Source: Candidatus Kapaibacterium sp. (GTDB taxonomy: Bacteria > Bacteroidota > Ignavibacteria > Kapaibacteriales > UBA2268). Taken from it: a DNA stretch of 64,000 nucleotides. The stretch is taken from positions 248,001 to 312,000 of the forward strand of contig CP058732.1 of the NCBI GenBank assembly GCA_013414795.1, in the 5' to 3' direction. Of this stretch, positions 1-64,000 are shown piece by piece (position 1 is the first letter of the stretch; every line of letters begins with the position of its first letter). The position numbers and the translations under genes are program-made. Below the pieces are notes generated by a model. It saw only the letters and a list, made by a program, of their open reading frames with translations, was not told the DNA's origin and made no database searches.

Positions 1-1
1 G

Positions 2-409
2 TTCGAAGGCAACGAATTCGGCGACCAAAGCCTTTACAAAATCGCAATGTATTATCGCCTCTCGAGTAGATTTGACGAAGCAATACAGAATTTCAGCCGT
101 ATTGTAAATTCATCCTCCGACCCAAATCTTTCGGCAGAGGCACAATATCGAATTGGCGAAATCTATTATAGACGTGGAGAATTACAAAAGGCTATCGAAG
201 AGTTCAACAAACTTCGGGATAAATTTCCTAACATAGAAGATTGGTACACACTTGCCCTTCTCAATCTTGGCGACTGTTACGAGCAGACTGGTAACTACGA
301 AGAAGCGATAAATTGCTATCGGGCAATTATCGCTTCCCGTGAAGTTGATGATTATTCCAAAACTGCAAAGCGTCGTCTTCAACTTTTAGAACAAAAATTG
401 AACAAATAA
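2..409 (+). CDS. TPR-repeat protein, C-terminal part
   Basis: The reading frame is open from the window edge (first codon at base 2) to the TAA at 407-409, so the true start lies outside and only about 135 residues are seen. The visible part has tetratricopeptide features: a helix pair with SAEAQYRIGEIYYRRGELQK and a second with LALLNLGDCYEQTGNYEEAI. This resembles the outer-membrane-associated TPR proteins of the YbgF/BamD type, which act as periplasmic protein-interaction scaffolds; the specific role is inference. The next gene starts 9 bases after the stop and encodes an outer-membrane barrel, so the two are probably cotranscribed. Confidence 0.8.
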   Translation, partial: FEGNEFGDQSLYKIAMYYRLSSRFDEAIQNFSRIVNSSSDPNLSAEAQYRIGEIYYRRGELQKAIEEFNKLRDKFPNIEDWYTLALLNLGDCYEQTGNYEEAINCYRAIIASREVDDYSKTAKRRLQLLEQKLNK

Positions 410-418
410 CGAGGAACT

Positions 419-1993
419 ATGTATCGATACATTGGTTTTATAGTTGCTTTTATGCTTGGTTTGAGACTATTTGCTCAAACTCCATCACAACCATTGGAAT
501 TACCAAACTTTATCATTGAAGGAAAAGAGCAAATCGATGTTCAAGTTGGCACCAAACAAATCCCGTCCTATTCTACACTACTCGAACGAAATGCTATCGA
601 TTCGCTCATAATTGTTGGCAAGCCACGAAATTATATTGTGTTTCCCACTAAATTCCCGAATACAATAATTTCCAAGTCGTTTCCAGATGGTTATTTAATT
701 GGTAATGTTGGTAGTTTTTTAACCTTAAACGCAAACGCTGGCTATAGAACCAACATAAAAGGATACGACGTTTTCTCCTTTGGTGCAATCAATGCCAGCA
801 AGGGGCACGTCGAAAACGCAGATTATTTGAAACTGCAACTTGGCTTGCAAACCGATTACATTGCACCAGAAAAATTTTACATTTTCGGTGGAAGCAAAAC
901 CACTACAAATGTCGACTTCGATTTCAAATCGTACAAACTGTATGCATTAACCGACCCACCTTCGAGAAATCTACTTTCCTTCAACGCAAAAATTGTCTCA
1001 ATTGGGGATTTCGAGGGCTACGCTTTCGAAACTGGAGCCAAACTTGGAACTGCAAACCAATCTGGTGCTGGAAACGGTATTGGGGAAAACTGTCTCGGTG
1101 GATTCCTCAAAGTTGTAAATAAATCCTATTCAAATAATATCGGGGGGAAAATTTCGCTCGACTTCCGTTCCTTCGAAAACAATTCCACAAACTTCTTCGA
1201 ATTCGTTGGCTTTGCAAAATTTGATTTAAACGATACCAAAATCGAACCCAGTCTTGGATTTCAATTAGCACGCTCGAGCACTGGCGAAACAAGACCAATG
1301 ATTCTGGTTTCTGCCACTGCTACAAAACAAATCCACCAGAACATTTCTCTTTGGGCAAGTATTTCGAATAAATTGAATAATATTGGTTTCATAGACTTTA
1401 TCAAACAAAATCCTTACCTTTCCGATTCGCTTATTATTGATTTCGCCAACGAAATTAGTTTTCAAGGTAAGGCAAAATACCAACCAAACAAAGATTTGGC
1501 ATTCACTTTTAACGCCCAATACTCGATTTTCAAACGACGTCCTACGTTCAGCGTAATTAAATACGGGTATTTCAACATCCAGTATCCAGATGCAAACATA
1601 TTCACAGCATCAATCGAGGGATACTTTACAAATCCAATTATCGGTACTATTTCTGGCTTGTTTGCTATAAACTCCACCTCTATTTTAAGCAACAAAGGGG
1701 AAGTTCCCAATATTCCATCTTTCAAACTGCGTGCGGATTATTCAAAAAAATTGTTTAAAAATATTCTCTTCGGAGCATTTTTCGAGTTTGTTGGTCGTAG
1801 ATATGCAGACATCGAAAATCGGTTTTCATTAGATTCATTTAACAATCTTGGGTTCAAGGCAGACTATATTTTCAATTCCTCAATGATTTTTACAATTAAT
1901 GTCGAAAATTTATTAAATTCGAATATTGTTAATTGGTATGGTTATAAAGAGTGGGGTTTTAACTTTAAAGTTGGCTTAACATATAAATTTTAA
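419..1993 (+). CDS. Predicted outer-membrane beta-barrel protein
   Basis: A 524-residue protein with a clear N-terminal signal peptide (hydrophobic stretch FIVAFMLGLRLFAQ, probable cleavage after the AQ). The mature protein is rich in alternating aromatic/polar strands and ends in phenylalanine (VGLTYKF), the usual C-terminal signature of a barrel folded by the BAM machinery. A short segment after the signal (LPNFIIEGKEQIDV) resembles the pre-barrel region of TonB-dependent receptor-like proteins, but no plug domain is visible and the length is short for a receptor. Substrate unknown. It sits between a TPR protein and a SPOR protein (1 base gap), suggesting an envelope operon. Confidence 0.75.
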   Translation: MYRYIGFIVAFMLGLRLFAQTPSQPLELPNFIIEGKEQIDVQVGTKQIPSYSTLLERNAIDSLIIVGKPRNYIVFPTKFPNTIISKSFPDGYLIGNVGSFLTLNANAGYRTNIKGYDVFSFGAINASKGHVENADYLKLQLGLQTDYIAPEKFYIFGGSKTTTNVDFDFKSYKLYALTDPPSRNLLSFNAKIVSIGDFEGYAFETGAKLGTANQSGAGNGIGENCLGGFLKVVNKSYSNNIGGKISLDFRSFENNSTNFFEFVGFAKFDLNDTKIEPSLGFQLARSSTGETRPMILVSATATKQIHQNISLWASISNKLNNIGFIDFIKQNPYLSDSLIIDFANEISFQGKAKYQPNKDLAFTFNAQYSIFKRRPTFSVIKYGYFNIQYPDANIFTASIEGYFTNPIIGTISGLFAINSTSILSNKGEVPNIPSFKLRADYSKKLFKNILFGAFFEFVGRRYADIENRFSLDSFNNLGFKADYIFNSSMIFTINVENLLNSNIVNWYGYKEWGFNFKVGLTYKF

Positions 1994-1994
1994 T

Positions 1995-3899
1995 ATGGCT
2001 TTAAAAATCGACAAGGGATTGTATGACGAAAAAGTTTACGGCGGGTTCGAGCCAACCGACCCCGACGACGAAACTTTTTTGCTCGACCGTTTGGGTAAAT
2101 ATCCCGATGTTCTCCCTTATGAGGTTATAACCACTGAACTACCAGAAAATTTGGATACATTTGAAACTGATTTAGAACAACCTTCCGTTTCACAAGAACT
2201 TGGAGCCGAAAGCAAAGAAATTTCAGATATTGAAACTCCCCTAACTCAACAAACAGATTTTGTCGAACCACTCGAACAATATAAAGACGAAGAAGAACCA
2301 CGACAAGCAATCCCTTATGAAAAATCTGGTATAGAAAAAGAAGAGCGAGTACCTATACCCTATGAAAAATCTGGTATTGAAAAAGAAGAGCGAGAAGCAA
2401 TCCCCTACGAAAAAGCGGGGCTTTTGGAAGACGAACAACCTATCCCATTTGAACGAACTCGAATAGGGAAAGAACCTAAAACAATCGAACCCGAAAGCAA
2501 AGAAAATATTCAATCGATTTGGGATATATTCGAAGAGCCAACGACAACGGAACAAACTTCTCCCGAAGTTACTACACAACCAGAATCTTTTCCGCAACCT
2601 TTGGAAACTACGGAAGAACAAGTCTCTACTGATGCTGCCGACATCCAAGCCGAAGCCACAGAACCAAGTACGCAGAAAGTAGAAACTGTTTTAATCACAT
2701 CCGATAGTATTGTCGACACTCCAATTGAAATCAAAGTTCCCCCGATTAGCCAGGAAGAACTTTCCAATATTTTCGACGACGACTTCCGACAATCTATTCT
2801 TGCCGAAATAAAGGAAAACGAAAAGCGACGCCAAGCCAAACAAAAAGAGAAAGAAGTTGTCATTTCAACAAGCGAAAAAGAAGAGTTGCAACAAGAATTG
2901 AACCAGGCGGAAGCAGTTCCCGCAGAAGAACCCCCAGAAACGGAAATCGACATTACCTCAATCGACGTTTTGAAACCATCCGAAGTCGTTGCCCAGCAAA
3001 TAATTGAATCTGGTGAATTAGACAAAAAAACAAAGAAAAAGGAAAAGAAGAAAAAGAAAAAAGAAAAGAAATCGAAAGAAGTTGCCGTAACCGAAACAAT
3101 AGAGCAAACAACTTCCGTCGTAGATTTTGAAAAAGAAGAGTCAACAGCCGAGGAAGAGTTAGAAGAAGCCAGACCCGAGGAAGGAAAGCCAGAGGAAGAA
3201 AAGAAACGGCGAAAAGTTCCAGTCCTCTGGTTTGCAATTGCAGGCGGTTTAGTGCTTATCGCTTTCATTATTGGTGGATTCCTTTACTATCAAAATTACA
3301 TTAGCAAACAACCATCGAAACCAGCAGAGAAAAAGCCAATTGCCTCCAAAGAACAAACGAAACCAAAAACGGAAACTAAAACAGAAGAGCATCTTGCCAG
3401 GAAAGAAGAAACCCAACCAAAGATTGAGGCTACTGAACCCAAAGAAGAACCCAAAACCGCAGAGAAACCAGTCGCAGAGAAATCTCCCGCCACCGTTGCT
3501 CCCAAACAAGAGAAGCCCAAGACCGAACCATCCCCAAATATTGCTCCGAAGGTTAAAACAGAAGTAAAACAACCGAAGCCAACGATTGCAAAGAATGAAA
3601 CCGAAAAAATTCGCACCCCAGAACCTCGCGAGTACAAGTTGCCCCAGGAGATAAAGATTGTGGAAACTGTTCAAGAGGAATATGCAATTGAAATTTTCTC
3701 TACTGCAGACAGCGAAGAGGCTGGCTATTGGTTAACGGAATTACAAAGGAAAGGACTTAATGCATACCAAAAAGTCCATAGAGTTCGCAACATCGATTAT
3801 TACAAAATTCGAGTGGGACCTTTTAGAACAATAGACGAGGCTAAAAGTTTTGCAAAAGCCCTTGGCTTCAAAAATGTTTGGATAGACAGATTGAAGTAA
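1995..3899 (+). CDS. SPOR-domain membrane protein
   Basis: A 634-residue protein with three parts. Residues 1-405 are an acidic, low-complexity cytoplasmic region containing three imperfect repeats of IPYEKSGIEKEER type and a very lysine-rich stretch near residues 340-360. A single membrane helix lies at about 407-433 (LWFAIAGGLVLIAFIIGGFL). A Lys/Pro/Glu-rich periplasmic linker leads to a C-terminal SPOR domain at about 561-634 (YAIEIFSTADSEEAGYWLTE ... YYKIRVGPFRTIDEAKSFAK). SPOR domains bind denuded septal peptidoglycan, so a role in cell division or wall maintenance is likely. The start is one base after the previous stop. The opposite strand has long open frames here that are shadows of the skewed composition. 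Confidence 0.88.
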   Translation: MALKIDKGLYDEKVYGGFEPTDPDDETFLLDRLGKYPDVLPYEVITTELPENLDTFETDLEQPSVSQELGAESKEISDIETPLTQQTDFVEPLEQYKDEEEPRQAIPYEKSGIEKEERVPIPYEKSGIEKEEREAIPYEKAGLLEDEQPIPFERTRIGKEPKTIEPESKENIQSIWDIFEEPTTTEQTSPEVTTQPESFPQPLETTEEQVSTDAADIQAEATEPSTQKVETVLITSDSIVDTPIEIKVPPISQEELSNIFDDDFRQSILAEIKENEKRRQAKQKEKEVVISTSEKEELQQELNQAEAVPAEEPPETEIDITSIDVLKPSEVVAQQIIESGELDKKTKKKEKKKKKKEKKSKEVAVTETIEQTTSVVDFEKEESTAEEELEEARPEEGKPEEEKKRRKVPVLWFAIAGGLVLIAFIIGGFLYYQNYISKQPSKPAEKKPIASKEQTKPKTETKTEEHLARKEETQPKIEATEPKEEPKTAEKPVAEKSPATVAPKQEKPKTEPSPNIAPKVKTEVKQPKPTIAKNETEKIRTPEPREYKLPQEIKIVETVQEEYAIEIFSTADSEEAGYWLTELQRKGLNAYQKVHRVRNIDYYKIRVGPFRTIDEAKSFAKALGFKNVWIDRLK

Positions 3900-3932
3900 T
3901 CTTTTATAATTATTATTCTTGCCCCAAAATTG

Positions 3933-4541
3933 TCAAACCCCAAAATCGAATTGTTGTCCTTTCAATATTCCAAGCAATGCCTTCCGAGCACGAAACAATT
4001 GGGCTTTCACCGTTCCCAACGGAAGTCCAAGCCTTTGGGAAATCTCCTGGTAATCGAGTTCTTCGAAATGTCTAAGTATGATAATATTTTTATAATGCTC
4101 TGGCAATTGCTCTATTGCCTGGTGTAGGATTTTATTTCGCTCCGAGGTAAAAATTTTGTTGTATGTGTCTGTATCTGAATCTGGATAATCGATGCGCTTT
4201 TCTTCGTCCGTTAAAGCAAAGGGCTGTTCAATAGATATTGTTTGTATTCTTCTCTTGCGAATATAATCGATGCACAAGTTCGAGGCAATCTTGAATAGCC
4301 AGGAATGAAACGAATACTCTCGGTTGAAAAAACGCAAGTTGTTGTACGCACGGATAAATGTTTCCTGGACTATATCCCGCACATCTTCGCTATTGCGTAT
4401 CATTCGGCTAATTAAAAGCGTCAGTGGTTTTCTATACTTTTTTTCTAACTTTTCGAATTGATTTATGTTCCCGCCAAGAATTTCCTCGATAATTGCCAAT
4501 TCTTCTTCCTTTTGGAAATTCTCGGCGTCCGCTCGTTCCAT
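3933..4541 (-). CDS. RNA polymerase sigma factor, ECF (sigma-70 family)
   Basis: A 202-residue ECF-type sigma factor. Region 2 is seen at about residues 30-97 (DVRDIVQETFIRAYNNLRFF followed by HSWLFKIASNLCIDYIRKRR), and region 4 at about 140-195 (LPEHYKNIIILRHFEELDYQ and the helix-turn-helix LGLPLGTVKAQLFRARKALL). It would direct RNA polymerase to a special promoter set. The ATG at 4539-4541 lies 6 bases downstream of the greA stop, so both are transcribed together. No anti-sigma gene is adjacent, unlike the second ECF factor at 54.7 kb. Its 3' end faces the SPOR gene with only 33 bases between. Confidence 0.92.
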   Translation of the reverse strand: MERADAENFQKEEELAIIEEILGGNINQFEKLEKKYRKPLTLLISRMIRNSEDVRDIVQETFIRAYNNLRFFNREYSFHSWLFKIASNLCIDYIRKRRIQTISIEQPFALTDEEKRIDYPDSDTDTYNKIFTSERNKILHQAIEQLPEHYKNIIILRHFEELDYQEISQRLGLPLGTVKAQLFRARKALLGILKGQQFDFGV

Positions 4542-4547
4542 TTATAT

Positions 4548-5021
4548 TCATCTGCTAATTTCAAGAATCTCAAATTGCGTCTTCCCCGCTGGTATGACCA
4601 CTTCGACTTTGTCCCCAATCTTTTTGCCAAGTAGTGCTTTTCCAATTGGCGATGTAACGGACAATTTCCCCCGCTCGAAATCCGCTTCCTCGGGGCTTAC
4701 AAGCATATATTCAAATACTTTGTTCGTTCGTAAATTTTTAACCTTAACTTTGGAAAGAATGTATATCTTGTCGTTGGGAAGTTCCTCCGGGCGAATCACC
4801 TGCGCCTTCATAAGCGTTTCCTCCAACTTCGCAATTCGCATCTCCAACAACTCCTGTTGATGTTTGGCTGAATCGTACTCAGCGTTCTCGCTCAAATCTC
4901 CGTGCGAACGCGCCTCGGCTATCTTTTGGGCTACTTCCTTCCGTCCTTTCGTCTTCAATTCTATCAATTCCTTTTGCAATTCAAGAAATCTTTCCTCTGT
5001 TAAATATACTACATCTGCCAT
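4548..5021 (-). CDS. greA: Transcription elongation factor GreA
   Basis: A 157-residue protein matching GreA throughout. The N-terminal coiled coil carries the acidic tip (ARSHGDLSENAEYDSAKHQQ), and the C-terminal FKBP-like domain contains VSPEEADFERGKLSVTSPIG and ALLGKKIGDKVEVVIPAGK. GreA rescues backtracked RNA polymerase by stimulating transcript cleavage in its active site. I chose the ATG at 5019-5021 (MADVVYLTEE); an in-frame TTG four codons upstream is a less likely start. No strong Shine-Dalgarno is seen, common in this group. The ECF sigma gene follows 6 bases downstream. Confidence 0.96.
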   Translation of the reverse strand: MADVVYLTEERFLELQKELIELKTKGRKEVAQKIAEARSHGDLSENAEYDSAKHQQELLEMRIAKLEETLMKAQVIRPEELPNDKIYILSKVKVKNLRTNKVFEYMLVSPEEADFERGKLSVTSPIGKALLGKKIGDKVEVVIPAGKTQFEILEISR

Positions 5022-5157
5022 ATCGATATTCAATTTTTACAATAAAAAAACTCGCCATTTGCTATGGCTTACATAAAGTAACGGAAATTCTTTCGTTTTA
5101 TTTTTGTTGTTGCTCTCTTACCGGTTTACAAAAGAACCTATCTTTTTTCCGTTTTAC

Positions 5158-6012
5158 TCAAAGCCCTTCCCAATTGAACCCAACACGCATCGATTGTCGA
5201 TATTGCATTCCCGTCTTTTGCCTTTGGTCGAACATCAATTCCACTTTCACCACAATCCCAAGCGACTTCCACAACGAAACTTGCAACTCCGTCGTGTTTC
5301 GAAATGTACTCTCCTTTATCCTTTTCAAACTGGCAAAAACTTCGTTTGTGCTACTCAATCGTACATTTTGCTCGATTCGCAAAGTTGCCTCGGTTTTCCA
5401 TTCCAAGCCAGCCTCCGATTTCCAACGCTCGCGCTCTTTTGTCCTTGGGTCGTCCGTCATCGATGTATAATATTCCGCCCGCGTTTGCTTTAAAGAAACG
5501 CCAACCCGATTCGTCAAAATATGTCGCTTTGAACTATCCGAAATCGTATGGGCAAAGCCAAATGTCTCCATCGACACAACTGGGTCCCAAAACTTCGCAG
5601 TCGCACGCTTTTCCCCTTTGACCACAGCAAACGATTCGGTCAATTGCGTCCGAAAGTTCGCCGAAAAGAATGGGTCCACCACCCAGCCAGCCGGATATTT
5701 CAGCAAGCCTTCGGCAAAAAGTTCGTTGTCCGTTGGAACCACATAGTTCACTTTTTGCGAAGTTAGATTTGTATATTGCACACCAATTGCATAGCGAAAC
5801 GTAGGAGTGAAAATCAGCGTATCAATCTTAAAATCCCTTTTAAAAGAGAACCCGTGGTTCAATTCAAACACCACCGCCCGCCCCTGCTTCCAATCATCCA
5901 CCAGGGATTGGGAAAAAGCAAGGGAGAGCTTTGTGGCAGGGTGAAGGGAATAACAAAAAAATAGAATAAAAAGTAAAATTAATCTAAAATTAGTTTTTTG
6001 CTTTAAAACCAT
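5158..6012 (-). CDS. DUF3078-like outer-membrane protein (module A)
   Basis: A 284-residue protein starting at the ATG 6010-6012; this gives a good signal peptide, whereas an upstream in-frame TTG does not. The mature part has barrel-like alternating strands and a segment (LSLAFSQSLVDDWKQGRA ... FSANFRTQLTESF) that resembles DUF3078-type outer-membrane proteins of Bacteroidota, judged by eye. It is the last gene of module A, after a small secreted peptide, a propeller and a thioredoxin-like protein. Its first ~50 mature residues are nearly identical in DNA to a truncated copy at 8834-8978. The role is unknown; export or assembly of the module's peptide is possible but speculative. Confidence 0.7.
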   Translation of the reverse strand: MVLKQKTNFRLILLFILFFCYSLHPATKLSLAFSQSLVDDWKQGRAVVFELNHGFSFKRDFKIDTLIFTPTFRYAIGVQYTNLTSQKVNYVVPTDNELFAEGLLKYPAGWVVDPFFSANFRTQLTESFAVVKGEKRATAKFWDPVVSMETFGFAHTISDSSKRHILTNRVGVSLKQTRAEYYTSMTDDPRTKERERWKSEAGLEWKTEATLRIEQNVRLSSTNEVFASLKRIKESTFRNTTELQVSLWKSLGIVVKVELMFDQRQKTGMQYRQSMRVGFNWEGL

Positions 6013-6092
6013 TAAAATTATAAAGACTAAATTGAAATATAATGAAAAAACAAAAAAAACTAATTTATTAATTATTAAAAAATTATAATTCT

Positions 6093-6620
6093 TCAATGGC
6101 TTGATCCAATCATTAACATTAGACTATCAACAATTTTCTCTCTGAGAACACCGTTTCGGTTAAACAACCTCTCAAAAGGGAAATATGATAATAAACTCAA
6201 ATCATCTTTATTGAATATAACAATTGATGGTGAGCCCTTAACATTAAAATATGAAAAAATATCATTAAATAGTTTTGTATTCGAAAAAAGAAAGCGAACG
6301 CCCGAAAAGGAATATGGGAGAATCTTTTGGAGAAAATACTTTTTGCTTAAAGAAGAAGGTTCGGTTTGATAAATAAGGTAAATATACAGACTGTTTTCGA
6401 GATAATGTTTTTTGAGTTCAAACAATAATGCTTTTATACAATCAAAACAATAAACTTTTTCAACTAAAATCACAAGAGAAGGCTTTGCGACAGAAGAGTC
6501 GAAAACAAATGCCCTGCCATCAACATTAGTAAATTCGAATTGACACAATTTTACATTATTAATATTAACTGTATTGCAGTCTACTAACAATAATAAAACT
6601 AGGATAATTATAACTTTCAT
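6093..6620 (-). CDS. Secreted thioredoxin-like protein (module A)
   Basis: A 175-residue protein with an N-terminal hydrophobic signal (VIIILVLLLLVDC; the Cys could be a poor lipobox). A thioredoxin-like fold is suggested by the strand-CxxC-helix element LVEKVYCFDCIKALLFELKK at about residues 50-69 and by the later IFSYFNVKGSPSIVIFNKDD, with the conserved cis-Pro position. It would act on thiols or disulfides in the periplasm. It is 12 bases downstream of the propeller gene and upstream of the DUF3078-like gene. The B-module paralogue at 8975-9484 has the same layout with CVNC. The family resembles TlpA/AhpC-type redoxins; the exact assignment is uncertain. Confidence 0.65.
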   Translation of the reverse strand: MKVIIILVLLLLVDCNTVNINNVKLCQFEFTNVDGRAFVFDSSVAKPSLVILVEKVYCFDCIKALLFELKKHYLENSLYIYLIYQTEPSSLSKKYFLQKILPYSFSGVRFLFSNTKLFNDIFSYFNVKGSPSIVIFNKDDLSLLSYFPFERLFNRNGVLREKIVDSLMLMIGSSH

Positions 6621-6632
6621 ACTAACATTAAA

Positions 6633-7898
6633 TTATTTCCAAAAAAATTGAAATATTGTAATTAGGTTAAATATATCGTGATTTGAAATATAATCCTCAT
6701 TTTCCTTTTCTATTTGTTCAAAAGTTTTACCGGGTTGAAACATTAATTCACCCAATGCACCGAGTCTTAATGAAGCAGCATAATTCGCGTAAAAAAAGGG
6801 GGGATAGGAAGTGGGGGATAAAGGAAAATTAAAAAATGAACATTTCTCGTGTCTATTAGGTTTAGAAAGTTTTATATCAGAAAATAGCAATTCTACCCCG
6901 TTTGGCTTTATTCGCCATAAATCAAAGAAACAAGAAAATGAGGCCTTCTCGTTAGGATCGGAAGGAGTGTAAAATACTGCAAATGTAGTGTCATTAACAA
7001 ACCGTACAACCGTCACTCTGCTACCAACTTGCTTAAAATCATCGATTTCCCTTATTATTATTCCCGGTTCCAAAGGGTTATGCTTATTCCTCAGCTCTTT
7101 AAGCCTGGAAGTATCTAGGGATTTCCAATCCTTTGGTTTTCTTGTGACTTGGTATAATTTGTTTAGTTCAGTGTCGAATATTTCTATGTTATATTCAACT
7201 GTTTGAGAAAAAATTACATACCTTCTGCTTACATCAAAAAGTTCTAAAGGGCGGAAATGTGTAAATTCTATACATTTAAAATACGGATTTATTTTACGAA
7301 TGAACTCATTTTTGGATAAATCGTAAATGGATATTTCGGTTTCTTTATAATCATTTATTGGTATGTTTGAATTATAATTTCGTATAAAATATATTCGAAA
7401 ATTTTCTTTATTAAACCAAGATTTATCATATCTATAAATGTATGTGTTGTAATTTAAAGGTTCAACAAATTGTCGAGAATAAATAAGTTCAATTTTATTG
7501 GTTGCAATTCTTCTAAAAAGAACAATCCCTTCAAAAAAGTGCAAATAAATATAGTCTTCATCAATATAGAATGACCGACATATTGGCGAAGAGACCTGAA
7601 ACGGAGGTTCAATCTCATTTAATGAGTAAATAAGGAAATTACTTGTCCGTTGTTTAATATTATAACAAAAAAAGATAAGTGAATCGTTCTCCGTTGGCAA
7701 ATAAACATAAATTGTATTATTACTTATGCTTAAAGCCCTTGGATGGTAATCTACATTCGTTAAATACAGGTTGGGTATAGTAACAATAGTATCCAATACG
7801 AATTGAAAATTTTGGTTTTTGTGAATTGCTGTACAACCACAAGCCACAGTTAACAAAAGTAAAACGAAATATATTTGTTTAATTTTATTAATTTTCAT
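6633..7898 (-). CDS. Beta-propeller-like lipoprotein (module A)
   Basis: A 421-residue protein beginning at the ATG 7896-7898, preceded by a G-rich Shine-Dalgarno (GGGGGG). The signal ends LLLLTVACGC, a probable lipoprotein signal. The body is a run of beta-strand blocks with aromatic-rich turns, reminiscent of the 6-bladed beta-propeller proteins that in Bacteroidota sit beside TlpA-like redoxins and small secreted peptides. No catalytic motif was found. The paralogue at 9468-10691 shares blocks such as FVNDTTFAVFYTPSD / FVNDSTLLIRWYG and FDLWRIK / YDIWEIK. The gene lies between the small peptide gene (69 bases upstream) and the thioredoxin-like gene (12 bases downstream). Confidence 0.65.
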   Translation of the reverse strand: MKINKIKQIYFVLLLLTVACGCTAIHKNQNFQFVLDTIVTIPNLYLTNVDYHPRALSISNNTIYVYLPTENDSLIFFCYNIKQRTSNFLIYSLNEIEPPFQVSSPICRSFYIDEDYIYLHFFEGIVLFRRIATNKIELIYSRQFVEPLNYNTYIYRYDKSWFNKENFRIYFIRNYNSNIPINDYKETEISIYDLSKNEFIRKINPYFKCIEFTHFRPLELFDVSRRYVIFSQTVEYNIEIFDTELNKLYQVTRKPKDWKSLDTSRLKELRNKHNPLEPGIIIREIDDFKQVGSRVTVVRFVNDTTFAVFYTPSDPNEKASFSCFFDLWRIKPNGVELLFSDIKLSKPNRHEKCSFFNFPLSPTSYPPFFYANYAASLRLGALGELMFQPGKTFEQIEKENEDYISNHDIFNLITIFQFFWK

Positions 7899-7967
7899 TT
7901 TACCCCCCATTATATAAAAATGGAAGTCAACCTACCTATCGAAGATAAGTTGACCTCCTTGATTACT

Positions 7968-8381
7968 TTATTCGGGCAAAGACTCGCCAGGTCCTTTAAC
8001 TTTTATATTAATATTGACTCCTACTTTTTCCCATTCTACATAATGTTGGGTTACCGGGTCGGTCCAATTCCCACTAAGAACCCCTTGGCTAATTTGACTA
8101 AGCGCATAATCCACGCAATTTTGTTCTGCATCGGTTTTCGGTGTTGGGTCTCGACCTGGACCAACCACAGCATACGGGCAAGGGTTAGGACCACTTCCTT
8201 CGCACCAAATATTTGTATATTTATCTGTTCGTTCTATCGATACATAATTATAAGTTGGCTCTTTTCCAGGCCCATTATCCCTTCCACCTATTGTGGTTCT
8301 TTTATACCAGGAAAGAGCTTCCGACGCAAAAGCAAACGAGAAAAGAAATACAATTACTATAACAAAAATAACCTTTTTCAT
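7968..8381 (-). CDS. Small secreted Cys-containing peptide (module A)
   Basis: A 137-residue protein with a strong signal peptide (VIFVIVIVFLFSFAFASEA). The mature part contains three cysteines (NIWCEGSGPNPCPYA and EQNCVDYALSQISQGVLSGN) and ends with a VEW-containing tail. It aligns with the 127-residue product at 10744-11127: both have a central Cys cluster, then a helix YA(L/E)xQIxxGxLxGx, then VEW. This arrangement ahead of a propeller and redoxin gene recalls the NVEALA-type peptides of Bacteroides, but the sequence is different and no NVEALA motif is present. Function unknown. The RBS and start codon are tandemly duplicated just upstream. Confidence 0.65.
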   Translation of the reverse strand: MKKVIFVIVIVFLFSFAFASEALSWYKRTTIGGRDNGPGKEPTYNYVSIERTDKYTNIWCEGSGPNPCPYAVVGPGRDPTPKTDAEQNCVDYALSQISQGVLSGNWTDPVTQHYVEWEKVGVNINIKVKGPGESLPE

Positions 8382-8412
8382 TTTATAACCTTTTTCATTT
8401 TATAACCTTTTT
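8368..8412 (-). repeat. Tandem duplication of RBS plus start codon
   Basis: On the minus strand the 17-mer AAAAAGGTTATAAAATG occurs twice head to tail (8412-8396 and 8395-8379), followed by a partial third copy inside the coding region. The upstream copy therefore makes a mini-ORF reading MKKVIK whose TGA overlaps the real ATG (ATGA). This looks like a slippage duplication that creates a translationally coupled start for the small secreted peptide of module A. Confidence 0.75.
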
Positions 8413-8530
8413 ATTTTTTCAACATAATTAATTAATAATTTCAAAGAACAAAATAATTGCGAAATTCCAATGTATCACTGCTCGGGTTTTTTCTATGTTT
8501 AAAGCGAATTGGAAACTCAAGAATCATTGA

Positions 8531-8791
8531 CATCAGGTGGTCCACGGCAGCGGGAACAATGGTTGTACGGAATGCGTACCGAATCTATCGATTTGTAGCA
8601 ATGCTCTGTACCCCCCCCCCGTGTAAGTTATTGTGAACAAAGGAGTTACAGAACAGCAGGATTGATTATCAAAATACACACTTCCCCATTGCGTCAAAGG
8701 AATCAGAGCAGGTATGTTTCCAATCCAAATCATTTCGATTTGCAAAGTATCAAAATACAAAAATAAACAAAAAAATTAAAAATGCAAGAGG
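8531..8791 (-). repeat. Direct repeat R1 with 10-base poly-G tract
   Basis: First of five related ~260 bp repeats, all in the same orientation. On the minus strand it reads a conserved block (IWIGNIPA ... LTQWGSVYFDNQ ... ITYTGGG), then G10 (C10 on plus at 8611-8620), then the remainder of the block out of frame. Similarity to copy R2 continues leftward through about 8420, up to just upstream of the module A peptide gene. The sense frame after the tract would encode CYxSIDSVRIxxHHCSxCRG, but ten Gs put it out of frame here. It lies about 150 bases upstream of the gene at 7968-8381. Confidence 0.85.
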
Positions 8792-8978
8792 TAAATAAAA
8801 AAATTTTAAATTTTTTGCAAAATTTTTTTCCAGCCCCGTGGTTCAATTCAAAGACAACCGCCCGCCCCAGCTTCCAATCATCCACAAGGAATTGGGAAAA
8901 AGCAAGGGAGAGACGGGAAGTGGAGAAAAGAAGATTGCTGTTAATAAAAAACAATAATAAACATATAATTATTTTCAT
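8730..8978 (-). pseudogene. Truncated DUF3078-like outer-membrane protein (module B)
   Basis: The ATG at 8976-8978 overlaps the stop of the upstream thioredoxin-like gene (ATGA). The product starts with a signal peptide, then SRLSLAFSQFLVDDWKLGRA and VVFELNHG, closely matching the module A protein (5158-6012). DNA similarity between the two stops abruptly near 8834. Beyond that the frame reads AT-rich sequence and the edge of repeat R1 and ends after 82 residues. Roughly 200 residues of barrel are missing, so this is a 3'-truncated remnant, apparently cut by the event that placed repeat R1 here. Confidence 0.8.
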
Positions 8979-9484
8979 TTGTAAAGCTCTTTTTCGATTT
9001 GTTCATAAGGAACAAAAATTAAAGTATCCTTTGTTAGGATGAAATATGAAGGTGTTTTTGAAATTCTATATTTACCGAATATTCCATCTTTCAAGTTTAT
9101 GGGTGGCCAAGGGTCCTCATCATTATGAACATCGAAATAAATTTTAAACTTATCATAAACAAGAGGCCCCAAAATTTTCTTAACGTCATATTTCATCCTG
9201 ATTTTATTATTGTAATTGTTTTTACTAACCCTAGCCAGTACACAAATTTCATAAGAAGGGTATCGTTCCTTTAATCTAGAAATAATTTTGAAGCAATTCA
9301 CACAATTATAATAATGAAAACAAATAATAATGTAATTATTATTGGTTTTTGAAAGATTAATATAATTACCATTATCATCTTCAACAACAAATGACACACT
9401 TTCTTGAGATAATAAATAAAAAATTGAAATAATGAACAAAATGAACCAAACGAATCTTTTTATGTATTTATTTAACATATTCAT
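8975..9484 (-). CDS. Secreted thioredoxin-like protein (module B)
   Basis: A 169-residue paralogue of the module A redoxin at 6093-6620. After an N-terminal hydrophobic signal (FVWFILFIISIFYLLSQE) comes IIICFHYYNCVNCFKIISRL, a thioredoxin-like CxxC element at about residues 54-66, and later KTPSYFILTKDTLIF with the cis-Pro position. The start overlaps the end of the propeller gene by 17 bases, and its TGA overlaps the ATG of the truncated barrel gene, so the four module B genes form one tight transcription unit. A second ATG two codons in is an alternative start. Function in periplasmic thiol chemistry is inferred. Confidence 0.65.
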   Translation of the reverse strand: MNMLNKYIKRFVWFILFIISIFYLLSQESVSFVVEDDNGNYINLSKTNNNYIIICFHYYNCVNCFKIISRLKERYPSYEICVLARVSKNNYNNKIRMKYDVKKILGPLVYDKFKIYFDVHNDEDPWPPINLKDGIFGKYRISKTPSYFILTKDTLIFVPYEQIEKELYK

Positions 9485-10691
9485 AGACTGTTAAGCCCAG
9501 AGTTGGATTATTTGCTTCTTGGCAATTTCTTTGGCGTATGCGAAATTGTTGAAGAGTTTCATCTTCTGGACCCTTATCCTCACAAAAAACTGTATAAAAA
9601 CTGATAATGTAATTCGAAGCACATTCGAACCTAGAAGAATATAATGGCTCAAATTTCATCAAAGTTGAATCGTTTGGGAGTTTTGCTAAAATATTTTTTC
9701 CAACTAAAAGAGCAGAGTCTTTTTTTATTTCCCAAATATCATAATATATATCCGGATACCAACTCGTTGTATCTTTTTTTGGACCATACCATCTTATTAA
9801 TAAGGTAGAATCATTAACAAAGCTAACTTTTTCAATTATCCCGATACCACTGAAGAACGTTGAGCGAATAGAATCAAGCGCAGATTTAATAGTAATATTT
9901 TGATTTAAAACTAAATTGGCAAATTTTTTATGAAGATTTGAGTCTAATTTATTGAAAAGCGAATCTTCTCTATGGATATTAAAAAGAAACTTGCCATCAT
10001 TGTCTAAAATTTTAATATTATAAATAGAAATATCGGAACAAGCAATATATTTACTACTCAAATCAAAAACCTCAGGTGGGTACAAAAGTGTAAAATAAAA
10101 CCCTACTGGTGTTCCAAGATCTACATATTTTAAAGAAAAATTATTTAAATCAATTATATAGATAAAACTATTTGTCTCATAACCCATTTTGCCACTTCGT
10201 AACCCAAAAGAACCCAAATATGCTTTGTCTTCAAAAATCTTTAAAAAGTCAACATATTTTTCAACTTCCATAACAAACTTCATATTGATTTCACCCGGCG
10301 TTATTTCACCAAGGTAAAACTTTTTGCCAAAATAAATAGCTAAGAATTTAGAATTGAAAGAATACAAAAGTATATTTCCCCTAATTTCATTTAACTGAGT
10401 ATTTTCAATTTTTATTTTATAAATATGTTCTTCTTTTTTTTCTATATCAAATATTCGAAAATTTAATTCGTCATCGCTTTTAAAATGTAAAATTCCAACA
10501 TATTTATTATTAATGGATATTTTTTTGAAAAAAGCTTCTTCAAATTCAAATCCATCAATACCTTTGCAAACAATATTGTCCTTCAATTTAAAATATCTAA
10601 AAAAAGGGTCGTCCAAAAGAAATGAGCTATTAATACTTTTGCTTGAAGAAGTAGGTAAAAGTATTATAATAATTACTAAAAATAATCTCAT
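9468..10691 (-). CDS. Beta-propeller-like secreted protein (module B)
   Basis: A 407-residue protein starting at the ATG 10689-10691, preceded by a strong GGAGGG Shine-Dalgarno; an upstream in-frame start would add 15 residues without a signal. The signal is FLVIIIILLPTSSS, without a lipobox Cys, unlike the module A copy. The rest is beta-rich and shares order and motifs with 6633-7898 (VSFVNDSTLLIRWYG, YDIWEIKKDS). It ends with several cysteines (CASNYI, CEDKG, NCQEAN) that the A copy partly lacks. It is probably a surface or periplasmic propeller; no enzyme motif was found. It lies 52 bases after the small peptide gene. Confidence 0.6.
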   Translation of the reverse strand: MRLFLVIIIILLPTSSSKSINSSFLLDDPFFRYFKLKDNIVCKGIDGFEFEEAFFKKISINNKYVGILHFKSDDELNFRIFDIEKKEEHIYKIKIENTQLNEIRGNILLYSFNSKFLAIYFGKKFYLGEITPGEINMKFVMEVEKYVDFLKIFEDKAYLGSFGLRSGKMGYETNSFIYIIDLNNFSLKYVDLGTPVGFYFTLLYPPEVFDLSSKYIACSDISIYNIKILDNDGKFLFNIHREDSLFNKLDSNLHKKFANLVLNQNITIKSALDSIRSTFFSGIGIIEKVSFVNDSTLLIRWYGPKKDTTSWYPDIYYDIWEIKKDSALLVGKNILAKLPNDSTLMKFEPLYSSRFECASNYIISFYTVFCEDKGPEDETLQQFRIRQRNCQEANNPTLGLTVYEYVK

Positions 10692-10743
10692 ATTCCCTCC
10701 AAAAAAGTTTACTGGGTGTGGCAAAGCCACACCCAAATTTTAC

Positions 10744-11127
10744 TCAATTGGTATCGTAAACTGTTTCAGTAATATTTGCATTATAAATATTTGTTGCATT
10801 CCATTCAACAGTATGTCTAATACCATCGATAATTTCTTCATAGGTTCCATTTAATAGACCTTTTCGAATTTGATCTTCGGCGTATTCAACTAAACGCATC
10901 ATTGAGGGTCGGTGTTCCCACTCACAATTTATGTAACCAGGTTCCCAACAAGAAAGCTTATGAACATCACAATCACATTTTGGATCATGAAAATGCCATT
11001 CGTTAACTTTATTGTACTTCCCATTCTGACCCGCATTTCCTTTTTCTACTATAATTTTTGAAACGCATAAAAGTTCTAATTGTGAAAAAAGGAAAATTGA
11101 AATTACAAATACAAAAAACTTTTTCAT
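10744..11127 (-). CDS. Small secreted Cys-containing peptide (module B)
   Basis: A 127-residue protein with a signal peptide (FFVFVISIFLFSQLELLC). The mature part has a dense Cys/His region, FHDPKCDCDVHKLSCWEPGY then INCEWEHR, followed by LVEYAEDQIRKGLLNGTYEE and a HTVEWN tail. The helix and VEW tail match the module A peptide at 7968-8381, while the Cys region differs in number and spacing, suggesting a conserved scaffold with a variable Cys segment. The context (repeat R2 upstream; propeller and redoxin downstream) is the same as in module A. It could be a disulfide-stabilised or modified exported peptide; this is inference. Confidence 0.65.
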   Translation of the reverse strand: MKKFFVFVISIFLFSQLELLCVSKIIVEKGNAGQNGKYNKVNEWHFHDPKCDCDVHKLSCWEPGYINCEWEHRPSMMRLVEYAEDQIRKGLLNGTYEEIIDGIRHTVEWNATNIYNANITETVYDTN

Positions 11128-11278
11128 TTTAACACCTTTTTATTTTGTTCAACATAATTAATTAATAGTTTTTAAATAATTAATAATTTTAAAGAACAAA
11201 ATAATTGCGAAATTCCAACGTATCACTGCTCGGGTTTTTTTATGTTTAAAGCGAACTGGAAACTCAAGAATCATTGAC

Positions 11279-11540
11279 ATCAGGCGGTCCACGGCAGCGG
11301 GAACAATGGTGTAACGGAATGCGAACCGAATCTATCGAATTGTAGCAAGGCTCTGTACCCCCCCCCCCCGTGTAAATTATTGCAACCAAGGGAGTTACAA
11401 AACAACAGATATGTTTATCAAAACACACACTTCCCCGTTGCGTTATAGGATTTCGAGCAGGTATGTTCCCAAACCAAACCATTTCGACTTGCAAGGTATT
11501 AAATTACAAAAATAAACAAAAAAAATTAAAATGTAAAAGC
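11279..11540 (-). repeat. Direct repeat R2 with 12-base poly-G tract
   Basis: Second copy of the ~260 bp repeat. The tract is C12 on plus (11358-11369). Here the minus-strand frame stays open across the tract and reads CCFVTPLVAIIYTGGGG then CYNSIDSVRIPLHHCSRCRG before stopping. With R1 it also shares a longer left arm (about 11140-11278) containing the AACATAATTAATTAAT element and TATCACTGCTCGGG. It lies about 150 bases upstream of the module B peptide gene and 88 bases after the stop of the next gene. Confidence 0.85.
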
Positions 11541-11628
11541 AATTCGAACCTTTTACCTACTTTGTAAACAGATTTGAATTAATTATCTGTTCGGTTTTAT
11601 TAAAAAAACAATATCATTAACTAAAATA

Positions 11629-14034
11629 TCATTTACTTTTAACGAATGGTACAGACCATTGACTGTTTTGAAGTTGGATTTTAGCAATATAAATTCCATC
11701 GGGCAAATTACTTGTAAATAATCTAATGATAGAGCAATTTGTTTTTAACCCTTCAACTTGAGTATAAGGAATCTCAAGTTTTTGACCGTTAATATTATAA
11801 ATCGAAACTTTTATGTCTTCCGACGTGAAGCCAGAATCCCAGCAAACAACGATATTTGTGAAATTGACCGAAGGATTTGGATAGGGTGGAAAACAAAAAA
11901 GGAATGGCTTGGATTCTTCAACTGCAATGCTGGGAAATGAATGTTTTAATTTAAGTTTTCCCAAATTCACTTCGTACTTATCAATGAAAACCGAAAACTT
12001 CTTAACAAAAGAAACATAGTCTTGGTTTTCCACACGGAATATGCTTGTCATCTTCCAACCATTAATGTTGGGATTTGTATATTCGAAATAAAGGGATGTA
12101 TCCCTACAATTCGGATAAAATCTCATCCAATAATCACAAAGAAGAATAAGTGTATCCCCAAAATTATACAAAATGGGTGGGCTTGGTACCTCAATTGAAT
12201 CTAAATTTCCGTTGGATGAGTCAAAAATTAACAAGTTCCATTTCCATATAGAACCTTCAATCGTGGTTTTGGCAAAGAAAAAACAACCATCCAAAACTTT
12301 TAATAATGTGATATAAACTTTTAAATCTGAAACCCGAATCTCAATTTGGGGAATTATTGCAATTGTGTCTAAATCACTTCTAAGTGATTGGGTTCTCAGA
12401 ATATAAGTAAAATTAGAATCTTTGGAAATCGAATAAATATAATTATCATCGACGACAAAAGGCATCGAAATTTGTGGAGGGTTAAAAATTGTATCTATTA
12501 ACTGTAAATCATTATTAAACACAAAATATGATGGCATCCATTTATTGGAATTGTATAAAATTAAGAACGCAGGTAGATATATTCGACTTTTAAAATAAAA
12601 ACTATTCCCAAATAAAATCGCTTGAATCGAATCGGGTTTAAAATATTCATTAAGTACAATCATTAGGGTATCATTTTTAGACAATGTGTCGTTGACAATA
12701 TCAAAATGTTTGATTATAATTGTATCGGATGATCCTGTTGGTTTTTTTCTATTAATAATAAAAAAACCCAATTTACCATTGGGAGAAGCAAGGGGATAAT
12801 AAGAGCCATTAAACCATCCGTAACTTGTGTCTGGTTTCAATGATTTAAAAGTGGTTCCATTATCATAAGAAATAAACATATACGGAGGATAAAAACTTAA
12901 AATGAAGATTTTATCCTTATTTTGATAAAAAATATTATCAATAGCCTGCGGATGGGAAACATCTGAAAATTCGGGTACAATAAACGGTCTAAAATAGGAA
13001 ACAAAATTCCAACTATTACCATTATCTTTGGAAATAATGATTGTTTTGCAAGTGCCACATACAATAATAGTACTATCGTTTATTCTTTTTATTTCATTGA
13101 CTTGAAATGGATGCTTATCTTCCACATCGCTTAAATATGGTATCCAGGCGTTTGGATTACTGACCTCTGTAACGATGTTAACTCCTTCTTTATTTGCTTT
13201 AACAAAACTGATAGTAAAATTGTCATCCTTTTTACTGGCTCGAACTGGGGCAAGTGTGTATGCTTCGTCACCCTCGATTAAGTAATCTTTAGTTATAGGC
13301 AAATCACTTGTGATTTTTTTCCAGCTTTCCCCAAAATCTTTCGAAACTAATATAGTATGTCTTATAAATAAAAAGTTTAAATCAAATAATGGGGAACTCT
13401 CATTAGAGACAACTAAAACATAAATTGTTGAGTCAATCACTTTTAAGTTCTCGATCTCTCTATTAGAAAAGCCAGTGGTAAGAGTGTCTGTTGGTATTTT
13501 TGTCAAAATATTAAATTTAATTATCGAAACCTTGCTATCGATAATAAATAGAAAATTTTTCCAAACTGCAACTTCTGTAAACTTTACGAATGGGTCGAAT
13601 TTATAAAGCAAATTTATGTCGGATTCCTGTTCTTTCTCAAAACTTAATATTTCATTTTCAGTTACAATGTATACCTTTTTCCCATCTGTGCAAAAATCAA
13701 CGAAATTGCTTTCCCATTGTATTGGGGCTTCTTGCCAGGTTTCTCCGTTATCGTCAGAAATAAAAATCTTATTCGGAGAAAGAGCATATAATTTATCGTC
13801 AATTTGAATAATTTTTAATATATCGTTCTCCCAGCCAAGAGAGATTTGTCGCCAGGTTGTTCCAAGGTCAGTACTAAATGTAATAATACCATAATTCCCA
13901 TATACTAATATTTTGTTACCAGAGTATAGAATGCCGTTATAATCAGTAGATAACATCTCAAATTCAAGTGACTTTCCGCTTGCAACTGGAATACATAAGA
14001 TGAAACCGAATAATAAACAAACAAGGTTTTTCAT
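11629..14034 (-). CDS. BNR/Asp-box repeat protein with T9SS-type sorting domain
   Basis: An 801-residue secreted protein. The ATG at 14032-14034 gives a good signal peptide (FGFILCIPVASGKS). It carries at least five Asp-box-like elements of the sialidase/Ycf48 propeller type: ISDDNGETWQEAP, VSKDFGESWKKI, ISKDNGNSWNFV, ISYDNGTTFKSL and STDLGTTWRQI. These build beta-propellers and do not by themselves imply sialidase activity. The last ~90 residues (PPYPNPSVNFTNIVVCW ... SIYNINGQKLEIPY ... LPDGIYIAKIQL) are a T9SS type A-like C-terminal sorting domain, so the protein is probably exported and surface-attached. Repeats R2 and R3 flank the gene. Confidence 0.82.
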   Translation of the reverse strand: MKNLVCLLFGFILCIPVASGKSLEFEMLSTDYNGILYSGNKILVYGNYGIITFSTDLGTTWRQISLGWENDILKIIQIDDKLYALSPNKIFISDDNGETWQEAPIQWESNFVDFCTDGKKVYIVTENEILSFEKEQESDINLLYKFDPFVKFTEVAVWKNFLFIIDSKVSIIKFNILTKIPTDTLTTGFSNREIENLKVIDSTIYVLVVSNESSPLFDLNFLFIRHTILVSKDFGESWKKITSDLPITKDYLIEGDEAYTLAPVRASKKDDNFTISFVKANKEGVNIVTEVSNPNAWIPYLSDVEDKHPFQVNEIKRINDSTIIVCGTCKTIIISKDNGNSWNFVSYFRPFIVPEFSDVSHPQAIDNIFYQNKDKIFILSFYPPYMFISYDNGTTFKSLKPDTSYGWFNGSYYPLASPNGKLGFFIINRKKPTGSSDTIIIKHFDIVNDTLSKNDTLMIVLNEYFKPDSIQAILFGNSFYFKSRIYLPAFLILYNSNKWMPSYFVFNNDLQLIDTIFNPPQISMPFVVDDNYIYSISKDSNFTYILRTQSLRSDLDTIAIIPQIEIRVSDLKVYITLLKVLDGCFFFAKTTIEGSIWKWNLLIFDSSNGNLDSIEVPSPPILYNFGDTLILLCDYWMRFYPNCRDTSLYFEYTNPNINGWKMTSIFRVENQDYVSFVKKFSVFIDKYEVNLGKLKLKHSFPSIAVEESKPFLFCFPPYPNPSVNFTNIVVCWDSGFTSEDIKVSIYNINGQKLEIPYTQVEGLKTNCSIIRLFTSNLPDGIYIAKIQLQNSQWSVPFVKSK

Positions 14035-14168
14035 TTTATTACTCAATTAACTTTAAAAATCATCTAAAATTAATAAAAGACAAATTTGTTCAAAGCTCAA
14101 ACAATTTTGTATTTAAAGCTTTTCCAACCAATTTACAAAGAACTTTGAAGAATGGCTGATTACATTTA

Positions 14169-14428
14169 CATCAGATAGTCCACGGCAGCGGGAACAATGG
14201 TGGAACGGAATGGGAACCGAATCTATCGAATTGTAGCAATGTTCTGTCCCCCCCCCGTGTAAGTTATTGTAAACAAAGGAGTTACAAAACAACAGAATTG
14301 ATTATCAAAATACACACTTCCCCATTGCGTCAAAGGAATTCGAGCAGGTATGTTTCCAATCCAAATCATTTCGATTTGCAAAGTATCAAATTGCAAAATA
14401 AACAAAAAAAAATTAAAAATGCAAGAGG
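14169..14428 (-). repeat. Direct repeat R3 with 9-base poly-G tract
   Basis: Third copy of the repeat; the tract is C9 on plus (14248-14256) and a neighbouring A present in other copies is missing. The conserved minus-strand block (IWIGNIPARIPLTQWGSVYF) is intact, but after the tract the frame is shifted and stops as QNIATIR. It lies between the stop of the 14482-17955 gene and the start of the 11629-14034 gene, about 135 bases upstream of the latter. Confidence 0.85.
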
Positions 14429-14481
14429 GAAGTTATTTTTTACATAATTCATAACTCCATTAAGTATAGAAGCAACAATTT

Positions 14482-17400
14482 TCAATATTTTATCACTTTG
14501 CACCTTGCAATTTGCAACCCATTTGTTGCTTCGATTAAAAATAGTCCATTGCCAATGGTTCGCATATCGAGCCATATTGTCTCTTGCTGGTACAATTTCT
14601 CCCAATGCAACTCCTCGATGACACTGCCCATTATGTTGTATATCCGTAATCGGTATTCTCTTCCTTTTTCTCCTACAATCTCTATCGCCATTTTATCCCC
14701 AGATTCGTCTGCTTTAGCTGTTATCGTTAATTGTACGAATCTTTCGACTTGGCTTAATTCCGGCATACACACGCCGACTGTATGGACTCGCCCATCCCTT
14801 GTCTCAACTTCCACATATTTCCCAAAGTCAAAACTGTCCAACTCCACTGGTTCGTATTCTTGTCCACTCATCATCACATTACCACAAAGTGTGAGTATTA
14901 TCTTGTCTTCGTTCTTTCTCAACAATTCAATTCCAGAACCTGTCTTATACCTTACATTCCCTTTGATTACTCCATCGCTCCCGCTTAACAACTTCGACGA
15001 AATTAGCATTGAACCACTCCAAACGTATTCATCTTCTTGTTTGCCTTCTACAACCTTTGCATACGCCGGGATACAATAGTTTGTCCACCCTACCTCGGCA
15101 AGGGTGTCCCACGGACTCCACACAACCACTTTACCCCTACCTATCCCAAATAACTCAACTTGGTAATCTACTACGCATGGAGAATCTATCGGAATAATAA
15201 TAGCTCCTCGATTTTCGCCTAACTCTTTCGCAGTGAATTTGACTTTTATATTTCTTTTCTCTCCTATGTGTAAAATTCGATTTTCAATATTCATAACCTC
15301 GGCTTCATAAGCATCTCCAACAAGATTTATCTTCCCAATTTTTACATTGTTTCTTCCAACATTTTCGATTACTATTTCTTTTTCGCTATATTTCCCAATG
15401 TAAAGCGTGTCGAAATCAACTTTGCCATCGACCTTTATCTCAACATTTTCTTCTTGTACCACCATACTTGCAGAATCAATACATCCATAATTGTTTGTTA
15501 CAACTACTGTATAAACTCCTGCTGAATAGACCATTCGACGACGACCTTCGACACCGTCGCTCCACTTATATTTGTTGCCTTCGCTCTCAGCTATAAGTTC
15601 GAGGCTATCCCCTTTCGAACATATCCAATCCCGTTCTGCATTTATCCTTACGTCCAATCCCTTGTTGAACTTAACCTCAAATCCAACAGAGTCCATACAA
15701 CCAATTTCATTCCACACCTTAACCCAATAATTCCCCTCACTGCGTATAATTGCCTTGCTTGTTGTATCTCCCGTGGACCAAAGAACACTGTAATCGCAAC
15801 AACTTGCTCTTGGATATTCTATTTCCAATTCCACACTATCGGCGTTGCAAACTCTTATAGGAATCCCACGCTTGAAACTAATTCTCGGCGTTGGAACCAC
15901 CTCCACTTCTACGCTATCAACATAGGTTGTATCCCCAACGTCTGCGTAACAATAATACCATCCACTATGAAGCATCTGGGCTTTGCCTATCACAACACTA
16001 TCCCCTATTGCTTCAAAGCCATTCGGTCCAGTCCACCGAAAAGGTGATTTAAGCGTGTCGTAAATTAAAAACGACCTCAGTATTATATCTTCGTTCTCAC
16101 ATACCGGAGTATTGCTGAAAGCCCGCAAGGGGGTGCTTACATCCCCATAAAGGTAATTCAAATAGACTGGTGGATAGGTTAAAAATACACGGTTGAAAGG
16201 CAAATCTTTTTCTTCTGGGACCCTTTTCAAACGAAGGCACAATTCAGAAAATAAAGTATCAGAGAAGAGAAAGTTAATTTTTATCTTTTCGGGGTGATTA
16301 GGATTCTCCACTTCGTAAACTTTAAGTAGAAAATATTCGGTTGGATAGCAAAGACCTGTGGAAAGAGTATCGAGATCATTTAATGTCATTAGTAAAAATC
16401 TCCCATTGGGAATTGGAAAATATAGGTAATCATATATTTTCCCATTTACTCCAATAAACTCTGGTGAGGTAAAATCTAAGGAATAGACGTTATCAAGATT
16501 GACTCCCAGTGACACCAAGAATTCAAGCGGGGTAAGACTATCGGGTAACCATTTTGTAAACTTATGAGAAATAGTATCAAAATTAGAAAGCGTTAGATCA
16601 TAGCAATATCGGCCAAAAAATAATTTCTTAGAATCGAATGAGAACATAAAGTGTCCTAAATTATAATTAAAAATCCAATCCTCATACCAAGGACACCAAT
16701 TATCCGTGGGGCGTGTATGACTTTCTTCAAATTCAGTAGGATATTTAAATTGTTTAGGGCTTATGGTATAAATTTTACTTTGTTCCAAAGTAAGGTCGGT
16801 ATTTAAGGGATAAAATTCTCCTGTTAAATTATCGAATTTAAAAATAAATATATAAGATTTAAATGAAGATTTGTTCATTTCAAATGGGTAGAGATAAATG
16901 AACCCTGGATATATTGCTATCAACTTATAATCCGGAGAAAAGACTAATGGATAATGTTTGAACCCTATTGATATAGGGTAATAATCTTTTTGGGTTGGAT
17001 TAAATAGCAATAAAGTGCTATCAAAAAGGAAACTTTTTGAATAAACAGGCTGATTAACCAGCGTAAACTCACCATTATCATTTTTTAAAAGATAAGTTCT
17101 AATATTGCCATAAGCTTCTACAAGGAAATTCTTAGGGGTATAATCACTGTGGACTGTATAAAGCACAATCCAAAAATCTTTTCCATTTTGATGTGGGACA
17201 ATAGAAAAGTTGATAACCTCTGGATTCTTTAATGTATCATCAAAACCATCTTCTATGGTTTTTGTTTCTACAAGCTGGATATCATTTGGATTAATTTTAA
17301 ATGTTTTTAAAATAAACTTAAAGTTGCTTCCGTAAATTTTATCATAAGATAGATAATAAAACAAATTGGGGTCAGTTGGATTCTCCCAAATAACGGGGTT

Positions 17401-17955
17401 TATTCTATGGTAGTTTGAAGGAACAATAGTGTTATCAAGTTTTGAAGTTCTGTAAGTGTCAGATAATGAATCAATTGTAATTATTTCCCCACCAGAAGTT
17501 GCAAAGAAGGATTCAACAAATGTTTGTATCTTAAGAGGTGAACACAACAACCAAGGCTCCCAAAGATAGTAAAGAATTGAATAGTCATAGACAAAACGAT
17601 CATCTGATATTGGAAAATAGGATATAATTTGAGGGTGATAAATACCAAAATAAGGGCAACCAAATATTGTTTTTCTCTTTATAATTTTCTGAAAAAAATG
17701 CTTAATGGAATATCTACTTTGTGTTATCAGGTCTTTTAATGGCAAATAGAAGTATTTTTGAAGACTATCTTGTCCTGCAAATACAAGATCTGGTTTAGAT
17801 TGATTGACTGAATCATAGGTGTAATGAGCAAAATATGAAAGTAAACTACCAGCGAAAATTGGATTGTACAATCTCTTCCAGCAGAAGAGCCCTTCTGAAC
17901 CGGATAAAATTAAAACAAGAATTAAAAAAAACAGGAAATAAAATTTATTTTTCAT
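14482..17955 (-). CDS. Large secreted protein, Ig-like and choice-of-anchor domains, T9SS-type tail
   Basis: A 1157-residue protein with a signal peptide (FLFFLILVLILSGSEG). The first ~600 residues resemble the irregular propeller-like head of Bacteroidota surface proteins and have no motif I can name. Next come Ig/PKD-like domains (SPFRWTGPNGFEAIGDSVVI; VLWSTGDTTSKAIIRSEGNY), a choice-of-anchor D/DUF1573-like domain near 880-960 (LYIGKYSEKEIVIENVGRNN), and a C-terminal sorting domain (YRLRIYNIMGSVIEELHW ... FLIEATNGLQIA). By eye the sequence coding the head (above about 16.2 kb) is much more AT-rich than that coding the tail, suggesting a mosaic gene. A short coupled ORF precedes the start. 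Confidence 0.8.
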   Translation of the reverse strand: MKNKFYFLFFLILVLILSGSEGLFCWKRLYNPIFAGSLLSYFAHYTYDSVNQSKPDLVFAGQDSLQKYFYLPLKDLITQSRYSIKHFFQKIIKRKTIFGCPYFGIYHPQIISYFPISDDRFVYDYSILYYLWEPWLLCSPLKIQTFVESFFATSGGEIITIDSLSDTYRTSKLDNTIVPSNYHRINPVIWENPTDPNLFYYLSYDKIYGSNFKFILKTFKINPNDIQLVETKTIEDGFDDTLKNPEVINFSIVPHQNGKDFWIVLYTVHSDYTPKNFLVEAYGNIRTYLLKNDNGEFTLVNQPVYSKSFLFDSTLLLFNPTQKDYYPISIGFKHYPLVFSPDYKLIAIYPGFIYLYPFEMNKSSFKSYIFIFKFDNLTGEFYPLNTDLTLEQSKIYTISPKQFKYPTEFEESHTRPTDNWCPWYEDWIFNYNLGHFMFSFDSKKLFFGRYCYDLTLSNFDTISHKFTKWLPDSLTPLEFLVSLGVNLDNVYSLDFTSPEFIGVNGKIYDYLYFPIPNGRFLLMTLNDLDTLSTGLCYPTEYFLLKVYEVENPNHPEKIKINFLFSDTLFSELCLRLKRVPEEKDLPFNRVFLTYPPVYLNYLYGDVSTPLRAFSNTPVCENEDIILRSFLIYDTLKSPFRWTGPNGFEAIGDSVVIGKAQMLHSGWYYCYADVGDTTYVDSVEVEVVPTPRISFKRGIPIRVCNADSVELEIEYPRASCCDYSVLWSTGDTTSKAIIRSEGNYWVKVWNEIGCMDSVGFEVKFNKGLDVRINAERDWICSKGDSLELIAESEGNKYKWSDGVEGRRRMVYSAGVYTVVVTNNYGCIDSASMVVQEENVEIKVDGKVDFDTLYIGKYSEKEIVIENVGRNNVKIGKINLVGDAYEAEVMNIENRILHIGEKRNIKVKFTAKELGENRGAIIIPIDSPCVVDYQVELFGIGRGKVVVWSPWDTLAEVGWTNYCIPAYAKVVEGKQEDEYVWSGSMLISSKLLSGSDGVIKGNVRYKTGSGIELLRKNEDKIILTLCGNVMMSGQEYEPVELDSFDFGKYVEVETRDGRVHTVGVCMPELSQVERFVQLTITAKADESGDKMAIEIVGEKGREYRLRIYNIMGSVIEELHWEKLYQQETIWLDMRTIGNGLFLIEATNGLQIARCKVIKY

Positions 17956-18023
17956 TTTACAACCTTTAATAAATGAACATATCTTAAAATAAAAATGAAC
18001 AAAATTTTATTTGTTGTTTTCAT
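17952..18023 (-). CDS. Short SD-led upstream ORF coupled to the 14482-17955 gene
   Basis: A 23-codon ORF (ATG 18021-18023) has a strong GGAGG Shine-Dalgarno and starts like a signal peptide (MKTTNKILFIFILRYV). Its TGA overlaps the ATG of the large gene (ATGA). It is either a leader that couples translation or the stump of an older secreted-protein gene whose body was replaced. Too short to judge by sequence alone. Confidence 0.4.
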   Translation of the reverse strand: MKTTNKILFIFILRYVHLLKVVK

Positions 18024-18115
18024 ATTACCTCCAAAATTAATTAAAAAACTTTTTTGGCGAATTCCCCACTTTCAGAACACCAGGCAAAAATTAATTTAAA
18101 AGAAACTTTTTCTTA

Positions 18116-18370
18116 TCGGTGGTCCACGACAACTTGAACAATAGTGATACGGAATGCGAGCCAAATCTATCGAATTGTAGCAAAGTTTCGTCCTCCCCTA
18201 TGTAAGTCATTGTAATCCAATTTGTTATAACAGCGTAGGGTTCGAGTTCAAAAAGCGGACTTCCTACCATCGGTAAGCGGTTCAGAACATCTTTTTTCCC
18301 AAATTAAAACATTTCGTTTTCAATGTGTCAAATAACAAAATAAGAAAAAAAATAGAAATATGTGAGAGGG
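18116..18370 (-). repeat. Direct repeat R4, degenerate copy
   Basis: Most diverged of the five copies. It keeps the pattern GGTCCACG, a GAATGCGAGCC-type block, ATCTATCGAATTGTAGCAA, TGTAAGTCATTGTAA and the AT-rich right end with GAGAGG. The G tract is short and interrupted (TCCTCCCC on plus near 18191). On the minus strand CYNSIDLARIPYHYCSSCRG is readable but is one frame off from the upstream half. It lies 160 bases upstream of the 14482-17955 start. Confidence 0.7.
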
Positions 18371-18533
18371 GAAAACTTCCCCTCTTTGATTCGAAACTGA
18401 GTTAATGCCACAAAAAGGATAATTTTCAAATTATATGAAATATCAGATTCTTTTTAATTTTACGTATTTTCGTGGCTCAATGATTCTGTTTAAAAATAAT
18501 GAATGAGCAGTTTCAAAAGTACTTACAATGTTG

Positions 18534-18803
18534 CTAGTTACAAACAATTTTAGCCAAAAAATTTCCAACAATTACTGCAATAGCCGATATCACTATTGAA
18601 AAAATACTGATCTTTTTCGAGACCTTTTTGTTTTTGGATTAACTTTCCATTCTTTCTATAAGTTCGGGTAGAAAACTGGACAAGTTGAGAAAAATAATGT
18701 TAAACAAATAAGAATTATCAAAATCATCTGGAGTAAAACCAATGTACAATTCATAGACATCTACCACATTTAGATAATACACTAACCCCATTTTTCTAAC
18801 CAT
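18534..18803 (-). pseudogene. Small membrane protein remnant with in-frame TAA
   Basis: From the ATG 18801-18803 the frame runs 54 codons (LVYYLNVVDVYELYIGF ... ELIERMES), meets a TAA at 18639-18641, and continues in the same frame for 34 codons to TAG at 18534-18536. The second half (KKISIFSIVISAIAVIVGNF then LAKIVCN) aligns with the second membrane helix of the intact 80-residue protein at 19093-19335 (RFTVPILGVLVGAFLAQLIC). The TAA falls in the loop before that helix. Best read as a decayed paralogue; readthrough cannot be excluded. Confidence 0.6.
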
Positions 18804-18963
18804 TTACCGGTTTGTTCCAATAATTTAAAACCCCTGCTCGCCGTAAAATAAACCATAAGCTACCAGCAGATGCACCAATAATAGCCTGACCCAGCAACTT
18901 CCATCCATTTCTTTCACCTCCGAGATACGAACTCGCCGCACCATAAATTCCACCAATACAACA
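18796..18963 (-). pseudogene. Fragment of Gly-rich C-terminal domain (toxin-like paralogue)
   Basis: The open frame between the TGA at 18964-18966 and TAG at 18796-18798 reads CCIGGIYGAASSYLGGERNG, then WKLLGQAIIGASAGS, with no start codon. This matches the C-terminus of the product at 19369-19941 (GGIGTAAISYIGGERNGWKL, LGEAVIGGAVTSAC). Only the last ~50 residues remain. The order (Gly-rich C-terminus, then small membrane protein downstream) repeats that of the better preserved pair at 19.1-19.9 kb. Confidence 0.65.
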
Positions 18964-19092
18964 TCAAAATACGATGCATAATGTTAATAAAAATTAGTTA
19001 CTTTTGCATTGTAAACACCAATATATTTACAATTTTAGATTTAATTCGAATTGTATCAACCTAACTCAATACATATTTTTCATTCCTCTTGT

Positions 19093-19335
19093 TCAATTAA
19101 TCCCAAACTTTTTACATATTAACTGTGCTAAAAATGCTCCAACAAGAACACCTAAAATTGGTACAGTAAAACGAATAATATTAAACTTCTTTAAAATTTG
19201 CTTATCGTTTGGGTTAGACTTCAATTCTTTCCATAACTTCGGATACAATAATGATGAAACTTTATAAAGTATTATTGTCGATGAAATCATTAAAACAGCC
19301 TCAAGCAAAAGAAACACCAAAAATGAACACTTCAT
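19093..19335 (-). CDS. Small two-helix membrane protein (possible immunity protein)
   Basis: An 80-residue protein starting at the ATG 19333-19335 with an AAAGGAG Shine-Dalgarno 7 bases upstream. Two hydrophobic helices are evident: CSFLVFLLLEAVLMISSTII near the N-terminus and IIRFTVPILGVLVGAFLAQL near the C-terminus, joined by a basic loop (YPKLWKELKSNPNDKQILKK). It follows the Gly-rich protein gene by 33 bases, and the same pairing is seen in a decayed copy at 18.5-18.96 kb. Small membrane proteins next to Gly-rich secreted peptides are often immunity proteins; that role is inference here. Confidence 0.55.
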   Translation of the reverse strand: MKCSFLVFLLLEAVLMISSTIILYKVSSLLYPKLWKELKSNPNDKQILKKFNIIRFTVPILGVLVGAFLAQLICKKFGIN

Positions 19336-19368
19336 ATGCAAACTCCTTTATAGAGAAATACACTATAC

Positions 19369-19941
19369 CTAACGTTGGAACCATTTCCCAATTTTTCCAA
19401 GAAATTCTACCCCCTTTGCGCTTGGCAAGAAGGCACAAGCACTTGTTACTGCTCCTCCAATAACTGCTTCTCCGAGCAACTTCCATCCATTCCTTTCACC
19501 ACCTATATAACTAATTGCTGCTGTTCCAATTCCTCCGAGCAAATCTACCGCCGCATAAGCCGCTATTTGAGCTGCTAAGATTTTATTTCCAACTCCCTTC
19601 CTTTTATAAACAATTCCTACCGAATAATAATTTCTCCAATAATCAATTGAACCTTTTGCAATGCTTACCCCAATTCGAATAACATTTTTGATATAACTCG
19701 AATACCCACTAGTCGTAACCACATTTAATAAGGAGTCTATTCGAGTTTGATAATCCTCCTTTCCGCATAGAATAAGTAATGTCTTGGTAAGATTAACAAG
19801 TGTATCATTTTGACAATACATTTGCAAAAAAGCCTCAAGGCCTACTTCAAAATTTTCTGTGGTGTCGGTTAACAAATCAATAAAATTAACCACAAAATTA
19901 TATCCACCACCAGTGTCAATTTCTACCTCTTGGAACTCCAT
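19369..19941 (-). CDS. C-terminal part of split lipoprotein; Gly-rich toxin-like domain
   Basis: A 190-residue ORF from an internal ATG at 19939-19941. The frame is open further upstream (another 17 codons, to the TAA at 19993-19995) and is the same frame as the lipoprotein ORF before that TAA, so the two are probably halves of one ~289-residue gene. The C-terminal ~70 residues are small and Gly/Ala-rich (AAYAAVDLLGGIGTAAISYI then GGERNGWKLLGEAVIGGAVT), like the glycine-zipper tails of bacteriocin-like proteins. The middle contains cysteines (MYCQND, LILCGKED). Function is not established; on its own this ORF has no signal peptide. Confidence 0.55.
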   Translation of the reverse strand: MEFQEVEIDTGGGYNFVVNFIDLLTDTTENFEVGLEAFLQMYCQNDTLVNLTKTLLILCGKEDYQTRIDSLLNVVTTSGYSSYIKNVIRIGVSIAKGSIDYWRNYYSVGIVYKRKGVGNKILAAQIAAYAAVDLLGGIGTAAISYIGGERNGWKLLGEAVIGGAVTSACAFLPSAKGVEFLGKIGKWFQR

Positions 19942-19992
19942 AAATCCACTGATTACTTGATAGCTTTTAAGAAATAGATTTTGGTATATCCA

Positions 19993-20241
19993 TTATTTGT
20001 CACTGATTAATGAATCAAGTATACTGACGGGTATTGTGGATTGCAATTGGATAAGAGAATCAAGAATAAGATTATGATAATAACCTGCAAGGTTCAAAAT
20101 AGTTGTATCGTCGTAATTAATTACCGTATTTGATTTTGACAAAATCGGATCAATTATTTTATTATTTTGACAAGATACAATAATTCCCCAGAATAACCAA
20201 GATATAATTATGATTGTTTTATATGAAGAAATTTTTTTCAT
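19993..20241 (-). CDS. N-terminal part of split lipoprotein
   Basis: An 82-residue ORF with a lipoprotein signal (IIIISWLFWGIIVSC, lipobox Cys at about residue 24), followed by DDTTILNLAGYYHNLILDSL. The HN-x-x-L-D pattern is typical, from memory, of a family of Bacteroidota lipoproteins of 250-300 residues with a Gly-rich C-terminus. The TAA at 19993-19995 is followed in frame by TGG ATA TAC CAA and an open frame into the 19369-19941 ORF, so the stop probably breaks one gene. Repeat R5 lies about 140 bases upstream. Confidence 0.55.
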   Translation of the reverse strand: MKKISSYKTIIIISWLFWGIIVSCQNNKIIDPILSKSNTVINYDDTTILNLAGYYHNLILDSLIQLQSTIPVSILDSLISDK

Positions 20242-20380
20242 AACAACACCTTATAGTTATTAAACAAAATTAATTAGGAAATAATTTAAAATTTTTAGAC
20301 GAAGTTTTAACAATTGTGTATTTTCGATGATGTCCTTTGATTGTCCCTCGATCCAACGTACCAGCAAAAACTTTTCCCTT

Positions 20381-20634
20381 AGGCGTTCCACGGCAGAGGG
20401 AACAATGGTGGAACGAAATGCGAACAGAATCTATCGAATCGTAGCAATGTTCTGTACCCCCCGTGTAAGTCATTGCAACCAAAGGAGTTACAAAAAGACA
20501 GGCTTGATGTTCAAAATACACACTTCCCCATTGCGTTAAAGGAATTCGAGCAGATATGTTCCTAAACCAAATCATTTCGATTTGCCAAGTATCAAATTAC
20601 AAAAATAACCAAAAAAAATTAAAAATGCAAGAGG
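20381..20634 (-). repeat. Direct repeat R5 with 6-base poly-G tract
   Basis: Fifth copy; the tract is C6 on plus (20457-20462). The minus-strand frame is open across it and reads TQWGSVYF, FVTPLVAMTYTGG then CYDSIDSVRISFHHCSLCRG and continues to a stop at 20270-20272, 29 bases before the lipoprotein start. Together with R2 (12 Gs) this is the copy in which both conserved blocks share a frame. The right end lies 10 bases from the stop of a truncated Cys-rich ORF. Confidence 0.85.
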
Positions 20635-20643
20635 ATAGTATTT

Positions 20644-20803
20644 TTACCGTATTTCGCATTCATAGATGTCAACATCAGTCCATCCTAAGGGATTAACTGA
20701 AGAGCAAATTGTGAAACATAAAGTTGGGCAAGTGCATTTACAATTAGAACCCTTCAAATTTTGTATATCTTTAAGCTCAAAAGATAACCAAACAAAAATA
20801 GAA
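20644..20803 (-). pseudogene. C-terminal remnant of a Cys-rich protein
   Basis: Minus-strand frame ending with TAA at 20644-20646 reads LKDIQNLKGSNCKCTCPTLC and ends SSVNPLGWTDVDIYECEIR, with six cysteines in about 45 residues. It has no start codon: upstream it runs straight into the terminator hairpin of the GC-rich gene at 20804-20830. It therefore looks like the 3' end of an older AT-rich gene for a small Cys-rich exported protein whose 5' part was displaced by the GC-rich segment. Confidence 0.5.
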
Positions 20804-20830
20804 GCGGCTCCCCGACATCTGAGGAGCCGC
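20788..20830 (-). terminator. Rho-independent terminator of the GC-rich gene
   Basis: Perfect 8 bp stem GCGGCTCC/GGAGCCGC (20804-20811 with 20823-20830) with an 11-base loop, followed on the minus strand by a T-rich tail (TTCTATTTTTG). It lies about 31 bases after the stop of the 20862-25592 gene and appears to be part of the same GC-rich segment. Confidence 0.85.
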
Positions 20831-20861
20831 GTGGGCTTGTGGTCAGCGATACCGCTGCGTC

Positions 20862-23800
20862 TTACCGCGTCACGACCAGTTTCTTAGCCGCAACGCCGGC
20901 AGAGCTGCGCAGAACGAGCATGTACGCACCGCTCGGAAGCTGGCTGACATCAACGGGCACGGCTGTAGTGCCTGCCGGAAGTGTGACGTTCGACAGCACG
21001 TGCGCCACCGGTCGCCCGAGAGCGTCCACCAGCTCGAGCGTCACGTTGCCGGTCGGTTGTGCAGCCTGCACTGCGACGGTCACCGACTCATGTGCCGGAT
21101 TTGGGATAATCGAGCCAATCTCAATCCCTCGCAGCTGTGGTGGTTCCTCATCTCCAGGCTCGATACCGGAGACAGCGCCTTCGAGAATTACGCGCCCTTT
21201 GCCGATCTCGGCTCCTGTTTCCCCATCACGGAGGCGGTATTCCACCTCGACGGCATCGAGTCCGCCGCGCTTGGAGCCAGCAACAGTCACAAAGAGCGCA
21301 CGGAGCACTTCACCCGGTCCCAGCGGACCTTCGATGTGGTACCTGCAGCGTATCGGCGGGCTGCTCGTGCACCGGATGGTGATCTGCGGCGCATCCACCG
21401 GACCGATGGCGATAATCTGCGGCACAGTTCCATCGGGTTGTGGAAGAGCGGTGAGCTCGACCTCAACCTGATTGGCTGCTACCGGACCGTTGATGAACGC
21501 CATGGCAAAGGTGCGCACGTGCGGCGGCATACTCTCGCGGTCCTGGACAAGCTGCCCCGTCGGATCAGGACGATCCGCAACGTACGGAGGAATGAGGATT
21601 TCCTGCTCCTCGCTCACGCTCTGTGTTGCCCCCGTAGCGTCGGTTTCGTCCCACGTCCAGCGCAGCGCAAGCCGACTGAGTGCATCAATTTCCCGAGCAC
21701 TTAGGCTGATCCGTACGGGCGCTCTCTCTTCACCAGTGTAGAAGATGGTGGGTCTACCATCTTCGGTGAGCTTTGCTGCTGCCGGGGGTGACACGCTAAT
21801 GTCGTCTACTGTGATGGGAAGCTCAAGCATTGTCAGCTGTGCACGTTCCGTCCCGTCTTCGCTCACTACGCTGGTGCCGGGGACATCAAGGATCAGAATA
21901 TTCCCAGCAACACGTCGGACAGCAAGATCGAACCACGGGAAGGGCGGGAATTTCTTCTTCCGCACCACGCAGTACGTGATGAGCGTATCGCACGTGCGGC
22001 ACTCGCAATCGGTGAATGTGTAGCGCACCGTGAAGCAGAGCGAATCAAGGCATTTATAGCCACCACTTGGTGCTGGGAAGAGCAAGTTCAAGGCAAAGCT
22101 TGCTGGCATCTGTGCCCAATTCTTACAGCTATCTGGAGTAGGACCTTCCCACGTGATCTGGCGTGAGTAGGGCGTTAGCATCACACCTACTCCAGGCGAC
22201 GGGATGAGCCATCCGCCGGTGATGTCGCCGTAGATGCGCTGCCATGAGCTTGGGAGCGGAGGAACGATCGGACACCAGCGTTTGATTTGCGCACTGACGA
22301 TTGCCGCTTTGAAGCTCGAAATCGGAGCCGATGCCGTGGCAAGGCCCGTAATGGTGACTGCCCCGTTTTGGTGCCACTTCACCTGCGTTTGCAACCCGCG
22401 CTGCCAGAGGTCACAGCAGTTACGCGGCGCCGGTGGGCACTGGGGTAGCTTGAGCAGTGCGGAATCGCGGCAAAGCACAATTCCCTGACTGACCACAGCG
22501 TAGTGCACCGTTATCACACCCGTTGCAGCTGGGGGCAGATCAGTGAAGTCGGTGCATATCGTGAATGCACCCGGACCAGCAGAGAACGCCGTCGGCGAAA
22601 AGCTCCCATCTGGGCTGCTCAGCACGATGGACGCTTTGCACGGCAAAGTCCCACTTGCGCAGAGTTGGTAAATTATGTTCCCTGTGCTGTCTCGCTCTTT
22701 GCACTTAATCTCAACGCGGTCAAAGCGTGGGCAGCAGCTGTCCTGCTGCGGGCACGGCGGCAGATCCGCGCAGAGTGTATCGCATGGCGTGCAGGCGCCG
22801 GTTGCGTCCAGGGTACCGAAGACAAGGCACGCCAAATTATCCTGCGGCGGCACGTCCACAAATGTCAGCGTCAGCGTTGAGGTCCCCGTTGGGATGGCAA
22901 AGCTGCTCGGCGTAACCTGCCCCTGCGGTGAACTCACACACCCTTGGGTTGCCGGACCGGGGTTGTTGATCGAAACCGTCCACTGATACTTGCACCCATC
23001 GCCTTTCGGTGTTGAGACAAAGCCAATCGGCGTTGGCGTGCCGACAGGCTGCACGCCGTAGCAGCGTGCCGAGGAGTCAATAGAGACGCAGACAGGAGCA
23101 GATTCCAGCGCCCCAATCGCCACGTCTTGAATCGTGCTGCTATTGAGCAAGTGTCGGACCGCTCCGCCGGCAGCGAAGGTATTGCACGCAATCTGCCCCG
23201 GCTGTGCTTGGGCGTCCAGCTTCGCAGCGAATACCACCGTCGGTTGCGAGCTTGCCCCGACTGTGCCGAAGACGAATCCGAGATTCTTATTCCCAGCTGC
23301 GATGCCACTGCTCCAACTACCAGCTGCACCGCAGGAGGTCGGGAACAGTGAAGGCGCACCGATGGCGGTACTAATTGCGTTCGCGCTGGCAAGCGTCGTT
23401 GCTGGGTTGTTGTATGCAGTGCTCGCAGGCGGACTCAGCAGTGTGCTCTGGTACGTCGCGCTGTATTGACTTCCGCGTGGGGCGCAGGCTTGGAGGATTT
23501 TACCATCGCTCGAACCGTTGTCCATCGGAAGCAAATCTACGAAGGTAGCATAGCGCAGAGGCGCAGTACCTGTGAGGTTCATCCGCAGACGGTAATTGAC
23601 CGTCGCACCGGCGCTCGCCGTCAGCGAGGATTGCCAGTTGGTGGTGTCGCTGGCAACCTGTTTTTCGAGCGTAAAGCCAGTTGTTCCAGTCACCAGCAAA
23701 TACACGGTGTTCGAGGTAACCGGCTGCGGCAAACCGCCTCCAGAGAGTGTGTAGTTGTTCGGGATGTTGCCGAGAGCGGCAGTGTCTGTAATCTTCGCGT

Positions 23801-25592
23801 CGAACTCAATCCAGTAGAAGGGCACACCCGCATTGCCATAGTAGCCGCAACCGCTCCAGAAGAGATTCTGGCATGTTGCCGGGATGGAGATGTTGCTGAC
23901 CGTGATGGTTTGCCCACTCACCGTGAGCGTCGGTGCTGGAGTCCAGGGGCTGGTGCCTGAGGAGGGGTTACATGGCGTGTTCCACTGGTTGCTGGTGTAA
24001 AAGTTCGGATTGCCAACGTACTGCAAACTCGGATGGAGGTTATCCACCAGCGTTGCTCCATTGATGGGCTGCCCGCCGATGTTCTGCAGACGGAAGCGCA
24101 CCCGCACGATTTGCCCCGGGGAGTACGATGCCTGGGGTGAGCAAATTTCCTTGCCGATGCAGGCGGTCGGCGCAGGGGCTTGGACCATAAAGGATGCGCA
24201 GGACTGCAAGGGTGCCAATCCTGGAATTTGTGCCCAGGCGCAGTTGGTAATGATGCTATTGGGTGTTGCCGTCTGCGAGACGGTGAAATTGACGTAGAAC
24301 CAGCGGCACTGACCGGGTTGGAGGGCACTGTTGAGTGTTGCGGTGATCACACCTCCACTTTGGCTCACTGTCAAGCCCGGATGTGTATAGCCGAAACTCG
24401 TAAACGATACACCACTGGGCAAGGTATCGGTGATGGTTGCCGAAGTAATGGGGGTCTGCCCATTGTTGCAAATCTGGATTCCGTAATAGCCGCTGCAGCC
24501 AGGTTGCCCGTTAGTGGAAACCCATTTCCAGAGCTGCGCAGATGGACCTCCAGGCGGTAGAGCTACTTTTTGCCAACACAGTGTACTCGACTCCTGAATC
24601 TGTCCGCACGGATTCTGCGCGCTACCGCTCTGTCCGCTCAGCGTAACTGTGTTGGTAACTTGCGAATTGGCAGGAAACGCCGTCAGAGGATAGTACACCT
24701 TCAGCGTGCAGCACTGCGTATTGTATGGCTGTGTTCCAGAGAGATTTCCCACGTTCCAGGTAATCGTCTGTCCGCTCACACTCACAGGACAAGAGGCGCT
24801 TATAAACTGTGCCCCAGTGGGCAGAGCGTCTGTTACTACACCGTTTACCAGGTTGAGCTGCCCTGCATTCCAGCCCCATTGCCCGGGGTTGTTGGTCACG
24901 CAGATCAGGTATGTTGCCGTATCACCGGGGAACGCACGCGGGCAATTCCCGCCGACGTACGTCGAACCGAGCAACTGCTTTTGGATGCTCCAGGTACTTG
25001 CTGCTTGTGCGGTCGTTGTGACGTAGGGTGTACAGAACTCCCGGGAAATCGGTTGCCCATTGATAATCACCGTTCCCCATAAACAGGCGCGGTTGCGCGC
25101 TGATGTACCGTTGCAGGTCGTGCCGTTAGGGAACGACACTACGATCGTCATCGAGCCGGAGCATCCGTTGGGAAGCGCTCCCCAGCTGACCGAAACTGTC
25201 CCATTGGAACCAGGCGGTGGTGTGTTGGTGCTTGTTGGAGGGCACGCGCTGGTCACTTGGAGACTCTGAAAAACCAAAGCCGGTGGCAAGACATCACTGA
25301 TCGTCACATTCTGCGTTCCAGCGGGGAAGGAAAAGTAAATCGTGTACGAGAACGTCACCCCCGAAGGGATCTGCGTGTTGCTGACGACCTTCTTTAGCCA
25401 GAAGCCCGTCAGCGAATCGGAGGCTTCGGCGATGTTGCTGCTTTGTGCTGCAAGCGGCAGCATCCAGCCACTCGCCATAAGTAAACCAATCAGCAGTGGC
25501 ACCGAAAGAAAAACGAGCCGCAGTAATGCTGTTCGCAACCTCTGCTGGACGCTTCGGGTCCAGAGTGCAGAAGTATTTGATAGGAATTTCAT
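20862..25592 (-). CDS. GC-rich DUF11-repeat surface protein with T9SS-type sorting domain
   Basis: A 1576-residue secreted protein from the ATG 25590-25592 (GGAG 9 bases upstream), with a signal peptide (FLSVPLLIGLLMASGWMLPL). It contains several DUF11-type repeats (SGVTFSYTIYFSFPAGTQNV, ITSATITDTLPSGVSF, GATLVDNLHPSLQYVGN), Cys-rich segments (CCPRFDRVEIKCKERD) and a C-terminal sorting domain (IGSIIPNPAHESVTVAV ... LPSGAYMLVLRSSAGV). By eye its GC content is near 60%, against roughly 35% on both sides, with GC-rich codon choice throughout, so it was probably acquired recently from a GC-rich relative. The long open frames on the opposite strand are composition shadows. Likely a stalk- or adhesin-like surface protein. 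Confidence 0.85.
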   Translation of the reverse strand: MKFLSNTSALWTRSVQQRLRTALLRLVFLSVPLLIGLLMASGWMLPLAAQSSNIAEASDSLTGFWLKKVVSNTQIPSGVTFSYTIYFSFPAGTQNVTISDVLPPALVFQSLQVTSACPPTSTNTPPPGSNGTVSVSWGALPNGCSGSMTIVVSFPNGTTCNGTSARNRACLWGTVIINGQPISREFCTPYVTTTAQAASTWSIQKQLLGSTYVGGNCPRAFPGDTATYLICVTNNPGQWGWNAGQLNLVNGVVTDALPTGAQFISASCPVSVSGQTITWNVGNLSGTQPYNTQCCTLKVYYPLTAFPANSQVTNTVTLSGQSGSAQNPCGQIQESSTLCWQKVALPPGGPSAQLWKWVSTNGQPGCSGYYGIQICNNGQTPITSATITDTLPSGVSFTSFGYTHPGLTVSQSGGVITATLNSALQPGQCRWFYVNFTVSQTATPNSIITNCAWAQIPGLAPLQSCASFMVQAPAPTACIGKEICSPQASYSPGQIVRVRFRLQNIGGQPINGATLVDNLHPSLQYVGNPNFYTSNQWNTPCNPSSGTSPWTPAPTLTVSGQTITVSNISIPATCQNLFWSGCGYYGNAGVPFYWIEFDAKITDTAALGNIPNNYTLSGGGLPQPVTSNTVYLLVTGTTGFTLEKQVASDTTNWQSSLTASAGATVNYRLRMNLTGTAPLRYATFVDLLPMDNGSSDGKILQACAPRGSQYSATYQSTLLSPPASTAYNNPATTLASANAISTAIGAPSLFPTSCGAAGSWSSGIAAGNKNLGFVFGTVGASSQPTVVFAAKLDAQAQPGQIACNTFAAGGAVRHLLNSSTIQDVAIGALESAPVCVSIDSSARCYGVQPVGTPTPIGFVSTPKGDGCKYQWTVSINNPGPATQGCVSSPQGQVTPSSFAIPTGTSTLTLTFVDVPPQDNLACLVFGTLDATGACTPCDTLCADLPPCPQQDSCCPRFDRVEIKCKERDSTGNIIYQLCASGTLPCKASIVLSSPDGSFSPTAFSAGPGAFTICTDFTDLPPAATGVITVHYAVVSQGIVLCRDSALLKLPQCPPAPRNCCDLWQRGLQTQVKWHQNGAVTITGLATASAPISSFKAAIVSAQIKRWCPIVPPLPSSWQRIYGDITGGWLIPSPGVGVMLTPYSRQITWEGPTPDSCKNWAQMPASFALNLLFPAPSGGYKCLDSLCFTVRYTFTDCECRTCDTLITYCVVRKKKFPPFPWFDLAVRRVAGNILILDVPGTSVVSEDGTERAQLTMLELPITVDDISVSPPAAAKLTEDGRPTIFYTGEERAPVRISLSAREIDALSRLALRWTWDETDATGATQSVSEEQEILIPPYVADRPDPTGQLVQDRESMPPHVRTFAMAFINGPVAANQVEVELTALPQPDGTVPQIIAIGPVDAPQITIRCTSSPPIRCRYHIEGPLGPGEVLRALFVTVAGSKRGGLDAVEVEYRLRDGETGAEIGKGRVILEGAVSGIEPGDEEPPQLRGIEIGSIIPNPAHESVTVAVQAAQPTGNVTLELVDALGRPVAHVLSNVTLPAGTTAVPVDVSQLPSGAYMLVLRSSAGVAAKKLVVTR

Positions 25593-25594
25593 AA

Positions 25595-25801
25595 TTACTC
25601 CATATTGTTTGTGAAACAAATAGATGGGTTAATTGAAAATAGAACTTTAATCGATATTTTCTTGCAACTCATTTTTAAACAAATTTTATCCCAAAATATT
25701 ATAAATTGCTTGAAATCTGAAAAAGAGAAGTTCCTTTTATGAAATCGACAAGTTTTTGATTTTAATTCTTGATTAAGCCGGAAATGCTTTAATTTCTTCA
25801 A
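25595..25801 (-). CDS. Candidate leader ORF before the GC-rich gene
   Basis: A 68-codon ORF with a TTG start preceded by a strong AAAGGAGG Shine-Dalgarno (plus-strand CCTCCTTT at 25806-25813). Its TAA ends two bases before the ATG of the GC-rich gene, so translation could be coupled. The product (KKLKHFRLNQELKSKTCRFH ...) is basic and not recognisable. It may be the N-terminal stump of a displaced gene or a chance ORF. The remaining AT-rich stretch to 26084 holds nothing I can support beyond a probable promoter. Confidence 0.3.
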   Translation of the reverse strand: MKKLKHFRLNQELKSKTCRFHKRNFSFSDFKQFIIFWDKICLKMSCKKISIKVLFSINPSICFTNNME

Positions 25802-26084
25802 AATTCCTCCTTTCTTTTAAAAATTTTTAAGTTTAATATCTTAAAAATTTTAACTTAATAAATTTAATTCAAAAATTTAAGAATTAAATAAAATTTTTTT
25901 GTTATGATTAATTTTTTAATTACAAAATAAGTTATTAAAGATAAAACAGTTGTGTCTTGGGGGAAAAATTATTTATAATCTTCTGACTTAGCAAAATTTA
26001 TTATTTTTAAAGCCAGAAAAAAGTCTATTCATTGATTATGAACAAATTGAACAACTAAGATTTAATTAAAAATTACACTATTCC

Positions 26085-26840
26085 TTATCTTTTCTGAATT
26101 AATGATTTTATGACATCTTGGGCTGTTTTGTCCAACGCAAGTGTGGCTGTGATTTCTGCTTTCTTCTCGAGTAGTTGGTCCCAATCTTCAGTGCCTTCCC
26201 AGAATAATCTTTTCAATTCCGTTTGGGTTTTGGAACTTCTTTTTGCAAGAGTCTGCAAAAACTTATCCAAAAAAGCGTCCATCTCTTCTATTGTTTCGAA
26301 AAGACGATTGAATAGCCCTTTTGAACAACACCATTCTGCATCGTACCACTCGGTATCTATCGTCATCTGCATAAAAGCAGACTTCCCAATCTTCCTTTCT
26401 ACGGCGCGGCTTATGACAAACGGACCGATTGCTATCGAAAACTCACTTAAACGAGCAGAAGCGGTGCGAACTGCAACCACATAATCGCAAGATGAAACCA
26501 ACCCGAGCCCTCCGCCCACAATTTTACCTTGTACACGGCAGACGACAAATTTCGTCGACTTTCGAATTGCGTTAATCACTTTGCCAAACCCAGAAAAAAA
26601 TTCCTTTGCCGAATCGAAATTTTTCAGCGAAACAAGTTCATCGAAAGAGGCACCGGCACAGAACGCTCCCTCGCCCTCACTCTTCAAAAGTATAACCTTT
26701 GCGTTTTCCTCGCTCGATAACTCGACTACCGCATTTTCAAGTTCGTTAAGCAAATACCCTGGCAAAGAATTCCCTTTTGGATGGTAGAAAGTAATAATTC
26801 CAATGCTGTTTTGAACTTCTTTCTTGACAAATCCTTCCAC
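26085..26840 (-). CDS. Enoyl-CoA hydratase/isomerase family protein
   Basis: A 251-residue protein of the crotonase superfamily. The two oxyanion-hole regions are visible: GEGAFCAGASFDELVSL at about residues 56-72 and VQGKIVGGGLGLVSSCDYVV at about 103-122. The usual catalytic Glu region is less typical (SARLSEFSIAIGPFVISRAV), so the substrate and reaction (hydratase, isomerase or other acyl-CoA chemistry) cannot be fixed. Length fits the family. The methyltransferase gene is directly upstream (2 base gap), so they are probably cotranscribed. Confidence 0.88.
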   Translation of the reverse strand: MEGFVKKEVQNSIGIITFYHPKGNSLPGYLLNELENAVVELSSEENAKVILLKSEGEGAFCAGASFDELVSLKNFDSAKEFFSGFGKVINAIRKSTKFVVCRVQGKIVGGGLGLVSSCDYVVAVRTASARLSEFSIAIGPFVISRAVERKIGKSAFMQMTIDTEWYDAEWCCSKGLFNRLFETIEEMDAFLDKFLQTLAKRSSKTQTELKRLFWEGTEDWDQLLEKKAEITATLALDKTAQDVIKSLIQKR

Positions 26841-26842
26841 TT

Positions 26843-27697
26843 CTACCCCTTTTTTATTTCAATAAGAATATGCTTGGGTTTGAAAAAAAGATTTAGAAAT
26901 CCATCGAACAGTTTCCAAATCCGAAAAGGCAAAATACTTAAAATTCGATACAATCGTAAATACTGAATCAAAGAGTTACCAAATTTGAAAAATCTCCAAT
27001 GAATTCCATTTCCAAACTTAGCCAACATCTTGTCGAGTTTATGCTCATCGAAAGAATTTAAATGGGCATTCCAGGGCGTAGGTTGGTTACAATGAATACA
27101 AAGCGAGTATCGAATTTTCTCCTTGTAGGGAGTTGTAAGAATAATTGTTCCGCCAGATTTCGTCGCTCTAATGAGTTCTTCGAGGAAATCCTCTGGTTTT
27201 TCCAAATGTTCGATAACTTCGGAGGCAACCATACAGTCGAAACTTCCATCTTTAAAAGGTAGAAAATAGCCATCGGCGACAATCCCGAAGTGATTTTCGT
27301 CCGGCGCCAATTTTAACACTTTCAAAACATTATTGAATGCAACATCGATGGAAATCACAACTCTGTCGAGGGCAAGCAAACAGCGAGAAAGCCAGCCATT
27401 TCCACACCCAACATCAGCAATAACTTTGGCTCTTGGCGGAATTCTGGAAAGAACGTATTGGTACACTCTTCGTTCTTCGTGTTCAGTTTCTTTGTATCGC
27501 TGTTCGAAATAGTCGAAAACTTCCGCATCTCTTTGATAATGAACGAGGTATTTGGGTTTATCTTTGGGTAGCAGTATTGGTATTCCCTCGACAATTTGAT
27601 ATTCTCCATCATTGCATATCAGCAACTCGTTGGTTTTGTTAAAATAAAGTGGTTCCTTCGTTTCTGGCGAAACCAAAAGTTGATATATGTTATACAT
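26843..27697 (-). CDS. SAM-dependent methyltransferase with Trm112-like N-terminus
   Basis: A 284-residue class I methyltransferase. The N-terminal ~45 residues (LLVSPETKEPLYFNKTNELL, then YQIVEGIPILLP) look like a Trm112/UPF0434-type domain but lack its zinc-binding cysteines. Motif I is VIADVGCGNGWLSRCLLALD at about 92-111 and motif II-like acid is VISIDVAFNN; CMVASEVIEHLEKPEDF follows. The C-terminal part is basic. Such proteins often modify quinone, sugar or lipid precursors, but the target is unknown. It is sandwiched between an outer-membrane protein gene upstream (0 base gap) and the crotonase gene downstream. Confidence 0.85.
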   Translation of the reverse strand: MYNIYQLLVSPETKEPLYFNKTNELLICNDGEYQIVEGIPILLPKDKPKYLVHYQRDAEVFDYFEQRYKETEHEERRVYQYVLSRIPPRAKVIADVGCGNGWLSRCLLALDRVVISIDVAFNNVLKVLKLAPDENHFGIVADGYFLPFKDGSFDCMVASEVIEHLEKPEDFLEELIRATKSGGTIILTTPYKEKIRYSLCIHCNQPTPWNAHLNSFDEHKLDKMLAKFGNGIHWRFFKFGNSLIQYLRLYRILSILPFRIWKLFDGFLNLFFKPKHILIEIKKG

Positions 27698-28465
27698 TTA
27701 ACGAATCCCACGCAAAATAGAGATACTCAATTGCAAAGAAAAAAGTTTCAAGTTCTCCTGTCGAGAATAATTGAACAAAGGAATTTGAACTGCGATACTT
27801 GGACTTGCATAAACACCGGGGAACAAGGTTGCATCGTAACCGAATGCAATTTTTGGGTTTACGACCACAATAGACAAGTCCGAAAGTCTACCATCGACAA
27901 TTTTCCTCCTCTGGGTGTTATCGATAAAATGGTATTCTGGGGGCGATTTAACTTTTTCAAATAATTCATATTCTGTAACCAACTTTAAACCAAACTCAAG
28001 GTTACCGCCAATGAATAAGTGGGTTGAACCCAACCGATATTTTGCCCCAAAGTCCGCGACTAAGTATTTATAATCCATTGCAAGTTCATTTTCAACCTTG
28101 ACAATCTTTGGAATTCCTTTGATTTGTATTGGAAAAGAATCGCCCGCGGCAACGAAACTTCCTTTGTTTGCTTGAAAATTGAAACTTGCATTGAAGGCAA
28201 GATTGTGTGTTTTCCAATATTCTATTTTCAAACCAAAAGAATTGGAATTTCCACCGCCAGAAGTAAACTTTGCACAGGAAAAATAGTTTTCGTAAAGCGT
28301 AAGAGAGCCATTCAAGGAGTTTCTGGTATAACTTCCCAAAATTCCAAAATATAGTTTAGGTATTGAAAATGGCATACGAGGCGAAATTTCCCATTCAAAC
28401 CCTTGTGAGAAGAGAGAGCCAAGGGGCAAAACAATCAAAAGCAATGTCAAAACAAGTCGTTTCAT
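27698..28465 (-). CDS. Predicted outer-membrane protein
   Basis: A 255-residue protein with a signal peptide (LVLTLLLIVLPLGSLFSQ). The rest has barrel-like strands (YFGILGSYTRNSLNGSLTLY, LAFNASFNFQANKGSF, GSTHLFIGGNLEFGLKLVTE). No family can be named. The ATG overlaps the stop of the large choice-of-anchor protein upstream by 4 bases (ATGA), so the two are translationally coupled and may work together at the cell surface. Confidence 0.6.
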   Translation of the reverse strand: MKRLVLTLLLIVLPLGSLFSQGFEWEISPRMPFSIPKLYFGILGSYTRNSLNGSLTLYENYFSCAKFTSGGGNSNSFGLKIEYWKTHNLAFNASFNFQANKGSFVAAGDSFPIQIKGIPKIVKVENELAMDYKYLVADFGAKYRLGSTHLFIGGNLEFGLKLVTEYELFEKVKSPPEYHFIDNTQRRKIVDGRLSDLSIVVVNPKIAFGYDATLFPGVYASPSIAVQIPLFNYSRQENLKLFSLQLSISILRGIR

Positions 28466-30762
28466 TCCGTTTTCACAAAATGTTGAACTTTGGTGAAAAT
28501 GCCCGCTGTCATTTGAATGAAATACACACCAGTGGGAAGTTTCGACAAATCTTTTTCGACGCGGTAAATGCCAGGTTTAAATGGCTCATCGAACAAACTT
28601 TCAACGATATTGCCATAAGAATCGAATAGAACAATTTTGGTTGGGGTTTCAAAAGCGACTTCGAATTCGAAATTCAAGATTCTTTCCACTGGGTTTGGAT
28701 TAGGCATACCCAGATTGAAAAAGCCCCTTTGCCCGTCGAAAAGTTTGTATGCCAAACCGCAAAGCGAATCAATTTGTACAGAACTCGATTGGACAATTGG
28801 CGTCAATGCCCGCGAGCAAATTCCATCACCAAACCTTGGTGAAAGAAATGAAATCGGAGACTCTATCGCTTCGCCAAGATATGTGTCGAAATTTAAAATC
28901 AACAAAGTATCCGAGGGCAAAAAGAACTCGTTCCATTTTGTAGAAACAAAAACAGAAAGAACGCCTGGTTGCTCTTCGCGGATGTTGGTCGTCGAAACGC
29001 GTTGCGACGCAGTTCCGCCAATTCCAACACTTCTAAATCGAAGGAGGTTTGGATTGTATTGAATCGTATCTTGATACTCTTTTACACGTGTAATTTTTTC
29101 CTTTTGAACCAATATTGGGACTGAAAGAACCGTGCCCGGTTTAAAACGCAAATTTTCGGGGAAAGATAATTTAACGGGGTCGGGCAATACACCGTTTGCT
29201 CTCAGTTTAATTTTTAATGTATCGCGTATTTTGGAAAAACTTGAAGTCAAAATCAAAGTGGCTTCGTATAGCCCAACATCTTTTGCAGTAGAGTCGAATA
29301 TGATTTTAAGAAGTTTATTTGAGAAAGCTGGGATTTCAAAATTTTCTTCCAAAATTTTGAAAGGAGTTTGCGGATAGGGAGGCTCGATTTTGGCATTTTG
29401 GACCTGGACAACGAAATTTCCAGCATTAGAAATGCGAATCGATGTGTCGCGAATTGCTGGGCAACCTTCTGCTTGATTTATGATAATGTTCCCAAAATCT
29501 ACGAACTCGGTTTCAGCCGTAAGTTTGGGTGCAAGCCCAACGCCTCGAATGTTGAAAACTATTTCCTTGGCACTGTCTGGATAGCCAACTACGCGACGCT
29601 GAACAATATCGCTGGTAAGCCTTATTCTTGCAAGAAAAGTGTCGCGTTGCGTAGGAGTGAAAACTACTGTAAATGAATCTATTTGTGTTGGAAGAATTTT
29701 CCGCTGGGTATCAAGTGTATCCAAAAACTTGAAACCAGTTGAAGGGGAGTTATTGAAGTAATTCAAAATTTCTTGCTTCAAAACGCCAAAGGGAAGATTG
29801 CCAGTATTCTTAATGTATATTTTGACCTCTTTTGCTGTATCGATTGGAACTGAACCCAAATCAATAAAATTGTCAATAAGGTCTGCATTTTTGACTTCTT
29901 GAAGACTTATCTTTTGCGTAACACCAACACCACGAATCACTGTTTGAATGAATTTCACAGAATCGGGATTGGTTGGTGAATGGTATTGAAATCGAAGAAT
30001 TGCAGTGTCTTTGCCAAGATTGTTCGGATAGTATGTAATACGCCAGACTTGCTTTTCGTCCCCAGAGCGGTATTCCGAAAGCGTAATGGGAGTCGGCTTA
30101 CGGTCCATACGAATCTCGGCATTTAATGAGCGAAGGAAAATAATGCTATCGACCTTCAACAGTTTCGGGGTGTTATTTTGAATTGTTAAGTAACGGACAA
30201 TAGTATCGCGTGGCTGAACCCAAACAGAGTCGAAATTTATCTCTGTTTCATAGACGTCGAGTTCTTCGGTGCTTTTCCTTGCGATGAGTATAAATTCACG
30301 CCCTTGGACAATGTCGTTCAATGAGGCTGGGGGGTCGTTCTTTTTTGGGTCGAAAAGCCCAAGCCAAAGTTTAACAACTTTCTTTCCGGGCGGGAATTGA
30401 ATCGAAGGAGTAAATGGTATGTATTTGATTGTTAATAAAGAATTTGCGTTGGTATCAATGGTGCGGGGCAAATCCCTTGGACCAAAAAATTCGAAGAAGT
30501 CGAGGTTGTTTGGGTCGTCAATTGCTCGCCCGATTAGAAATGTGTAGTCGTTTCCTCCAATTTTTAGAACACGTCCGCTGTAATTAGCAATGTTAAATAC
30601 TGTTTCCAGCGAGTCGCCAACAATACACATCCCCATATCCACAGTATCGCTCGAAGTATACTCGTTGAAAATCAGAACTGGTCCTTGCGAACGGAGCAAC
30701 GATGTCCCCACCGCCGTTGCCAAAAGAACATAAAGCAATATGTATATTTTTCTAAAAAACAT
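28462..30762 (-). CDS. Secreted choice-of-anchor/cohesin-like protein with T9SS-type sorting domain
   Basis: A 766-residue protein with signal peptide (IYILLYVLLATAVGTSLLRS). It contains several choice-of-anchor D (DUF1573/ASH-like) domains, e.g. DLGSVPIDTAKEVKIYIKNT and DFGNIIINQAEGCPAIRD, then a cohesin-like beta-sandwich near 540-650 (KPGTVLSVPILVQKEKITRV ... YQDTIQYNPNLLRF), and a C-terminal sorting domain (LGMPNPNPVERILNFEFEVA ... LPTGVYFIQMTAGIFTKVQH). Likely exported and anchored to the surface. The divergent hydF gene starts about 220 bases away, so the 30763-30980 gap must hold both promoters; I could not pin them down. Confidence 0.85.
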   Translation of the reverse strand: MFFRKIYILLYVLLATAVGTSLLRSQGPVLIFNEYTSSDTVDMGMCIVGDSLETVFNIANYSGRVLKIGGNDYTFLIGRAIDDPNNLDFFEFFGPRDLPRTIDTNANSLLTIKYIPFTPSIQFPPGKKVVKLWLGLFDPKKNDPPASLNDIVQGREFILIARKSTEELDVYETEINFDSVWVQPRDTIVRYLTIQNNTPKLLKVDSIIFLRSLNAEIRMDRKPTPITLSEYRSGDEKQVWRITYYPNNLGKDTAILRFQYHSPTNPDSVKFIQTVIRGVGVTQKISLQEVKNADLIDNFIDLGSVPIDTAKEVKIYIKNTGNLPFGVLKQEILNYFNNSPSTGFKFLDTLDTQRKILPTQIDSFTVVFTPTQRDTFLARIRLTSDIVQRRVVGYPDSAKEIVFNIRGVGLAPKLTAETEFVDFGNIIINQAEGCPAIRDTSIRISNAGNFVVQVQNAKIEPPYPQTPFKILEENFEIPAFSNKLLKIIFDSTAKDVGLYEATLILTSSFSKIRDTLKIKLRANGVLPDPVKLSFPENLRFKPGTVLSVPILVQKEKITRVKEYQDTIQYNPNLLRFRSVGIGGTASQRVSTTNIREEQPGVLSVFVSTKWNEFFLPSDTLLILNFDTYLGEAIESPISFLSPRFGDGICSRALTPIVQSSSVQIDSLCGLAYKLFDGQRGFFNLGMPNPNPVERILNFEFEVAFETPTKIVLFDSYGNIVESLFDEPFKPGIYRVEKDLSKLPTGVYFIQMTAGIFTKVQHFVKTE

Positions 30763-30980
30763 TTTCTTTTCCGTTCTAAGATTTACAATTTAATAAATTT
30801 CATTGTGTTAAAAAAATTCAACAGTGTCAAAATTAATGCCAGAGAATTATTCTCTTTCCCCAAAATTTTGATTTCGTTAAGACATCGTACGTTAGGTATA
30901 ATTTTAAAGCAGAAAAACAGAATTAAATTAATTGTTTCAATGTTTCGTTTCTGTTCTTTGATTTAAGTCCGGTGAATGCA

Positions 30981-32246
30981 ATGCAGAGTACACCAAAAGG
31001 TTTAAGATTGCAAATTGCCCTTGTGGGAAGAACAAACGTAGGGAAGTCCAGTTTCCTTAATTTTGTTACAAATCAAGATGTTGCAATTGTTTCTCCAATT
31101 CCCGGTACAACCACTGACATCGTAGAAAAGCCAATCGAACTACTTCCTTTTGGACCAGTGAACTTCTTGGACACGGGTGGTGTCGACGACCAATCCATAC
31201 TTGCTGAGAAACGCATCCAACGAACTCAAAAAATATTTGAACGAGCAGATGTTGTTGTCCTAATTGTCGAAACAAATATTTGGACTGAATTTGAAAAAAA
31301 CATTGCAGAAACTGCGAAGAAACAAAATCTTCCGCTCATTGTTGTTGTGAACAAAATCGATTTGGCAACGCCCAAAGATGATTTTATAACTAAGATTAAA
31401 GAATACACAGAAAATATTCTTCTTGTTTCAACCATTGATAAATCCAGTTACAACAAGATATTGGAAGAATTCAAAAAATTGCTTTTCAAAGTTAGCGAAA
31501 ACATTAATGACAAAGAGATATCATTGCTTGGTGATTTGTTGCCAAAAAATGCGCTGGTTGTCTTCATTGTTCCAATCGATAGCGAAGCACCTAAGGGCAG
31601 ACTAATCCTACCCCAGGTACAAGCGATACGCGATGTGTTGGACAATGATTGCGCTGTACTCGTTGTAAAAGATACAGAATATAAGCACTATTTGGAGGCA
31701 CTTGGAAGGAAACCCGACCTTGTGGTCTGCGATTCACAAGTTGTACACAAGATGGTTGCCGAAACACCAGTGGACGTGAAATGTACCACTTTTTCGATAC
31801 TCTTTTGCCGTTTCAAAGGTGATTTGATGACAGAGGTAATTGGCTCGGCATACGCCGATTTCCTCGAAGAGGGCGACAATGTATTAATTGCAGAGGCTTG
31901 TAGCCACCATCCTTTGCAGGACGACATTGGTCGAGTAAAAATTCCTCGATGGTTGCAAGAATATTTAGGGAAACGCTTGAACTTCGAAGTGAGCGTGGGT
32001 CGGGATTTTCCCGCTGACTTGAAAAAGTACAAGTTGATAATTCACTGTGGGTCGTGTATGTTGACAAGGCGAGAGAAACTTGTTCGAATTGCTAAAGCCA
32101 GAGAGCAAGGAATTCCGATTACTAATTATGGAATTATGCTTTCGAAATGCAAGGGTGTACTAGAACGTGTGCTCTCTCCATTTCCAGAAATTCAAAAGGC
32201 TTACAAAGAAATTTTAACATCTAAACAAAAGGTCTTATCTTTGTAA
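30981..32246 (+). CDS. hydF: [FeFe]-hydrogenase maturation GTPase HydF
   Basis: A 421-residue protein matching HydF from end to end. The N-terminal Era-like GTPase shows the P-loop GRTNVGKSSFLNF (about residues 19-31), switch II FLDTGGVDD and the NKID motif. The C-terminal domain carries the cluster ligands: EACSHHPLQDDIGRVKIPRW and IHCGSCMLTRREKL. HydF is the scaffold on which the diiron subcluster of the H-cluster is built before transfer to HydA, with HydE and HydG acting on it. I prefer the ATG at 30981 over a GTG at 30972, since HydF proteins usually begin Mxx-TPrG. No hydrogenase or hydE/hydG gene is in the window. Confidence 0.95.
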   Translation: MQSTPKGLRLQIALVGRTNVGKSSFLNFVTNQDVAIVSPIPGTTTDIVEKPIELLPFGPVNFLDTGGVDDQSILAEKRIQRTQKIFERADVVVLIVETNIWTEFEKNIAETAKKQNLPLIVVVNKIDLATPKDDFITKIKEYTENILLVSTIDKSSYNKILEEFKKLLFKVSENINDKEISLLGDLLPKNALVVFIVPIDSEAPKGRLILPQVQAIRDVLDNDCAVLVVKDTEYKHYLEALGRKPDLVVCDSQVVHKMVAETPVDVKCTTFSILFCRFKGDLMTEVIGSAYADFLEEGDNVLIAEACSHHPLQDDIGRVKIPRWLQEYLGKRLNFEVSVGRDFPADLKKYKLIIHCGSCMLTRREKLVRIAKAREQGIPITNYGIMLSKCKGVLERVLSPFPEIQKAYKEILTSKQKVLSL

Positions 32247-32249
32247 CTT

Positions 32250-32615
32250 ATGGATATTTTAAAGAAGAAAAAGAATTTGAATTACTTAGAAATGCATCCA
32301 TTTAGAAACTATGAATACGAGTTTCGAACAGAAAACCTTGTCGATGTTCTTGTCCCTCGATTCACTAATAAATTCGCAAGGAAATATATTTTACCAAAAA
32401 TGAAAAATCCATTTATTAGAGCAAATTTGGATGAGTTGGGAAGTTATCTTTGGCTACAAATAGATGGAAAAACAAGTGTAGCAAAACTAATTGAAATAAT
32501 GGTTGCAAAATTTGGCGAGACTGTCGAGCCAGCAACCGAAAGAGTTTTACTTTTTTTGACACAACTTTACAAAGCAGGATTTATTAATTTTTTAGAATTA
32601 AAGAAAGGAGATTAG
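32250..32615 (+). CDS. PqqD family protein
   Basis: A 121-residue protein of PqqD type: FIRANLDELGSYLWLQIDGK, then KLIEIMVAKFGETVEPATER and FLTQLYKAGFINFLELKK. PqqD-like domains bind precursor peptides for radical-SAM or other modifying enzymes, but stand-alone copies of unknown role are common in Bacteroidota. It has an N-terminal basic extension of about 50 residues. It starts 3 bases after the hydF stop and ends 1 base before pepD, so the three form an operon. No precursor peptide or radical-SAM gene is adjacent. Confidence 0.75.
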   Translation: MDILKKKKNLNYLEMHPFRNYEYEFRTENLVDVLVPRFTNKFARKYILPKMKNPFIRANLDELGSYLWLQIDGKTSVAKLIEIMVAKFGETVEPATERVLLFLTQLYKAGFINFLELKKGD

Positions 32616-32616
32616 T

Positions 32617-34086
32617 ATGGGGAACATTCTTGGAAATTTAGAACCAAAAATTGTTTGGGATATTTTCGAAGAGATAACCCAAATTCCTCGTCCCTCGAAA
32701 CGAGAGGAGAAAATCGTAGCCTATGTAATTGATTTCGCTCGCAAGCACGGTTTAGAATATCGCCAGGACAAACTTGGCAATGTAGTAATAAAAAAACCAG
32801 CAACTCCAGGAATGGAGAACCGCAAAGGAGTTGTTATTCAAGGTCACCTCGATATGGTTTGCGAAAAAAATGCCGACGTCGAACACGACTTTTTGAACGA
32901 CCCAATCAAACCCTATGTCGATGGCGATTGGGTTAAAGCCCAAGGAACCACTTTGGGCGCCGACAATGGAATTGGCGTTGCAATGGGGCTTGCAGTCCTT
33001 GCTTCGAAAGATATTGCCCACCCAGATGTTGAAGTTCTTCTAACTCTTGACGAAGAAACTGGGCTTACTGGTGCTCAACAACTCGGACAGGATTTGTTGG
33101 AAAACAAAATATTGATTAACCTCGACTCGGAAGAAGAGGGCGTTTTTATTATTGGTTGTGCTGGGGGAATAAATACTTCGGGAAGTTTCTACTACGAAAG
33201 CGAACCAGTTCCCTCCAATCACATTGCATACAAAATTTCTTTAAAAGGCTTGATGGGGGGACATTCTGGACTTGAAATTAACGACGGAAGGGGAAATGCT
33301 ATCAAATTGCTTAATCGTTTCCTTTGGTTGCTTTGGAAAAAGATAGATTTTCGATTGTCAAGTTTCGACGGTGGAAATGCTCATAATGCAATTCCACGGG
33401 AAGCCTTTGCTACAATTACATTTAATCAAAAGAATGAAATAAAATTCCATTCCTTTGCAGACGAGTTTCGACATATTCTTTCGACAGAATGGAAATCCAA
33501 AGAACCAAATATTGAATTGATTTACGAAAAAGTCGAATTGCCCGATTTCGTGCTTTCCCGTGAGACCCAAAAGAAACTTTTGAATGCTTTGTATGTGCTT
33601 CCGCACGGAGTTATTCGCTTTAGCCCCGATGTGAAAGGATTGGTTCAAACATCCACAAATCTTGCCGTTATCAAAACAAATCCAAACGAAATCTTCGTTC
33701 TGACAAGCCAGCGAAGTTCTGTGGAAACTGAAAAGTTTGATATTTCTAACCAAGTCAAAATTGGTTTCGAACTTGCTGGGGCTTTACCAAAACAAGGCGA
33801 GGGCTATCCCAGTTGGCAACCGAACATTAATTCTCCGATACTCGAGATAGCAAAGGAAACATATACAAAAATGTTTGGTGTTGCACCAAAGATTGAAGTT
33901 ATTCACGCCGGGTTGGAATGTGGCTTGATTGGCGAAAAGTATCCAGGTATGGATATGATTTCCTTTGGTCCAAATTTGAAGGATGTTCACTCTCCCGCTG
34001 AAAGAGTACAGATTTCTTCAGTCAAAAACATTTGGAATTTCCTTCTGGAAGTTTTGAAAAATATACCCGAAAAAGAACAAGCCTAA
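32617..34086 (+). CDS. pepD: Aminoacyl-histidine dipeptidase (M20C peptidase)
   Basis: A 489-residue M20C-family metallopeptidase, full length. Metal-binding and catalytic signatures are seen: VIQGHLDMVCEKN at about 76-88, TTLGADNGIGVAMGLAV at about 111-127, TLDEETGLTGAQQLG at about 144-158, GLMGGHSGLEINDGRGN at about 209-225, and a C-terminal HAGLECGLIGEKYPGMD. It hydrolyses Xaa-His and other dipeptides, using two zinc ions. AAAGGAG lies just upstream of the ATG at 32617. Third gene of the hydF operon; a strong terminator follows. Confidence 0.94.
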   Translation: MGNILGNLEPKIVWDIFEEITQIPRPSKREEKIVAYVIDFARKHGLEYRQDKLGNVVIKKPATPGMENRKGVVIQGHLDMVCEKNADVEHDFLNDPIKPYVDGDWVKAQGTTLGADNGIGVAMGLAVLASKDIAHPDVEVLLTLDEETGLTGAQQLGQDLLENKILINLDSEEEGVFIIGCAGGINTSGSFYYESEPVPSNHIAYKISLKGLMGGHSGLEINDGRGNAIKLLNRFLWLLWKKIDFRLSSFDGGNAHNAIPREAFATITFNQKNEIKFHSFADEFRHILSTEWKSKEPNIELIYEKVELPDFVLSRETQKKLLNALYVLPHGVIRFSPDVKGLVQTSTNLAVIKTNPNEIFVLTSQRSSVETEKFDISNQVKIGFELAGALPKQGEGYPSWQPNINSPILEIAKETYTKMFGVAPKIEVIHAGLECGLIGEKYPGMDMISFGPNLKDVHSPAERVQISSVKNIWNFLLEVLKNIPEKEQA

Positions 34087-34105
34087 TTATTTTTATCATA
34101 AAAGA

Positions 34106-34133
34106 AAGGGTCGAGCTGTGCTCGACCCTTTTT
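34106..34133 (+). terminator. Bidirectional terminator between convergent genes
   Basis: A 10 bp perfect stem AAGGGTCGAG/CTCGACCCTT (34106-34115 with 34121-34130) with loop CTGTG, followed by a short T-run on plus and preceded by an A-rich run, so it can serve pepD on plus and the large gene ending at 34150 on minus. Confidence 0.88.
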
Positions 34134-34149
34134 GCTTTCTAACCTTTTT

Positions 34150-37100
34150 CTATCTCGTAATCACGAATTCTTGTTTTTGGCGGAAGTGTTCGCTTGCCAT
34201 TGTGATGATGTACATTCCGTTCGGCAAATCGTTAACGTCCACTCGCACTGTGTAGTCGCCCGCTCGCATCTGTCCCGTCGTTACTCGCTTCACAACTTCG
34301 CCCTTGGTGTTGATTATCACTATCTCTGTCCATCCATCGAACGCTACGCCAAAGTTGACATCTATCGCTCCGTTTTTCACTGGGTTCGGGCTTATCGCTC
34401 CCAAATAGTATTGGTTCGCAGTCGTTGCAATCCAGCGCAAATCGTATACGCACGTCGGCACTAACTTAACTTCGCTTCCTATGTCGTCGACAAGCAAGCA
34501 TTGGGTTCCCATCGCCTCGACATTTACTTCGAGCGTCGAATAGTCGGAACCAACTTCCGCCGTCGGCAAGAACGAATCGAACTTGAATCGCAATATCTGT
34601 CCGCTTCCGTTCAAAATGTTCGTCCCTGTCGCTACTAATCTCAATGTCATTTCGCCTTTCACATCGTCTATCTTTAAGTCTTGTACTGTGAATCTGCCTT
34701 CTAATATGCTACCAACTTCTATGCTGGCTTGGTCGACTTTCAACAAGCCGGGCTTGTACTTCACAGTAACTTCTAATTCTTTGACTTGCGCAAGTATCAA
34801 GTTGTCGCTTGTCGAAAATTCTATCGAAACGGGTATCTTGTCGCCCGGTGCTGGCCAGGCTCGTCCTATCTGCGGCGCAACCACATTCAACCTTGCTGTG
34901 CCTTTGTATTGTACTGCCTCGACATCTATGGCACAACTGTCGGGATTCTTGTCCAATGTGTTGTTCTCTATCATCAACCAGATTTGCTTCTTCTCGACTT
35001 TCGTCGGTTGATAGACTATCTTCACTTCTCGACTGCCTCCGGCTGGTATCTTGAAGCCCAGCGCATCGGCTGGATTCAAAAATGCTATTCCTTCGAAATC
35101 ACCATTGAAGTACAACCGGTTCACTGTTAGTTCGCCTTGCGCCGGATTCTCGATTCGACAAGTGATTTCGGCTCGGTCGCCAACGCATATCTTGGCGCTT
35201 CCACCAGTGGAACGAATGCCTCGCGATATTCCCGAACCGCTCCAGGTACTCGTTACCTCGGCAATCGCGTCGCTTACGGTTGTCAATGTGGCGCTCGTCG
35301 GCTGTACCTTCTGGGCTACGAAGTATGCATCCAGATACAACCTCTGGCCAGGTTGCAACACAACTGGCAAATCCAACGCAGCCTTGTCGTAGCCAAAGCC
35401 TTCGGTTCCATAACTTGTTCCGTCCTCGGCTATCGCTCCCGCCGGATTTACTACCAAATCAGTTATCACAACTGAATCTTCCCATTGATACGACTTGTTC
35501 TCGATATACATCGTCTTGGTTTGCTTGCTCGCATCGTCGAAGATTACCATCGGGTCGAATGTCAAATCTATCGTTTCAAGTTGCCCAACTATTCCAATTC
35601 CTTCGAGTATCGTCTCTGCTTCGCTGTTGGCTGTGTTCTGGAATTTCAATCTTAGCCTGTGTTCTCCAACTTTTGTCGGATGGAATACCACCGGGATTAC
35701 TGTCTCCTCGCCCGGTTGCAATTTCAAATTGTTGAATACATTTCGGTCGAACTCAAATGCGTCTCCGTTTACGTCTTCAACAACAATCAATCCGCTGATA
35801 TGCACTTCTTGTGTCCCAGTGTTACGCAACTTGATTACATCACCGCTTGGCACTGGATATGGTCCCGCTGGATGGCTTGCTCTGTCGATTCGCTTCCTTC
35901 CCCAATTGTATGAATTGCTTTCCAAGCCGGGCTTGATTCCAATTCCATACAACTCACATATGCTGTCTCTTTCGGCTGCATCGCTGAAAAAGATGATTTG
36001 GTCGGGATAATCACGCTCGGCATCTGGCGTAAATTCCACTGTGTAACGAACTTCTTGTCCAGGCTTGACTACAATTTCATTCGCTAATCGATTGTTTACA
36101 TCTACTGGTGGTAAAGTCGTAGCCTTGTATACGATTGCGTTCGTCGGTCCAGTGTAGCCCCAGATGTGCAAATCTGTTGTCCCAGGATTGCGTATCGCAA
36201 ATTCGCGGGCAACTGTGTTGCCAACTGTTACTGAACCAAAATTTATATCGCTTACCTCAATAATCGGCTGTCCAACTGAGGCTTGCACTCGCGTCTTGTA
36301 TGCAAATACGCAAGTGTCGCCCACTCCTATCGAATCGGCAAAAGTTCCGTTCTCTACTGGGTCGAACCAAACAAGAATCTTCACAGAATCCTTTGGTCCA
36401 AGCCAGAACGGAAGCGAACGCCCTAACATATCGATTTCAAAGTATTGGTTTCGGCTCTTCAATTGCAAACTCGTGACAAGAGCAGCGCTTTGCTCGTTCT
36501 CGTTTATCACCCAGAATTCTTTCGATACTCGCCCACTGTTCTGCTTCAACAAGCCCCAATCGGCAAAGTAGGGACGAATCGTCAATTTCACCGCTTTGTA
36601 TTCGATGACTATCGTTGTGTCGTTGCCACGACGGTCGGAAAATGTAATAACTGCGCGTGCATCTTGCGTCTTGTCCACTACTTCCAAACGCCAGGGCACT
36701 GTTCGAGCTTCGCCTGGAATGAAGTCGGTGTATTTGAAATCAACATTGTAGGATTCGGGGTATGGATGGAGTACAATCATCGCCATATTGCTTCGGATGG
36801 TTGGGTCGTCGGGCATATCGGTAACAGTCGCAAAGGAAATCACGCCGCAAGAGTCACGCCATTTCGGGTCGGGCGGCAATGTGTCTGGCTTCTCCAGGTC
36901 TGCAAGAGCCGCCGATGTCGGATACCCGTAGGAGTCGTAATCAGAAAATCCATAAGAATAAGCAGCAAATGGGGTTTTCGAACGTAGCTTAAATACGCCA
37001 GACTGTGGCAAAGAAACGACTTTATATGCGTATTTTTTCCCATTAACATCGTATCCATAGAGTGGATCAACTCCGGGGAACTTAACATTAACTTTTTTCC

Positions 37101-38328
37101 AAACGAATTGACCACTTTTTACCTCGGCAAATTCCAGATCGTCGGGGCACATACCTAATTCATTGGTTTGGTAGACAATTCCAAGATAATTTTCGCTGAA
37201 GCAATCCCCGCCGAAAGTACAAGGAGTGCAAAATGTGATTTCTTTTTGATATTGTTGCAAAGGCGTTATCACCATTACAAAGGGGTCACTATTCACATAA
37301 TTTCCTGCATACTGATCTTCCTGAACACCGGGATTATATAATGTTACGCCGATTGGCTTATCACCGGAAATGACAACAGGATAATGTTGAAATTTAACCA
37401 TTTGAGGATTCATTCTGGTTTCGAGCCAGCCATTCCCCTCCATTCCATTCAATCCTTTTAAGTAAGCAAATTCCCTGCCGTCTCTATAAAGAGTAGTGTT
37501 TTTTTCCTTAGCGAAGATACGAAGAAGTGATGGGAAGGCTCTTTTCGGTATAATTCCAACATCGGGAATGTGATAGTCCGTTCCCCAGGTAAATGTTGGC
37601 AAATCCATTTCAACCGTATAGTCACACCATTGATTTCCAACCGGAATGTTATTACACATATTTCCAGTTACTACAGCAACGGGTTTAGTTGCTACGACCC
37701 TACTTCCAGTCAAATCCGATGCATCACCCTCGGTCGAAACCATAAAAACATCGCCTTTGTTAAGGATTTTTTCAACGGTTTGTCCGGGTCTTAAACCACC
37801 AGCAGTTTTTGTCAATGAATTTCCCCCAAGTGTGAAGCGAACTTTCGTCTGGTCGTAAGCCGCAACTATACCACAAGTATTGGGAAGTTTATAATTCCAA
37901 GTCGCACGGAACATTGGATCGACCGGATGGCCAGCAACTATGTATTCCTTCCCTAACGATGAAACTGGTATCGCAAGGAAACCATCGCTTGTCCAATGGT
38001 ACCGCACAATACAGTAAACGACAATGGGATCGTCCGCATAGATGTGAATACCCGCTCCAATCCACACTTGATCTGGTACTTCAGGATCTCTTCCCCCTTT
38101 AACATATGGTTGCCCCTGTGTCGGTGTAATGTCGAAACTAATAACATCGTTTGGAATTGACATTTTGGATGAAAAATACGATTTACCGGGCACTTCAACT
38201 GTTACTCTTGTTCGGTAAGGAGAAGTTACAAATATTTTTATAAAATTCGCAAAGCCGAAACTTTCGTCTTCAAAGCAAATTGGAATTGTAAACCAAAATT
38301 CCTTGCCGACATTGTTCGCACCCAGCAT
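34150..38328 (-). CDS. Giant IgGFc-binding-like, choice-of-anchor D protein with T9SS-type tail
   Basis: A 1392-residue ORF from an internal ATG. The frame is open 13 codons further upstream to a TAA at 38368-38370, beyond which lies an in-frame signal peptide (separate entry). Residues ~5-420 resemble the IgGFc-binding N-terminal domain (NNVGKEFWFTIP, IVVYCIVRYHWTSDGFLAIP, VVATKPVAVVTGNMCNN). The middle has several choice-of-anchor D domains (FGSVTVGNTVAREFAIRNPG; FQNTANSEAETILEGIGI), then a cohesin-like domain near 1150-1280 and a sorting domain (LGAISPNPVKNGAIDVNFGV ... LPNGMYIITMASEHF). Without its signal peptide it could not be exported, so the stop matters. Confidence 0.82.
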   Translation of the reverse strand: MLGANNVGKEFWFTIPICFEDESFGFANFIKIFVTSPYRTRVTVEVPGKSYFSSKMSIPNDVISFDITPTQGQPYVKGGRDPEVPDQVWIGAGIHIYADDPIVVYCIVRYHWTSDGFLAIPVSSLGKEYIVAGHPVDPMFRATWNYKLPNTCGIVAAYDQTKVRFTLGGNSLTKTAGGLRPGQTVEKILNKGDVFMVSTEGDASDLTGSRVVATKPVAVVTGNMCNNIPVGNQWCDYTVEMDLPTFTWGTDYHIPDVGIIPKRAFPSLLRIFAKEKNTTLYRDGREFAYLKGLNGMEGNGWLETRMNPQMVKFQHYPVVISGDKPIGVTLYNPGVQEDQYAGNYVNSDPFVMVITPLQQYQKEITFCTPCTFGGDCFSENYLGIVYQTNELGMCPDDLEFAEVKSGQFVWKKVNVKFPGVDPLYGYDVNGKKYAYKVVSLPQSGVFKLRSKTPFAAYSYGFSDYDSYGYPTSAALADLEKPDTLPPDPKWRDSCGVISFATVTDMPDDPTIRSNMAMIVLHPYPESYNVDFKYTDFIPGEARTVPWRLEVVDKTQDARAVITFSDRRGNDTTIVIEYKAVKLTIRPYFADWGLLKQNSGRVSKEFWVINENEQSAALVTSLQLKSRNQYFEIDMLGRSLPFWLGPKDSVKILVWFDPVENGTFADSIGVGDTCVFAYKTRVQASVGQPIIEVSDINFGSVTVGNTVAREFAIRNPGTTDLHIWGYTGPTNAIVYKATTLPPVDVNNRLANEIVVKPGQEVRYTVEFTPDAERDYPDQIIFFSDAAERDSICELYGIGIKPGLESNSYNWGRKRIDRASHPAGPYPVPSGDVIKLRNTGTQEVHISGLIVVEDVNGDAFEFDRNVFNNLKLQPGEETVIPVVFHPTKVGEHRLRLKFQNTANSEAETILEGIGIVGQLETIDLTFDPMVIFDDASKQTKTMYIENKSYQWEDSVVITDLVVNPAGAIAEDGTSYGTEGFGYDKAALDLPVVLQPGQRLYLDAYFVAQKVQPTSATLTTVSDAIAEVTSTWSGSGISRGIRSTGGSAKICVGDRAEITCRIENPAQGELTVNRLYFNGDFEGIAFLNPADALGFKIPAGGSREVKIVYQPTKVEKKQIWLMIENNTLDKNPDSCAIDVEAVQYKGTARLNVVAPQIGRAWPAPGDKIPVSIEFSTSDNLILAQVKELEVTVKYKPGLLKVDQASIEVGSILEGRFTVQDLKIDDVKGEMTLRLVATGTNILNGSGQILRFKFDSFLPTAEVGSDYSTLEVNVEAMGTQCLLVDDIGSEVKLVPTCVYDLRWIATTANQYYLGAISPNPVKNGAIDVNFGVAFDGWTEIVIINTKGEVVKRVTTGQMRAGDYTVRVDVNDLPNGMYIITMASEHFRQKQEFVITR

Positions 38329-38367
38329 TTTGGGAAGACTTTCTTTAATCTCTTCATCTGTCGTGAA

Positions 38368-38436
38368 TTAAGAATAGGCTTGGTTGAATGCCAATGCAAT
38401 AGCAATCAAGAAGACTAATCTTTTAAAAATTTTCAT
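38368..38436 (-). pseudogene. Signal peptide of the 34150 gene, separated by in-frame TAA
   Basis: From ATG 38434-38436 the minus strand encodes a 22-residue typical signal peptide (KIFKRLVFLIAIALAFNQAY), then TAA at 38368-38370, then in the same frame FTTDEEIKESLPK and the Met of the giant ORF. A single base change (for example CAA or TCA to TAA) would restore one continuous 1428-codon secreted protein. Either a nonsense mutation, a sequencing error, or readthrough. Confidence 0.8.
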
Positions 38437-38744
38437 AGCAACCCCCAATTTTATAAAACAAAAAAACACATATATAAGATTAAATTACAAATTAACAAAA
38501 AATAGATTAAAATGTTACAAAATAAATAAAAAAATTGTGACAAAAATTAGTTGACAAATTATTTATTTCCCTATTTTATTATGACCATTTTAATTATTCC
38601 TTAATGACAAATGTTGATAAAATTGAACATATTAAAAATGTCTAATAGTACAATTGAACTAATATAAGCCTAAGGGCAAACTACTTGTTGGAAACTTAAA
38701 AAGCCTTTACGTTTTCCAATTGCTACACGCCTGCCTTCAAAAAG

Positions 38745-39223
38745 TTTTATACCCTTAGAAGATTGCAACTTCTTGCTTTCGCATAATGTTATTGTCGAAA
38801 AGAAACTCGAAGGAAAATCCGACTTCTTTGAAAACGATAAATTCTTGCTTTTTGCCGTGGATTTGAAATAAAACCACTCAATTGCATACTGAATTCACGC
38901 CCGCTTTGCAGTTTTTGACATCATCGACAAGAAAAACAATCTTGTTCTGGATTTAACTACAAAATATTCCGCTTTTAATGAAATCAAAACAATGCAATTC
39001 TTTCATACGCACAAATTCCTTATCTTTAATCAAAAGAAGTTTTTGGTCCAGAATCTTTTTGCTTTTTCCAATTAAAAAAGTCGGCAAATTTGCACTTAAA
39101 GACTTACCCAATCTAATTGGATTGATTTGCTATGGAAATAATCCAGGCACTTATATGGAAAGCATTGTTGTTAAAACAAACCAGCCCTTGCGCCACCCTA
39201 AACATTTCATGGCGGTAAACTAG
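38745..39223 (+). pseudogene. Decayed gene remnant in 38.4-39.6 kb gap
   Basis: The ~1.2 kb between the signal peptide at 38436 and the TPR gene at 39613 has no intact gene. On plus, protein-like fragments in changing frames can be read: LEDCNFLLSHNVIVEKKLEG, then FAVFDIIDKKNNLVLDLTTK, and in another frame KKVGKFALKDLPNLIGLICY. These suggest a frameshifted, stop-riddled gene whose family I do not recognise. The flanks (38437-38640 and 39240-39540) are AT-rich and hold nothing I can support. Confidence 0.35.
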
Positions 39224-39570
39224 CCCTAACAGAAATCCAAGAGGGCATAACGACAAATGCTTGTCGTCAAGTGATAAAATTTAACATCATTGACCCAAAT
39301 GCGGAAGGTTTGTTTTCCTTTTAAATCTAGCAGTAAAATTGGAGCGTTGATTTGTGCGAAAAGTGGTAAAAGTTTACCTCTCTGAAAATAGTTTGAAAAA
39401 TTTATGAAAAAATATTCAAAACGCAATTTAGGCTTATGTTTGTTTATTCCAAAATTGGATTAAATTTTTTCATAAAATTTACATAATTGTCCTGTTCTTT
39501 AAATCAATTGATAGATTTTTCAATCTCCTTTAAAATATTTTCTTCTTTAAGAGATTTTCTCAAAATTCCT

Positions 39571-39578
39571 TATTTTTG
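39571..39578 (+). promoter_or_regulatory. Possible -7 element for the TPR gene
   Basis: TATTTTTG matches the Bacteroidota -7 consensus TAnnTTTG and lies 34 bases before the ATG of the TPR gene. No TTTG is seen at the right distance for a -33 box, so the call is weak. Confidence 0.3.
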
Positions 39579-39612
39579 TATTGTATTTATTCAATTAAAA
39601 AAAGGTGACAAA

Positions 39613-40833
39613 ATGAAGCAAATTTTGTTCCTTCTTTCTATTTATCTCACTTTTTACTATTTTTCCTTTGCCCAGACCGCCGAAGAATATGTTTCAAGAG
39701 GAAATGCCAAATTTGAAAAAGGGGATTTTCGTGGCGCTATTGAGGATTACACCAAGGCTATCGAAATTAAACCTAATTATGCAGAGGCGTATTTCAACAG
39801 AGGCAAAGCAGAGGCTGATCTAGGTGGCCTTCGCTCTGCTATTGAGGATTTCAACAAGTCTATCGCAATTAACCCTAATTATGCAGAGGCGTATTTCAAC
39901 AGAGGCAAAGCAGAGGCTGATCTAGGTGACCTTCGCTCTGCTATTGAGGATTTCAACAAGGCTATCGAAATTAACCCTAATTATGCAGAGGCGTATTTCA
40001 ACAGAGGCCTTGCAAAAGGTAACCTAGGCGACTTTCGCTCTGCTATTGAGGATTTCACCAAGGCTATCGAAATTAACCCTAATTATGCAGAGGCGTATTT
40101 CAACAGAGGCCTTGCAAAAGGTAACCTAGGCGACTTTCGCTCTGCTATTGAGGATTTCACCAAGGCTATCGAAATTAAACCTAATTATGCTGAGGCGTAT
40201 AACGGCAGAGGCAATGCAAAGGGAGATCTTGGCGACTTTCGCTCAGCTATTGAGGATTACACCAAGGCTATTGCAATTAACCCTAATGATGCAGAGGCGT
40301 ATTACAACAGAGGCAATACAAAAGTTAACCTTGGCGACCTTCGCGCCGCTATTGAGGATTACACCAAGGCTATCGCAATTAACCCTAATTATGAAGAGGC
40401 GTATTACAACAGAGGTGTTGCTAAGGCGAAACTTGGCGACCTTCGCGCCGCTATTGAGGATTACACCAAGGCTATCGCAATTAACCCTAATCTTGCAGTG
40501 GCGTATAACAACAGAGGGAATGCAAAGATGAACCTTGGCGACTTTCACGCCGCTATTGAGGATTTTAATACGGCTATAGCAATTAACCCTAATCTTGCAG
40601 TGGCGTATTACAACAAAGGCACTGCAAAGTTAGACCTTGGCTACCATCTCGCCGCTATTGAGGATTTCAACAAAGCTATCGCAATTAACCCTAATTATGT
40701 AGATGCATATATCAATAGAGGCGTTGCGAAGTATTACCTTGGGGACAAATTTGGTGCTTGCAGTGATTGGAGTAAAGCCGGGGAGTTGGGCTTGAAAGAC
40801 GCTTACGATTATATTCGAAAATATTGCAAATAA
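39613..40833 (+). CDS. Secreted TPR protein with near-identical repeats
   Basis: A 406-residue protein. The ATG at 39613 follows an AAAGGTGA Shine-Dalgarno and gives a signal peptide (ILFLLSIYLTFYYFSFAQ); a longer upstream frame has no signal. The mature part is ten consecutive 34-residue tetratricopeptide units (pattern AEAYxNRGxAKxxLGDxRxA then IEDYTKAIAINPNY) and a capping half-unit ending DAYDYIRKYCK. It would form a superhelical protein-binding surface in the periplasm or outside. The neighbours give no clue to the partner: decayed DNA upstream and tRNA-Lys downstream. Confidence 0.85.
   Translation: MKQILFLLSIYLTFYYFSFAQTAEEYVSRGNAKFEKGDFRGAIEDYTKAIEIKPNYAEAYFNRGKAEADLGGLRSAIEDFNKSIAINPNYAEAYFNRGKAEADLGDLRSAIEDFNKAIEINPNYAEAYFNRGLAKGNLGDFRSAIEDFTKAIEINPNYAEAYFNRGLAKGNLGDFRSAIEDFTKAIEIKPNYAEAYNGRGNAKGDLGDFRSAIEDYTKAIAINPNDAEAYYNRGNTKVNLGDLRAAIEDYTKAIAINPNYEEAYYNRGVAKAKLGDLRAAIEDYTKAIAINPNLAVAYNNRGNAKMNLGDFHAAIEDFNTAIAINPNLAVAYYNKGTAKLDLGYHLAAIEDFNKAIAINPNYVDAYINRGVAKYYLGDKFGACSDWSKAGELGLKDAYDYIRKYCK
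39679..40698 (+). repeat. Ten 102 bp tandem repeats coding TPR units
   Basis: Ten in-frame 102 bp units run from 39679 to 40698. Units 4 (39985-40086) and 5 (40087-40188) differ by one base near their ends, and units 2 and 3 are nearly identical, so the array has expanded recently and can probably change copy number by recombination or slippage. Confidence 0.9.
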
Positions 40834-40952
40834 ACTTACCTTGAAGTAAAATTTGCTTTAATAAAATCATTGGTTTATATTTTCATAATCCTAACAATAG
40901 ATTTTTTGTTGTTTTACAATATTTCTTTGCGTTTTTTGTCTTAAAATTTTTT

Positions 40953-40960
40953 TAATTTTG
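40953..40960 (+). promoter_or_regulatory. Possible -7 element for tRNA-Lys
   Basis: TAATTTTG fits TAnnTTTG and lies 15 bases upstream of the tRNA 5' end. A TTTG at 40926-40929 is 23 bases further up, slightly beyond the usual 19-21 spacing. Confidence 0.3.
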
Positions 40961-40975
40961 TAAACTTTAATTTTT

Positions 40976-41047
40976 GACCCTGTAGCTCAGGGGTAGAGCA
41001 CCTGACTTTTAATCAGGGGGTCGCAGGTTCGATTCCTGCCAGGGTCA
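40976..41047 (+). tRNA. tRNA-Lys (anticodon TTT)
   Basis: A 72-base cloverleaf. Acceptor stem GACCCTG/CAGGGTC with discriminator A; D arm with GTAGCTCAGGGGTAGAGCAC; anticodon stem CCTGA/TCAGG enclosing loop CTTTTAA (anticodon TTT, Lys); T arm GCAGGTTCGATTCCTGC. CCA is not encoded. It stands alone, with no other tRNA nearby. Confidence 0.96.
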
Positions 41048-41183
41048 CTGGGAATGCAAGCCAAATCTTAAATCACGCACAATTTACTTTTTCCAGATCG
41101 TATTCCAATTTTTCGATTTTTGGAAAGATTTTGTTCAGTTCCTTTATTCAAATTCAACTTGCAATTTCGCTTCCAACAAAAAC

Positions 41184-41206
41184 AAAAACCCGAACCGAAG
41201 TTCGGG
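41184..41206 (-). terminator. Rho-independent terminator of rplU-rpmA
   Basis: On the minus strand CCCGAAC-TTCG-GTTCGGG (41189-41206) forms a 7 bp stem with a stable UUCG tetraloop, followed by TTTTTG. It lies about 30 bases after the rpmA stop. Confidence 0.92.
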
Positions 41207-41237
41207 CTGCAAGCGGTGATTGTGTTGAATAAAAAAA

Positions 41238-41501
41238 TTAATTGTTTTCGACTGGATAAACGGAAACTTTCAAACGGGTTTTATCCTTACGCTCGAATTT
41301 TACAATTCCATCGATAAGAGCAAAAATGGTGTAATCTTTGCCAAGCCCTACATTTTTGCCAGGATGAAATTTTGTACCAAGCTGTCGAACAATGATGTTC
41401 CCAGCCTTGACGAATTGGCCACCAAATCTTTTCACGCCACGCCTTTGACCAATAGAGTCGCGTCCGTTTTTCGATGAACCGCCACCTTTTTTGTGTGCCA
41501 T
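41238..41501 (-). CDS. rpmA: 50S ribosomal protein L27
   Basis: An 87-residue protein starting [20 protein letters not shown] and containing [20 protein letters not shown] and [15 protein letters not shown], diagnostic of bL27. Its N-terminal tail reaches toward the peptidyl transferase centre of the ribosome. The start is MAHKKG without the cleavable N-terminal extension found in Firmicutes. It follows rplU by 18 bases, the standard rplU-rpmA order, and ends before a UUCG terminator. Confidence 0.98.
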
Positions 41502-41519
41502 TGTATACTCCTTTCTATG

Positions 41520-41831
41520 CTATGACAAACTTATTTCTTTGATTTCCAGCAAAGTGTAATTTTGTCGGTGCCCTTTGAATCGACGATAATTCTTTCTTCT
41601 TTTCTTCTTGAAGACAATCACTTTACGGTCTTTTCCGTGGGCAACGACAGAGGCAACAACCTTGGCATTGACGTATGGATTACCAAATTGTACCTCGCCA
41701 TCCTTTTCAACAAGAAGGACTTTGTCGAATTCAACAACTTCTCCCGGCGCTTTGGGCAAAAGTTGTGTTTTCAGAACCGTGTTCGGTTCGACTTCGTATT
41801 GAAACCCTGCAATTTCTACTACTGCTAACAT
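41520..41831 (-). CDS. rplU: 50S ribosomal protein L21
   Basis: A 103-residue bL21: LAVVEIAGFQYEVEPNTVLK, LLPKAPGEVVEFDKVLLVEK and KVIVFKKKRRKNYRRFKGHR, with the usual C-terminal QNYTLLEIKEI. It binds 23S rRNA together with L20. First gene of the rplU-rpmA operon; the promoter must lie in the 57 bases before it. Confidence 0.98.
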   Translation of the reverse strand: MLAVVEIAGFQYEVEPNTVLKTQLLPKAPGEVVEFDKVLLVEKDGEVQFGNPYVNAKVVASVVAHGKDRKVIVFKKKRRKNYRRFKGHRQNYTLLEIKEISLS

Positions 41832-41888
41832 AGTATTTCAAAATTTATTTAAAATAGAGTTGCAATTTACAAAAAAAATGGAAAATAA

Positions 41889-43382
41889 TTACAACTCGAT
41901 TGAAAATTTATTATGATTTTTTTCAATTGGAACTGGATATTCTCCGGTAAAGCACGCTGTGCAATAACCAATCCCTGGGTCTTTTGGCACAGATTCCAAA
42001 AGTTTCTCCAAGGAAAGATAATGCAGAGAGTCGGCTCCAATCTCTTTGCCAATCTCTTCCTCTGTGTTGTAGTAATTAGCTATTAGTTCTTCCTTGCTGG
42101 GGAAATCCATCCCGTAATGGCAAGGGAAACGAATTGGCGGCGAGGTTATTCTCATATGCACTTCCTTCGGCTCCGCCTCGCGTATTAGTTTGATTAACGC
42201 TTTCGAAGTTGTTCCTCTCACTATCGAATCATCAACAACTACAACTACCCTATCCTTTAAGACACCTTTCACAGTGTTGAATTTCACTTTCACACGAAAT
42301 TCACGTTTGTCCTGGCTCGGTGCAATGAATGTCCTTCCAACATAGTGGCTTCGGATAAGTCCTATCTCAAATGCTGTTTGCTGACCTTGTTCATTGTTTA
42401 CTCTTGCATAACCCAAAGCAGCAGTATTCCCGCTGTCTGGAACAGAAATTACAATTACTTTATCTTCTTTCTTTTTCAAAGGGGACTCTTCAGCAAGATT
42501 TTTCCCAAGTTTTCTTCGAACTTTATCAACATTGTGGTTGAAAATCTTGCTGTCTGGTCGCGAAAAGTAAATATATTCAAATATGCAATGGCGCGCCTCT
42601 GGTTTTATATCTTGTATGCTGTATGATTTAATTTCCCCAGTTTCGACAGTATTTCTATCAATTACAACGAGTTCGTTGTGTTCGAGCGAGCGTATGTATT
42701 CAGCATTGACTATGTCGAAAGCACAGGTTTCGGAAGCAACGATGTAGGCGTCGCCGTTGTTTGTCTTCAACTTCCCAATGCTCAATGGCCGAAAACCGTA
42801 TGGGTCGCGTGCAGCAATTAAAGAATCTTGCGTAAGTATTACTATTGAATAGGCTCCACGGACGATACGTAATGCTTCCAGCACTTGCTCGACAACATCT
42901 TTTTTCCTACTATGTGCAATCAAATGAAGAAATATTTCTGTGTCTGTTGTTGTTTGGAAAATTGCCCCGCCTTCGCTTAACTTTCGTCGAAGTTCAAGAG
43001 TGTTAGTAAGATTCCCGTTGTGTGAGATTGCAAGAATCCCAGAATGGTAAGTCATAACAAATGGCTGGATATTCACCCGTTTGGCGCTTCCCGTTGTTGA
43101 GTATCGATTGTGTCCGACTGCGGAATCCCCAATAAGCACTTCTGTTAAAATTTTAGGGTCTTGGAACACATCGAGGACCAACCCTTCGCCTCGGTGAATT
43201 GCATATTTCTTCTTTCCAGACTTTTCGTCAAAGAAGAATGAAACTATTCCCGCTGCTTCCTGTCCACGGTGTTGAAGAGAGTGCAAAGCATAATATGTTA
43301 TAATCGAGGCTTCTGGGTGGTTGAAAACACCAACCACACCACAGTTACTTCGGGGTTTGTCAATTTCTTCTCTCTTCATCAA
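41889..43382 (-). CDS. purF: Amidophosphoribosyltransferase
   Basis: A 497-residue PurF, first committed enzyme of purine synthesis (PRPP + glutamine to phosphoribosylamine). An N-terminal propeptide precedes the catalytic Cys (NCGVVGVFNHPEASIITYYA). The PRPP-binding loop is VVVVDDSIVRGTTSKALIKL. Cysteines in ARHCIFEY, RFPCHYGMDFP and GYCTACFTGEYP match the four ligands of the [4Fe-4S] cluster of the Bacillus-type enzyme, so this is the oxygen-sensitive Fe-S class. The gene stands between rplU and coaE on the minus strand. Confidence 0.96.
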   Translation of the reverse strand: MMKREEIDKPRSNCGVVGVFNHPEASIITYYALHSLQHRGQEAAGIVSFFFDEKSGKKKYAIHRGEGLVLDVFQDPKILTEVLIGDSAVGHNRYSTTGSAKRVNIQPFVMTYHSGILAISHNGNLTNTLELRRKLSEGGAIFQTTTDTEIFLHLIAHSRKKDVVEQVLEALRIVRGAYSIVILTQDSLIAARDPYGFRPLSIGKLKTNNGDAYIVASETCAFDIVNAEYIRSLEHNELVVIDRNTVETGEIKSYSIQDIKPEARHCIFEYIYFSRPDSKIFNHNVDKVRRKLGKNLAEESPLKKKEDKVIVISVPDSGNTAALGYARVNNEQGQQTAFEIGLIRSHYVGRTFIAPSQDKREFRVKVKFNTVKGVLKDRVVVVVDDSIVRGTTSKALIKLIREAEPKEVHMRITSPPIRFPCHYGMDFPSKEELIANYYNTEEEIGKEIGADSLHYLSLEKLLESVPKDPGIGYCTACFTGEYPVPIEKNHNKFSIEL

Positions 43383-43402
43383 TTAGCTCTTAAAAAACAA
43401 AA

Positions 43403-44053
43403 TTAACTATTGTCTCTCGAATTATCATCTATCGTCTGCAATTCCTTTATCATCTCTATGACAAATTTTACATTTTTTTCAAGTTCCTCTCTTGTACCAT
43501 TGTTTATGATTACAAAATCTGCATATTTTTTCTTCTCTTCGAAACTCATTTGTCTTTTCAATCTGCGTTCAATATCCTCTTTGCTATACTTTCCTTCTGA
43601 TGTTAGACGCTCGATAACCTTTTCCTTATCCGTATGCACAAGTATTATATAATCGAACAAATCTTCAATCCCCGCTTCAAAAATCAATGCACTTTCGAAG
43701 AAAATTAAACTGTTTCCCTCCTCTATTAATTTATTGATAATTCTTTCCGTTTCGTCCAATACAAGTGGATGTACAATTGAATTCAATTGCAATAGTTTTT
43801 CCTCCGCTTCTGATGTTTCAGCGAAAACATTTTCCGCAAGCCATTGTCTATTCAAATTTCCGTCTGGCTGATAAACTTCTTTGCCGAACTTTTCTTCAAT
43901 CCTTTTCCTCAATTCAGGACTTTCCACCATCAACCTTTTAGCCAGCGAATCTGAATCGATAACGGGATAGCCTTCTTTCGAAATTACTTTTGCCACTTCA
44001 CTCTTGCCCGAGCCGAAGTTTCCTGTAATTCCAACCAATAAAACTTTTTCCAT
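43403..44053 (-). CDS. coaE: Dephospho-CoA kinase
   Basis: A 216-residue P-loop kinase that phosphorylates dephospho-CoA in the last step of CoA synthesis. The Walker A is GITGNFGSGKSEVAKVI near the N-terminus; VIDSDSLAKRLM, FFESALIFEAG and QMSFEEKKKYADFVIINNGT are family hallmarks. I chose the ATG 44051-44053 (MEKVLLVGI) over an in-frame TTG six codons upstream. The gene is followed by purF after 20 bases. Confidence 0.94.
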   Translation of the reverse strand: MEKVLLVGITGNFGSGKSEVAKVISKEGYPVIDSDSLAKRLMVESPELRKRIEEKFGKEVYQPDGNLNRQWLAENVFAETSEAEEKLLQLNSIVHPLVLDETERIINKLIEEGNSLIFFESALIFEAGIEDLFDYIILVHTDKEKVIERLTSEGKYSKEDIERRLKRQMSFEEKKKYADFVIINNGTREELEKNVKFVIEMIKELQTIDDNSRDNS

Positions 44054-44071
44054 CTCTATGCAAAAAAACAA

Positions 44072-44399
44072 AATTAAAATACAAACAAATAATAGTTAAT
44101 TATTCAATAAATGATTGAGGTGACCATTTATTCTGAAAAATTATAAGAAATTTCTTTTTTTACTCTTCTTTTGTGGAAAAGTTGTTAATTAGTTCAAGAA
44201 TTTTTGTGGATTTCTTGTTAATTCTTGTATATATTTTGTGAAAAATTTGACAGTCTTGGCGTTTTTAAGAAAAAGTTAAAACTTTTTCCACACTATATTT
44301 TTTAAGGGTTATGTTTGTAATCTTTTAAATAATAACATATTAAAATCGGAAACTCTTATTTTTCCACTTTTCCACAAACCTTATATTATTTTTTAAGAA
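44072..44399. promoter_or_regulatory. AT-rich gap with clustered DnaA-box-like 9-mers (possible origin)
   Basis: This 328 bp gap between coaE and alaS contains TTTTCCACA at 44284-44292 and 44368-44376, its complement at 44172-44180, AAATCCACA on the complement at 44205-44213 and TTTTCCACT at 44360-44368. These resemble the DnaA box TTATCCACA. The spacing and the very AT-rich flanks could suit a replication origin or a DnaA-regulated promoter for coaE. No dnaA gene is in the window and gene strand does not switch exactly here. Confidence 0.35.
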
Positions 44400-46949
44400 T
44401 TAAGAGTGAATAAGATTATTTATAATATCAGTGTCATTAATCAAAATCTTATAGTTATCGTTCAACTTTGTTCCAGCGGTTGCAAGATGTGGCTTGCCGC
44501 CTCCCTTTCCTCCAAGATGTTGGGCAACAATGTTCACAAGTTTACCAGCAGGATATTTGGCAACTAAATCGTCAGTTACAGAGCAAGCAATGTAAAGTTT
44601 GTCTTGCGTTGGTGCAAATAGAAAAGCAATACCAGATTTCCCGAAAGCGTCACGAACTATTTCCGCAAGGTTCCGAAGTTCATCCAAATTCTCTGTCTCC
44701 ACTTCTTTTGCCAGGATATGGAAAGAATTGTAATTCTTTGCAGTTTTAATCCATTCCCGTACTTCGGTTTTCAACCGTTCTTTTTCAAATTTTTGAAATT
44801 CTTTTTTCAATGACTTTAAAGAGTCTTCCAATTGCTGAGTTGTACTTTTTAGATTATTAATTTCATTCAACATTTGCAAAATGAAGGAGTAAACGCCCCG
44901 TCCAGTAACTGCTTCGATTCTTCGAATACCAGCAGCAATAGATTGTTCGGAAGTGATTTTGAAAATGCCTATTTCGTTGGTGTTGCGAACGTGTGTACCC
45001 CCGCAAAGTTCAGCACAAAAGTCCCCCATAGAAACAACACGAACAATATCGCCATACTTTTCCCCGAAGAACATCTTTGCTTTTGTTTTATTTCTTGCTT
45101 CTTCGAGTGGCATAATATCTGTACGAACGTCTAACGCTTCGAAAATCTTTTCGTTCACAATTTGCTCAATTTCTTGAAGTTGTTCCGCTTTTACTTTTTC
45201 AAAGTGGTTGAAGTCAAAACGAAGATAGTTTGGAGCAACCAATGAACCAGATTGACGAACGTGGCGACCCAAAACTCGAACTAATGCCTCGTGCAATAAA
45301 TGTGTAGCCGAGTGATTTCGCATTATGTCACGTCTGCGACTTATATCAACACGCAACGTTGCCTTATCACCAGCTTTTGCTTTAATTGGTTTGTCGCAGT
45401 AATGAATTATCACATCCCCAACTTTGCTTAAATTCTCAACTTTGTATTCAATTTCGTTGACAATAATAACACCAGTGTCGTTAACTTGGCCACCACTTTC
45501 AACATAGAAGGGACTGTGTGAAGTTATTACTTTGTTGTCATCTACGTAAATGATTTCACTATTAGTTTCAAATTCTTCGTAGCCGGTGAAAATGGTTTTT
45601 AAATTTGAATCGAAAGAAACAACTTCAATGTCGTGGAATTTTGCACCTTGACGACTTCGTTCCCTTTGTTCTTCCATCTTTTGGTTGAAAGATTCCGTAT
45701 CGACAACGAAACCAATCTCACGTGCCATAAGTTGAGTTAAATCCAGAGGGAAACCAAAAGAATCGTACAAAAGAAAAGCAAGTTCACCAGGAATAACATT
45801 GGAGCCTAAATCTTTTTGCTTTGAAACAATTTCCTCGAACTTTTCAATTCCACGGTCAAGTGTTTGAATGAAGTTTTCCTCTTCTGCACGTATTACTTTC
45901 TCGATAGTAGTTTGGTTTTGTTTTAATTCGGTAAAGAAGTCACCCATTATTTCGATTAAAGTAGGCACAAGTTTGTATATAACTGGTTCTCGGAAGCCAA
46001 GTTTTCGGGCGAAACGAGAAGCGCGCCGTAGGATTCGACGAAGCACGTAACCTCGCCCTTCATTGCTGGGGAAGGCACCATCGGCAATTGCGAACGAAAG
46101 GGTACGAATATGGTCTGCAATAACACGCATTGCGATGCCGTCGGGATGAGAAACCTTTTCTGGATAAGGTTTAGAAGATAACTCTTCGAGTTTTCTTATC
46201 AATGGAATAAATAAATCTGTATCGTAGTTGGAGGTTTTGCCTTGCAAAACAGCAGTGATGCGTTCCAACCCCATCCCAGTATCAACGTGTTTTGCGGGAA
46301 GTTCCGAGAGCGAGCCGTCCTCGTTGCGATTGTATTGAATAAAAACAAGATTCCAAATTTCAATAACGTCGGGACTGCCAGCATTGACAAGCGAAGCACC
46401 AGATTTGTCTGGCGTTCTGTCGAAATGGATTTCACTACAAGGACCGCAGGGTCCAACTTCGCCCATTTCCCAGAAGTTGTCTTTTTCGTCGAAGCGAAAG
46501 ATTCGACTTTCGGGCAGAAATTTTTTCCAAATTTCGAACGCTTCGTCGTCGGTTCGAAATACTGTTGCGAACAATCTATCTTTGGGCAAACCCCAAACTT
46601 TTGTCAAAAGTTCAAAAGCCCACTCAATTGCTTCTTCTTTATAATAATCACCAAAACTCCAATTACCAAGCATTTCGAAGAATGAGTGGTGGTAGGTATC
46701 GACGCCAACTTCCTCCAAATCATTATGTTTACCGCTAACACGGATGCACTTTTGTGTGTCGGCGGCTCGTTTGTAATCACGTGTCCCGATACCCAGAAAA
46801 ACATCCTTGAACTGGTTCATACCAGCATTTGTGAAAAGCAATGTTGGGTCCCCTTGCGGTATTACTGGACTGCTTGGAACGATTTTGTGGTCCTTCGATG
46901 CAAAAAAATCCAAAAATGATTGTCTTACTTCGCTTGCTTTCATTTCCAT
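44400..46949 (-). CDS. alaS: Alanine-tRNA ligase
   Basis: An 849-residue AlaRS, near the usual length. The N-terminal catalytic domain starts KASEVRQSFLDFFASKDHKI and has VDTYHHSFFEMLGNWSFGDY. The editing domain carries the zinc-binding HSATHLLHEAL and CAELCGGTH motifs, followed by the coiled coil and C-Ala domain (GKGGGKPHLATAGT). It charges tRNA-Ala and clears Ser/Gly mischarges. A second ATG two codons in (46943) may be the true start, as most homologues begin with it. prmC lies upstream, 22 bases away, on the same strand. Confidence 0.97.
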   Translation of the reverse strand: MEMKASEVRQSFLDFFASKDHKIVPSSPVIPQGDPTLLFTNAGMNQFKDVFLGIGTRDYKRAADTQKCIRVSGKHNDLEEVGVDTYHHSFFEMLGNWSFGDYYKEEAIEWAFELLTKVWGLPKDRLFATVFRTDDEAFEIWKKFLPESRIFRFDEKDNFWEMGEVGPCGPCSEIHFDRTPDKSGASLVNAGSPDVIEIWNLVFIQYNRNEDGSLSELPAKHVDTGMGLERITAVLQGKTSNYDTDLFIPLIRKLEELSSKPYPEKVSHPDGIAMRVIADHIRTLSFAIADGAFPSNEGRGYVLRRILRRASRFARKLGFREPVIYKLVPTLIEIMGDFFTELKQNQTTIEKVIRAEEENFIQTLDRGIEKFEEIVSKQKDLGSNVIPGELAFLLYDSFGFPLDLTQLMAREIGFVVDTESFNQKMEEQRERSRQGAKFHDIEVVSFDSNLKTIFTGYEEFETNSEIIYVDDNKVITSHSPFYVESGGQVNDTGVIIVNEIEYKVENLSKVGDVIIHYCDKPIKAKAGDKATLRVDISRRRDIMRNHSATHLLHEALVRVLGRHVRQSGSLVAPNYLRFDFNHFEKVKAEQLQEIEQIVNEKIFEALDVRTDIMPLEEARNKTKAKMFFGEKYGDIVRVVSMGDFCAELCGGTHVRNTNEIGIFKITSEQSIAAGIRRIEAVTGRGVYSFILQMLNEINNLKSTTQQLEDSLKSLKKEFQKFEKERLKTEVREWIKTAKNYNSFHILAKEVETENLDELRNLAEIVRDAFGKSGIAFLFAPTQDKLYIACSVTDDLVAKYPAGKLVNIVAQHLGGKGGGKPHLATAGTKLNDNYKILINDTDIINNLIHS

Positions 46950-46971
46950 TATGTGTAATTAATTAAGTAAT

Positions 46972-47838
46972 TTAAAAACGATTAGAAAAAATAATTCTTT
47001 TAATATTTTGAAAATCTTTTTCGATTTTTATTTGAAAACCTTGCGATAGAAACAATTTCGAAACAGAATCTGCTTGGTTGTAACCAATTTCCAAATAGAA
47101 GTTTCCAGTTTCTGTTAATATTTTAGAAAAGATATTTGCAAATCTGCGATAAAAAGTTAAACCATCGGAGTCGTCGGTCAAGGCAACTTTTGGCTCTTTA
47201 AGGACTTGTGGAGAAAGTTCTTTGTATTCATTAAGTGGAATATAGGGAGGATTTGAGACAATGATGTCGTATTTTCCTTCTGGTAATTCTTTTAAAATAT
47301 TCAATTTCAAGACAGTTGCATTGGTTAATTTGTGGTAATCGATATTCTCTTCAGTTTGTGCTATCGCATTATCATCGATATCGATTGCAGTAACCTCCGA
47401 GTTTTTAAAGAAATCGGCAAGTGCTATCGTAATTGCTCCGCTACCACAACCAATGTCCAAAATCTTTAACGCCTCGTCTTTTTTATGTTTGTAATGGGAG
47501 CAAACCAGATTTACAAGCATTTCTGTCTCGGGGCGTGGTATGAAGACTTTTTTGTTCAAAAGAATTTTGTAGGAAAGGAACTGTGTCCAACCAAGTATGT
47601 ATTGTAATGGTTCACCTTTAGTCAATCTTTTCAAGAGAATTTTTAATTGAGATAGTTCGTTAGGAGTTAAAGGCTTGTCGAAATATAAATAAAGTTCCAA
47701 ACGAGAAAGACCAAGAATCTGGCAAAGAAGCAATTCAATTGACAAACGAGGCGAATCTATGTTCTTTTCTTTAAGATAGCCAATTCCCCAAAGGATTATG
47801 TCATTTATGGTCCAAATTTTATCTTGCACGAAACTCAT
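46972..47838 (-). CDS. prmC: Peptide chain release factor N5-glutamine methyltransferase
   Basis: A 288-residue PrmC/HemK protein that methylates the Gln of the GGQ motif in release factors. The N-terminal helical domain includes PLQYILGWTQFLSYKI and FIPRPETEMLVNLV; the Rossmann fold has ILDIGCGSGAITIAL; the signature NPPY occurs in IIVSNPPYIPLNEYKELSPQ. Its 5' end overlaps the 3' end of pyrB by 20 bases, so it is cotranscribed with pyrB. Confidence 0.95.
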   Translation of the reverse strand: MSFVQDKIWTINDIILWGIGYLKEKNIDSPRLSIELLLCQILGLSRLELYLYFDKPLTPNELSQLKILLKRLTKGEPLQYILGWTQFLSYKILLNKKVFIPRPETEMLVNLVCSHYKHKKDEALKILDIGCGSGAITIALADFFKNSEVTAIDIDDNAIAQTEENIDYHKLTNATVLKLNILKELPEGKYDIIVSNPPYIPLNEYKELSPQVLKEPKVALTDDSDGLTFYRRFANIFSKILTETGNFYLEIGYNQADSVSKLFLSQGFQIKIEKDFQNIKRIIFSNRF

Positions 47839-48757
47839 AAGTTTTTACAAGCAAAGAAAGGAGAGCCATTCGGACGAATACCCCGTGTGTAACTTGTGTT
47901 TGAATCAGAACAGTTGGAAAAGTTGGGACTTCGTATTGCAATTCAATTCCATAGTTTACAGGTCCAGGATGGAGAACAACGAGTTCGGGCTTTCGGCTTA
48001 ACCTTTCAAGCGACATTCCATATAGGCGGGAAAATTCCGCAAGGGAAGGAACAAGCCCCGAGTCCATTCTTTCGTTTTGTAAGCGAAGCAACATAATTAC
48101 ATCAGCCCAATCAATTGCCTCGTCGATAGTTCTGAAAATTGGAACATTCCATTGAGAATGATGTCGAGGTAGAAGAGTGCCAGGACCACAGAAAGCAACG
48201 TTTGCCCCAAGTTTTTTAAGCAAAATTATATTTGAGCGAGCCACTCGGCTGTGGAGAATATCCCCAACGATACATACTTTTAAATCTTTAATGTAGCCAA
48301 AATGTTTTTGAATTGTATAAGCATCGAGCAAGGCTTGGGTTGGATGCTCGTGTTTTCCGTCGCCAGCGTTAATAACAATTTTGTTTGTGTTTCTTTGAAG
48401 AAGCAAGGGGACACCGCTTGCAGAATGCCTAACAACGAATATTTGCACATCCATTGCTTCGATAGTGTGCAAAGTATCGATTAAAGATTCGCCTTTGGTT
48501 AAACTGCTGGTAGATGAGGAAAAAAGTATGGGCTTACCGCCAAGCCTTTGGGTTGCAATTTCAAACGAAATGCGAGTACGGGTTGAAGGCTCGAAAAAAG
48601 CAAGTGCGACTGTATAACCATCTAAATCGTTAAATTTTGCACCAAGTGAGTAGTGGTATTCGAAATAGCGGACTCTGTCGAAAATCAAATTCACATCTTC
48701 AACGGTTAAGTCGTCCGCAGACAACAAATACGGCTTTGAAAGAACTTCTTTTTGCAT
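47819..48757 (-). CDS. pyrB: Aspartate carbamoyltransferase catalytic chain
   Basis: A 312-residue ATCase catalytic subunit (carbamoyl phosphate + aspartate, pyrimidine synthesis). Carbamoyl-phosphate motif FFEPSTRTRISFE, the SSSTSSLTKGESLIDTL loop, GDGKHEHPTQALLDAYTIQK and LHPGPVNYGIEL are all present. The ATG at 48755-48757 (MQKEVLSKPYLL) is preferred over a GTG two codons upstream. No regulatory chain pyrI is adjacent. The 214 bp upstream to the next gene show no clear attenuator or terminator. Confidence 0.95.
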   Translation of the reverse strand: MQKEVLSKPYLLSADDLTVEDVNLIFDRVRYFEYHYSLGAKFNDLDGYTVALAFFEPSTRTRISFEIATQRLGGKPILFSSSTSSLTKGESLIDTLHTIEAMDVQIFVVRHSASGVPLLLQRNTNKIVINAGDGKHEHPTQALLDAYTIQKHFGYIKDLKVCIVGDILHSRVARSNIILLKKLGANVAFCGPGTLLPRHHSQWNVPIFRTIDEAIDWADVIMLLRLQNERMDSGLVPSLAEFSRLYGMSLERLSRKPELVVLHPGPVNYGIELQYEVPTFPTVLIQTQVTHGVFVRMALLSLLVKTYEFRAR

Positions 48758-48977
48758 AACCACATATTAATAATCTCACAAAAATACGAAAGCATACGGA
48801 AATGAAACCCAACTTTTTTGGATTAATTTTCTTTGCACTTGCGTTATGTTTATGAACTAATACGTGAATTTAAAAAAAGACTCTTCGCTTGGGGCAAAGA
48901 CTCTTATCTTTTTGATAACAATTTATTTTTAAATGGTTAAAGTTTATAAAAGTGAAAATTTGCTTTATAAATTAAAT

Positions 48978-49586
48978 TTAGTATTTAACCGAGCACCCGT
49001 AGGGTTTAGTGGTTTTGACTGGTGGCTTCTCTCCTTTAAGCAATGCGTCGAGCACTTGGCGTACGTAATTACGTGCCTTTGAAATATCTTCTATATTGGT
49101 CGAAGCAATATCATCAACTGCACCAGAATAGACAAGAGTGCCGTCCTTGTCGATTATGAAGAAGTGTGGTGTTGTTTTGGCTCCGTAAGTTTTACCAACA
49201 TTGCCGTCGCTATCAATTAGATAGAAAGTCATTTTGGCATTGTATTCTTTGATTCGCTTGCGAATTTCGCCAGCGGGCAAATTCCCTTGTTTCCCAGGGG
49301 CAGAAGAGCAGATCGAGAACCAAAAGATGCCCTTCTTGGTATATTCTTCTTGCATTTTGGGGATATTTCCGCTCTTATAATGCTTTTGAACATAGGGGCA
49401 ATCGAAATTTATCCATTCGAGGACAACGATTTTTCCTTTGTAGTCGGACAAAATCACATCCATTCCGTTTACGTCTGGCAAAGTGAAGTCTGGGGCTTTC
49501 TGGTCGATTTTTGCTTCTTGCGAAAAGGCGAAATTGAGTGCGAAGGCGAAAATCAGCAACAAAAATTTAATTGTTTTTTTGAACAT
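48978..49586 (-). CDS. Secreted redoxin (peroxiredoxin/thioredoxin-like)
   Basis: A 202-residue protein with signal peptide (FLLLIFAFALNFAFSQ). The AhpC/TSA-like fold is clear: KAPDFTLPDVNGMDVILSDY, GKIVVLEWINFDCPYVQKHY with a single Cys where a thioredoxin would have CxxC, TYGAKTTPHFFIIDKDGTLV, and a C-terminal TKPYGCSVKY. The pattern FDCPxVQKHY plus a C-terminal Cys is typical of a periplasmic two-Cys thioredoxin-family group in Bacteroidota. It follows a DsbD N-terminal-like protein gene, a likely redox partner. Confidence 0.88.
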   Translation of the reverse strand: MFKKTIKFLLLIFAFALNFAFSQEAKIDQKAPDFTLPDVNGMDVILSDYKGKIVVLEWINFDCPYVQKHYKSGNIPKMQEEYTKKGIFWFSICSSAPGKQGNLPAGEIRKRIKEYNAKMTFYLIDSDGNVGKTYGAKTTPHFFIIDKDGTLVYSGAVDDIASTNIEDISKARNYVRQVLDALLKGEKPPVKTTKPYGCSVKY

Positions 49587-49621
49587 TGTTTCTCCTATTT
49601 AGTTAAACAAATTTCAAAATA

Positions 49622-50440
49622 TTATTTAACAACATTAAGCCAAAAATATTTTTTCTTTTTATTAGAAAATTCAATTTCCAACAAACCTTCAACTTTTGAT
49701 TTATCGCCCCAAACATATTGAAGCATTGGCAACTTGATTTTCAAGAACTTGTCGTCCGCTCTAAATTCTAACTTTTGCTCAAGGTTGAACAAGCCTTCTG
49801 TGATTGGATAAATGATTACCGAATTTATAGCATTGTTAAAATTAGCGTCAACGATAAGATTGGCAAAATCCTCGGAAAATTCAATTTTAGAATTCAAAGT
49901 ATCCTTTGGATATTGTTTGAAAATGTCGTGAACTTTTGTGTCGACGTAGCGTTTTGGGATTTCTTTGCCCAATGGGAGGGACAAACTCAACTTTGCCTCG
50001 CCAGGAACACATTTTTCTCTGCATACCAACCATTTAGAATATATGTTGAATGCAAGAGAATCGGATTGAAATGTGTGAGGAATGAATATTTGAAACGGGA
50101 AATAAACCGTGCCTTTGTATTCAAGTGTTACAATGCCTTCGGTATTTTTGTACGAAGGGGTGGGAAACAAAGGTACAAACTTTTGTTTTGGGTCGATGTT
50201 AGTCGAAATTTCAAGAATTGTTGGTTCACCAGCGTCACCTGGATTTACCCAATAAATGTGCCAACCCTTCGAAAGAGTTACTCTTATAGCAAAGATAGCA
50301 GTATCCCCTTTGGAAATAATATCTTGGGCAGAAACCAATTCAATCTGTATTCGTTTGTCTTTGTAGTAATTTGAGCCCTTTGCAAAAGATGTAGGGTTCA
50401 ACGCCAAAAACAGCAAACCAAAGAGAATAAGAAATCTCAT
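49622..50440 (-). CDS. DsbD alpha-domain-like secreted protein
   Basis: A 272-residue protein with signal peptide (FLILFGLLFLALNPTSFA). It resembles the N-terminal (alpha) domain of DsbD and ScsB: TLSKGWHIYWVNPGDAGEPT, FPTPSYKNTEGIVTLEYKGT and the cysteine pair in YSKWLVCREKCVPGEAKLSL. In DsbD this domain passes electrons to periplasmic thiol proteins, but here the membrane beta and gamma domains are absent. The downstream redoxin gene (35 bases away) may be its partner. Its 5' end diverges from the glycosyltransferase gene; the 156 bp between them carry both promoters. Confidence 0.82.
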   Translation of the reverse strand: MRFLILFGLLFLALNPTSFAKGSNYYKDKRIQIELVSAQDIISKGDTAIFAIRVTLSKGWHIYWVNPGDAGEPTILEISTNIDPKQKFVPLFPTPSYKNTEGIVTLEYKGTVYFPFQIFIPHTFQSDSLAFNIYSKWLVCREKCVPGEAKLSLSLPLGKEIPKRYVDTKVHDIFKQYPKDTLNSKIEFSEDFANLIVDANFNNAINSVIIYPITEGLFNLEQKLEFRADDKFLKIKLPMLQYVWGDKSKVEGLLEIEFSNKKKKYFWLNVVK

Positions 50441-50596
50441 ACTTGCCTAAAATTTAAAATAGTTCAAACGAAAGAATTATGAATGGTATTTTAATAGTGA
50501 AAGAATATTTTGTTAAGTTGTAAACAAATTAAAAACTTACGGTAAACATAACCTTCACAATCCCGCCATAGTTTCGCTTTTTTATTTAGGTGGTTT

Positions 50597-51766
50597 ATGA
50601 AAATTGCAATCTTTGCTGGAACATTGAAGCAAAACCAAGACGGTGTGACTCGTGTACTTTTCAAACAAATGGAATTCTTCGAAAGAATGCAAGTGGAATT
50701 TATTTGCGTTTCGCCGAGTTTTGACGAAGACTCCCGTTGTGAAAAATTTGTTGTGCCTTCGATTGCCTTCCCTTTGTATCCAGATTACAATCTTTCTTTG
50801 CCATTACAGAAGAAAATCTTGCGAAGGTTAAAAGAATATCAACCCGATGTTGTTTATGTCAATAGCCCCTGCACTCTTGGTTATATGGGAATTAAGATTT
50901 CAAAAAAACTTGGGATACCAGTCGTTGCTACGTATCACACACACTTCCCAACATATTTGAGATATTATAAGTTAAATATGTTTGAAGGGCTTGTTTGGAA
51001 ATATATTTGGCATTTTTACAACCAATGCGATGCTGTTTTTGTTCCTTCGCTTTCAGTTGTAAGGAATTTGCAAGAAAAAGGAATAAATAATTGCGTCTTT
51101 CTTTCTCACGGAGTTGATACAAACGTCTTTTCACCAGACAAAGCAGACAAGAATTGGAAGAGAAAATTGAATTTGGAAAACAAGAAGGTAGTCTTGTTTG
51201 TTGGAAGAATAGTAAAGGAGAAGAATTTGGACGTACTTGCAGAGGCAATTCAGATTTTAAACCAAAAAAGAGATGATTTTCATTTGGTTGTTGCTGGTTC
51301 GGGACCATACCTTGAAGAATATAGAGCAAGAATAAAGAATTCAACATTTCTTGGGCATTTGTACACAGAAGAATTAGCAGTAACCTACGCTTCGAGTGAT
51401 ATTTTTGTTTTTCCATCTGTTACCGAAACTTTTGGAAATGTGATTTTGGAAGCAATGGCAAGCGGTCTTCCGCCAGTGGTTGCCAAATCTTTTGGTGCTT
51501 CGGAATTAATAAACGATTTCCAGAACGGCTTGCTTGCTGTTGAGAATTCTGCTGTATCTCTTGCAGAGAAGATAGAGTTTTTGCTTGATAACGATTTGTT
51601 TAGACGAAGATTGGCGGAGAATGCATATTCGACTGGTTTGGAATTCTCTTGGAACTCGATTTTGAACAAATTTAACGAAAAGTTGTTTGAAATAGTTGAA
51701 ATGAGAAAATCGGGTAAAATCTTGACCAAGGAGAAAGAAATTTTGGCGTTGGCGGAAAACGCCTAA
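50597..51766 (+). CDS. Glycosyltransferase family 4 protein
   Basis: A 389-residue GT-B enzyme. The N-terminal domain has KIAIFAGTLKQNQDGVTRVL and VVATYHTHFPTYLRYYKLNM; the C-terminal nucleotide-sugar-binding domain has VVLFVGRIVKEKNLDVLAEA and the E-x7-E motif in SVTETFGNVILEAMASGLPP. It probably transfers a sugar to a lipid or glycan at the cytoplasmic face, like the mannosyl- or glucosyltransferases of GT4; acceptor unknown. First gene of the plus-strand block. Confidence 0.92.
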   Translation: MKIAIFAGTLKQNQDGVTRVLFKQMEFFERMQVEFICVSPSFDEDSRCEKFVVPSIAFPLYPDYNLSLPLQKKILRRLKEYQPDVVYVNSPCTLGYMGIKISKKLGIPVVATYHTHFPTYLRYYKLNMFEGLVWKYIWHFYNQCDAVFVPSLSVVRNLQEKGINNCVFLSHGVDTNVFSPDKADKNWKRKLNLENKKVVLFVGRIVKEKNLDVLAEAIQILNQKRDDFHLVVAGSGPYLEEYRARIKNSTFLGHLYTEELAVTYASSDIFVFPSVTETFGNVILEAMASGLPPVVAKSFGASELINDFQNGLLAVENSAVSLAEKIEFLLDNDLFRRRLAENAYSTGLEFSWNSILNKFNEKLFEIVEMRKSGKILTKEKEILALAENA

Positions 51767-51875
51767 TCGGAAAGATTATTTCAAAATATAACTTTATGAA
51801 CTTCAACAATCTTGCTGAAGATGTAATTTTTTTGCTTAATTTTGAAAACCTTGTAAAAAAGAATTAGGAGTGGAA

Positions 51876-52166
51876 ATGACAAAACAAGTTCGGGGACGAA
51901 AAACAGAAACTAAAAGGAAAACAAAAGTATCTTGGACATTTACATTGGACAAGGAAAACTTAAAATGGTTTTTGATTGGGCTTGGTGTGGTTGCTTTGGG
52001 TTACATTCTTATGGCAACTGGAATCACAGAAGAGCCAGCGTTACCGCAGGGCAAATGGAACAATCCGCTCGTAATTTACGTTGCACCGATAGTTCTGGTC
52101 GTTGGCTACTTGGTGATTATCCCTTATGCAATTTTGAAAACATTTAAAAAGAAGCAAGATAGTTAA
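51876..52166 (+). CDS. DUF3098 membrane protein
   Basis: A 96-residue protein with two membrane helices (KWFLIGLGVVALGYILMATG and VIYVAPIVLVVGYLVIIPYA) and the DUF3098 pattern. GGAG lies 5 bases before the ATG at 51876, so the in-frame GTG at 51870 is not the start. A -7-like TAATTTTG lies at 51837-51844. In Bacteroidota DUF3098 proteins often sit beside cell-division or envelope genes; function unknown. Its TAA overlaps the era start by one base. Confidence 0.8.
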   Translation: MTKQVRGRKTETKRKTKVSWTFTLDKENLKWFLIGLGVVALGYILMATGITEEPALPQGKWNNPLVIYVAPIVLVVGYLVIIPYAILKTFKKKQDS

Positions 52167-53059
52167 TGGCTAAAAAGTGTGGATATATTTCTTTGATTGG
52201 GGTCCCAAACGTAGGGAAATCGACTCTTTTGAATGCCCTGGTTGGGACAAAATTGAGCATTGTAACTCCAAAGCCACAAACCACACGGAAAAGAGTCGTA
52301 GGAGTTCGAACCGACGAAGACTCGCAAATGATTTTTTTGGACACCCCTGGGATAATCGACCCAAAGTATGAACTCCACAGAGTTATGATGCAATATGTAG
52401 AATTTGCAATAGCCGAGGCCGATTTGATTGGATTTATGATTGATGTTTCGACACAAAAAGACCCAAAAGACGTTATCAAAGACGAGGTCGAGGAAAAATT
52501 GCAGTTGACCACAAAGCCAATGATTTTGATATTAAACAAAATCGATTTGCTTGAGAACACAAAATTGGTGCTACCAGTAATTGAGGAATACAACAAATTG
52601 AATTTGTTCAAAGAATTTGTGCCAATCTCTGCAACCAAACTTGCTGGGCTCGACGAGTTGATAAAAGTATTTAAGCAATATCTTCCAGAAGGCGAATTTC
52701 TTTACGACGAGGAGATTTTAAGCACCCAGAACGAAAGATTTTTTGTTGCAGAACAAATACGAGAGAAACTTTTTACAATGTACAAAGACGAAATACCATA
52801 TTCAACAGAAGTTCAAATAGTGGAGTTTAAAGAAAGAGAAAAAGGGAAATGGTACATTTCGGCAGAAATTATAGTTGAAAAAGAGACGCAAAAGCCAATT
52901 ATTCTTGGTGCTGGTGGTAGCCGAATAAAAAAACTTGGGGAAGTCGCACGCAAGGAAATAGAAATGCACCTTGGTGTTCCAATCTATCTTGAACTTTTTG
53001 TAAAAGTGAGAAAAAATTGGAGAAATAATAAAAATATGTTGAAATATTTTGGTTATTGA
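52166..53059 (+). CDS. era: GTPase Era
   Basis: A 297-residue Era: GTPase domain with P-loop GVPNVGKSTLLNAL, switch II DTPGIIDPKY, NKID and the SATKLAGLDELI loop, then a C-terminal KH domain (GAGGSRIKKLGEVARKEIEM). Era binds the 3' end of 16S rRNA and helps 30S maturation. Length is standard. The start overlaps the preceding stop (TAATG); cheW follows 1 base after its stop. Confidence 0.97.
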   Translation: MAKKCGYISLIGVPNVGKSTLLNALVGTKLSIVTPKPQTTRKRVVGVRTDEDSQMIFLDTPGIIDPKYELHRVMMQYVEFAIAEADLIGFMIDVSTQKDPKDVIKDEVEEKLQLTTKPMILILNKIDLLENTKLVLPVIEEYNKLNLFKEFVPISATKLAGLDELIKVFKQYLPEGEFLYDEEILSTQNERFFVAEQIREKLFTMYKDEIPYSTEVQIVEFKEREKGKWYISAEIIVEKETQKPIILGAGGSRIKKLGEVARKEIEMHLGVPIYLELFVKVRKNWRNNKNMLKYFGY

Positions 53060-53060
53060 T

Positions 53061-53555
53061 ATGGAAGAAGTTGTTAAATCATCAATTTTGATGAACCAAG
53101 AGGGAGAAAAATCAGAGATGATGCAATTGGTTACTTTTGAACTTGCTGGGGAAATCTTTGGTATCGATATTTTGAAAGTGCAAGAAATTTCGCCTATGAC
53201 GAAAATCACACGAGTACCGAACGCCCCACATTACGTCGAAGGTGTAATAAATCTGCGAGGGAAAGTTATCCCAGTCGTGGACTTGCGAAAAATCTTGAAC
53301 CTCGATTTAAAAGGATATGATGCAAACACACGCATTATTGTTTTGCACATCGAAGGAAAGGTGATTGGTATCCTTGTCGACAAAATGAGCGAAGTGATTT
53401 GGGTGAATAAAAATTCTATCGAAACAAATCCAACACAAACCGATTCCAAAGTAAGCGAAGGCTATATCGTCGGCGTTGTCAATTTGGAAGATAGATTAGT
53501 TATATTGCTTGACTTATATAAGGTGTTTAATATTCAAGCGGAACAAAAAAATTAA
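53061..53555 (+). CDS. cheW: CheW-like chemotaxis coupling protein
   Basis: A 164-residue single-domain CheW: LVTFELAGEIFGIDILKVQE, ITRVPNAPHYVEGVINLRGK, VIPVVDLRKILNL and GVVNLEDRLVILLDLYKVFN. CheW couples chemoreceptors to CheA. The ATG at 53061 lies one base after the era stop, giving translational coupling. No other chemotaxis gene is in the window, so it must work with components encoded elsewhere or serve another CheA-like kinase. Confidence 0.93.
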   Translation: MEEVVKSSILMNQEGEKSEMMQLVTFELAGEIFGIDILKVQEISPMTKITRVPNAPHYVEGVINLRGKVIPVVDLRKILNLDLKGYDANTRIIVLHIEGKVIGILVDKMSEVIWVNKNSIETNPTQTDSKVSEGYIVGVVNLEDRLVILLDLYKVFNIQAEQKN

Positions 53556-53637
53556 ATATTTTTTTAAAAAATTGAGACTTTTTTGCGATTTATGTGTTTA
53601 ATATATTGTAAAAGTTGCAAAATTGTAAAAAGTTGTT

Positions 53638-54723
53638 GTGAAGGGGTGGTGGCAAATTTGCAAATTGATAGTGGCGGGAATTCTTCCTGTGGTTTTGATA
53701 TTGTCTTGCGACCCCTGTCGATACGATGATATTAATTCAATACCAGAAGGCGATATATATTTCAATGCTCTTCCAGTAAACACCAACGAGCCAAGTATTT
53801 TTCAAATCGATTTAAATCAATTCAATCCCAGAGAGATTATTAAAAATGGTAGATTGTACTCACCACCATCTCGCGACAAGAAACTGGTTTTCGTCCGCGA
53901 CTATCCAACTGGCTCGCAAGACGTTATTCTTTCGAATATTGATGGTACCAACCAGAGAATAATTGGCGAATCCTACCATTGGTACTCGCGAGACTTCGCT
54001 CTAATCTCAAGTAATGGTATGTTTATCGCAATTGGTGCAAATGGTAAAGAATTGTGGATTGTACGCAACGAAAATACATTTATTAAACTGACAAACAACT
54101 TCTGCAAAGGTACTTTGCCAGCATTTTCTCCCGACGGGACAAAGATTGCCTTTATCGAAGGGAAAGATATTTATACTTCGCCCCAAACCCTTGTCATTTA
54201 TTATCTTGCAACCGACCAACCGCAAATGCTATGCAAAAAAGATTTGCCTGGTCAGATAGTGGAAATTTTTGGAGAACCCACCCTTTCGTGGAGTAAGGAC
54301 GGGGCTTTGGTTTATTGTTCTCTTGAAAATAAGGAAACTTTCGATTTGATTTACGCTACGAGTTTCGAAGGAAGTTACGAACGAACCTGGGAGGTGGAAT
54401 TCATCGGTTGCGGGCAAGTCATCCCGACAAGCCAAGAAAATGTGTTTTACATAACTGGTCGCGATGGTTCTATTTGGCTGGTTAACTTCAATGAACTTGC
54501 TAAAAGATATCAGTTCATTTCGCAATCTTCTGGCTTCTCTTATAATTTGTTCCCAATGGTGGACAAAAATAATTCATATATGCTCTACACAAGGTTCTAT
54601 CGCGACGAGATGAGCATTTTTGGTGGTTCGCTGGAGGTTGTGAGTCTTCAAGAAAAAAACGCAAAGCCGAAAATTCTTTGTAGCAATGTTTACCGTGGTT
54701 TTTGGAATATTTACAAAAAATAA
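53638..54723 (+). CDS. TolB-like beta-propeller lipoprotein
   Basis: A 361-residue lipoprotein using a GTG start at 53638. The signal ends VLILSCDPC (lipobox LSC). The body contains WD40/TolB-type blades: DKKLVFVRDYPTGSQDVILS, GTLPAFSPDGTKIAFIEGKD and PTLSWSKDGALVYC. It is probably a periplasmic or outer-membrane propeller involved in binding. The stop overlaps the ATG of the ECF sigma gene by one base, so it belongs to the sigma/anti-sigma operon and could feed a surface signal to it; that is inference. Confidence 0.8.
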   Translation: MKGWWQICKLIVAGILPVVLILSCDPCRYDDINSIPEGDIYFNALPVNTNEPSIFQIDLNQFNPREIIKNGRLYSPPSRDKKLVFVRDYPTGSQDVILSNIDGTNQRIIGESYHWYSRDFALISSNGMFIAIGANGKELWIVRNENTFIKLTNNFCKGTLPAFSPDGTKIAFIEGKDIYTSPQTLVIYYLATDQPQMLCKKDLPGQIVEIFGEPTLSWSKDGALVYCSLENKETFDLIYATSFEGSYERTWEVEFIGCGQVIPTSQENVFYITGRDGSIWLVNFNELAKRYQFISQSSGFSYNLFPMVDKNNSYMLYTRFYRDEMSIFGGSLEVVSLQEKNAKPKILCSNVYRGFWNIYKK

Positions 54724-55289
54724 TGAAAGAACTTGATAAAGTGAACGGACATTCAGACATTGAACTTTGCTTGGCTTTAAGCCAAGATAAAGCAAAGGCA
54801 GAGGAAGCCTTTACAGAAATATATAATAGATACAGCAATACTATCTATGCATACATTCTTCGCACGGTAAACAATCGAACAGAGGCTAACGATATCTTTC
54901 AAGAGGTCTTTTTAAGATTTTTCGATGCTTGCAAAAATGGTAGAACAGCAAACAATATTTTACCATTTCTGTTGAAAATCGCTCGAAACTTGTGTATCAA
55001 TCACTTCCGTGATAGAAAACAAACTGTTTCTTTCGACGAAACGCTTGGATTGATAAAGTCTGAACTTAATGTTGAACAAAATGAAATTTCAGAATTAATT
55101 GCAAACGCTCTCGCTCTCTTGGATTACAATTCGAGAGAAATTTTTGTAATGCACCATTACCAAAATATGACTTTTAATGAAATTTCGAATATCATTGGAG
55201 AATCAGTTGCTACTGTTAAAACTCGCTACTATCGAGGCAGAGATAAGTTAAAAGAAATATTAACACCTTTTATTAAAAAAGATTATTAA
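54723..55289 (+). CDS. RNA polymerase sigma factor, ECF (sigma-70 family)
   Basis: A 188-residue ECF sigma factor, start ATG 54723-54725 overlapping the preceding TAA. Region 2: AEEAFTEIYNRYSNTIYAYI, NDIFQEVFLRFFDACKNG, LLKIARNLCINHFRDRK. Region 4: NSREIFVMHHYQNMTFNEIS, ESVATVKTRYYRGRDKLKEI. The next gene, 16 bases away, has an anti-sigma-like N-terminus, so its activity is probably held at the membrane until a signal arrives. Confidence 0.93.
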   Translation: MKELDKVNGHSDIELCLALSQDKAKAEEAFTEIYNRYSNTIYAYILRTVNNRTEANDIFQEVFLRFFDACKNGRTANNILPFLLKIARNLCINHFRDRKQTVSFDETLGLIKSELNVEQNEISELIANALALLDYNSREIFVMHHYQNMTFNEISNIIGESVATVKTRYYRGRDKLKEILTPFIKKDY

Positions 55290-55305
55290 AGAAAGGATAG
55301 ATGGT

Positions 55306-56553
55306 ATGGACTACTTAAAATTAATTGACTTATATCTTGAAGGAGAGTTGAACGGAGTTGAAAAAGAATTGCTGTTCAAGGAAATGGCGAACAATCCCGA
55401 GTTGCAAGAATATCTTGAACAGCAAATCCAATTTTCTCAACTCTTCTACAAGGATATGCAAACGATTACGGTGCCAGCCGAGGTAACCAATAGCGTCTTT
55501 TCTGCTTTGAATTTTAATATACCGAACGCCAAATATGTGCCAAGCACGCCCTTAATTGTAAATCTTTGGTCTACGTTACAAAGGTTTGCAACAAGGTTCT
55601 TGCCCTACGTTGCCTCGAGCCTTGTTGGCGGATTGATTGCTTTTGCCCTTTTGTGGTGGTTCTTGCCAAATGGCAATTTGGTTCAAAATCCAATAGGGCA
55701 AACCAATCTTGTTGCCGAGCAAGGTGTTCCCGTTGGCACAGCACAAGAAGTTCCGCAAATCACCTCTGGCAAGGAACAATTGTTCACCAAAAAGGATGTT
55801 GAAAGAATTTTGCAACAAACCTTGGAGAAGTATTTTGCTAATTTGCTTCAAAATAATTACATTACATCAAACTCTTCTCAAAGTCTGACAAACGAAGAGG
55901 TTCCGTCGAATATTACAATTGAACAATCTCCTACGGTCAAAACCAACTCTGCAATTGAACTGACAATGTTGAACAAACCCACGTTTTCAAATAAGGTTAT
56001 CGAACAACCAACACCTCGGGTGCCTTTGTTTGCAACCAATACGACAAGTGTTCTTACATCGAAATTGCGAAATATCACTCTTGGGTTCCGTGGTTATGCA
56101 TTGAAATCCGACCCTGATGTCAATATTAATCTTTCGGAAAAAGGTTTGCTTAATAACGCTGGAATTTCCATTGGTTACAATTTAGGTCAGAACACAAATG
56201 TTGGATTTGAGTTTGGACAAGAGAAATTTGCTCAAAAATATTCTTTAACTTTATACGGAGAAACAACTTACTATAAACAAAATCCATTGGTGTGGTGGTA
56301 TGGACTATATATCCAGCAAAGCATTGGTAATTTATTTATATGGGAAGATTTGAAACCATTTGCCAGAGTTTTCCTTGGCGGAACGCAAGTTGGTCCTCTT
56401 GCCCGAGGCAGTGTTGGATTGAAGTATACACCAGACGAGCGTGTTACTCTGTATCTTGGTTGGGAAGGTTCGATACTTGGGTATAAAGTACAAGACAAAA
56501 TTTACCAGACAAAAAAATCGGGGCTGACCTACGGAGTTTCGATTAAGTATTAA
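55306..56553 (+). CDS. Anti-sigma-like membrane protein with barrel-like C-terminal domain
   Basis: A 415-residue protein. The N-terminus (YLKLIDLYLEGELNGVEKEL, then KEMANNPELQEYL) is like the cytoplasmic region of anti-sigma factors, without a zinc-finger Cys. One membrane helix lies near residues 100-122 (LPYVASSLVGGLIAFALLWW). A Thr/Asn/Gln-rich linker follows, then a C-terminal ~165-residue domain built like a small outer-membrane barrel (YTPDERVTLYLGWEGSILGY, ending GVSIKY). It is preceded by an ECF sigma gene. An inner-membrane anti-sigma factor ending in a barrel-like domain is unusual; the domain might be a periplasmic sandwich instead. Confidence 0.75.
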   Translation: MDYLKLIDLYLEGELNGVEKELLFKEMANNPELQEYLEQQIQFSQLFYKDMQTITVPAEVTNSVFSALNFNIPNAKYVPSTPLIVNLWSTLQRFATRFLPYVASSLVGGLIAFALLWWFLPNGNLVQNPIGQTNLVAEQGVPVGTAQEVPQITSGKEQLFTKKDVERILQQTLEKYFANLLQNNYITSNSSQSLTNEEVPSNITIEQSPTVKTNSAIELTMLNKPTFSNKVIEQPTPRVPLFATNTTSVLTSKLRNITLGFRGYALKSDPDVNINLSEKGLLNNAGISIGYNLGQNTNVGFEFGQEKFAQKYSLTLYGETTYYKQNPLVWWYGLYIQQSIGNLFIWEDLKPFARVFLGGTQVGPLARGSVGLKYTPDERVTLYLGWEGSILGYKVQDKIYQTKKSGLTYGVSIKY

Positions 56554-56557
56554 TTTT

Positions 56558-57301
56558 ATGGCGACAATCAAGAAATTTTTCGTTGTAATTATAGCATTTA
56601 TTCTTGTTCTGTTAATTTGGGGTTGCCAATGCATCCCAAGTTTAGATACAGAACAAGAGATAACCCCTTCGCAGTTTTCCAAGGTGATGTGTGTAAATTG
56701 TGCCCCTTCGTATGAAAAAGTGAAGGTTTCTGTTGGAGAGTACCTTTTGCACAACAGTCTGGATTATGGAATGGAGGAAGGTTTTAAATATTTTAATGTA
56801 ACACCAGGGGTTAAAAATTTTGTAGTGATGGTAAAAGGGGATTCAGTCCTTTATAACGGTTTCGCAAGTCTAACGAAAGCAGTTCCGTATACATTTTTGA
56901 TAATTCAGATGCAACGAAGAGTCAAGGGGATGTTGCTGTATGACACAATTGGAACATTTTCCCCTACGAATTGCTATTTTCGTTTTATTAATGTTGCAGT
57001 GAACTCGCCAACAAATTTGCTTTTCCAGATAGAACATCAATATCCAGTTTATTTTTCCTTGGGTTTCAAAAGTTTTACAAGATTTTTCACAACTTATCCC
57101 GAGCGATATAAAGTTACAATTACGGATGTTGAAAAGGACAGTGTATTGTTCGAATTGCGGAACTTTGAACTTTCTGCTGGCAAAGGATATTCATTTATTC
57201 TTCGGGGCGACTTTCAGTCGGAAAACGAAAGATATGCACCCAATTTGCTTATTGTACAACATAATTTTAGCGAAATTTATCAAATCGAAATAAAAAAATA
57301 A
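56558..57301 (+). CDS. DUF4397-like lipoprotein
   Basis: A 247-residue protein with a lipoprotein signal (FVVIIAFILVLLIWGCQC). The mature part has two beta-sandwich-like halves with CVNCAPSYEKVKVSVGEYLL and CYFRFINVAVNSPTNLLFQI, suggestive of a DUF4397-type fold (weak). It follows the anti-sigma-like gene by 4 bases, so it is the last gene of the sigma operon and may be part of its sensory or target system. Function unknown. Confidence 0.6.
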   Translation: MATIKKFFVVIIAFILVLLIWGCQCIPSLDTEQEITPSQFSKVMCVNCAPSYEKVKVSVGEYLLHNSLDYGMEEGFKYFNVTPGVKNFVVMVKGDSVLYNGFASLTKAVPYTFLIIQMQRRVKGMLLYDTIGTFSPTNCYFRFINVAVNSPTNLLFQIEHQYPVYFSLGFKSFTRFFTTYPERYKVTITDVEKDSVLFELRNFELSAGKGYSFILRGDFQSENERYAPNLLIVQHNFSEIYQIEIKK

Positions 57302-57402
57302 AAAACTTGCTTTTTTCGTAAAATAATATTTATTTTTTTTCGATAAACTTTTGGTTAGAAATGACGATATTTTGTTATGTAGAACAAATGAGAGGGTAAA
57401 AA

Positions 57403-57642
57403 ATGTTTTGGACACCAGAACTTGCATCATATCTTGAAGATGCCCCTTTTCCAGCGACCAAGGAGGAGTTGATTGACTATGCGAATCGTACTGGGTGCCC
57501 TCAGCAGGTTATAGATAACCTAATGGAAATCGAGGATGAGGATGTTTTAATCAACGGCATCGAAGATTTATGGCCAGAATACGAGGAATTGAGTTCCGAG
57601 GATTACTTCTACGACGATGACGAAGAAGAGCAATATGTTTAA
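57403..57642 (+). CDS. DUF2795 domain protein
   Basis: A 79-residue acidic protein: FWTPELASYLEDAPFPATKE, ELIDYANRTGCPQQVIDNLM and a C-terminal acidic tail (EDYFYDDDEEEQYV). The helical core matches the small DUF2795 family, whose members are abundant soluble proteins of unknown function. It stands alone and ends just before a strong terminator. Confidence 0.8.
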   Translation: MFWTPELASYLEDAPFPATKEELIDYANRTGCPQQVIDNLMEIEDEDVLINGIEDLWPEYEELSSEDYFYDDDEEEQYV

Positions 57643-57655
57643 TCTTTCGCTTGGG

Positions 57656-57692
57656 GACTGTCTCGAATTTTGATATTCGGGACAGTCTTTTT
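57656..57692 (+). terminator. Rho-independent terminator after the DUF2795 gene
   Basis: Stem GACTGTC/GACAGTC extended by CGAAT/ATTCG (57656-57687) followed by TTTTTA. The Omp85 gene starts 31 bases later, so its promoter lies within or upstream of this hairpin, or it depends on readthrough. Confidence 0.85.
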
Positions 57693-57722
57693 ATTTTGCA
57701 TCTTTTAATTTTTCGTTTTCTA

Positions 57723-59966
57723 ATGGTTTTGCGAAAAAAATGCATCGTTTTATTTTTGTTTCTTTTTGTTGGTTCGCTATTTTCTAAAAATTCCGAGGTT
57801 AATCTTTTCCCTTCGTTTTACAATCCTTTTTTTGCGGAAATTGATAAAATTGAATTTCTTGGGAACCAAACGTTTTCCAGTTCAACGTTGCAGGGAATAA
57901 TATCTACAAAACCATCGAAGAAGAGCATTCCGCACAAAATACTTCGTTTTTATTACGATAATGTTTCCAAAAACCGCTCCTCCCCAAAATTGCTTTCTTC
58001 TTCATTGAGAGATATTGTTTACTCCCTTATCAATGAGATTTCTTTTTTTAAAGAAGGTCAAGTCGAGCAGGACCGAAAAACCATTGCACTGTATTACTAT
58101 CAAAATGGTTTCCACGAGGTCAAAGTTCGCTATCGATTTTTCCCCGATTCAGCGAAAAGAATAAATATTTTGCAATTTGAAATAGAGGAAGGACCCAGAT
58201 ACATTGTGAATTACATCTCTCTTGTTGGCTTGGAAACACTCGACGAAAACCTCCGAGCAAAAGCAGAAAATTTGAGAAAAATTAAAATTGGAATGCCTTT
58301 CAACGAAATGCTTCTTGCCGAGGAATTGCGTTCCATTCGCATTCTTTTGCGTGAAAATGGATATTTCTATGCAGACTATCAAACACCCAGAGTTGTGATT
58401 GATACTGCCTTGAAAATCGACAGCGTTTTCATTACGTTCTCAACTGGCAAAGTTGTTAAAATCGAACAAATAAACTTTATCGATAGCGTTGGAAATCAGA
58501 AAAGAGTGGGCTATAATGTAAAGTTGAACCACCTGGATATTAAATCGGGGGATATTTACCAGCAAAGTAAAGTGCTGAGTTCAGAAATTAGTTTGAATTC
58601 AATTGGCACATTTGAACTTGTTCGAATTGATACATCTTCTTTGTTCCAACCTTGCACCGATTCGACAATCAATCTAGCCGTGTATTTGCGGTATAGAAAA
58701 TTGAGAGAATACGGAGTAGGTCTTTTTACCAACCGAACCACAACTGAAAAAGCGATAAATATTGGTGCTGAATTTACGCTTACAGATAGGAATGTTTTTG
58801 GTGGTGGGCAATCGGCAAATCTTTTCTTGCGAGGCTTTGTGGTCGATGTTAGCCGTGCAATTTTCGAACGAAAATCCCTCGAATATGAATATCAACTTGG
58901 GGTAAATTTTGTCCAGCCTCTTCTGTGGTTAATTGGCAACATAAGAATTGGTTTGACTGGTTCAATACTTTATTCCCAAAGGAAGGTTTTCAGTGCATTA
59001 CAATTGAACACATTTTCTTTGCCTTTAAAATTTCCCACACGTTTGCCTTTTTGGACTTATTTCAATTATGTCGACATAGATTTGTTCTTCGAAAGACAAG
59101 TTCCCAAAAATTTTGCCACTGCTTCGACCCAATTTTATAAAAATGCACTAACTTTTCAAGATTCTTTGAGAATTCAGCAAGCACTCTCCATCTATGGCAA
59201 CTTGGACAGATATATCAACACCCAACATCCATTGTTGACCTCTTCCTTGTTGGGAATAAACTTAACTGGGGATACTCGCGACAATCCTCTACTGCCGAAG
59301 CGTGGGCGGTTGACCAATCTTGGTTTCGAAGGATATTTGCTTTTGGGAATGGCGAAGTTTTATCGGGTGAATTTGAATTATCTTTCCTTTTGGGAATTGA
59401 CAGATTTCGTCGTTTTGGGGGCAAAAGTTCGTGCTGGACATATTTTTTGGTTCGACCGAGCGAACAGTTATGTTCCATACGAAAGGCATTTCTTTGCTGG
59501 CGGTGCCAATAGCAACCGAGGGTGGGCTTCGCGTCAATTGCGTTATTACAAGGGGGTGCGTTTGGATACCAGCAGTTCTGCGTTGGCTAATAGTTTCCTT
59601 CGCGATTTCGTGGGAAATGCAACTTTGCTCGAAACTTCGTTGGAATTTCGAATTCGATTCGGGCGACCAGCCTACATCGGAAAAATTTTTGCAGACATTC
59701 TCGAAATGCTTACTCTAACTGTTTTTGCCGATGCTGGCAATGCCTATCAATGGCTTGTCAAAGACGAAAAGGGCGACTACTTGATTAAATATTCCCCGAA
59801 AGATTACGTTGAGGGAATAGCTGTTTCAACTGGCTTTGGAATCGGTTTTATTACTCCCGCTGGTCCTTTTTTCCTCGATATTGGCTATCCAATACGCGAT
59901 CCTAACGGTGAGAAAAAACCATTCAAAAATCCAGTTTTCCATATTCGACTTGGTTATTCTTTTTAA
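57723..59966 (+). CDS. Omp85-family outer-membrane assembly protein (BamA/TamA-like)
   Basis: A 747-residue protein. The ATG at 57723 gives a basic n-region and hydrophobic core (IVLFLFLFVGSLFSKN); a longer frame upstream overlaps the terminator. Two to three POTRA-like domains (IDKIEFLGNQTFSSSTLQGI; RYIVNYISLVGLETLDENLR) precede the barrel. The Omp85 lid-lock motif appears as FFAGGANSNRGWASRQL, with later FGIGFITPAGPFFLDIGYPI. It inserts beta-barrels into the outer membrane; short POTRA count and length fit a TamA- or second BamA-type copy. Confidence 0.9.
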   Translation: MVLRKKCIVLFLFLFVGSLFSKNSEVNLFPSFYNPFFAEIDKIEFLGNQTFSSSTLQGIISTKPSKKSIPHKILRFYYDNVSKNRSSPKLLSSSLRDIVYSLINEISFFKEGQVEQDRKTIALYYYQNGFHEVKVRYRFFPDSAKRINILQFEIEEGPRYIVNYISLVGLETLDENLRAKAENLRKIKIGMPFNEMLLAEELRSIRILLRENGYFYADYQTPRVVIDTALKIDSVFITFSTGKVVKIEQINFIDSVGNQKRVGYNVKLNHLDIKSGDIYQQSKVLSSEISLNSIGTFELVRIDTSSLFQPCTDSTINLAVYLRYRKLREYGVGLFTNRTTTEKAINIGAEFTLTDRNVFGGGQSANLFLRGFVVDVSRAIFERKSLEYEYQLGVNFVQPLLWLIGNIRIGLTGSILYSQRKVFSALQLNTFSLPLKFPTRLPFWTYFNYVDIDLFFERQVPKNFATASTQFYKNALTFQDSLRIQQALSIYGNLDRYINTQHPLLTSSLLGINLTGDTRDNPLLPKRGRLTNLGFEGYLLLGMAKFYRVNLNYLSFWELTDFVVLGAKVRAGHIFWFDRANSYVPYERHFFAGGANSNRGWASRQLRYYKGVRLDTSSSALANSFLRDFVGNATLLETSLEFRIRFGRPAYIGKIFADILEMLTLTVFADAGNAYQWLVKDEKGDYLIKYSPKDYVEGIAVSTGFGIGFITPAGPFFLDIGYPIRDPNGEKKPFKNPVFHIRLGYSF

Positions 59967-59980
59967 TTTTTTTATATTTG
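59949..59980 (+). promoter_or_regulatory. Promoter for the 60056 lipoprotein gene
   Basis: CTTG (59949-59952), a 20-base spacer and TATATTTG (59973-59980) fit the Bacteroidota -33/-7 consensus TTTG-N19-21-TAnnTTTG with one mismatch. The predicted start point is near 59986. Confidence 0.5.
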
Positions 59981-59986
59981 ATATAG

Positions 59987-60022
59987 TTGGAGTTGCCTTT
60001 TATAGAACAAAAGTAACTCCAA
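59987..60022 (+). promoter_or_regulatory. Perfect inverted repeat in 5' UTR
   Basis: TTGGAGTT (59987-59994) pairs with AACTCCAA (60015-60022), with inner CTTTT/AAAAG pairing. The hairpin starts at the predicted transcription start and lies 34 bases before the lipoprotein ATG. It could stabilise the mRNA or be an operator; it is not followed by a T-run, so it is a poor terminator for the Omp85 gene. Confidence 0.6.
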
Positions 60023-60055
60023 ATTTTAGGTTATTATTAACAATTGGAGGTCTTT

Positions 60056-60529
60056 ATGAAAACCCATTTAACAATTTTTTTCCTTCTCTTTCTACTTTCT
60101 TGCTCTTCTTCAAAATTTTCGCTTCCTGATAAGTATCCTTTGACGCAAATAAGTGCAGAAAAAACCATTGAACTATACAAATATCGTAGTGATTTGGGGA
60201 ATACTTGCCTTATAAGTATAATGGAATTAAAAGATAGTCCAAACTCAACCTTCGTTTCTGGAATACTTACTTACGATTTTTTAAACCTTTTAAGCACAAT
60301 CGATAAAAAGAAATTGGAGAAAGAATTGGATGAAATGATTAAAAATTATAATGTCGCAATTGTTGACAATAATATTATGTTTATTGATGAAATAAAGGAA
60401 AAAAAGGGAAGTATTCCTAAAGGAATTTTAATGCAAAAAGTAAAAGAAATAGGTGATTTTACCTGCGCCTATTCCGCTCTGCTCGAAGAATTTTTAAAGA
60501 AGTTAGGAACGAACGAGGGAGACGAATAG
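60056..60529 (+). CDS. Hypothetical lipoprotein
   Basis: A 157-residue protein starting at ATG 60056 with GGAGG upstream. The signal ends LTIFFLLFLLSCSSSK (lipobox LSC). The mature part is mixed alpha/beta with a charged C-terminal half (KKKLEKELDEMIKNYNVAIV; GDFTCAYSALLEEFLKKLGT). No family recognised. It has its own promoter and a 5' hairpin. Confidence 0.65.
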   Translation: MKTHLTIFFLLFLLSCSSSKFSLPDKYPLTQISAEKTIELYKYRSDLGNTCLISIMELKDSPNSTFVSGILTYDFLNLLSTIDKKKLEKELDEMIKNYNVAIVDNNIMFIDEIKEKKGSIPKGILMQKVKEIGDFTCAYSALLEEFLKKLGTNEGDE

Positions 60530-60579
60530 GCAAATTATTTCAAGAACATTCAAAAGATTATTAACTTGAATCTACTTAA

Positions 60580-60610
60580 TTTGTTTTTTAACAAATTTTG
60601 TATATTTTTG
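60580..60610 (+). promoter_or_regulatory. Promoter of fbaB
   Basis: TTTG (60580-60583), a 19-base spacer and TATTTTTG (60603-60610) match the Bacteroidota consensus exactly. Start of transcription is expected near 60617, giving a leader of about 20 bases before the fbaB ATG at 60636. Confidence 0.65.
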
Positions 60611-60635
60611 CTTTGCAGAAAATTTGGAGGTCGTT

Positions 60636-61703
60636 ATGTTTGAAAAAATTCAATCTTTGCTTGGTGCAGATGCAGAATATTTGCTTGGCTTTTCCAATCC
60701 TAAAGTTCCAAAGGAGTTGCTAACTTTGCCCGGCCCGGATTTCGTCGACAGAGTTTTTGCTAATTCCGACCGAAACAATAGAACGCTTGCCAATTTGCAA
60801 AGGATTTTCAATACTGGACGCCTTGCTGGTACTGGCTATCTTTCCATTTTGCCTGTCGACCAAGGGGTCGAGCATTCTGGGGGCGCAAGTTTCGCAAAAA
60901 ATCCGATTTATTTCGACCCTGAGAACATCGTCAAACTTGCCATCGAAGGCGGTTGCAATGCTGTTGCTTCGACTTTTGGTGTGCTTGGCCTTGTCGCTCG
61001 CAAATATGCACACAAAATTCCCTTCATTGTTAAAATCAACCACAACGAACTGCTTTCCTATCCCAACAAGTACGACCAAATTCTCTTTGGTACAATCGAA
61101 GAAGCCTACAATATGGGAGCCGTTGCGGTCGGAGCTACAATTTACTTCGGTAGCCCAGAAAGTTCCCGACAGATTGTAGAGATTTCAGAAGCCTTTGCCT
61201 ATGCCCACGAATTGGGTATGGTTACAATCCTTTGGTGCTACTTGCGTAATTCTGCTTTTAAGAAAGACAAAGACTACCACGTTTCTGCCGATTTGACTGG
61301 CCAAGCAAACCATCTTGGCGCTACTCTTCAAGCAGATATTATCAAGCAGAAGTTGCCAGAAAATAATGGTGGCTATCTTGCCCTCAACGCAGAAGGCAAG
61401 TCGTACGGGAAATATGACAAGAGGATGTACGACCAACTTTGCTCCGACCACCCAATAGATTTGTGCCGTTACCAGGTTGTGAACAATTATATGGGCAGAA
61501 TCGGCTTGATAAACAGTGGTGGGGCTTCTTCTGGCGAAAACGACCTTGCCGAGGCGACGAAAACTGCAGTTATCAACAAGCGCGCTGGCGGTATGGGCTT
61601 GATTTCCGGCAGAAAGGCATTCCAACGACCGATGGAAGAAGGAGTAAAATTGTTGAATGCTATACAAGATGTATACCTTTGCAAAGAAGTAACTATTGCG
61701 TAA
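60636..61703 (+). CDS. fbaB: Class I fructose-bisphosphate aldolase (DhnA type)
   Basis: A 355-residue enzyme closely resembling E. coli FbaB over its whole length: [77 protein letters not shown] and the phosphate-binding [20 protein letters not shown]. It uses a Schiff-base Lys to interconvert fructose 1,6-bisphosphate with two triose phosphates. GGAGG precedes the ATG at 60636, so the upstream in-frame start at 60624 is not used. It stands alone with its own promoter. Confidence 0.97.
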
Positions 61704-61778
61704 AAAAGTGATTCTGACGCTATTAGGGAATTAAAGAGTAAGGGCATTTGGAGAAGGATTAAAAAGGGGTAAATTAAA

Positions 61779-61942
61779 ATGAACGGGCGCGGTCAAACTA
61801 CGTCAATATATATCTGGTTTAGCCATTGTGGACATATCTAATTGGAAAAAATCTTCTCTTTGCTTCTCAAAATGCTTGGGCAACTTCTTGTCCTGGGTGT
61901 AAGACAACAGTACCTGTGGAAACAGAAATCTACAAACAATAA
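61779..61942 (+). pseudogene. Possible frameshifted small zinc-ribbon ORF
   Basis: From the ATG 61779-61781 the frame reads TSIYIWFSHCGHI and stops at 61839-61841. One frame over, the sequence continues LIGKNLLFASQNAWATSCPG then CKTTVPVETEIYKQ and stops at 61940-61942. HCGH followed by CPGC looks like a zinc ribbon split by a frameshift. The 164-base span is not a multiple of three. It lies 33 bases upstream of the large ATPase gene. Nothing else is seen in 61704-61975. Confidence 0.35.
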
Positions 61943-61975
61943 GAAAAAAGGTTTTTATTAAGGGGTTGGGTAAAA

Positions 61976-64000
61976 ATGGAAGAACATAAAAAAATTATTG
62001 ATGATATCAGAAAGATACGTTTTGGAATAGGACTTGATATCACAAATACTTCGGAAGATATAAGAAAACATATAGAGGAAAATATAAAAATTAGAGAAGA
62101 TGCTGCACGCCTTGTAAGCGATCTTTACACCAAAAAAACACATTTTATTCTTGAGTTAATTCAGAACGCTGAGGATAACGATTATGATGAGAACATTAGC
62201 CCGATGCTTAATATCATTATTCAAGATGATAAGCTAATATTACGAAATAATGAAAAGGGATTCAACAAGGAAAATGTTCGGGCTTTGTGTGGGATTGGAA
62301 CGACAACTAAGCAGAATAAAAAAGCTGGTTATATAGGCGAAAAAGGAATTGGCTTTAAATCTGTTTTTATGGTTGCGAAGGAGGTTACCATATATTCAAA
62401 TGGTTTTCAGTTTAAGTTTGAATATGATGCGAACAACCCATTAAGTATAATAATTCCTCAATGGGTTGATGATATCCCTAGTTTTGTTGAACAAGACAAA
62501 ACAAACATTGTTTTGCAGCTTAAAAGCGAGGTAAAAGAAGAGATAACTGAATTAACCCAAAAAATTGATCAACACCTTTTATTATTTCTTCGTAAATTAG
62601 AAGCAATCGAGTTTGAGGATAAAAACCAGAATAAATCTTGGAAAATAGAGCGCTATGATTTGGATGGAAAAGTCGAGATTGTACATCCCAGAGGACAGAA
62701 TTGTTGGAAAATTGTTAAAAGCTTATTTAAAGTACCTTCTGAAGTCCAAGAAGAGAAGCGAAAAGAAATTATAGAGACAGAAATAGTTCTCGGTTTCCCG
62801 CTAAAGCCTGATGGTTCAGCAGAGACTTCAACAACTCAGAATATCTTTGCTTTTCTTCCTGTTCGGTCTTATGGTTTTAAGTTCATTATACAAGCCGATT
62901 TTCTTGTGCCACCAAGCCGTGAAGATATTCATAAAGATAAATCCTGGAATTTATGGCTTCGGGATAATGTTGCTACTGTGTTTTTGAAAGCGGTAGAAGA
63001 ATTTAAACTAGATGAAAAACTTAAGAAAACCTACTACGACTATATCCCTCTCACTAGTGAAATTACCGATACATTTTTTTCTCCTGTGGTTAAGCAGATT
63101 CAAAATAACTTACGTGAAGCAAAATGCCTTTTAACAGAATCTAATGGTTGGCGAAAACCCTATGAGGTATATAGGGCTGATAATGATACAAGGGCACTGA
63201 TTACAAATGATGTTTTAAACAAATTTTTTAATAAAGAATACATCTCACCCGACATAAAAGTGAATAAAGAGATTCTTGATGAATTGGGGGTGCCAGAGTT
63301 TGAATTCAGTGATTTGGTTCAATGTTTGCAAAAAGAAGAATGGTTAATAAACCAAAGCGATGAATGGTTTACCAGGCTTTATGCATATTTGAACCATAAG
63401 GTATTAGAAGACAAGCAAATAGAAGCAATAAAGAAATTAAAGATAATACGATTAGAAAGCAACGAATTAACATCACCTTCTGAGAGCAATATTTTTTTCC
63501 CATTGGACAAAAAGAGCAATTATGGATTTGAGGCTGAACTACGCGTTATAAAAAGGACGCTTTTGGAGACAAAAGAAAAAGTAACAAGGGAAAGTATTGT
63601 TAAATTTCTTAAAAAGCTAGGCATTCGCGACGCACAACCTTACGATATTATCGAAAATCATATTCTTCCGATGTATGAAAGTGATAAATGGAAAAGTAAG
63701 AATAGTGAAACACTTTTAGGATACATCCGTTATATAAAAGATAATCTTCTGGATTATGAAAAGGAAAGCGACAAAAGGCTTAATGGGGACAAAGGAATTT
63801 GGAGAAATAAAGAAGATCCGCTAAAACGATTGAAAGAATCATTATTTATTCGCAGTAATAAAACCGTTGATGGTGTTAATAATTATTCTCGTCCAGAAGA
63901 TTTATACCTGCCAAGAACTTACGATAACAATAACGACTTAGAATTTTTGTTTGAGGGAATAGAGAGTATTCTCTTTGTACACCGAGAATATATTGACGAT
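61976..64000 (+). CDS. Sacsin-like GHKL ATPase-domain protein, N-terminal part
   Basis: The frame is open from ATG 61976-61978 to the window edge (675 codons, no stop). The N-terminal ~200 residues hold a sacsin/GHKL-type ATPase: FILELIQNAEDNDYDE (the N-box), LRNNEKGFNKENVRALCGIG and KAGYIGEKGIGFKSVFMVAK (G-boxes). Later VPPSREDIHKDKSWNLWLRD resembles the S5-like part of sacsin repeats. Such proteins in bacteria are large, often carry a DUF3883/nuclease-like C-terminus, and are frequent in defence islands; the C-terminus is not visible, so this role is inference. Confidence 0.8.
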   Translation, partial: MEEHKKIIDDIRKIRFGIGLDITNTSEDIRKHIEENIKIREDAARLVSDLYTKKTHFILELIQNAEDNDYDENISPMLNIIIQDDKLILRNNEKGFNKENVRALCGIGTTTKQNKKAGYIGEKGIGFKSVFMVAKEVTIYSNGFQFKFEYDANNPLSIIIPQWVDDIPSFVEQDKTNIVLQLKSEVKEEITELTQKIDQHLLLFLRKLEAIEFEDKNQNKSWKIERYDLDGKVEIVHPRGQNCWKIVKSLFKVPSEVQEEKRKEIIETEIVLGFPLKPDGSAETSTTQNIFAFLPVRSYGFKFIIQADFLVPPSREDIHKDKSWNLWLRDNVATVFLKAVEEFKLDEKLKKTYYDYIPLTSEITDTFFSPVVKQIQNNLREAKCLLTESNGWRKPYEVYRADNDTRALITNDVLNKFFNKEYISPDIKVNKEILDELGVPEFEFSDLVQCLQKEEWLINQSDEWFTRLYAYLNHKVLEDKQIEAIKKLKIIRLESNELTSPSESNIFFPLDKKSNYGFEAELRVIKRTLLETKEKVTRESIVKFLKKLGIRDAQPYDIIENHILPMYESDKWKSKNSETLLGYIRYIKDNLLDYEKESDKRLNGDKGIWRNKEDPLKRLKESLFIRSNKTVDGVNNYSRPEDLYLPRTYDNNNDLEFLFEGIESILFVHREYIDD

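Follow-up and report, generated by a model that had tools for sequence, protein, structure and literature searches.

A conserved three-gene module of cysteine peptide, propeller and redoxin in Candidatus Kapaibacterium and its relatives

The 64,000-nucleotide stretch of DNA analysed here (the window) carries two neighbouring cassettes, A and B, each encoding a small cysteine-containing protein, a propeller and a redoxin, all on the minus strand (Table 1). This module is real and conserved as a three-gene unit, and the trio looks like a genuine, uncharacterised secreted system. A sequence-only reading had described it as a duplicated four-gene module with a DUF3078-like barrel as the fourth member. 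All eight of its open reading frames (ORFs) are present, and the same order with pairwise similarity was recovered for peptide, propeller and redoxin, whereas the fourth gene is matched in cassette B by a 78-bp fragment only.

Two cassettes and their protein families

The A and B proteins were compared by two-sequence BLASTP and by 500 shuffles, the shuffle scores being calculated without the 22 N-terminal residues. The propellers were the most similar pair (E 4e-12, local Z 14.1, 0/500 shuffles), and the peptides were also clearly related (E 2e-5, local Z 7.2, 0/500 shuffles), with a global Z of 3.8 (1/500 shuffles) and a similarity located in the C-terminal half. The redoxin pair was weaker (E 0.005, local Z 4.3, 1/500 shuffles). 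In relatives, each of the three pairs falls into a single profile family.

Table 1. Module genes, barrel sequences and repeat elements in the window
Feature	Position	Strand	Description
Peptide A (pepA)	7968..8381	-	137 aa; signal-like N-terminus; CEGSGPNPC and YALSQISQGVLSG motifs
Propeller A (propA)	6633..7898	-	421 aa; lipoprotein-like N-terminus
Redoxin A (trxA)	6093..6620	-	175 aa; CFDC
DUF3078-like barrel	5158..6096	-	TTG start 6096, ATG 6012; accessory; PF11276 34.6 bits
Peptide B (pepB)	10744..11127	-	127 aa; CWEPGYINC and YAEDQIRKGLLNG motifs
Propeller B (propB)	9468..10691	-	407 aa
Redoxin B (trxB)	8975..9484	-	169 aa; CVNC
Fragment of barrel-gene 5' region, 78 bp	8835..8912	-	within ORF 8730-8978; no barrel gene
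Repeat element before pepA	8531..8794	-	10-nt G run 8611-8620
Repeat element before pepB	11278..11540	-	12-nt G run 11358-11369
Repeat element before 805-aa T9SS-tailed BNR/sortilin-type propeller (11629-14046)	14170..14431	-	G run 14248-14256
Diverged repeat element before 1157-aa secreted-type protein (14482-17955)	18115..18372	-	no G run >=7
Repeat element before 82-aa lipoprotein-like ORF (19993-20241)	20377..20637	-	no G run >=7

Neither Pfam nor NCBIfam holds a family that fits the peptides, which measure 114-164 aa in 23/25 loci, as called, and which on inspection of the alignment begin with hydrophobic, signal-like N-termini. The two window peptides had been read as having different cysteine segments, a distinction that did not survive since both contain C-x7-C. 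This spacing occurs in 24/25 propeller-paired peptides, often in the form CxGxGxxxC, the exception being a paired peptide of genome G025 that lacks the second cysteine. Six family peptides that are unpaired or additional to a pair were also examined, including a 56-aa fragment; just one has C-x7-C, and two unpaired peptides at locus L170 have 0 and 1 cysteine; the cysteine pair thus goes with the partner genes. The strict CxGxGxxxC is found in 10 of 17 aligned peptides including pepA, pepB having C-x7-C only, and among 375 small cysteine ORFs it is limited to the window peptide family and to peptides of the NVEALA type. A further conserved domain (YAxxQIxxGxLxG, VxW) forms the C-terminus.

The propeller likewise has no matching Pfam or NCBIfam family. 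Its profile gave six PDB matches up to E 10, five of them NHL propellers (best E 6.6e-4), three of these five being one and the same protein; Brat, an NHL propeller, was among the matches. AlphaFold models of propeller and peptide reached mean pLDDT values of 36 and 52, too low to judge the folds. A script for lipoprotein signals was positive in 2/25 propellers, 1/20 redoxins and 0/25 peptides, compared with 11/19 TolB_like ORFs, and because it calls so few of the module proteins we do not claim lipoprotein anchoring for the family as a whole.

A redoxin lies downstream of, or is fused to, 28/36 propeller ORFs, so that the proposed thiol protein is indeed a frequent partner; two of these 36 ORFs (L101, L102) are propeller-redoxin fusions. 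In trxB, the match to AhpC-TSA stays under the cut-off (20.8 vs 26 bits). Two further proteins considered as fusions, of 583 aa (L023) and 638 aa (L025), gained no support in this role, neither being found at E <= 0.01. A search limited to seven proteins gave L023 a propeller-profile score of 6.9 bits and L025 a redoxin-profile score of 7.5 bits; Pfam had no match to either at E <= 0.01.

The DUF3078 barrel is accessory and stands outside the core module. Of the two barrels originally proposed, the one in Table 1 was confirmed, its PF11276 score exceeding the Pfam cut-off of 25 bits and its DUF481 score likewise being above cut-off (28.8 vs 21.1), and a second DUF3078 copy at 766.8 kb of the same genome scores higher still. 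ORF 8730-8978 encodes no barrel: it consists of a signal-like N-terminus, the 78-bp barrel-like piece, which is 94% identical to 5851-5928 of the barrel gene, and then a dispersed repeat. Just 5/36 propeller ORFs, the two of the window among them, have a barrel or a piece of one within 4 kb, which leaves the suggested export through such a barrel unsupported.

Linkage and divergence in relatives

Peptide and propeller profiles built from the window alone, and each searched separately, gave 12 adjoining peptide-propeller pairs in 8 of 80 genomes; extended profiles gave 14 such pairs in 11/395 genomes. The recurrent linkage anticipated by the sequence-only reading was therefore found, for peptides without a Pfam or NCBIfam family. 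The cassette keeps one gene order throughout several families of its order, and two further families of the class share it.

The composition of the loci is less strict. No recognised peptide accompanies 9/36 propeller ORFs and no recognised redoxin 8/36, while peptide genes without a propeller occur at L119, L170 and L171. Pairing also departs from 1:1 at L116 (two propellers) and at L106 and L120 (a second peptide), and L108 has two redoxins.

Pairwise distances were correlated between peptides and propellers (25 loci, r 0.63, 0/5000 permutations) and between propellers and redoxins (20 loci, r 0.55, 0/5000 permutations), and weakly between peptides and redoxins (r 0.29, 7/5000 permutations). 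Such correlations would also arise from plain co-inheritance, and the window propellers have other nearest neighbours than peptides A and B do.

A repeated element with G runs upstream of the cassettes

Both window cassettes are preceded by a repeated element of ~265 nt, of which the genome has 13 full copies heading genes of secreted type; the sequence-only reading had made no mention of it. The first gene after the element encodes a small cysteine-containing protein in 8/13 full copies, and 6 of 12 large proteins from element-headed clusters carry a T9SS sorting tail above cut-off. The L023 and L025 proteins also sit behind further copies of the element. Outside the genus, as far as searched, the modules of relatives are without it.

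The G run varies between 7 and 12 nt among element copies, and a G tract is retained in the sister species. Of the 12 G/C runs of at least 8 nt in the genome, 8 lie in the element, which suggests possible phase variation of the cassettes behind it.

We tentatively favour a non-coding element. The half before the G run has one low-stop frame (5/585 codons) and no third-position bias, the half after it has a stop-free frame (299 codons) with third-position bias (195, 200, 320), and in several copies the G run sets the two halves out of frame. A known RNA was rejected, the two Rfam matches at E <= 1 having sub-gathering scores and lying outside the repeat copies, as was a structured RNA (covariation term -0.01; two-sided change in 3/47 pairs). 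As candidate promoter sequences, TTG-N-TAnnTTTG stands at the element start in 3/13 copies, and other copies have a TAATTTTG box ~30 nt upstream of the start codon.

Possible function and comparison with known systems

From the genes and their arrangement we infer an exported disulfide protein that would be matured by its own redoxin and bound by its own propeller. Export would be by Sec, as the signal-like N-termini suggest. The thioredoxin-fold enzyme may then make, shuffle or break the C-x7-C disulfide, since its CxxC is invariant and the genes are linked, and the predicted six-bladed propeller may bind its own adjoining peptide at the cell envelope as receptor, carrier or protective partner, since pairing is mostly 1:1 and divergence is matched. 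The likeliest role would be that of a diffusible or surface-displayed intercellular effector, signal or bacteriocin-like, whose producer has the matched propeller, with the shared poly-G element possibly switching cassette expression at random. We prefer this reading tentatively; one point against it is that the peptide's C-terminal half, being conserved, varies less than expected for a toxin.

The same parts could form an envelope sensor of redox state or stress, in which the peptide disulfide is sensed, the redoxin sets it, the propeller reads it and nothing is released to other cells. The presence of CxxC at the aligned site in 20/20 separate redoxins and the two propeller-redoxin fusions fit such a sensor, as does human NHLRC2, reported to combine Trx-like and NHL propeller domains (PMC6107167). 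We nevertheless consider it unlikely: several diverged copies occur in one genome, the cysteines of NVEALA-type tails are highly variable, which is odd for a sensor, and neither a regulator nor a membrane signalling gene stood out as recurrent in a non-systematic look at the loci. Similarly improbable is a phase-variable family of secreted surface proteins with a structural or adhesive role, the peptide being a small subunit anchored by the propeller. The other secreted-type genes behind the element, with their T9SS tails and small cysteine-containing first genes, speak for it, but 0/19 module propellers match a Pfam T9SS tail at E <= 1 and outside the genus the module occurs, as far as searched, without the element. 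Ordinary co-inheritance of unrelated exported proteins through shared expression, with no joint mechanism, agrees with the weak peptide-redoxin correlation and the propellers lacking a recognised peptide, but is very unlikely given the constant gene order and the comparable layout found, with other peptides, at TolB_like loci.

Bacteroidetocins provide a precedent in which a disulfide peptide has a thiol oxidoreductase gene next to it. These class IIf bacteriocins reportedly have a GG leader of 15-16 aa, a mature peptide of 42-48 aa and an ABC transporter/peptidase, and most of their regions contain a thiol oxidoreductase gene (PMC6671954). The module shares with them a short cysteine peptide beside such a gene, its predicted redoxin having CxxC, but differs in the longer hydrophobic, signal-like N-terminus, the larger product and the propeller. 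On inspection, the aligned module peptides have no double-glycine leader of this type, and Pfam scans of ten proteins encoded between 3.9 and 18 kb of the window revealed no ABC transporter/peptidase. NHLRC2 was among the weak PDB matches of the propeller profile (E 1.3) and unites a Trx fold and a propeller in one unit, as do the fusions of the module. This resemblance is at fold level at most, and NHLRC2 is not known to have a peptide partner.

The closest parallel in layout is offered by the NVEALA peptides (PF14055) and TolB_like propellers (PF15869) of Bacteroides and relatives, whose loci are little studied; the term NVEALA was not found in the literature searched. In an initial set of 198 genomes, PF14055 had two matches, neither above cut-off, and the surroundings of one (L157) contained no module gene that could be found. 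For the second search G303 served as the centre, NVEALA peptides having already been seen in it; in one family searched, 31/151 genomes have matches, with up to 21 per genome. The analogy drawn in the sequence-only reading holds, as a TolB_like propeller lies directly downstream of 32/50 NVEALA-type peptide ORFs. Like the module, these loci place a small signal-bearing cysteine peptide directly before a propeller, in tandem arrays, and 7/50 peptides carry CxGxGxxxC (e.g. CNGIGSLDC), among them L269:3180-3545, a Pfam NVEALA member with 56.9 bits. Redoxin-profile matches occur in 3/15 stretches.

The families themselves are distinct. At E <= 1, PF14055 matched 0/17 window-family peptides and PF15869 0/19 module propellers, and a PF15869 search of G000 at E <= 1e-5 was likewise negative. 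Unlike NVEALA peptides, the 17 aligned peptides have the extra C-terminal domain and, by inspection, no NVEALA sequence after the hydrophobic leader. With hhalign, the window propeller family aligned to TolB_like with probability 85 (P 6e-6), compared with 17 (P 1.5e-3) for T9SS propellers as control. The window peptides reached probability 95 with the seven CxGxGxxxC NVEALA members, a value biased by their selection for the motif, and 42 over 16 columns with all 48 members.

The module may thus work like the NVEALA/TolB_like loci but with peptide and propeller families of its own. That both are branches of one Bacteroidota-wide class of disulfide-peptide systems, with a CxGxGxxxC core, a propeller as specific receptor or immunity partner for its own peptide, a redoxin and, here, a poly-G-switched repertoire, seems rather doubtful. 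Nevertheless, gene layout and cysteine motif recur in a distant second peptide family, which suggests a mechanism common to the two, for which C-x7-C, the propeller and CxxC form the conserved core.

Two cassettes and their relatives

On the minus strand of the window, two neighbouring cassettes, A and B, each encode a small peptide, a propeller and a redoxin in the same order (see table; G-numbers denote searched genomes, L-numbers loci fetched from them). The sequence-only reading had proposed a duplicated four-gene module. Its peptide, propeller and redoxin pairs are each related between the cassettes, the redoxin pair being the least sure, but the claim does not hold for the DUF3078-like barrel: the corresponding ORF of cassette B shares only 78 bp with the barrel gene. 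That gene has a relative of 25% identity in a Candidatus Kapaibacterium MAG, a weak pointer to a probable origin of the genome in the Kapabacteria.

Features of the window and of the fetched loci
Feature	Location	Strand
Two cassettes	5158-11127	minus
Cassette A peptide (pepA)	7968-8381	minus
Cassette A propeller (propA)	6633-7898	minus
Cassette A redoxin (trxA)	6093-6620	minus
Cassette A DUF3078-like barrel	5158-6096	minus
Cassette B peptide (pepB)	10744-11127	minus
Cassette B propeller (propB)	9468-10691	minus
Cassette B redoxin (trxB)	8975-9484	minus
ORF after trxB (barrel match 8835-8912 only)	8730-8978	minus
Second large exported-looking family	L101:4673-6307; L102:7340-9088; L104:1500-3248; L105:7270-8985; pieces in L103	
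Proteins with 15-20 cysteines behind element copies	L023:8159-8833; L025:5978-6523; L025:9924-10715; L026:3992-4657; L173:267-959	

The peptide family (17 aligned) consists of a signal-like N-terminus, a GGxxG region, C-x7-C, a helix-like YAxxQIxxGxLxG and a final VxW. C-x7-C, matched anywhere in the sequence, occurs in 24/25 propeller-paired peptides (17/25 with the strict form CxGxGxxxC), compared to one of six family peptides without their own propeller (Fisher P ~2e-4). These six comprise the peptide of L119, which has the motif, two at L170, one at L171, and the additional peptides of L106 and L120; that of L120 is a fragment of 56 aa. CxxC is retained at the corresponding alignment position in all 20 redoxins. 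A PDB search with the propeller profile, read up to E 10, gave six matches (best E 6.6e-4); NHL propellers account for five, and three of these are Brat. Pfam and NCBIfam returned only chance-level hits for peptides and propellers (best E 0.016 to 0.034), and a match of the peptides to a known unrelated family was not found. AlphaFold, run from two sequences, gave no usable model.

To assess linkage, one profile was made from just the two peptides of the window and another from just its two propellers, and 80 related genomes were searched with each on its own. The 21 peptide and 22 propeller matches included 12 adjacent pairs (same strand, within 1.2 kb) in eight genomes, the window's own among them, bearing out the recurrent linkage expected from the sequence-only reading. 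Once relatives had been added to the profiles, 395 sampled genomes of the phylum yielded 19 matches for the peptide and 16 for the propeller, with 14 adjacent pairs in 11 genomes; each search matched 13 genomes, all within the window's class. The window-only test is the cleaner one, because loci retrieved around hits of this kind served to train the extended profiles. Among 36 propeller ORFs, counted in loci selected by a peptide or propeller hit and including one split gene (G047) counted twice, 27 have the peptide upstream, 26 have the redoxin downstream and two are fused to it; a barrel or barrel fragment lies within 4 kb of five.

Within the genus, none of the four other genomes searched had a peptide match, and only G003 had a propeller match. 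Window positions 8001-12000 have a G+C content of 31%, compared to 36-44% in 12 of the window's 16 blocks of 4 kb; together with the lack of peptide matches in those four genomes, this would fit gain by transfer. Self-comparison also revealed a tandem repeat of ~102-nt units at 39736-40746. A second large exported-looking family adjoins the module in G078, G047, G038 and G054, four genomes of the order; its N-terminal part resembles a redoxin by eye, and CxxC is present in L102 and L105 and absent from L101.

The upstream element and its G run

Both peptide genes start 149-150 nt downstream of a ~265-nt repeat. The genome contains 13 full-length copies of it, together with a partial one and a remnant. 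All 13 full copies have a constant orientation to the next gene, which by inspection encodes a secreted-type protein; behind eight of them it is a small Cys-containing protein of 71-263 aa, with a large protein next in line. A T9SS sorting tail scored over the cut-off in six of 12 large proteins examined from element clusters. Three diverged copies are present in the sister species G002, one of them cut by a contig end. Two precede the same kinds of gene; the third lies at the start of a contig, its next gene falling outside the sequence covered. No element match outside the genus exceeded 80 nt in a DNA search of 60 genomes, and an element profile matched nothing outside the genus in the fetched loci (one match at E 0.77, inside it).

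Eight of the genome's 12 G/C runs of at least 8 nt fall within element copies, which make up ~0.13% of the genome; the other four lie inside ORFs. The three G002 copies carry G runs of 8, 12 and 11, and some own-genome copies have no long run. Judged by sequence, the run is a contingency-tract signature, and switching is putative.

Proteins with 15-20 cysteines behind element copies have no Pfam match over the cut-off and adjoin a large secreted-type protein, except in L173, where the element copy is partial. Barrel-gene 5' fragments (48-78 bp, 90-100% identical) with a common end base occur in the window (8835-8912), at L022:3088-3153, directly after an element-headed gene, and at L023:7640-7687; the window and L023 fragments directly precede the next element. 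The shared end is possibly a recombination scar or a cassette end.

Age of the pair and joint inheritance

Peptide A is nearest to a G078 peptide (second locus) and to that of G076, and peptide B to two other G078 peptides. Since these A-like and B-like kinds are neighbours in G078 too, the cassettes are probably an old pair. This reading is a suggestion only, as the distances between propellers approach saturation and give other neighbours than the peptides do (G058 is closest to propeller A; G021b and G025 are closest to propeller B).

Distances correlate between peptide and propeller (r 0.63, 25 loci) and between propeller and redoxin (r 0.55, 20 loci), each with 0/5000 permutations, and weakly between peptide and redoxin (r 0.29, 7/5000). 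These correlations indicate that the genes travel together, which does not in itself prove physical contact.

Comparison with NVEALA/TolB_like loci

Of 247 genomes searched, 29 contained TolB_like propellers (PF15869); 20 loci were returned, 19 of them usable. A crude filter for a small signal-bearing ORF with at least two cysteines directly upstream was positive at 9/19 of these loci and at 20/33 propellers of the window's family, compared to 7/110 other genes of at least 300 aa in fetched loci. Among the nine, L184 has an upstream ORF of 166 aa, probably no peptide, with an 85-aa Cys peptide one gene further, and G303 has a peptide with NVEALA and CNGIGSLDC. In G303's family, presumably of Bacteroidales given that the control giving a signal is Bacteroides ihuae, PF14055 matched in 31/151 genomes, 19 over the cut-off. 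TolB_like propellers at L181, L185, L186, L187, L191, L194 and L196 lie behind small Cys peptides without NVEALA; at L196, a CQTC redoxin-like ORF follows directly downstream.

Fifteen stretches chosen for NVEALA hits contained 50 ORFs with N[VIL]EAL, 32 of which have a TolB_like ORF immediately downstream; seven of the 50 carry strict CxGxGxxxC. That motif was present in 21 of 375 small ORFs with at least two cysteines, 15 from the window's peptide family and six NVEALA-type; only the longest of overlapping ORFs was kept in this set, so pepA itself and some others are left out. Two NVEALA-type peptides were matched by the peptide profile of the window's family, at E 3.7e-4 and at E 0.0056, and three ORFs of the fifteen stretches by the redoxin profile. 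With hhalign, the window's propeller family aligned to TolB_like with probability 85 (P 6e-6), compared to 17 (P 1.5e-3) for T9SS-type propellers as control. Within the library searched, no paper mentions NVEALA, three are listed for DUF3078, and one has a table entry on BF3164, a name for TolB_like proteins; wider searches gave nothing on this module among the matches listed. Because of the gene layout, the strict motif, the cross-profile hits and the propeller alignment, the module reads as a variant of the NVEALA/TolB_like kind and a member of neither family, in agreement with the NVEALA-like layout with a different peptide family that had been proposed.

In such a system, the peptide would be exported, the redoxin may act on its disulfide and the propeller could bind it, with a conceivable intercellular role for the module. 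The redoxin beside the peptide follows the same logic as in the bacteroidetocins, for which a published account offers a precedent of a thiol oxidoreductase beside a peptide (PMC6671954).
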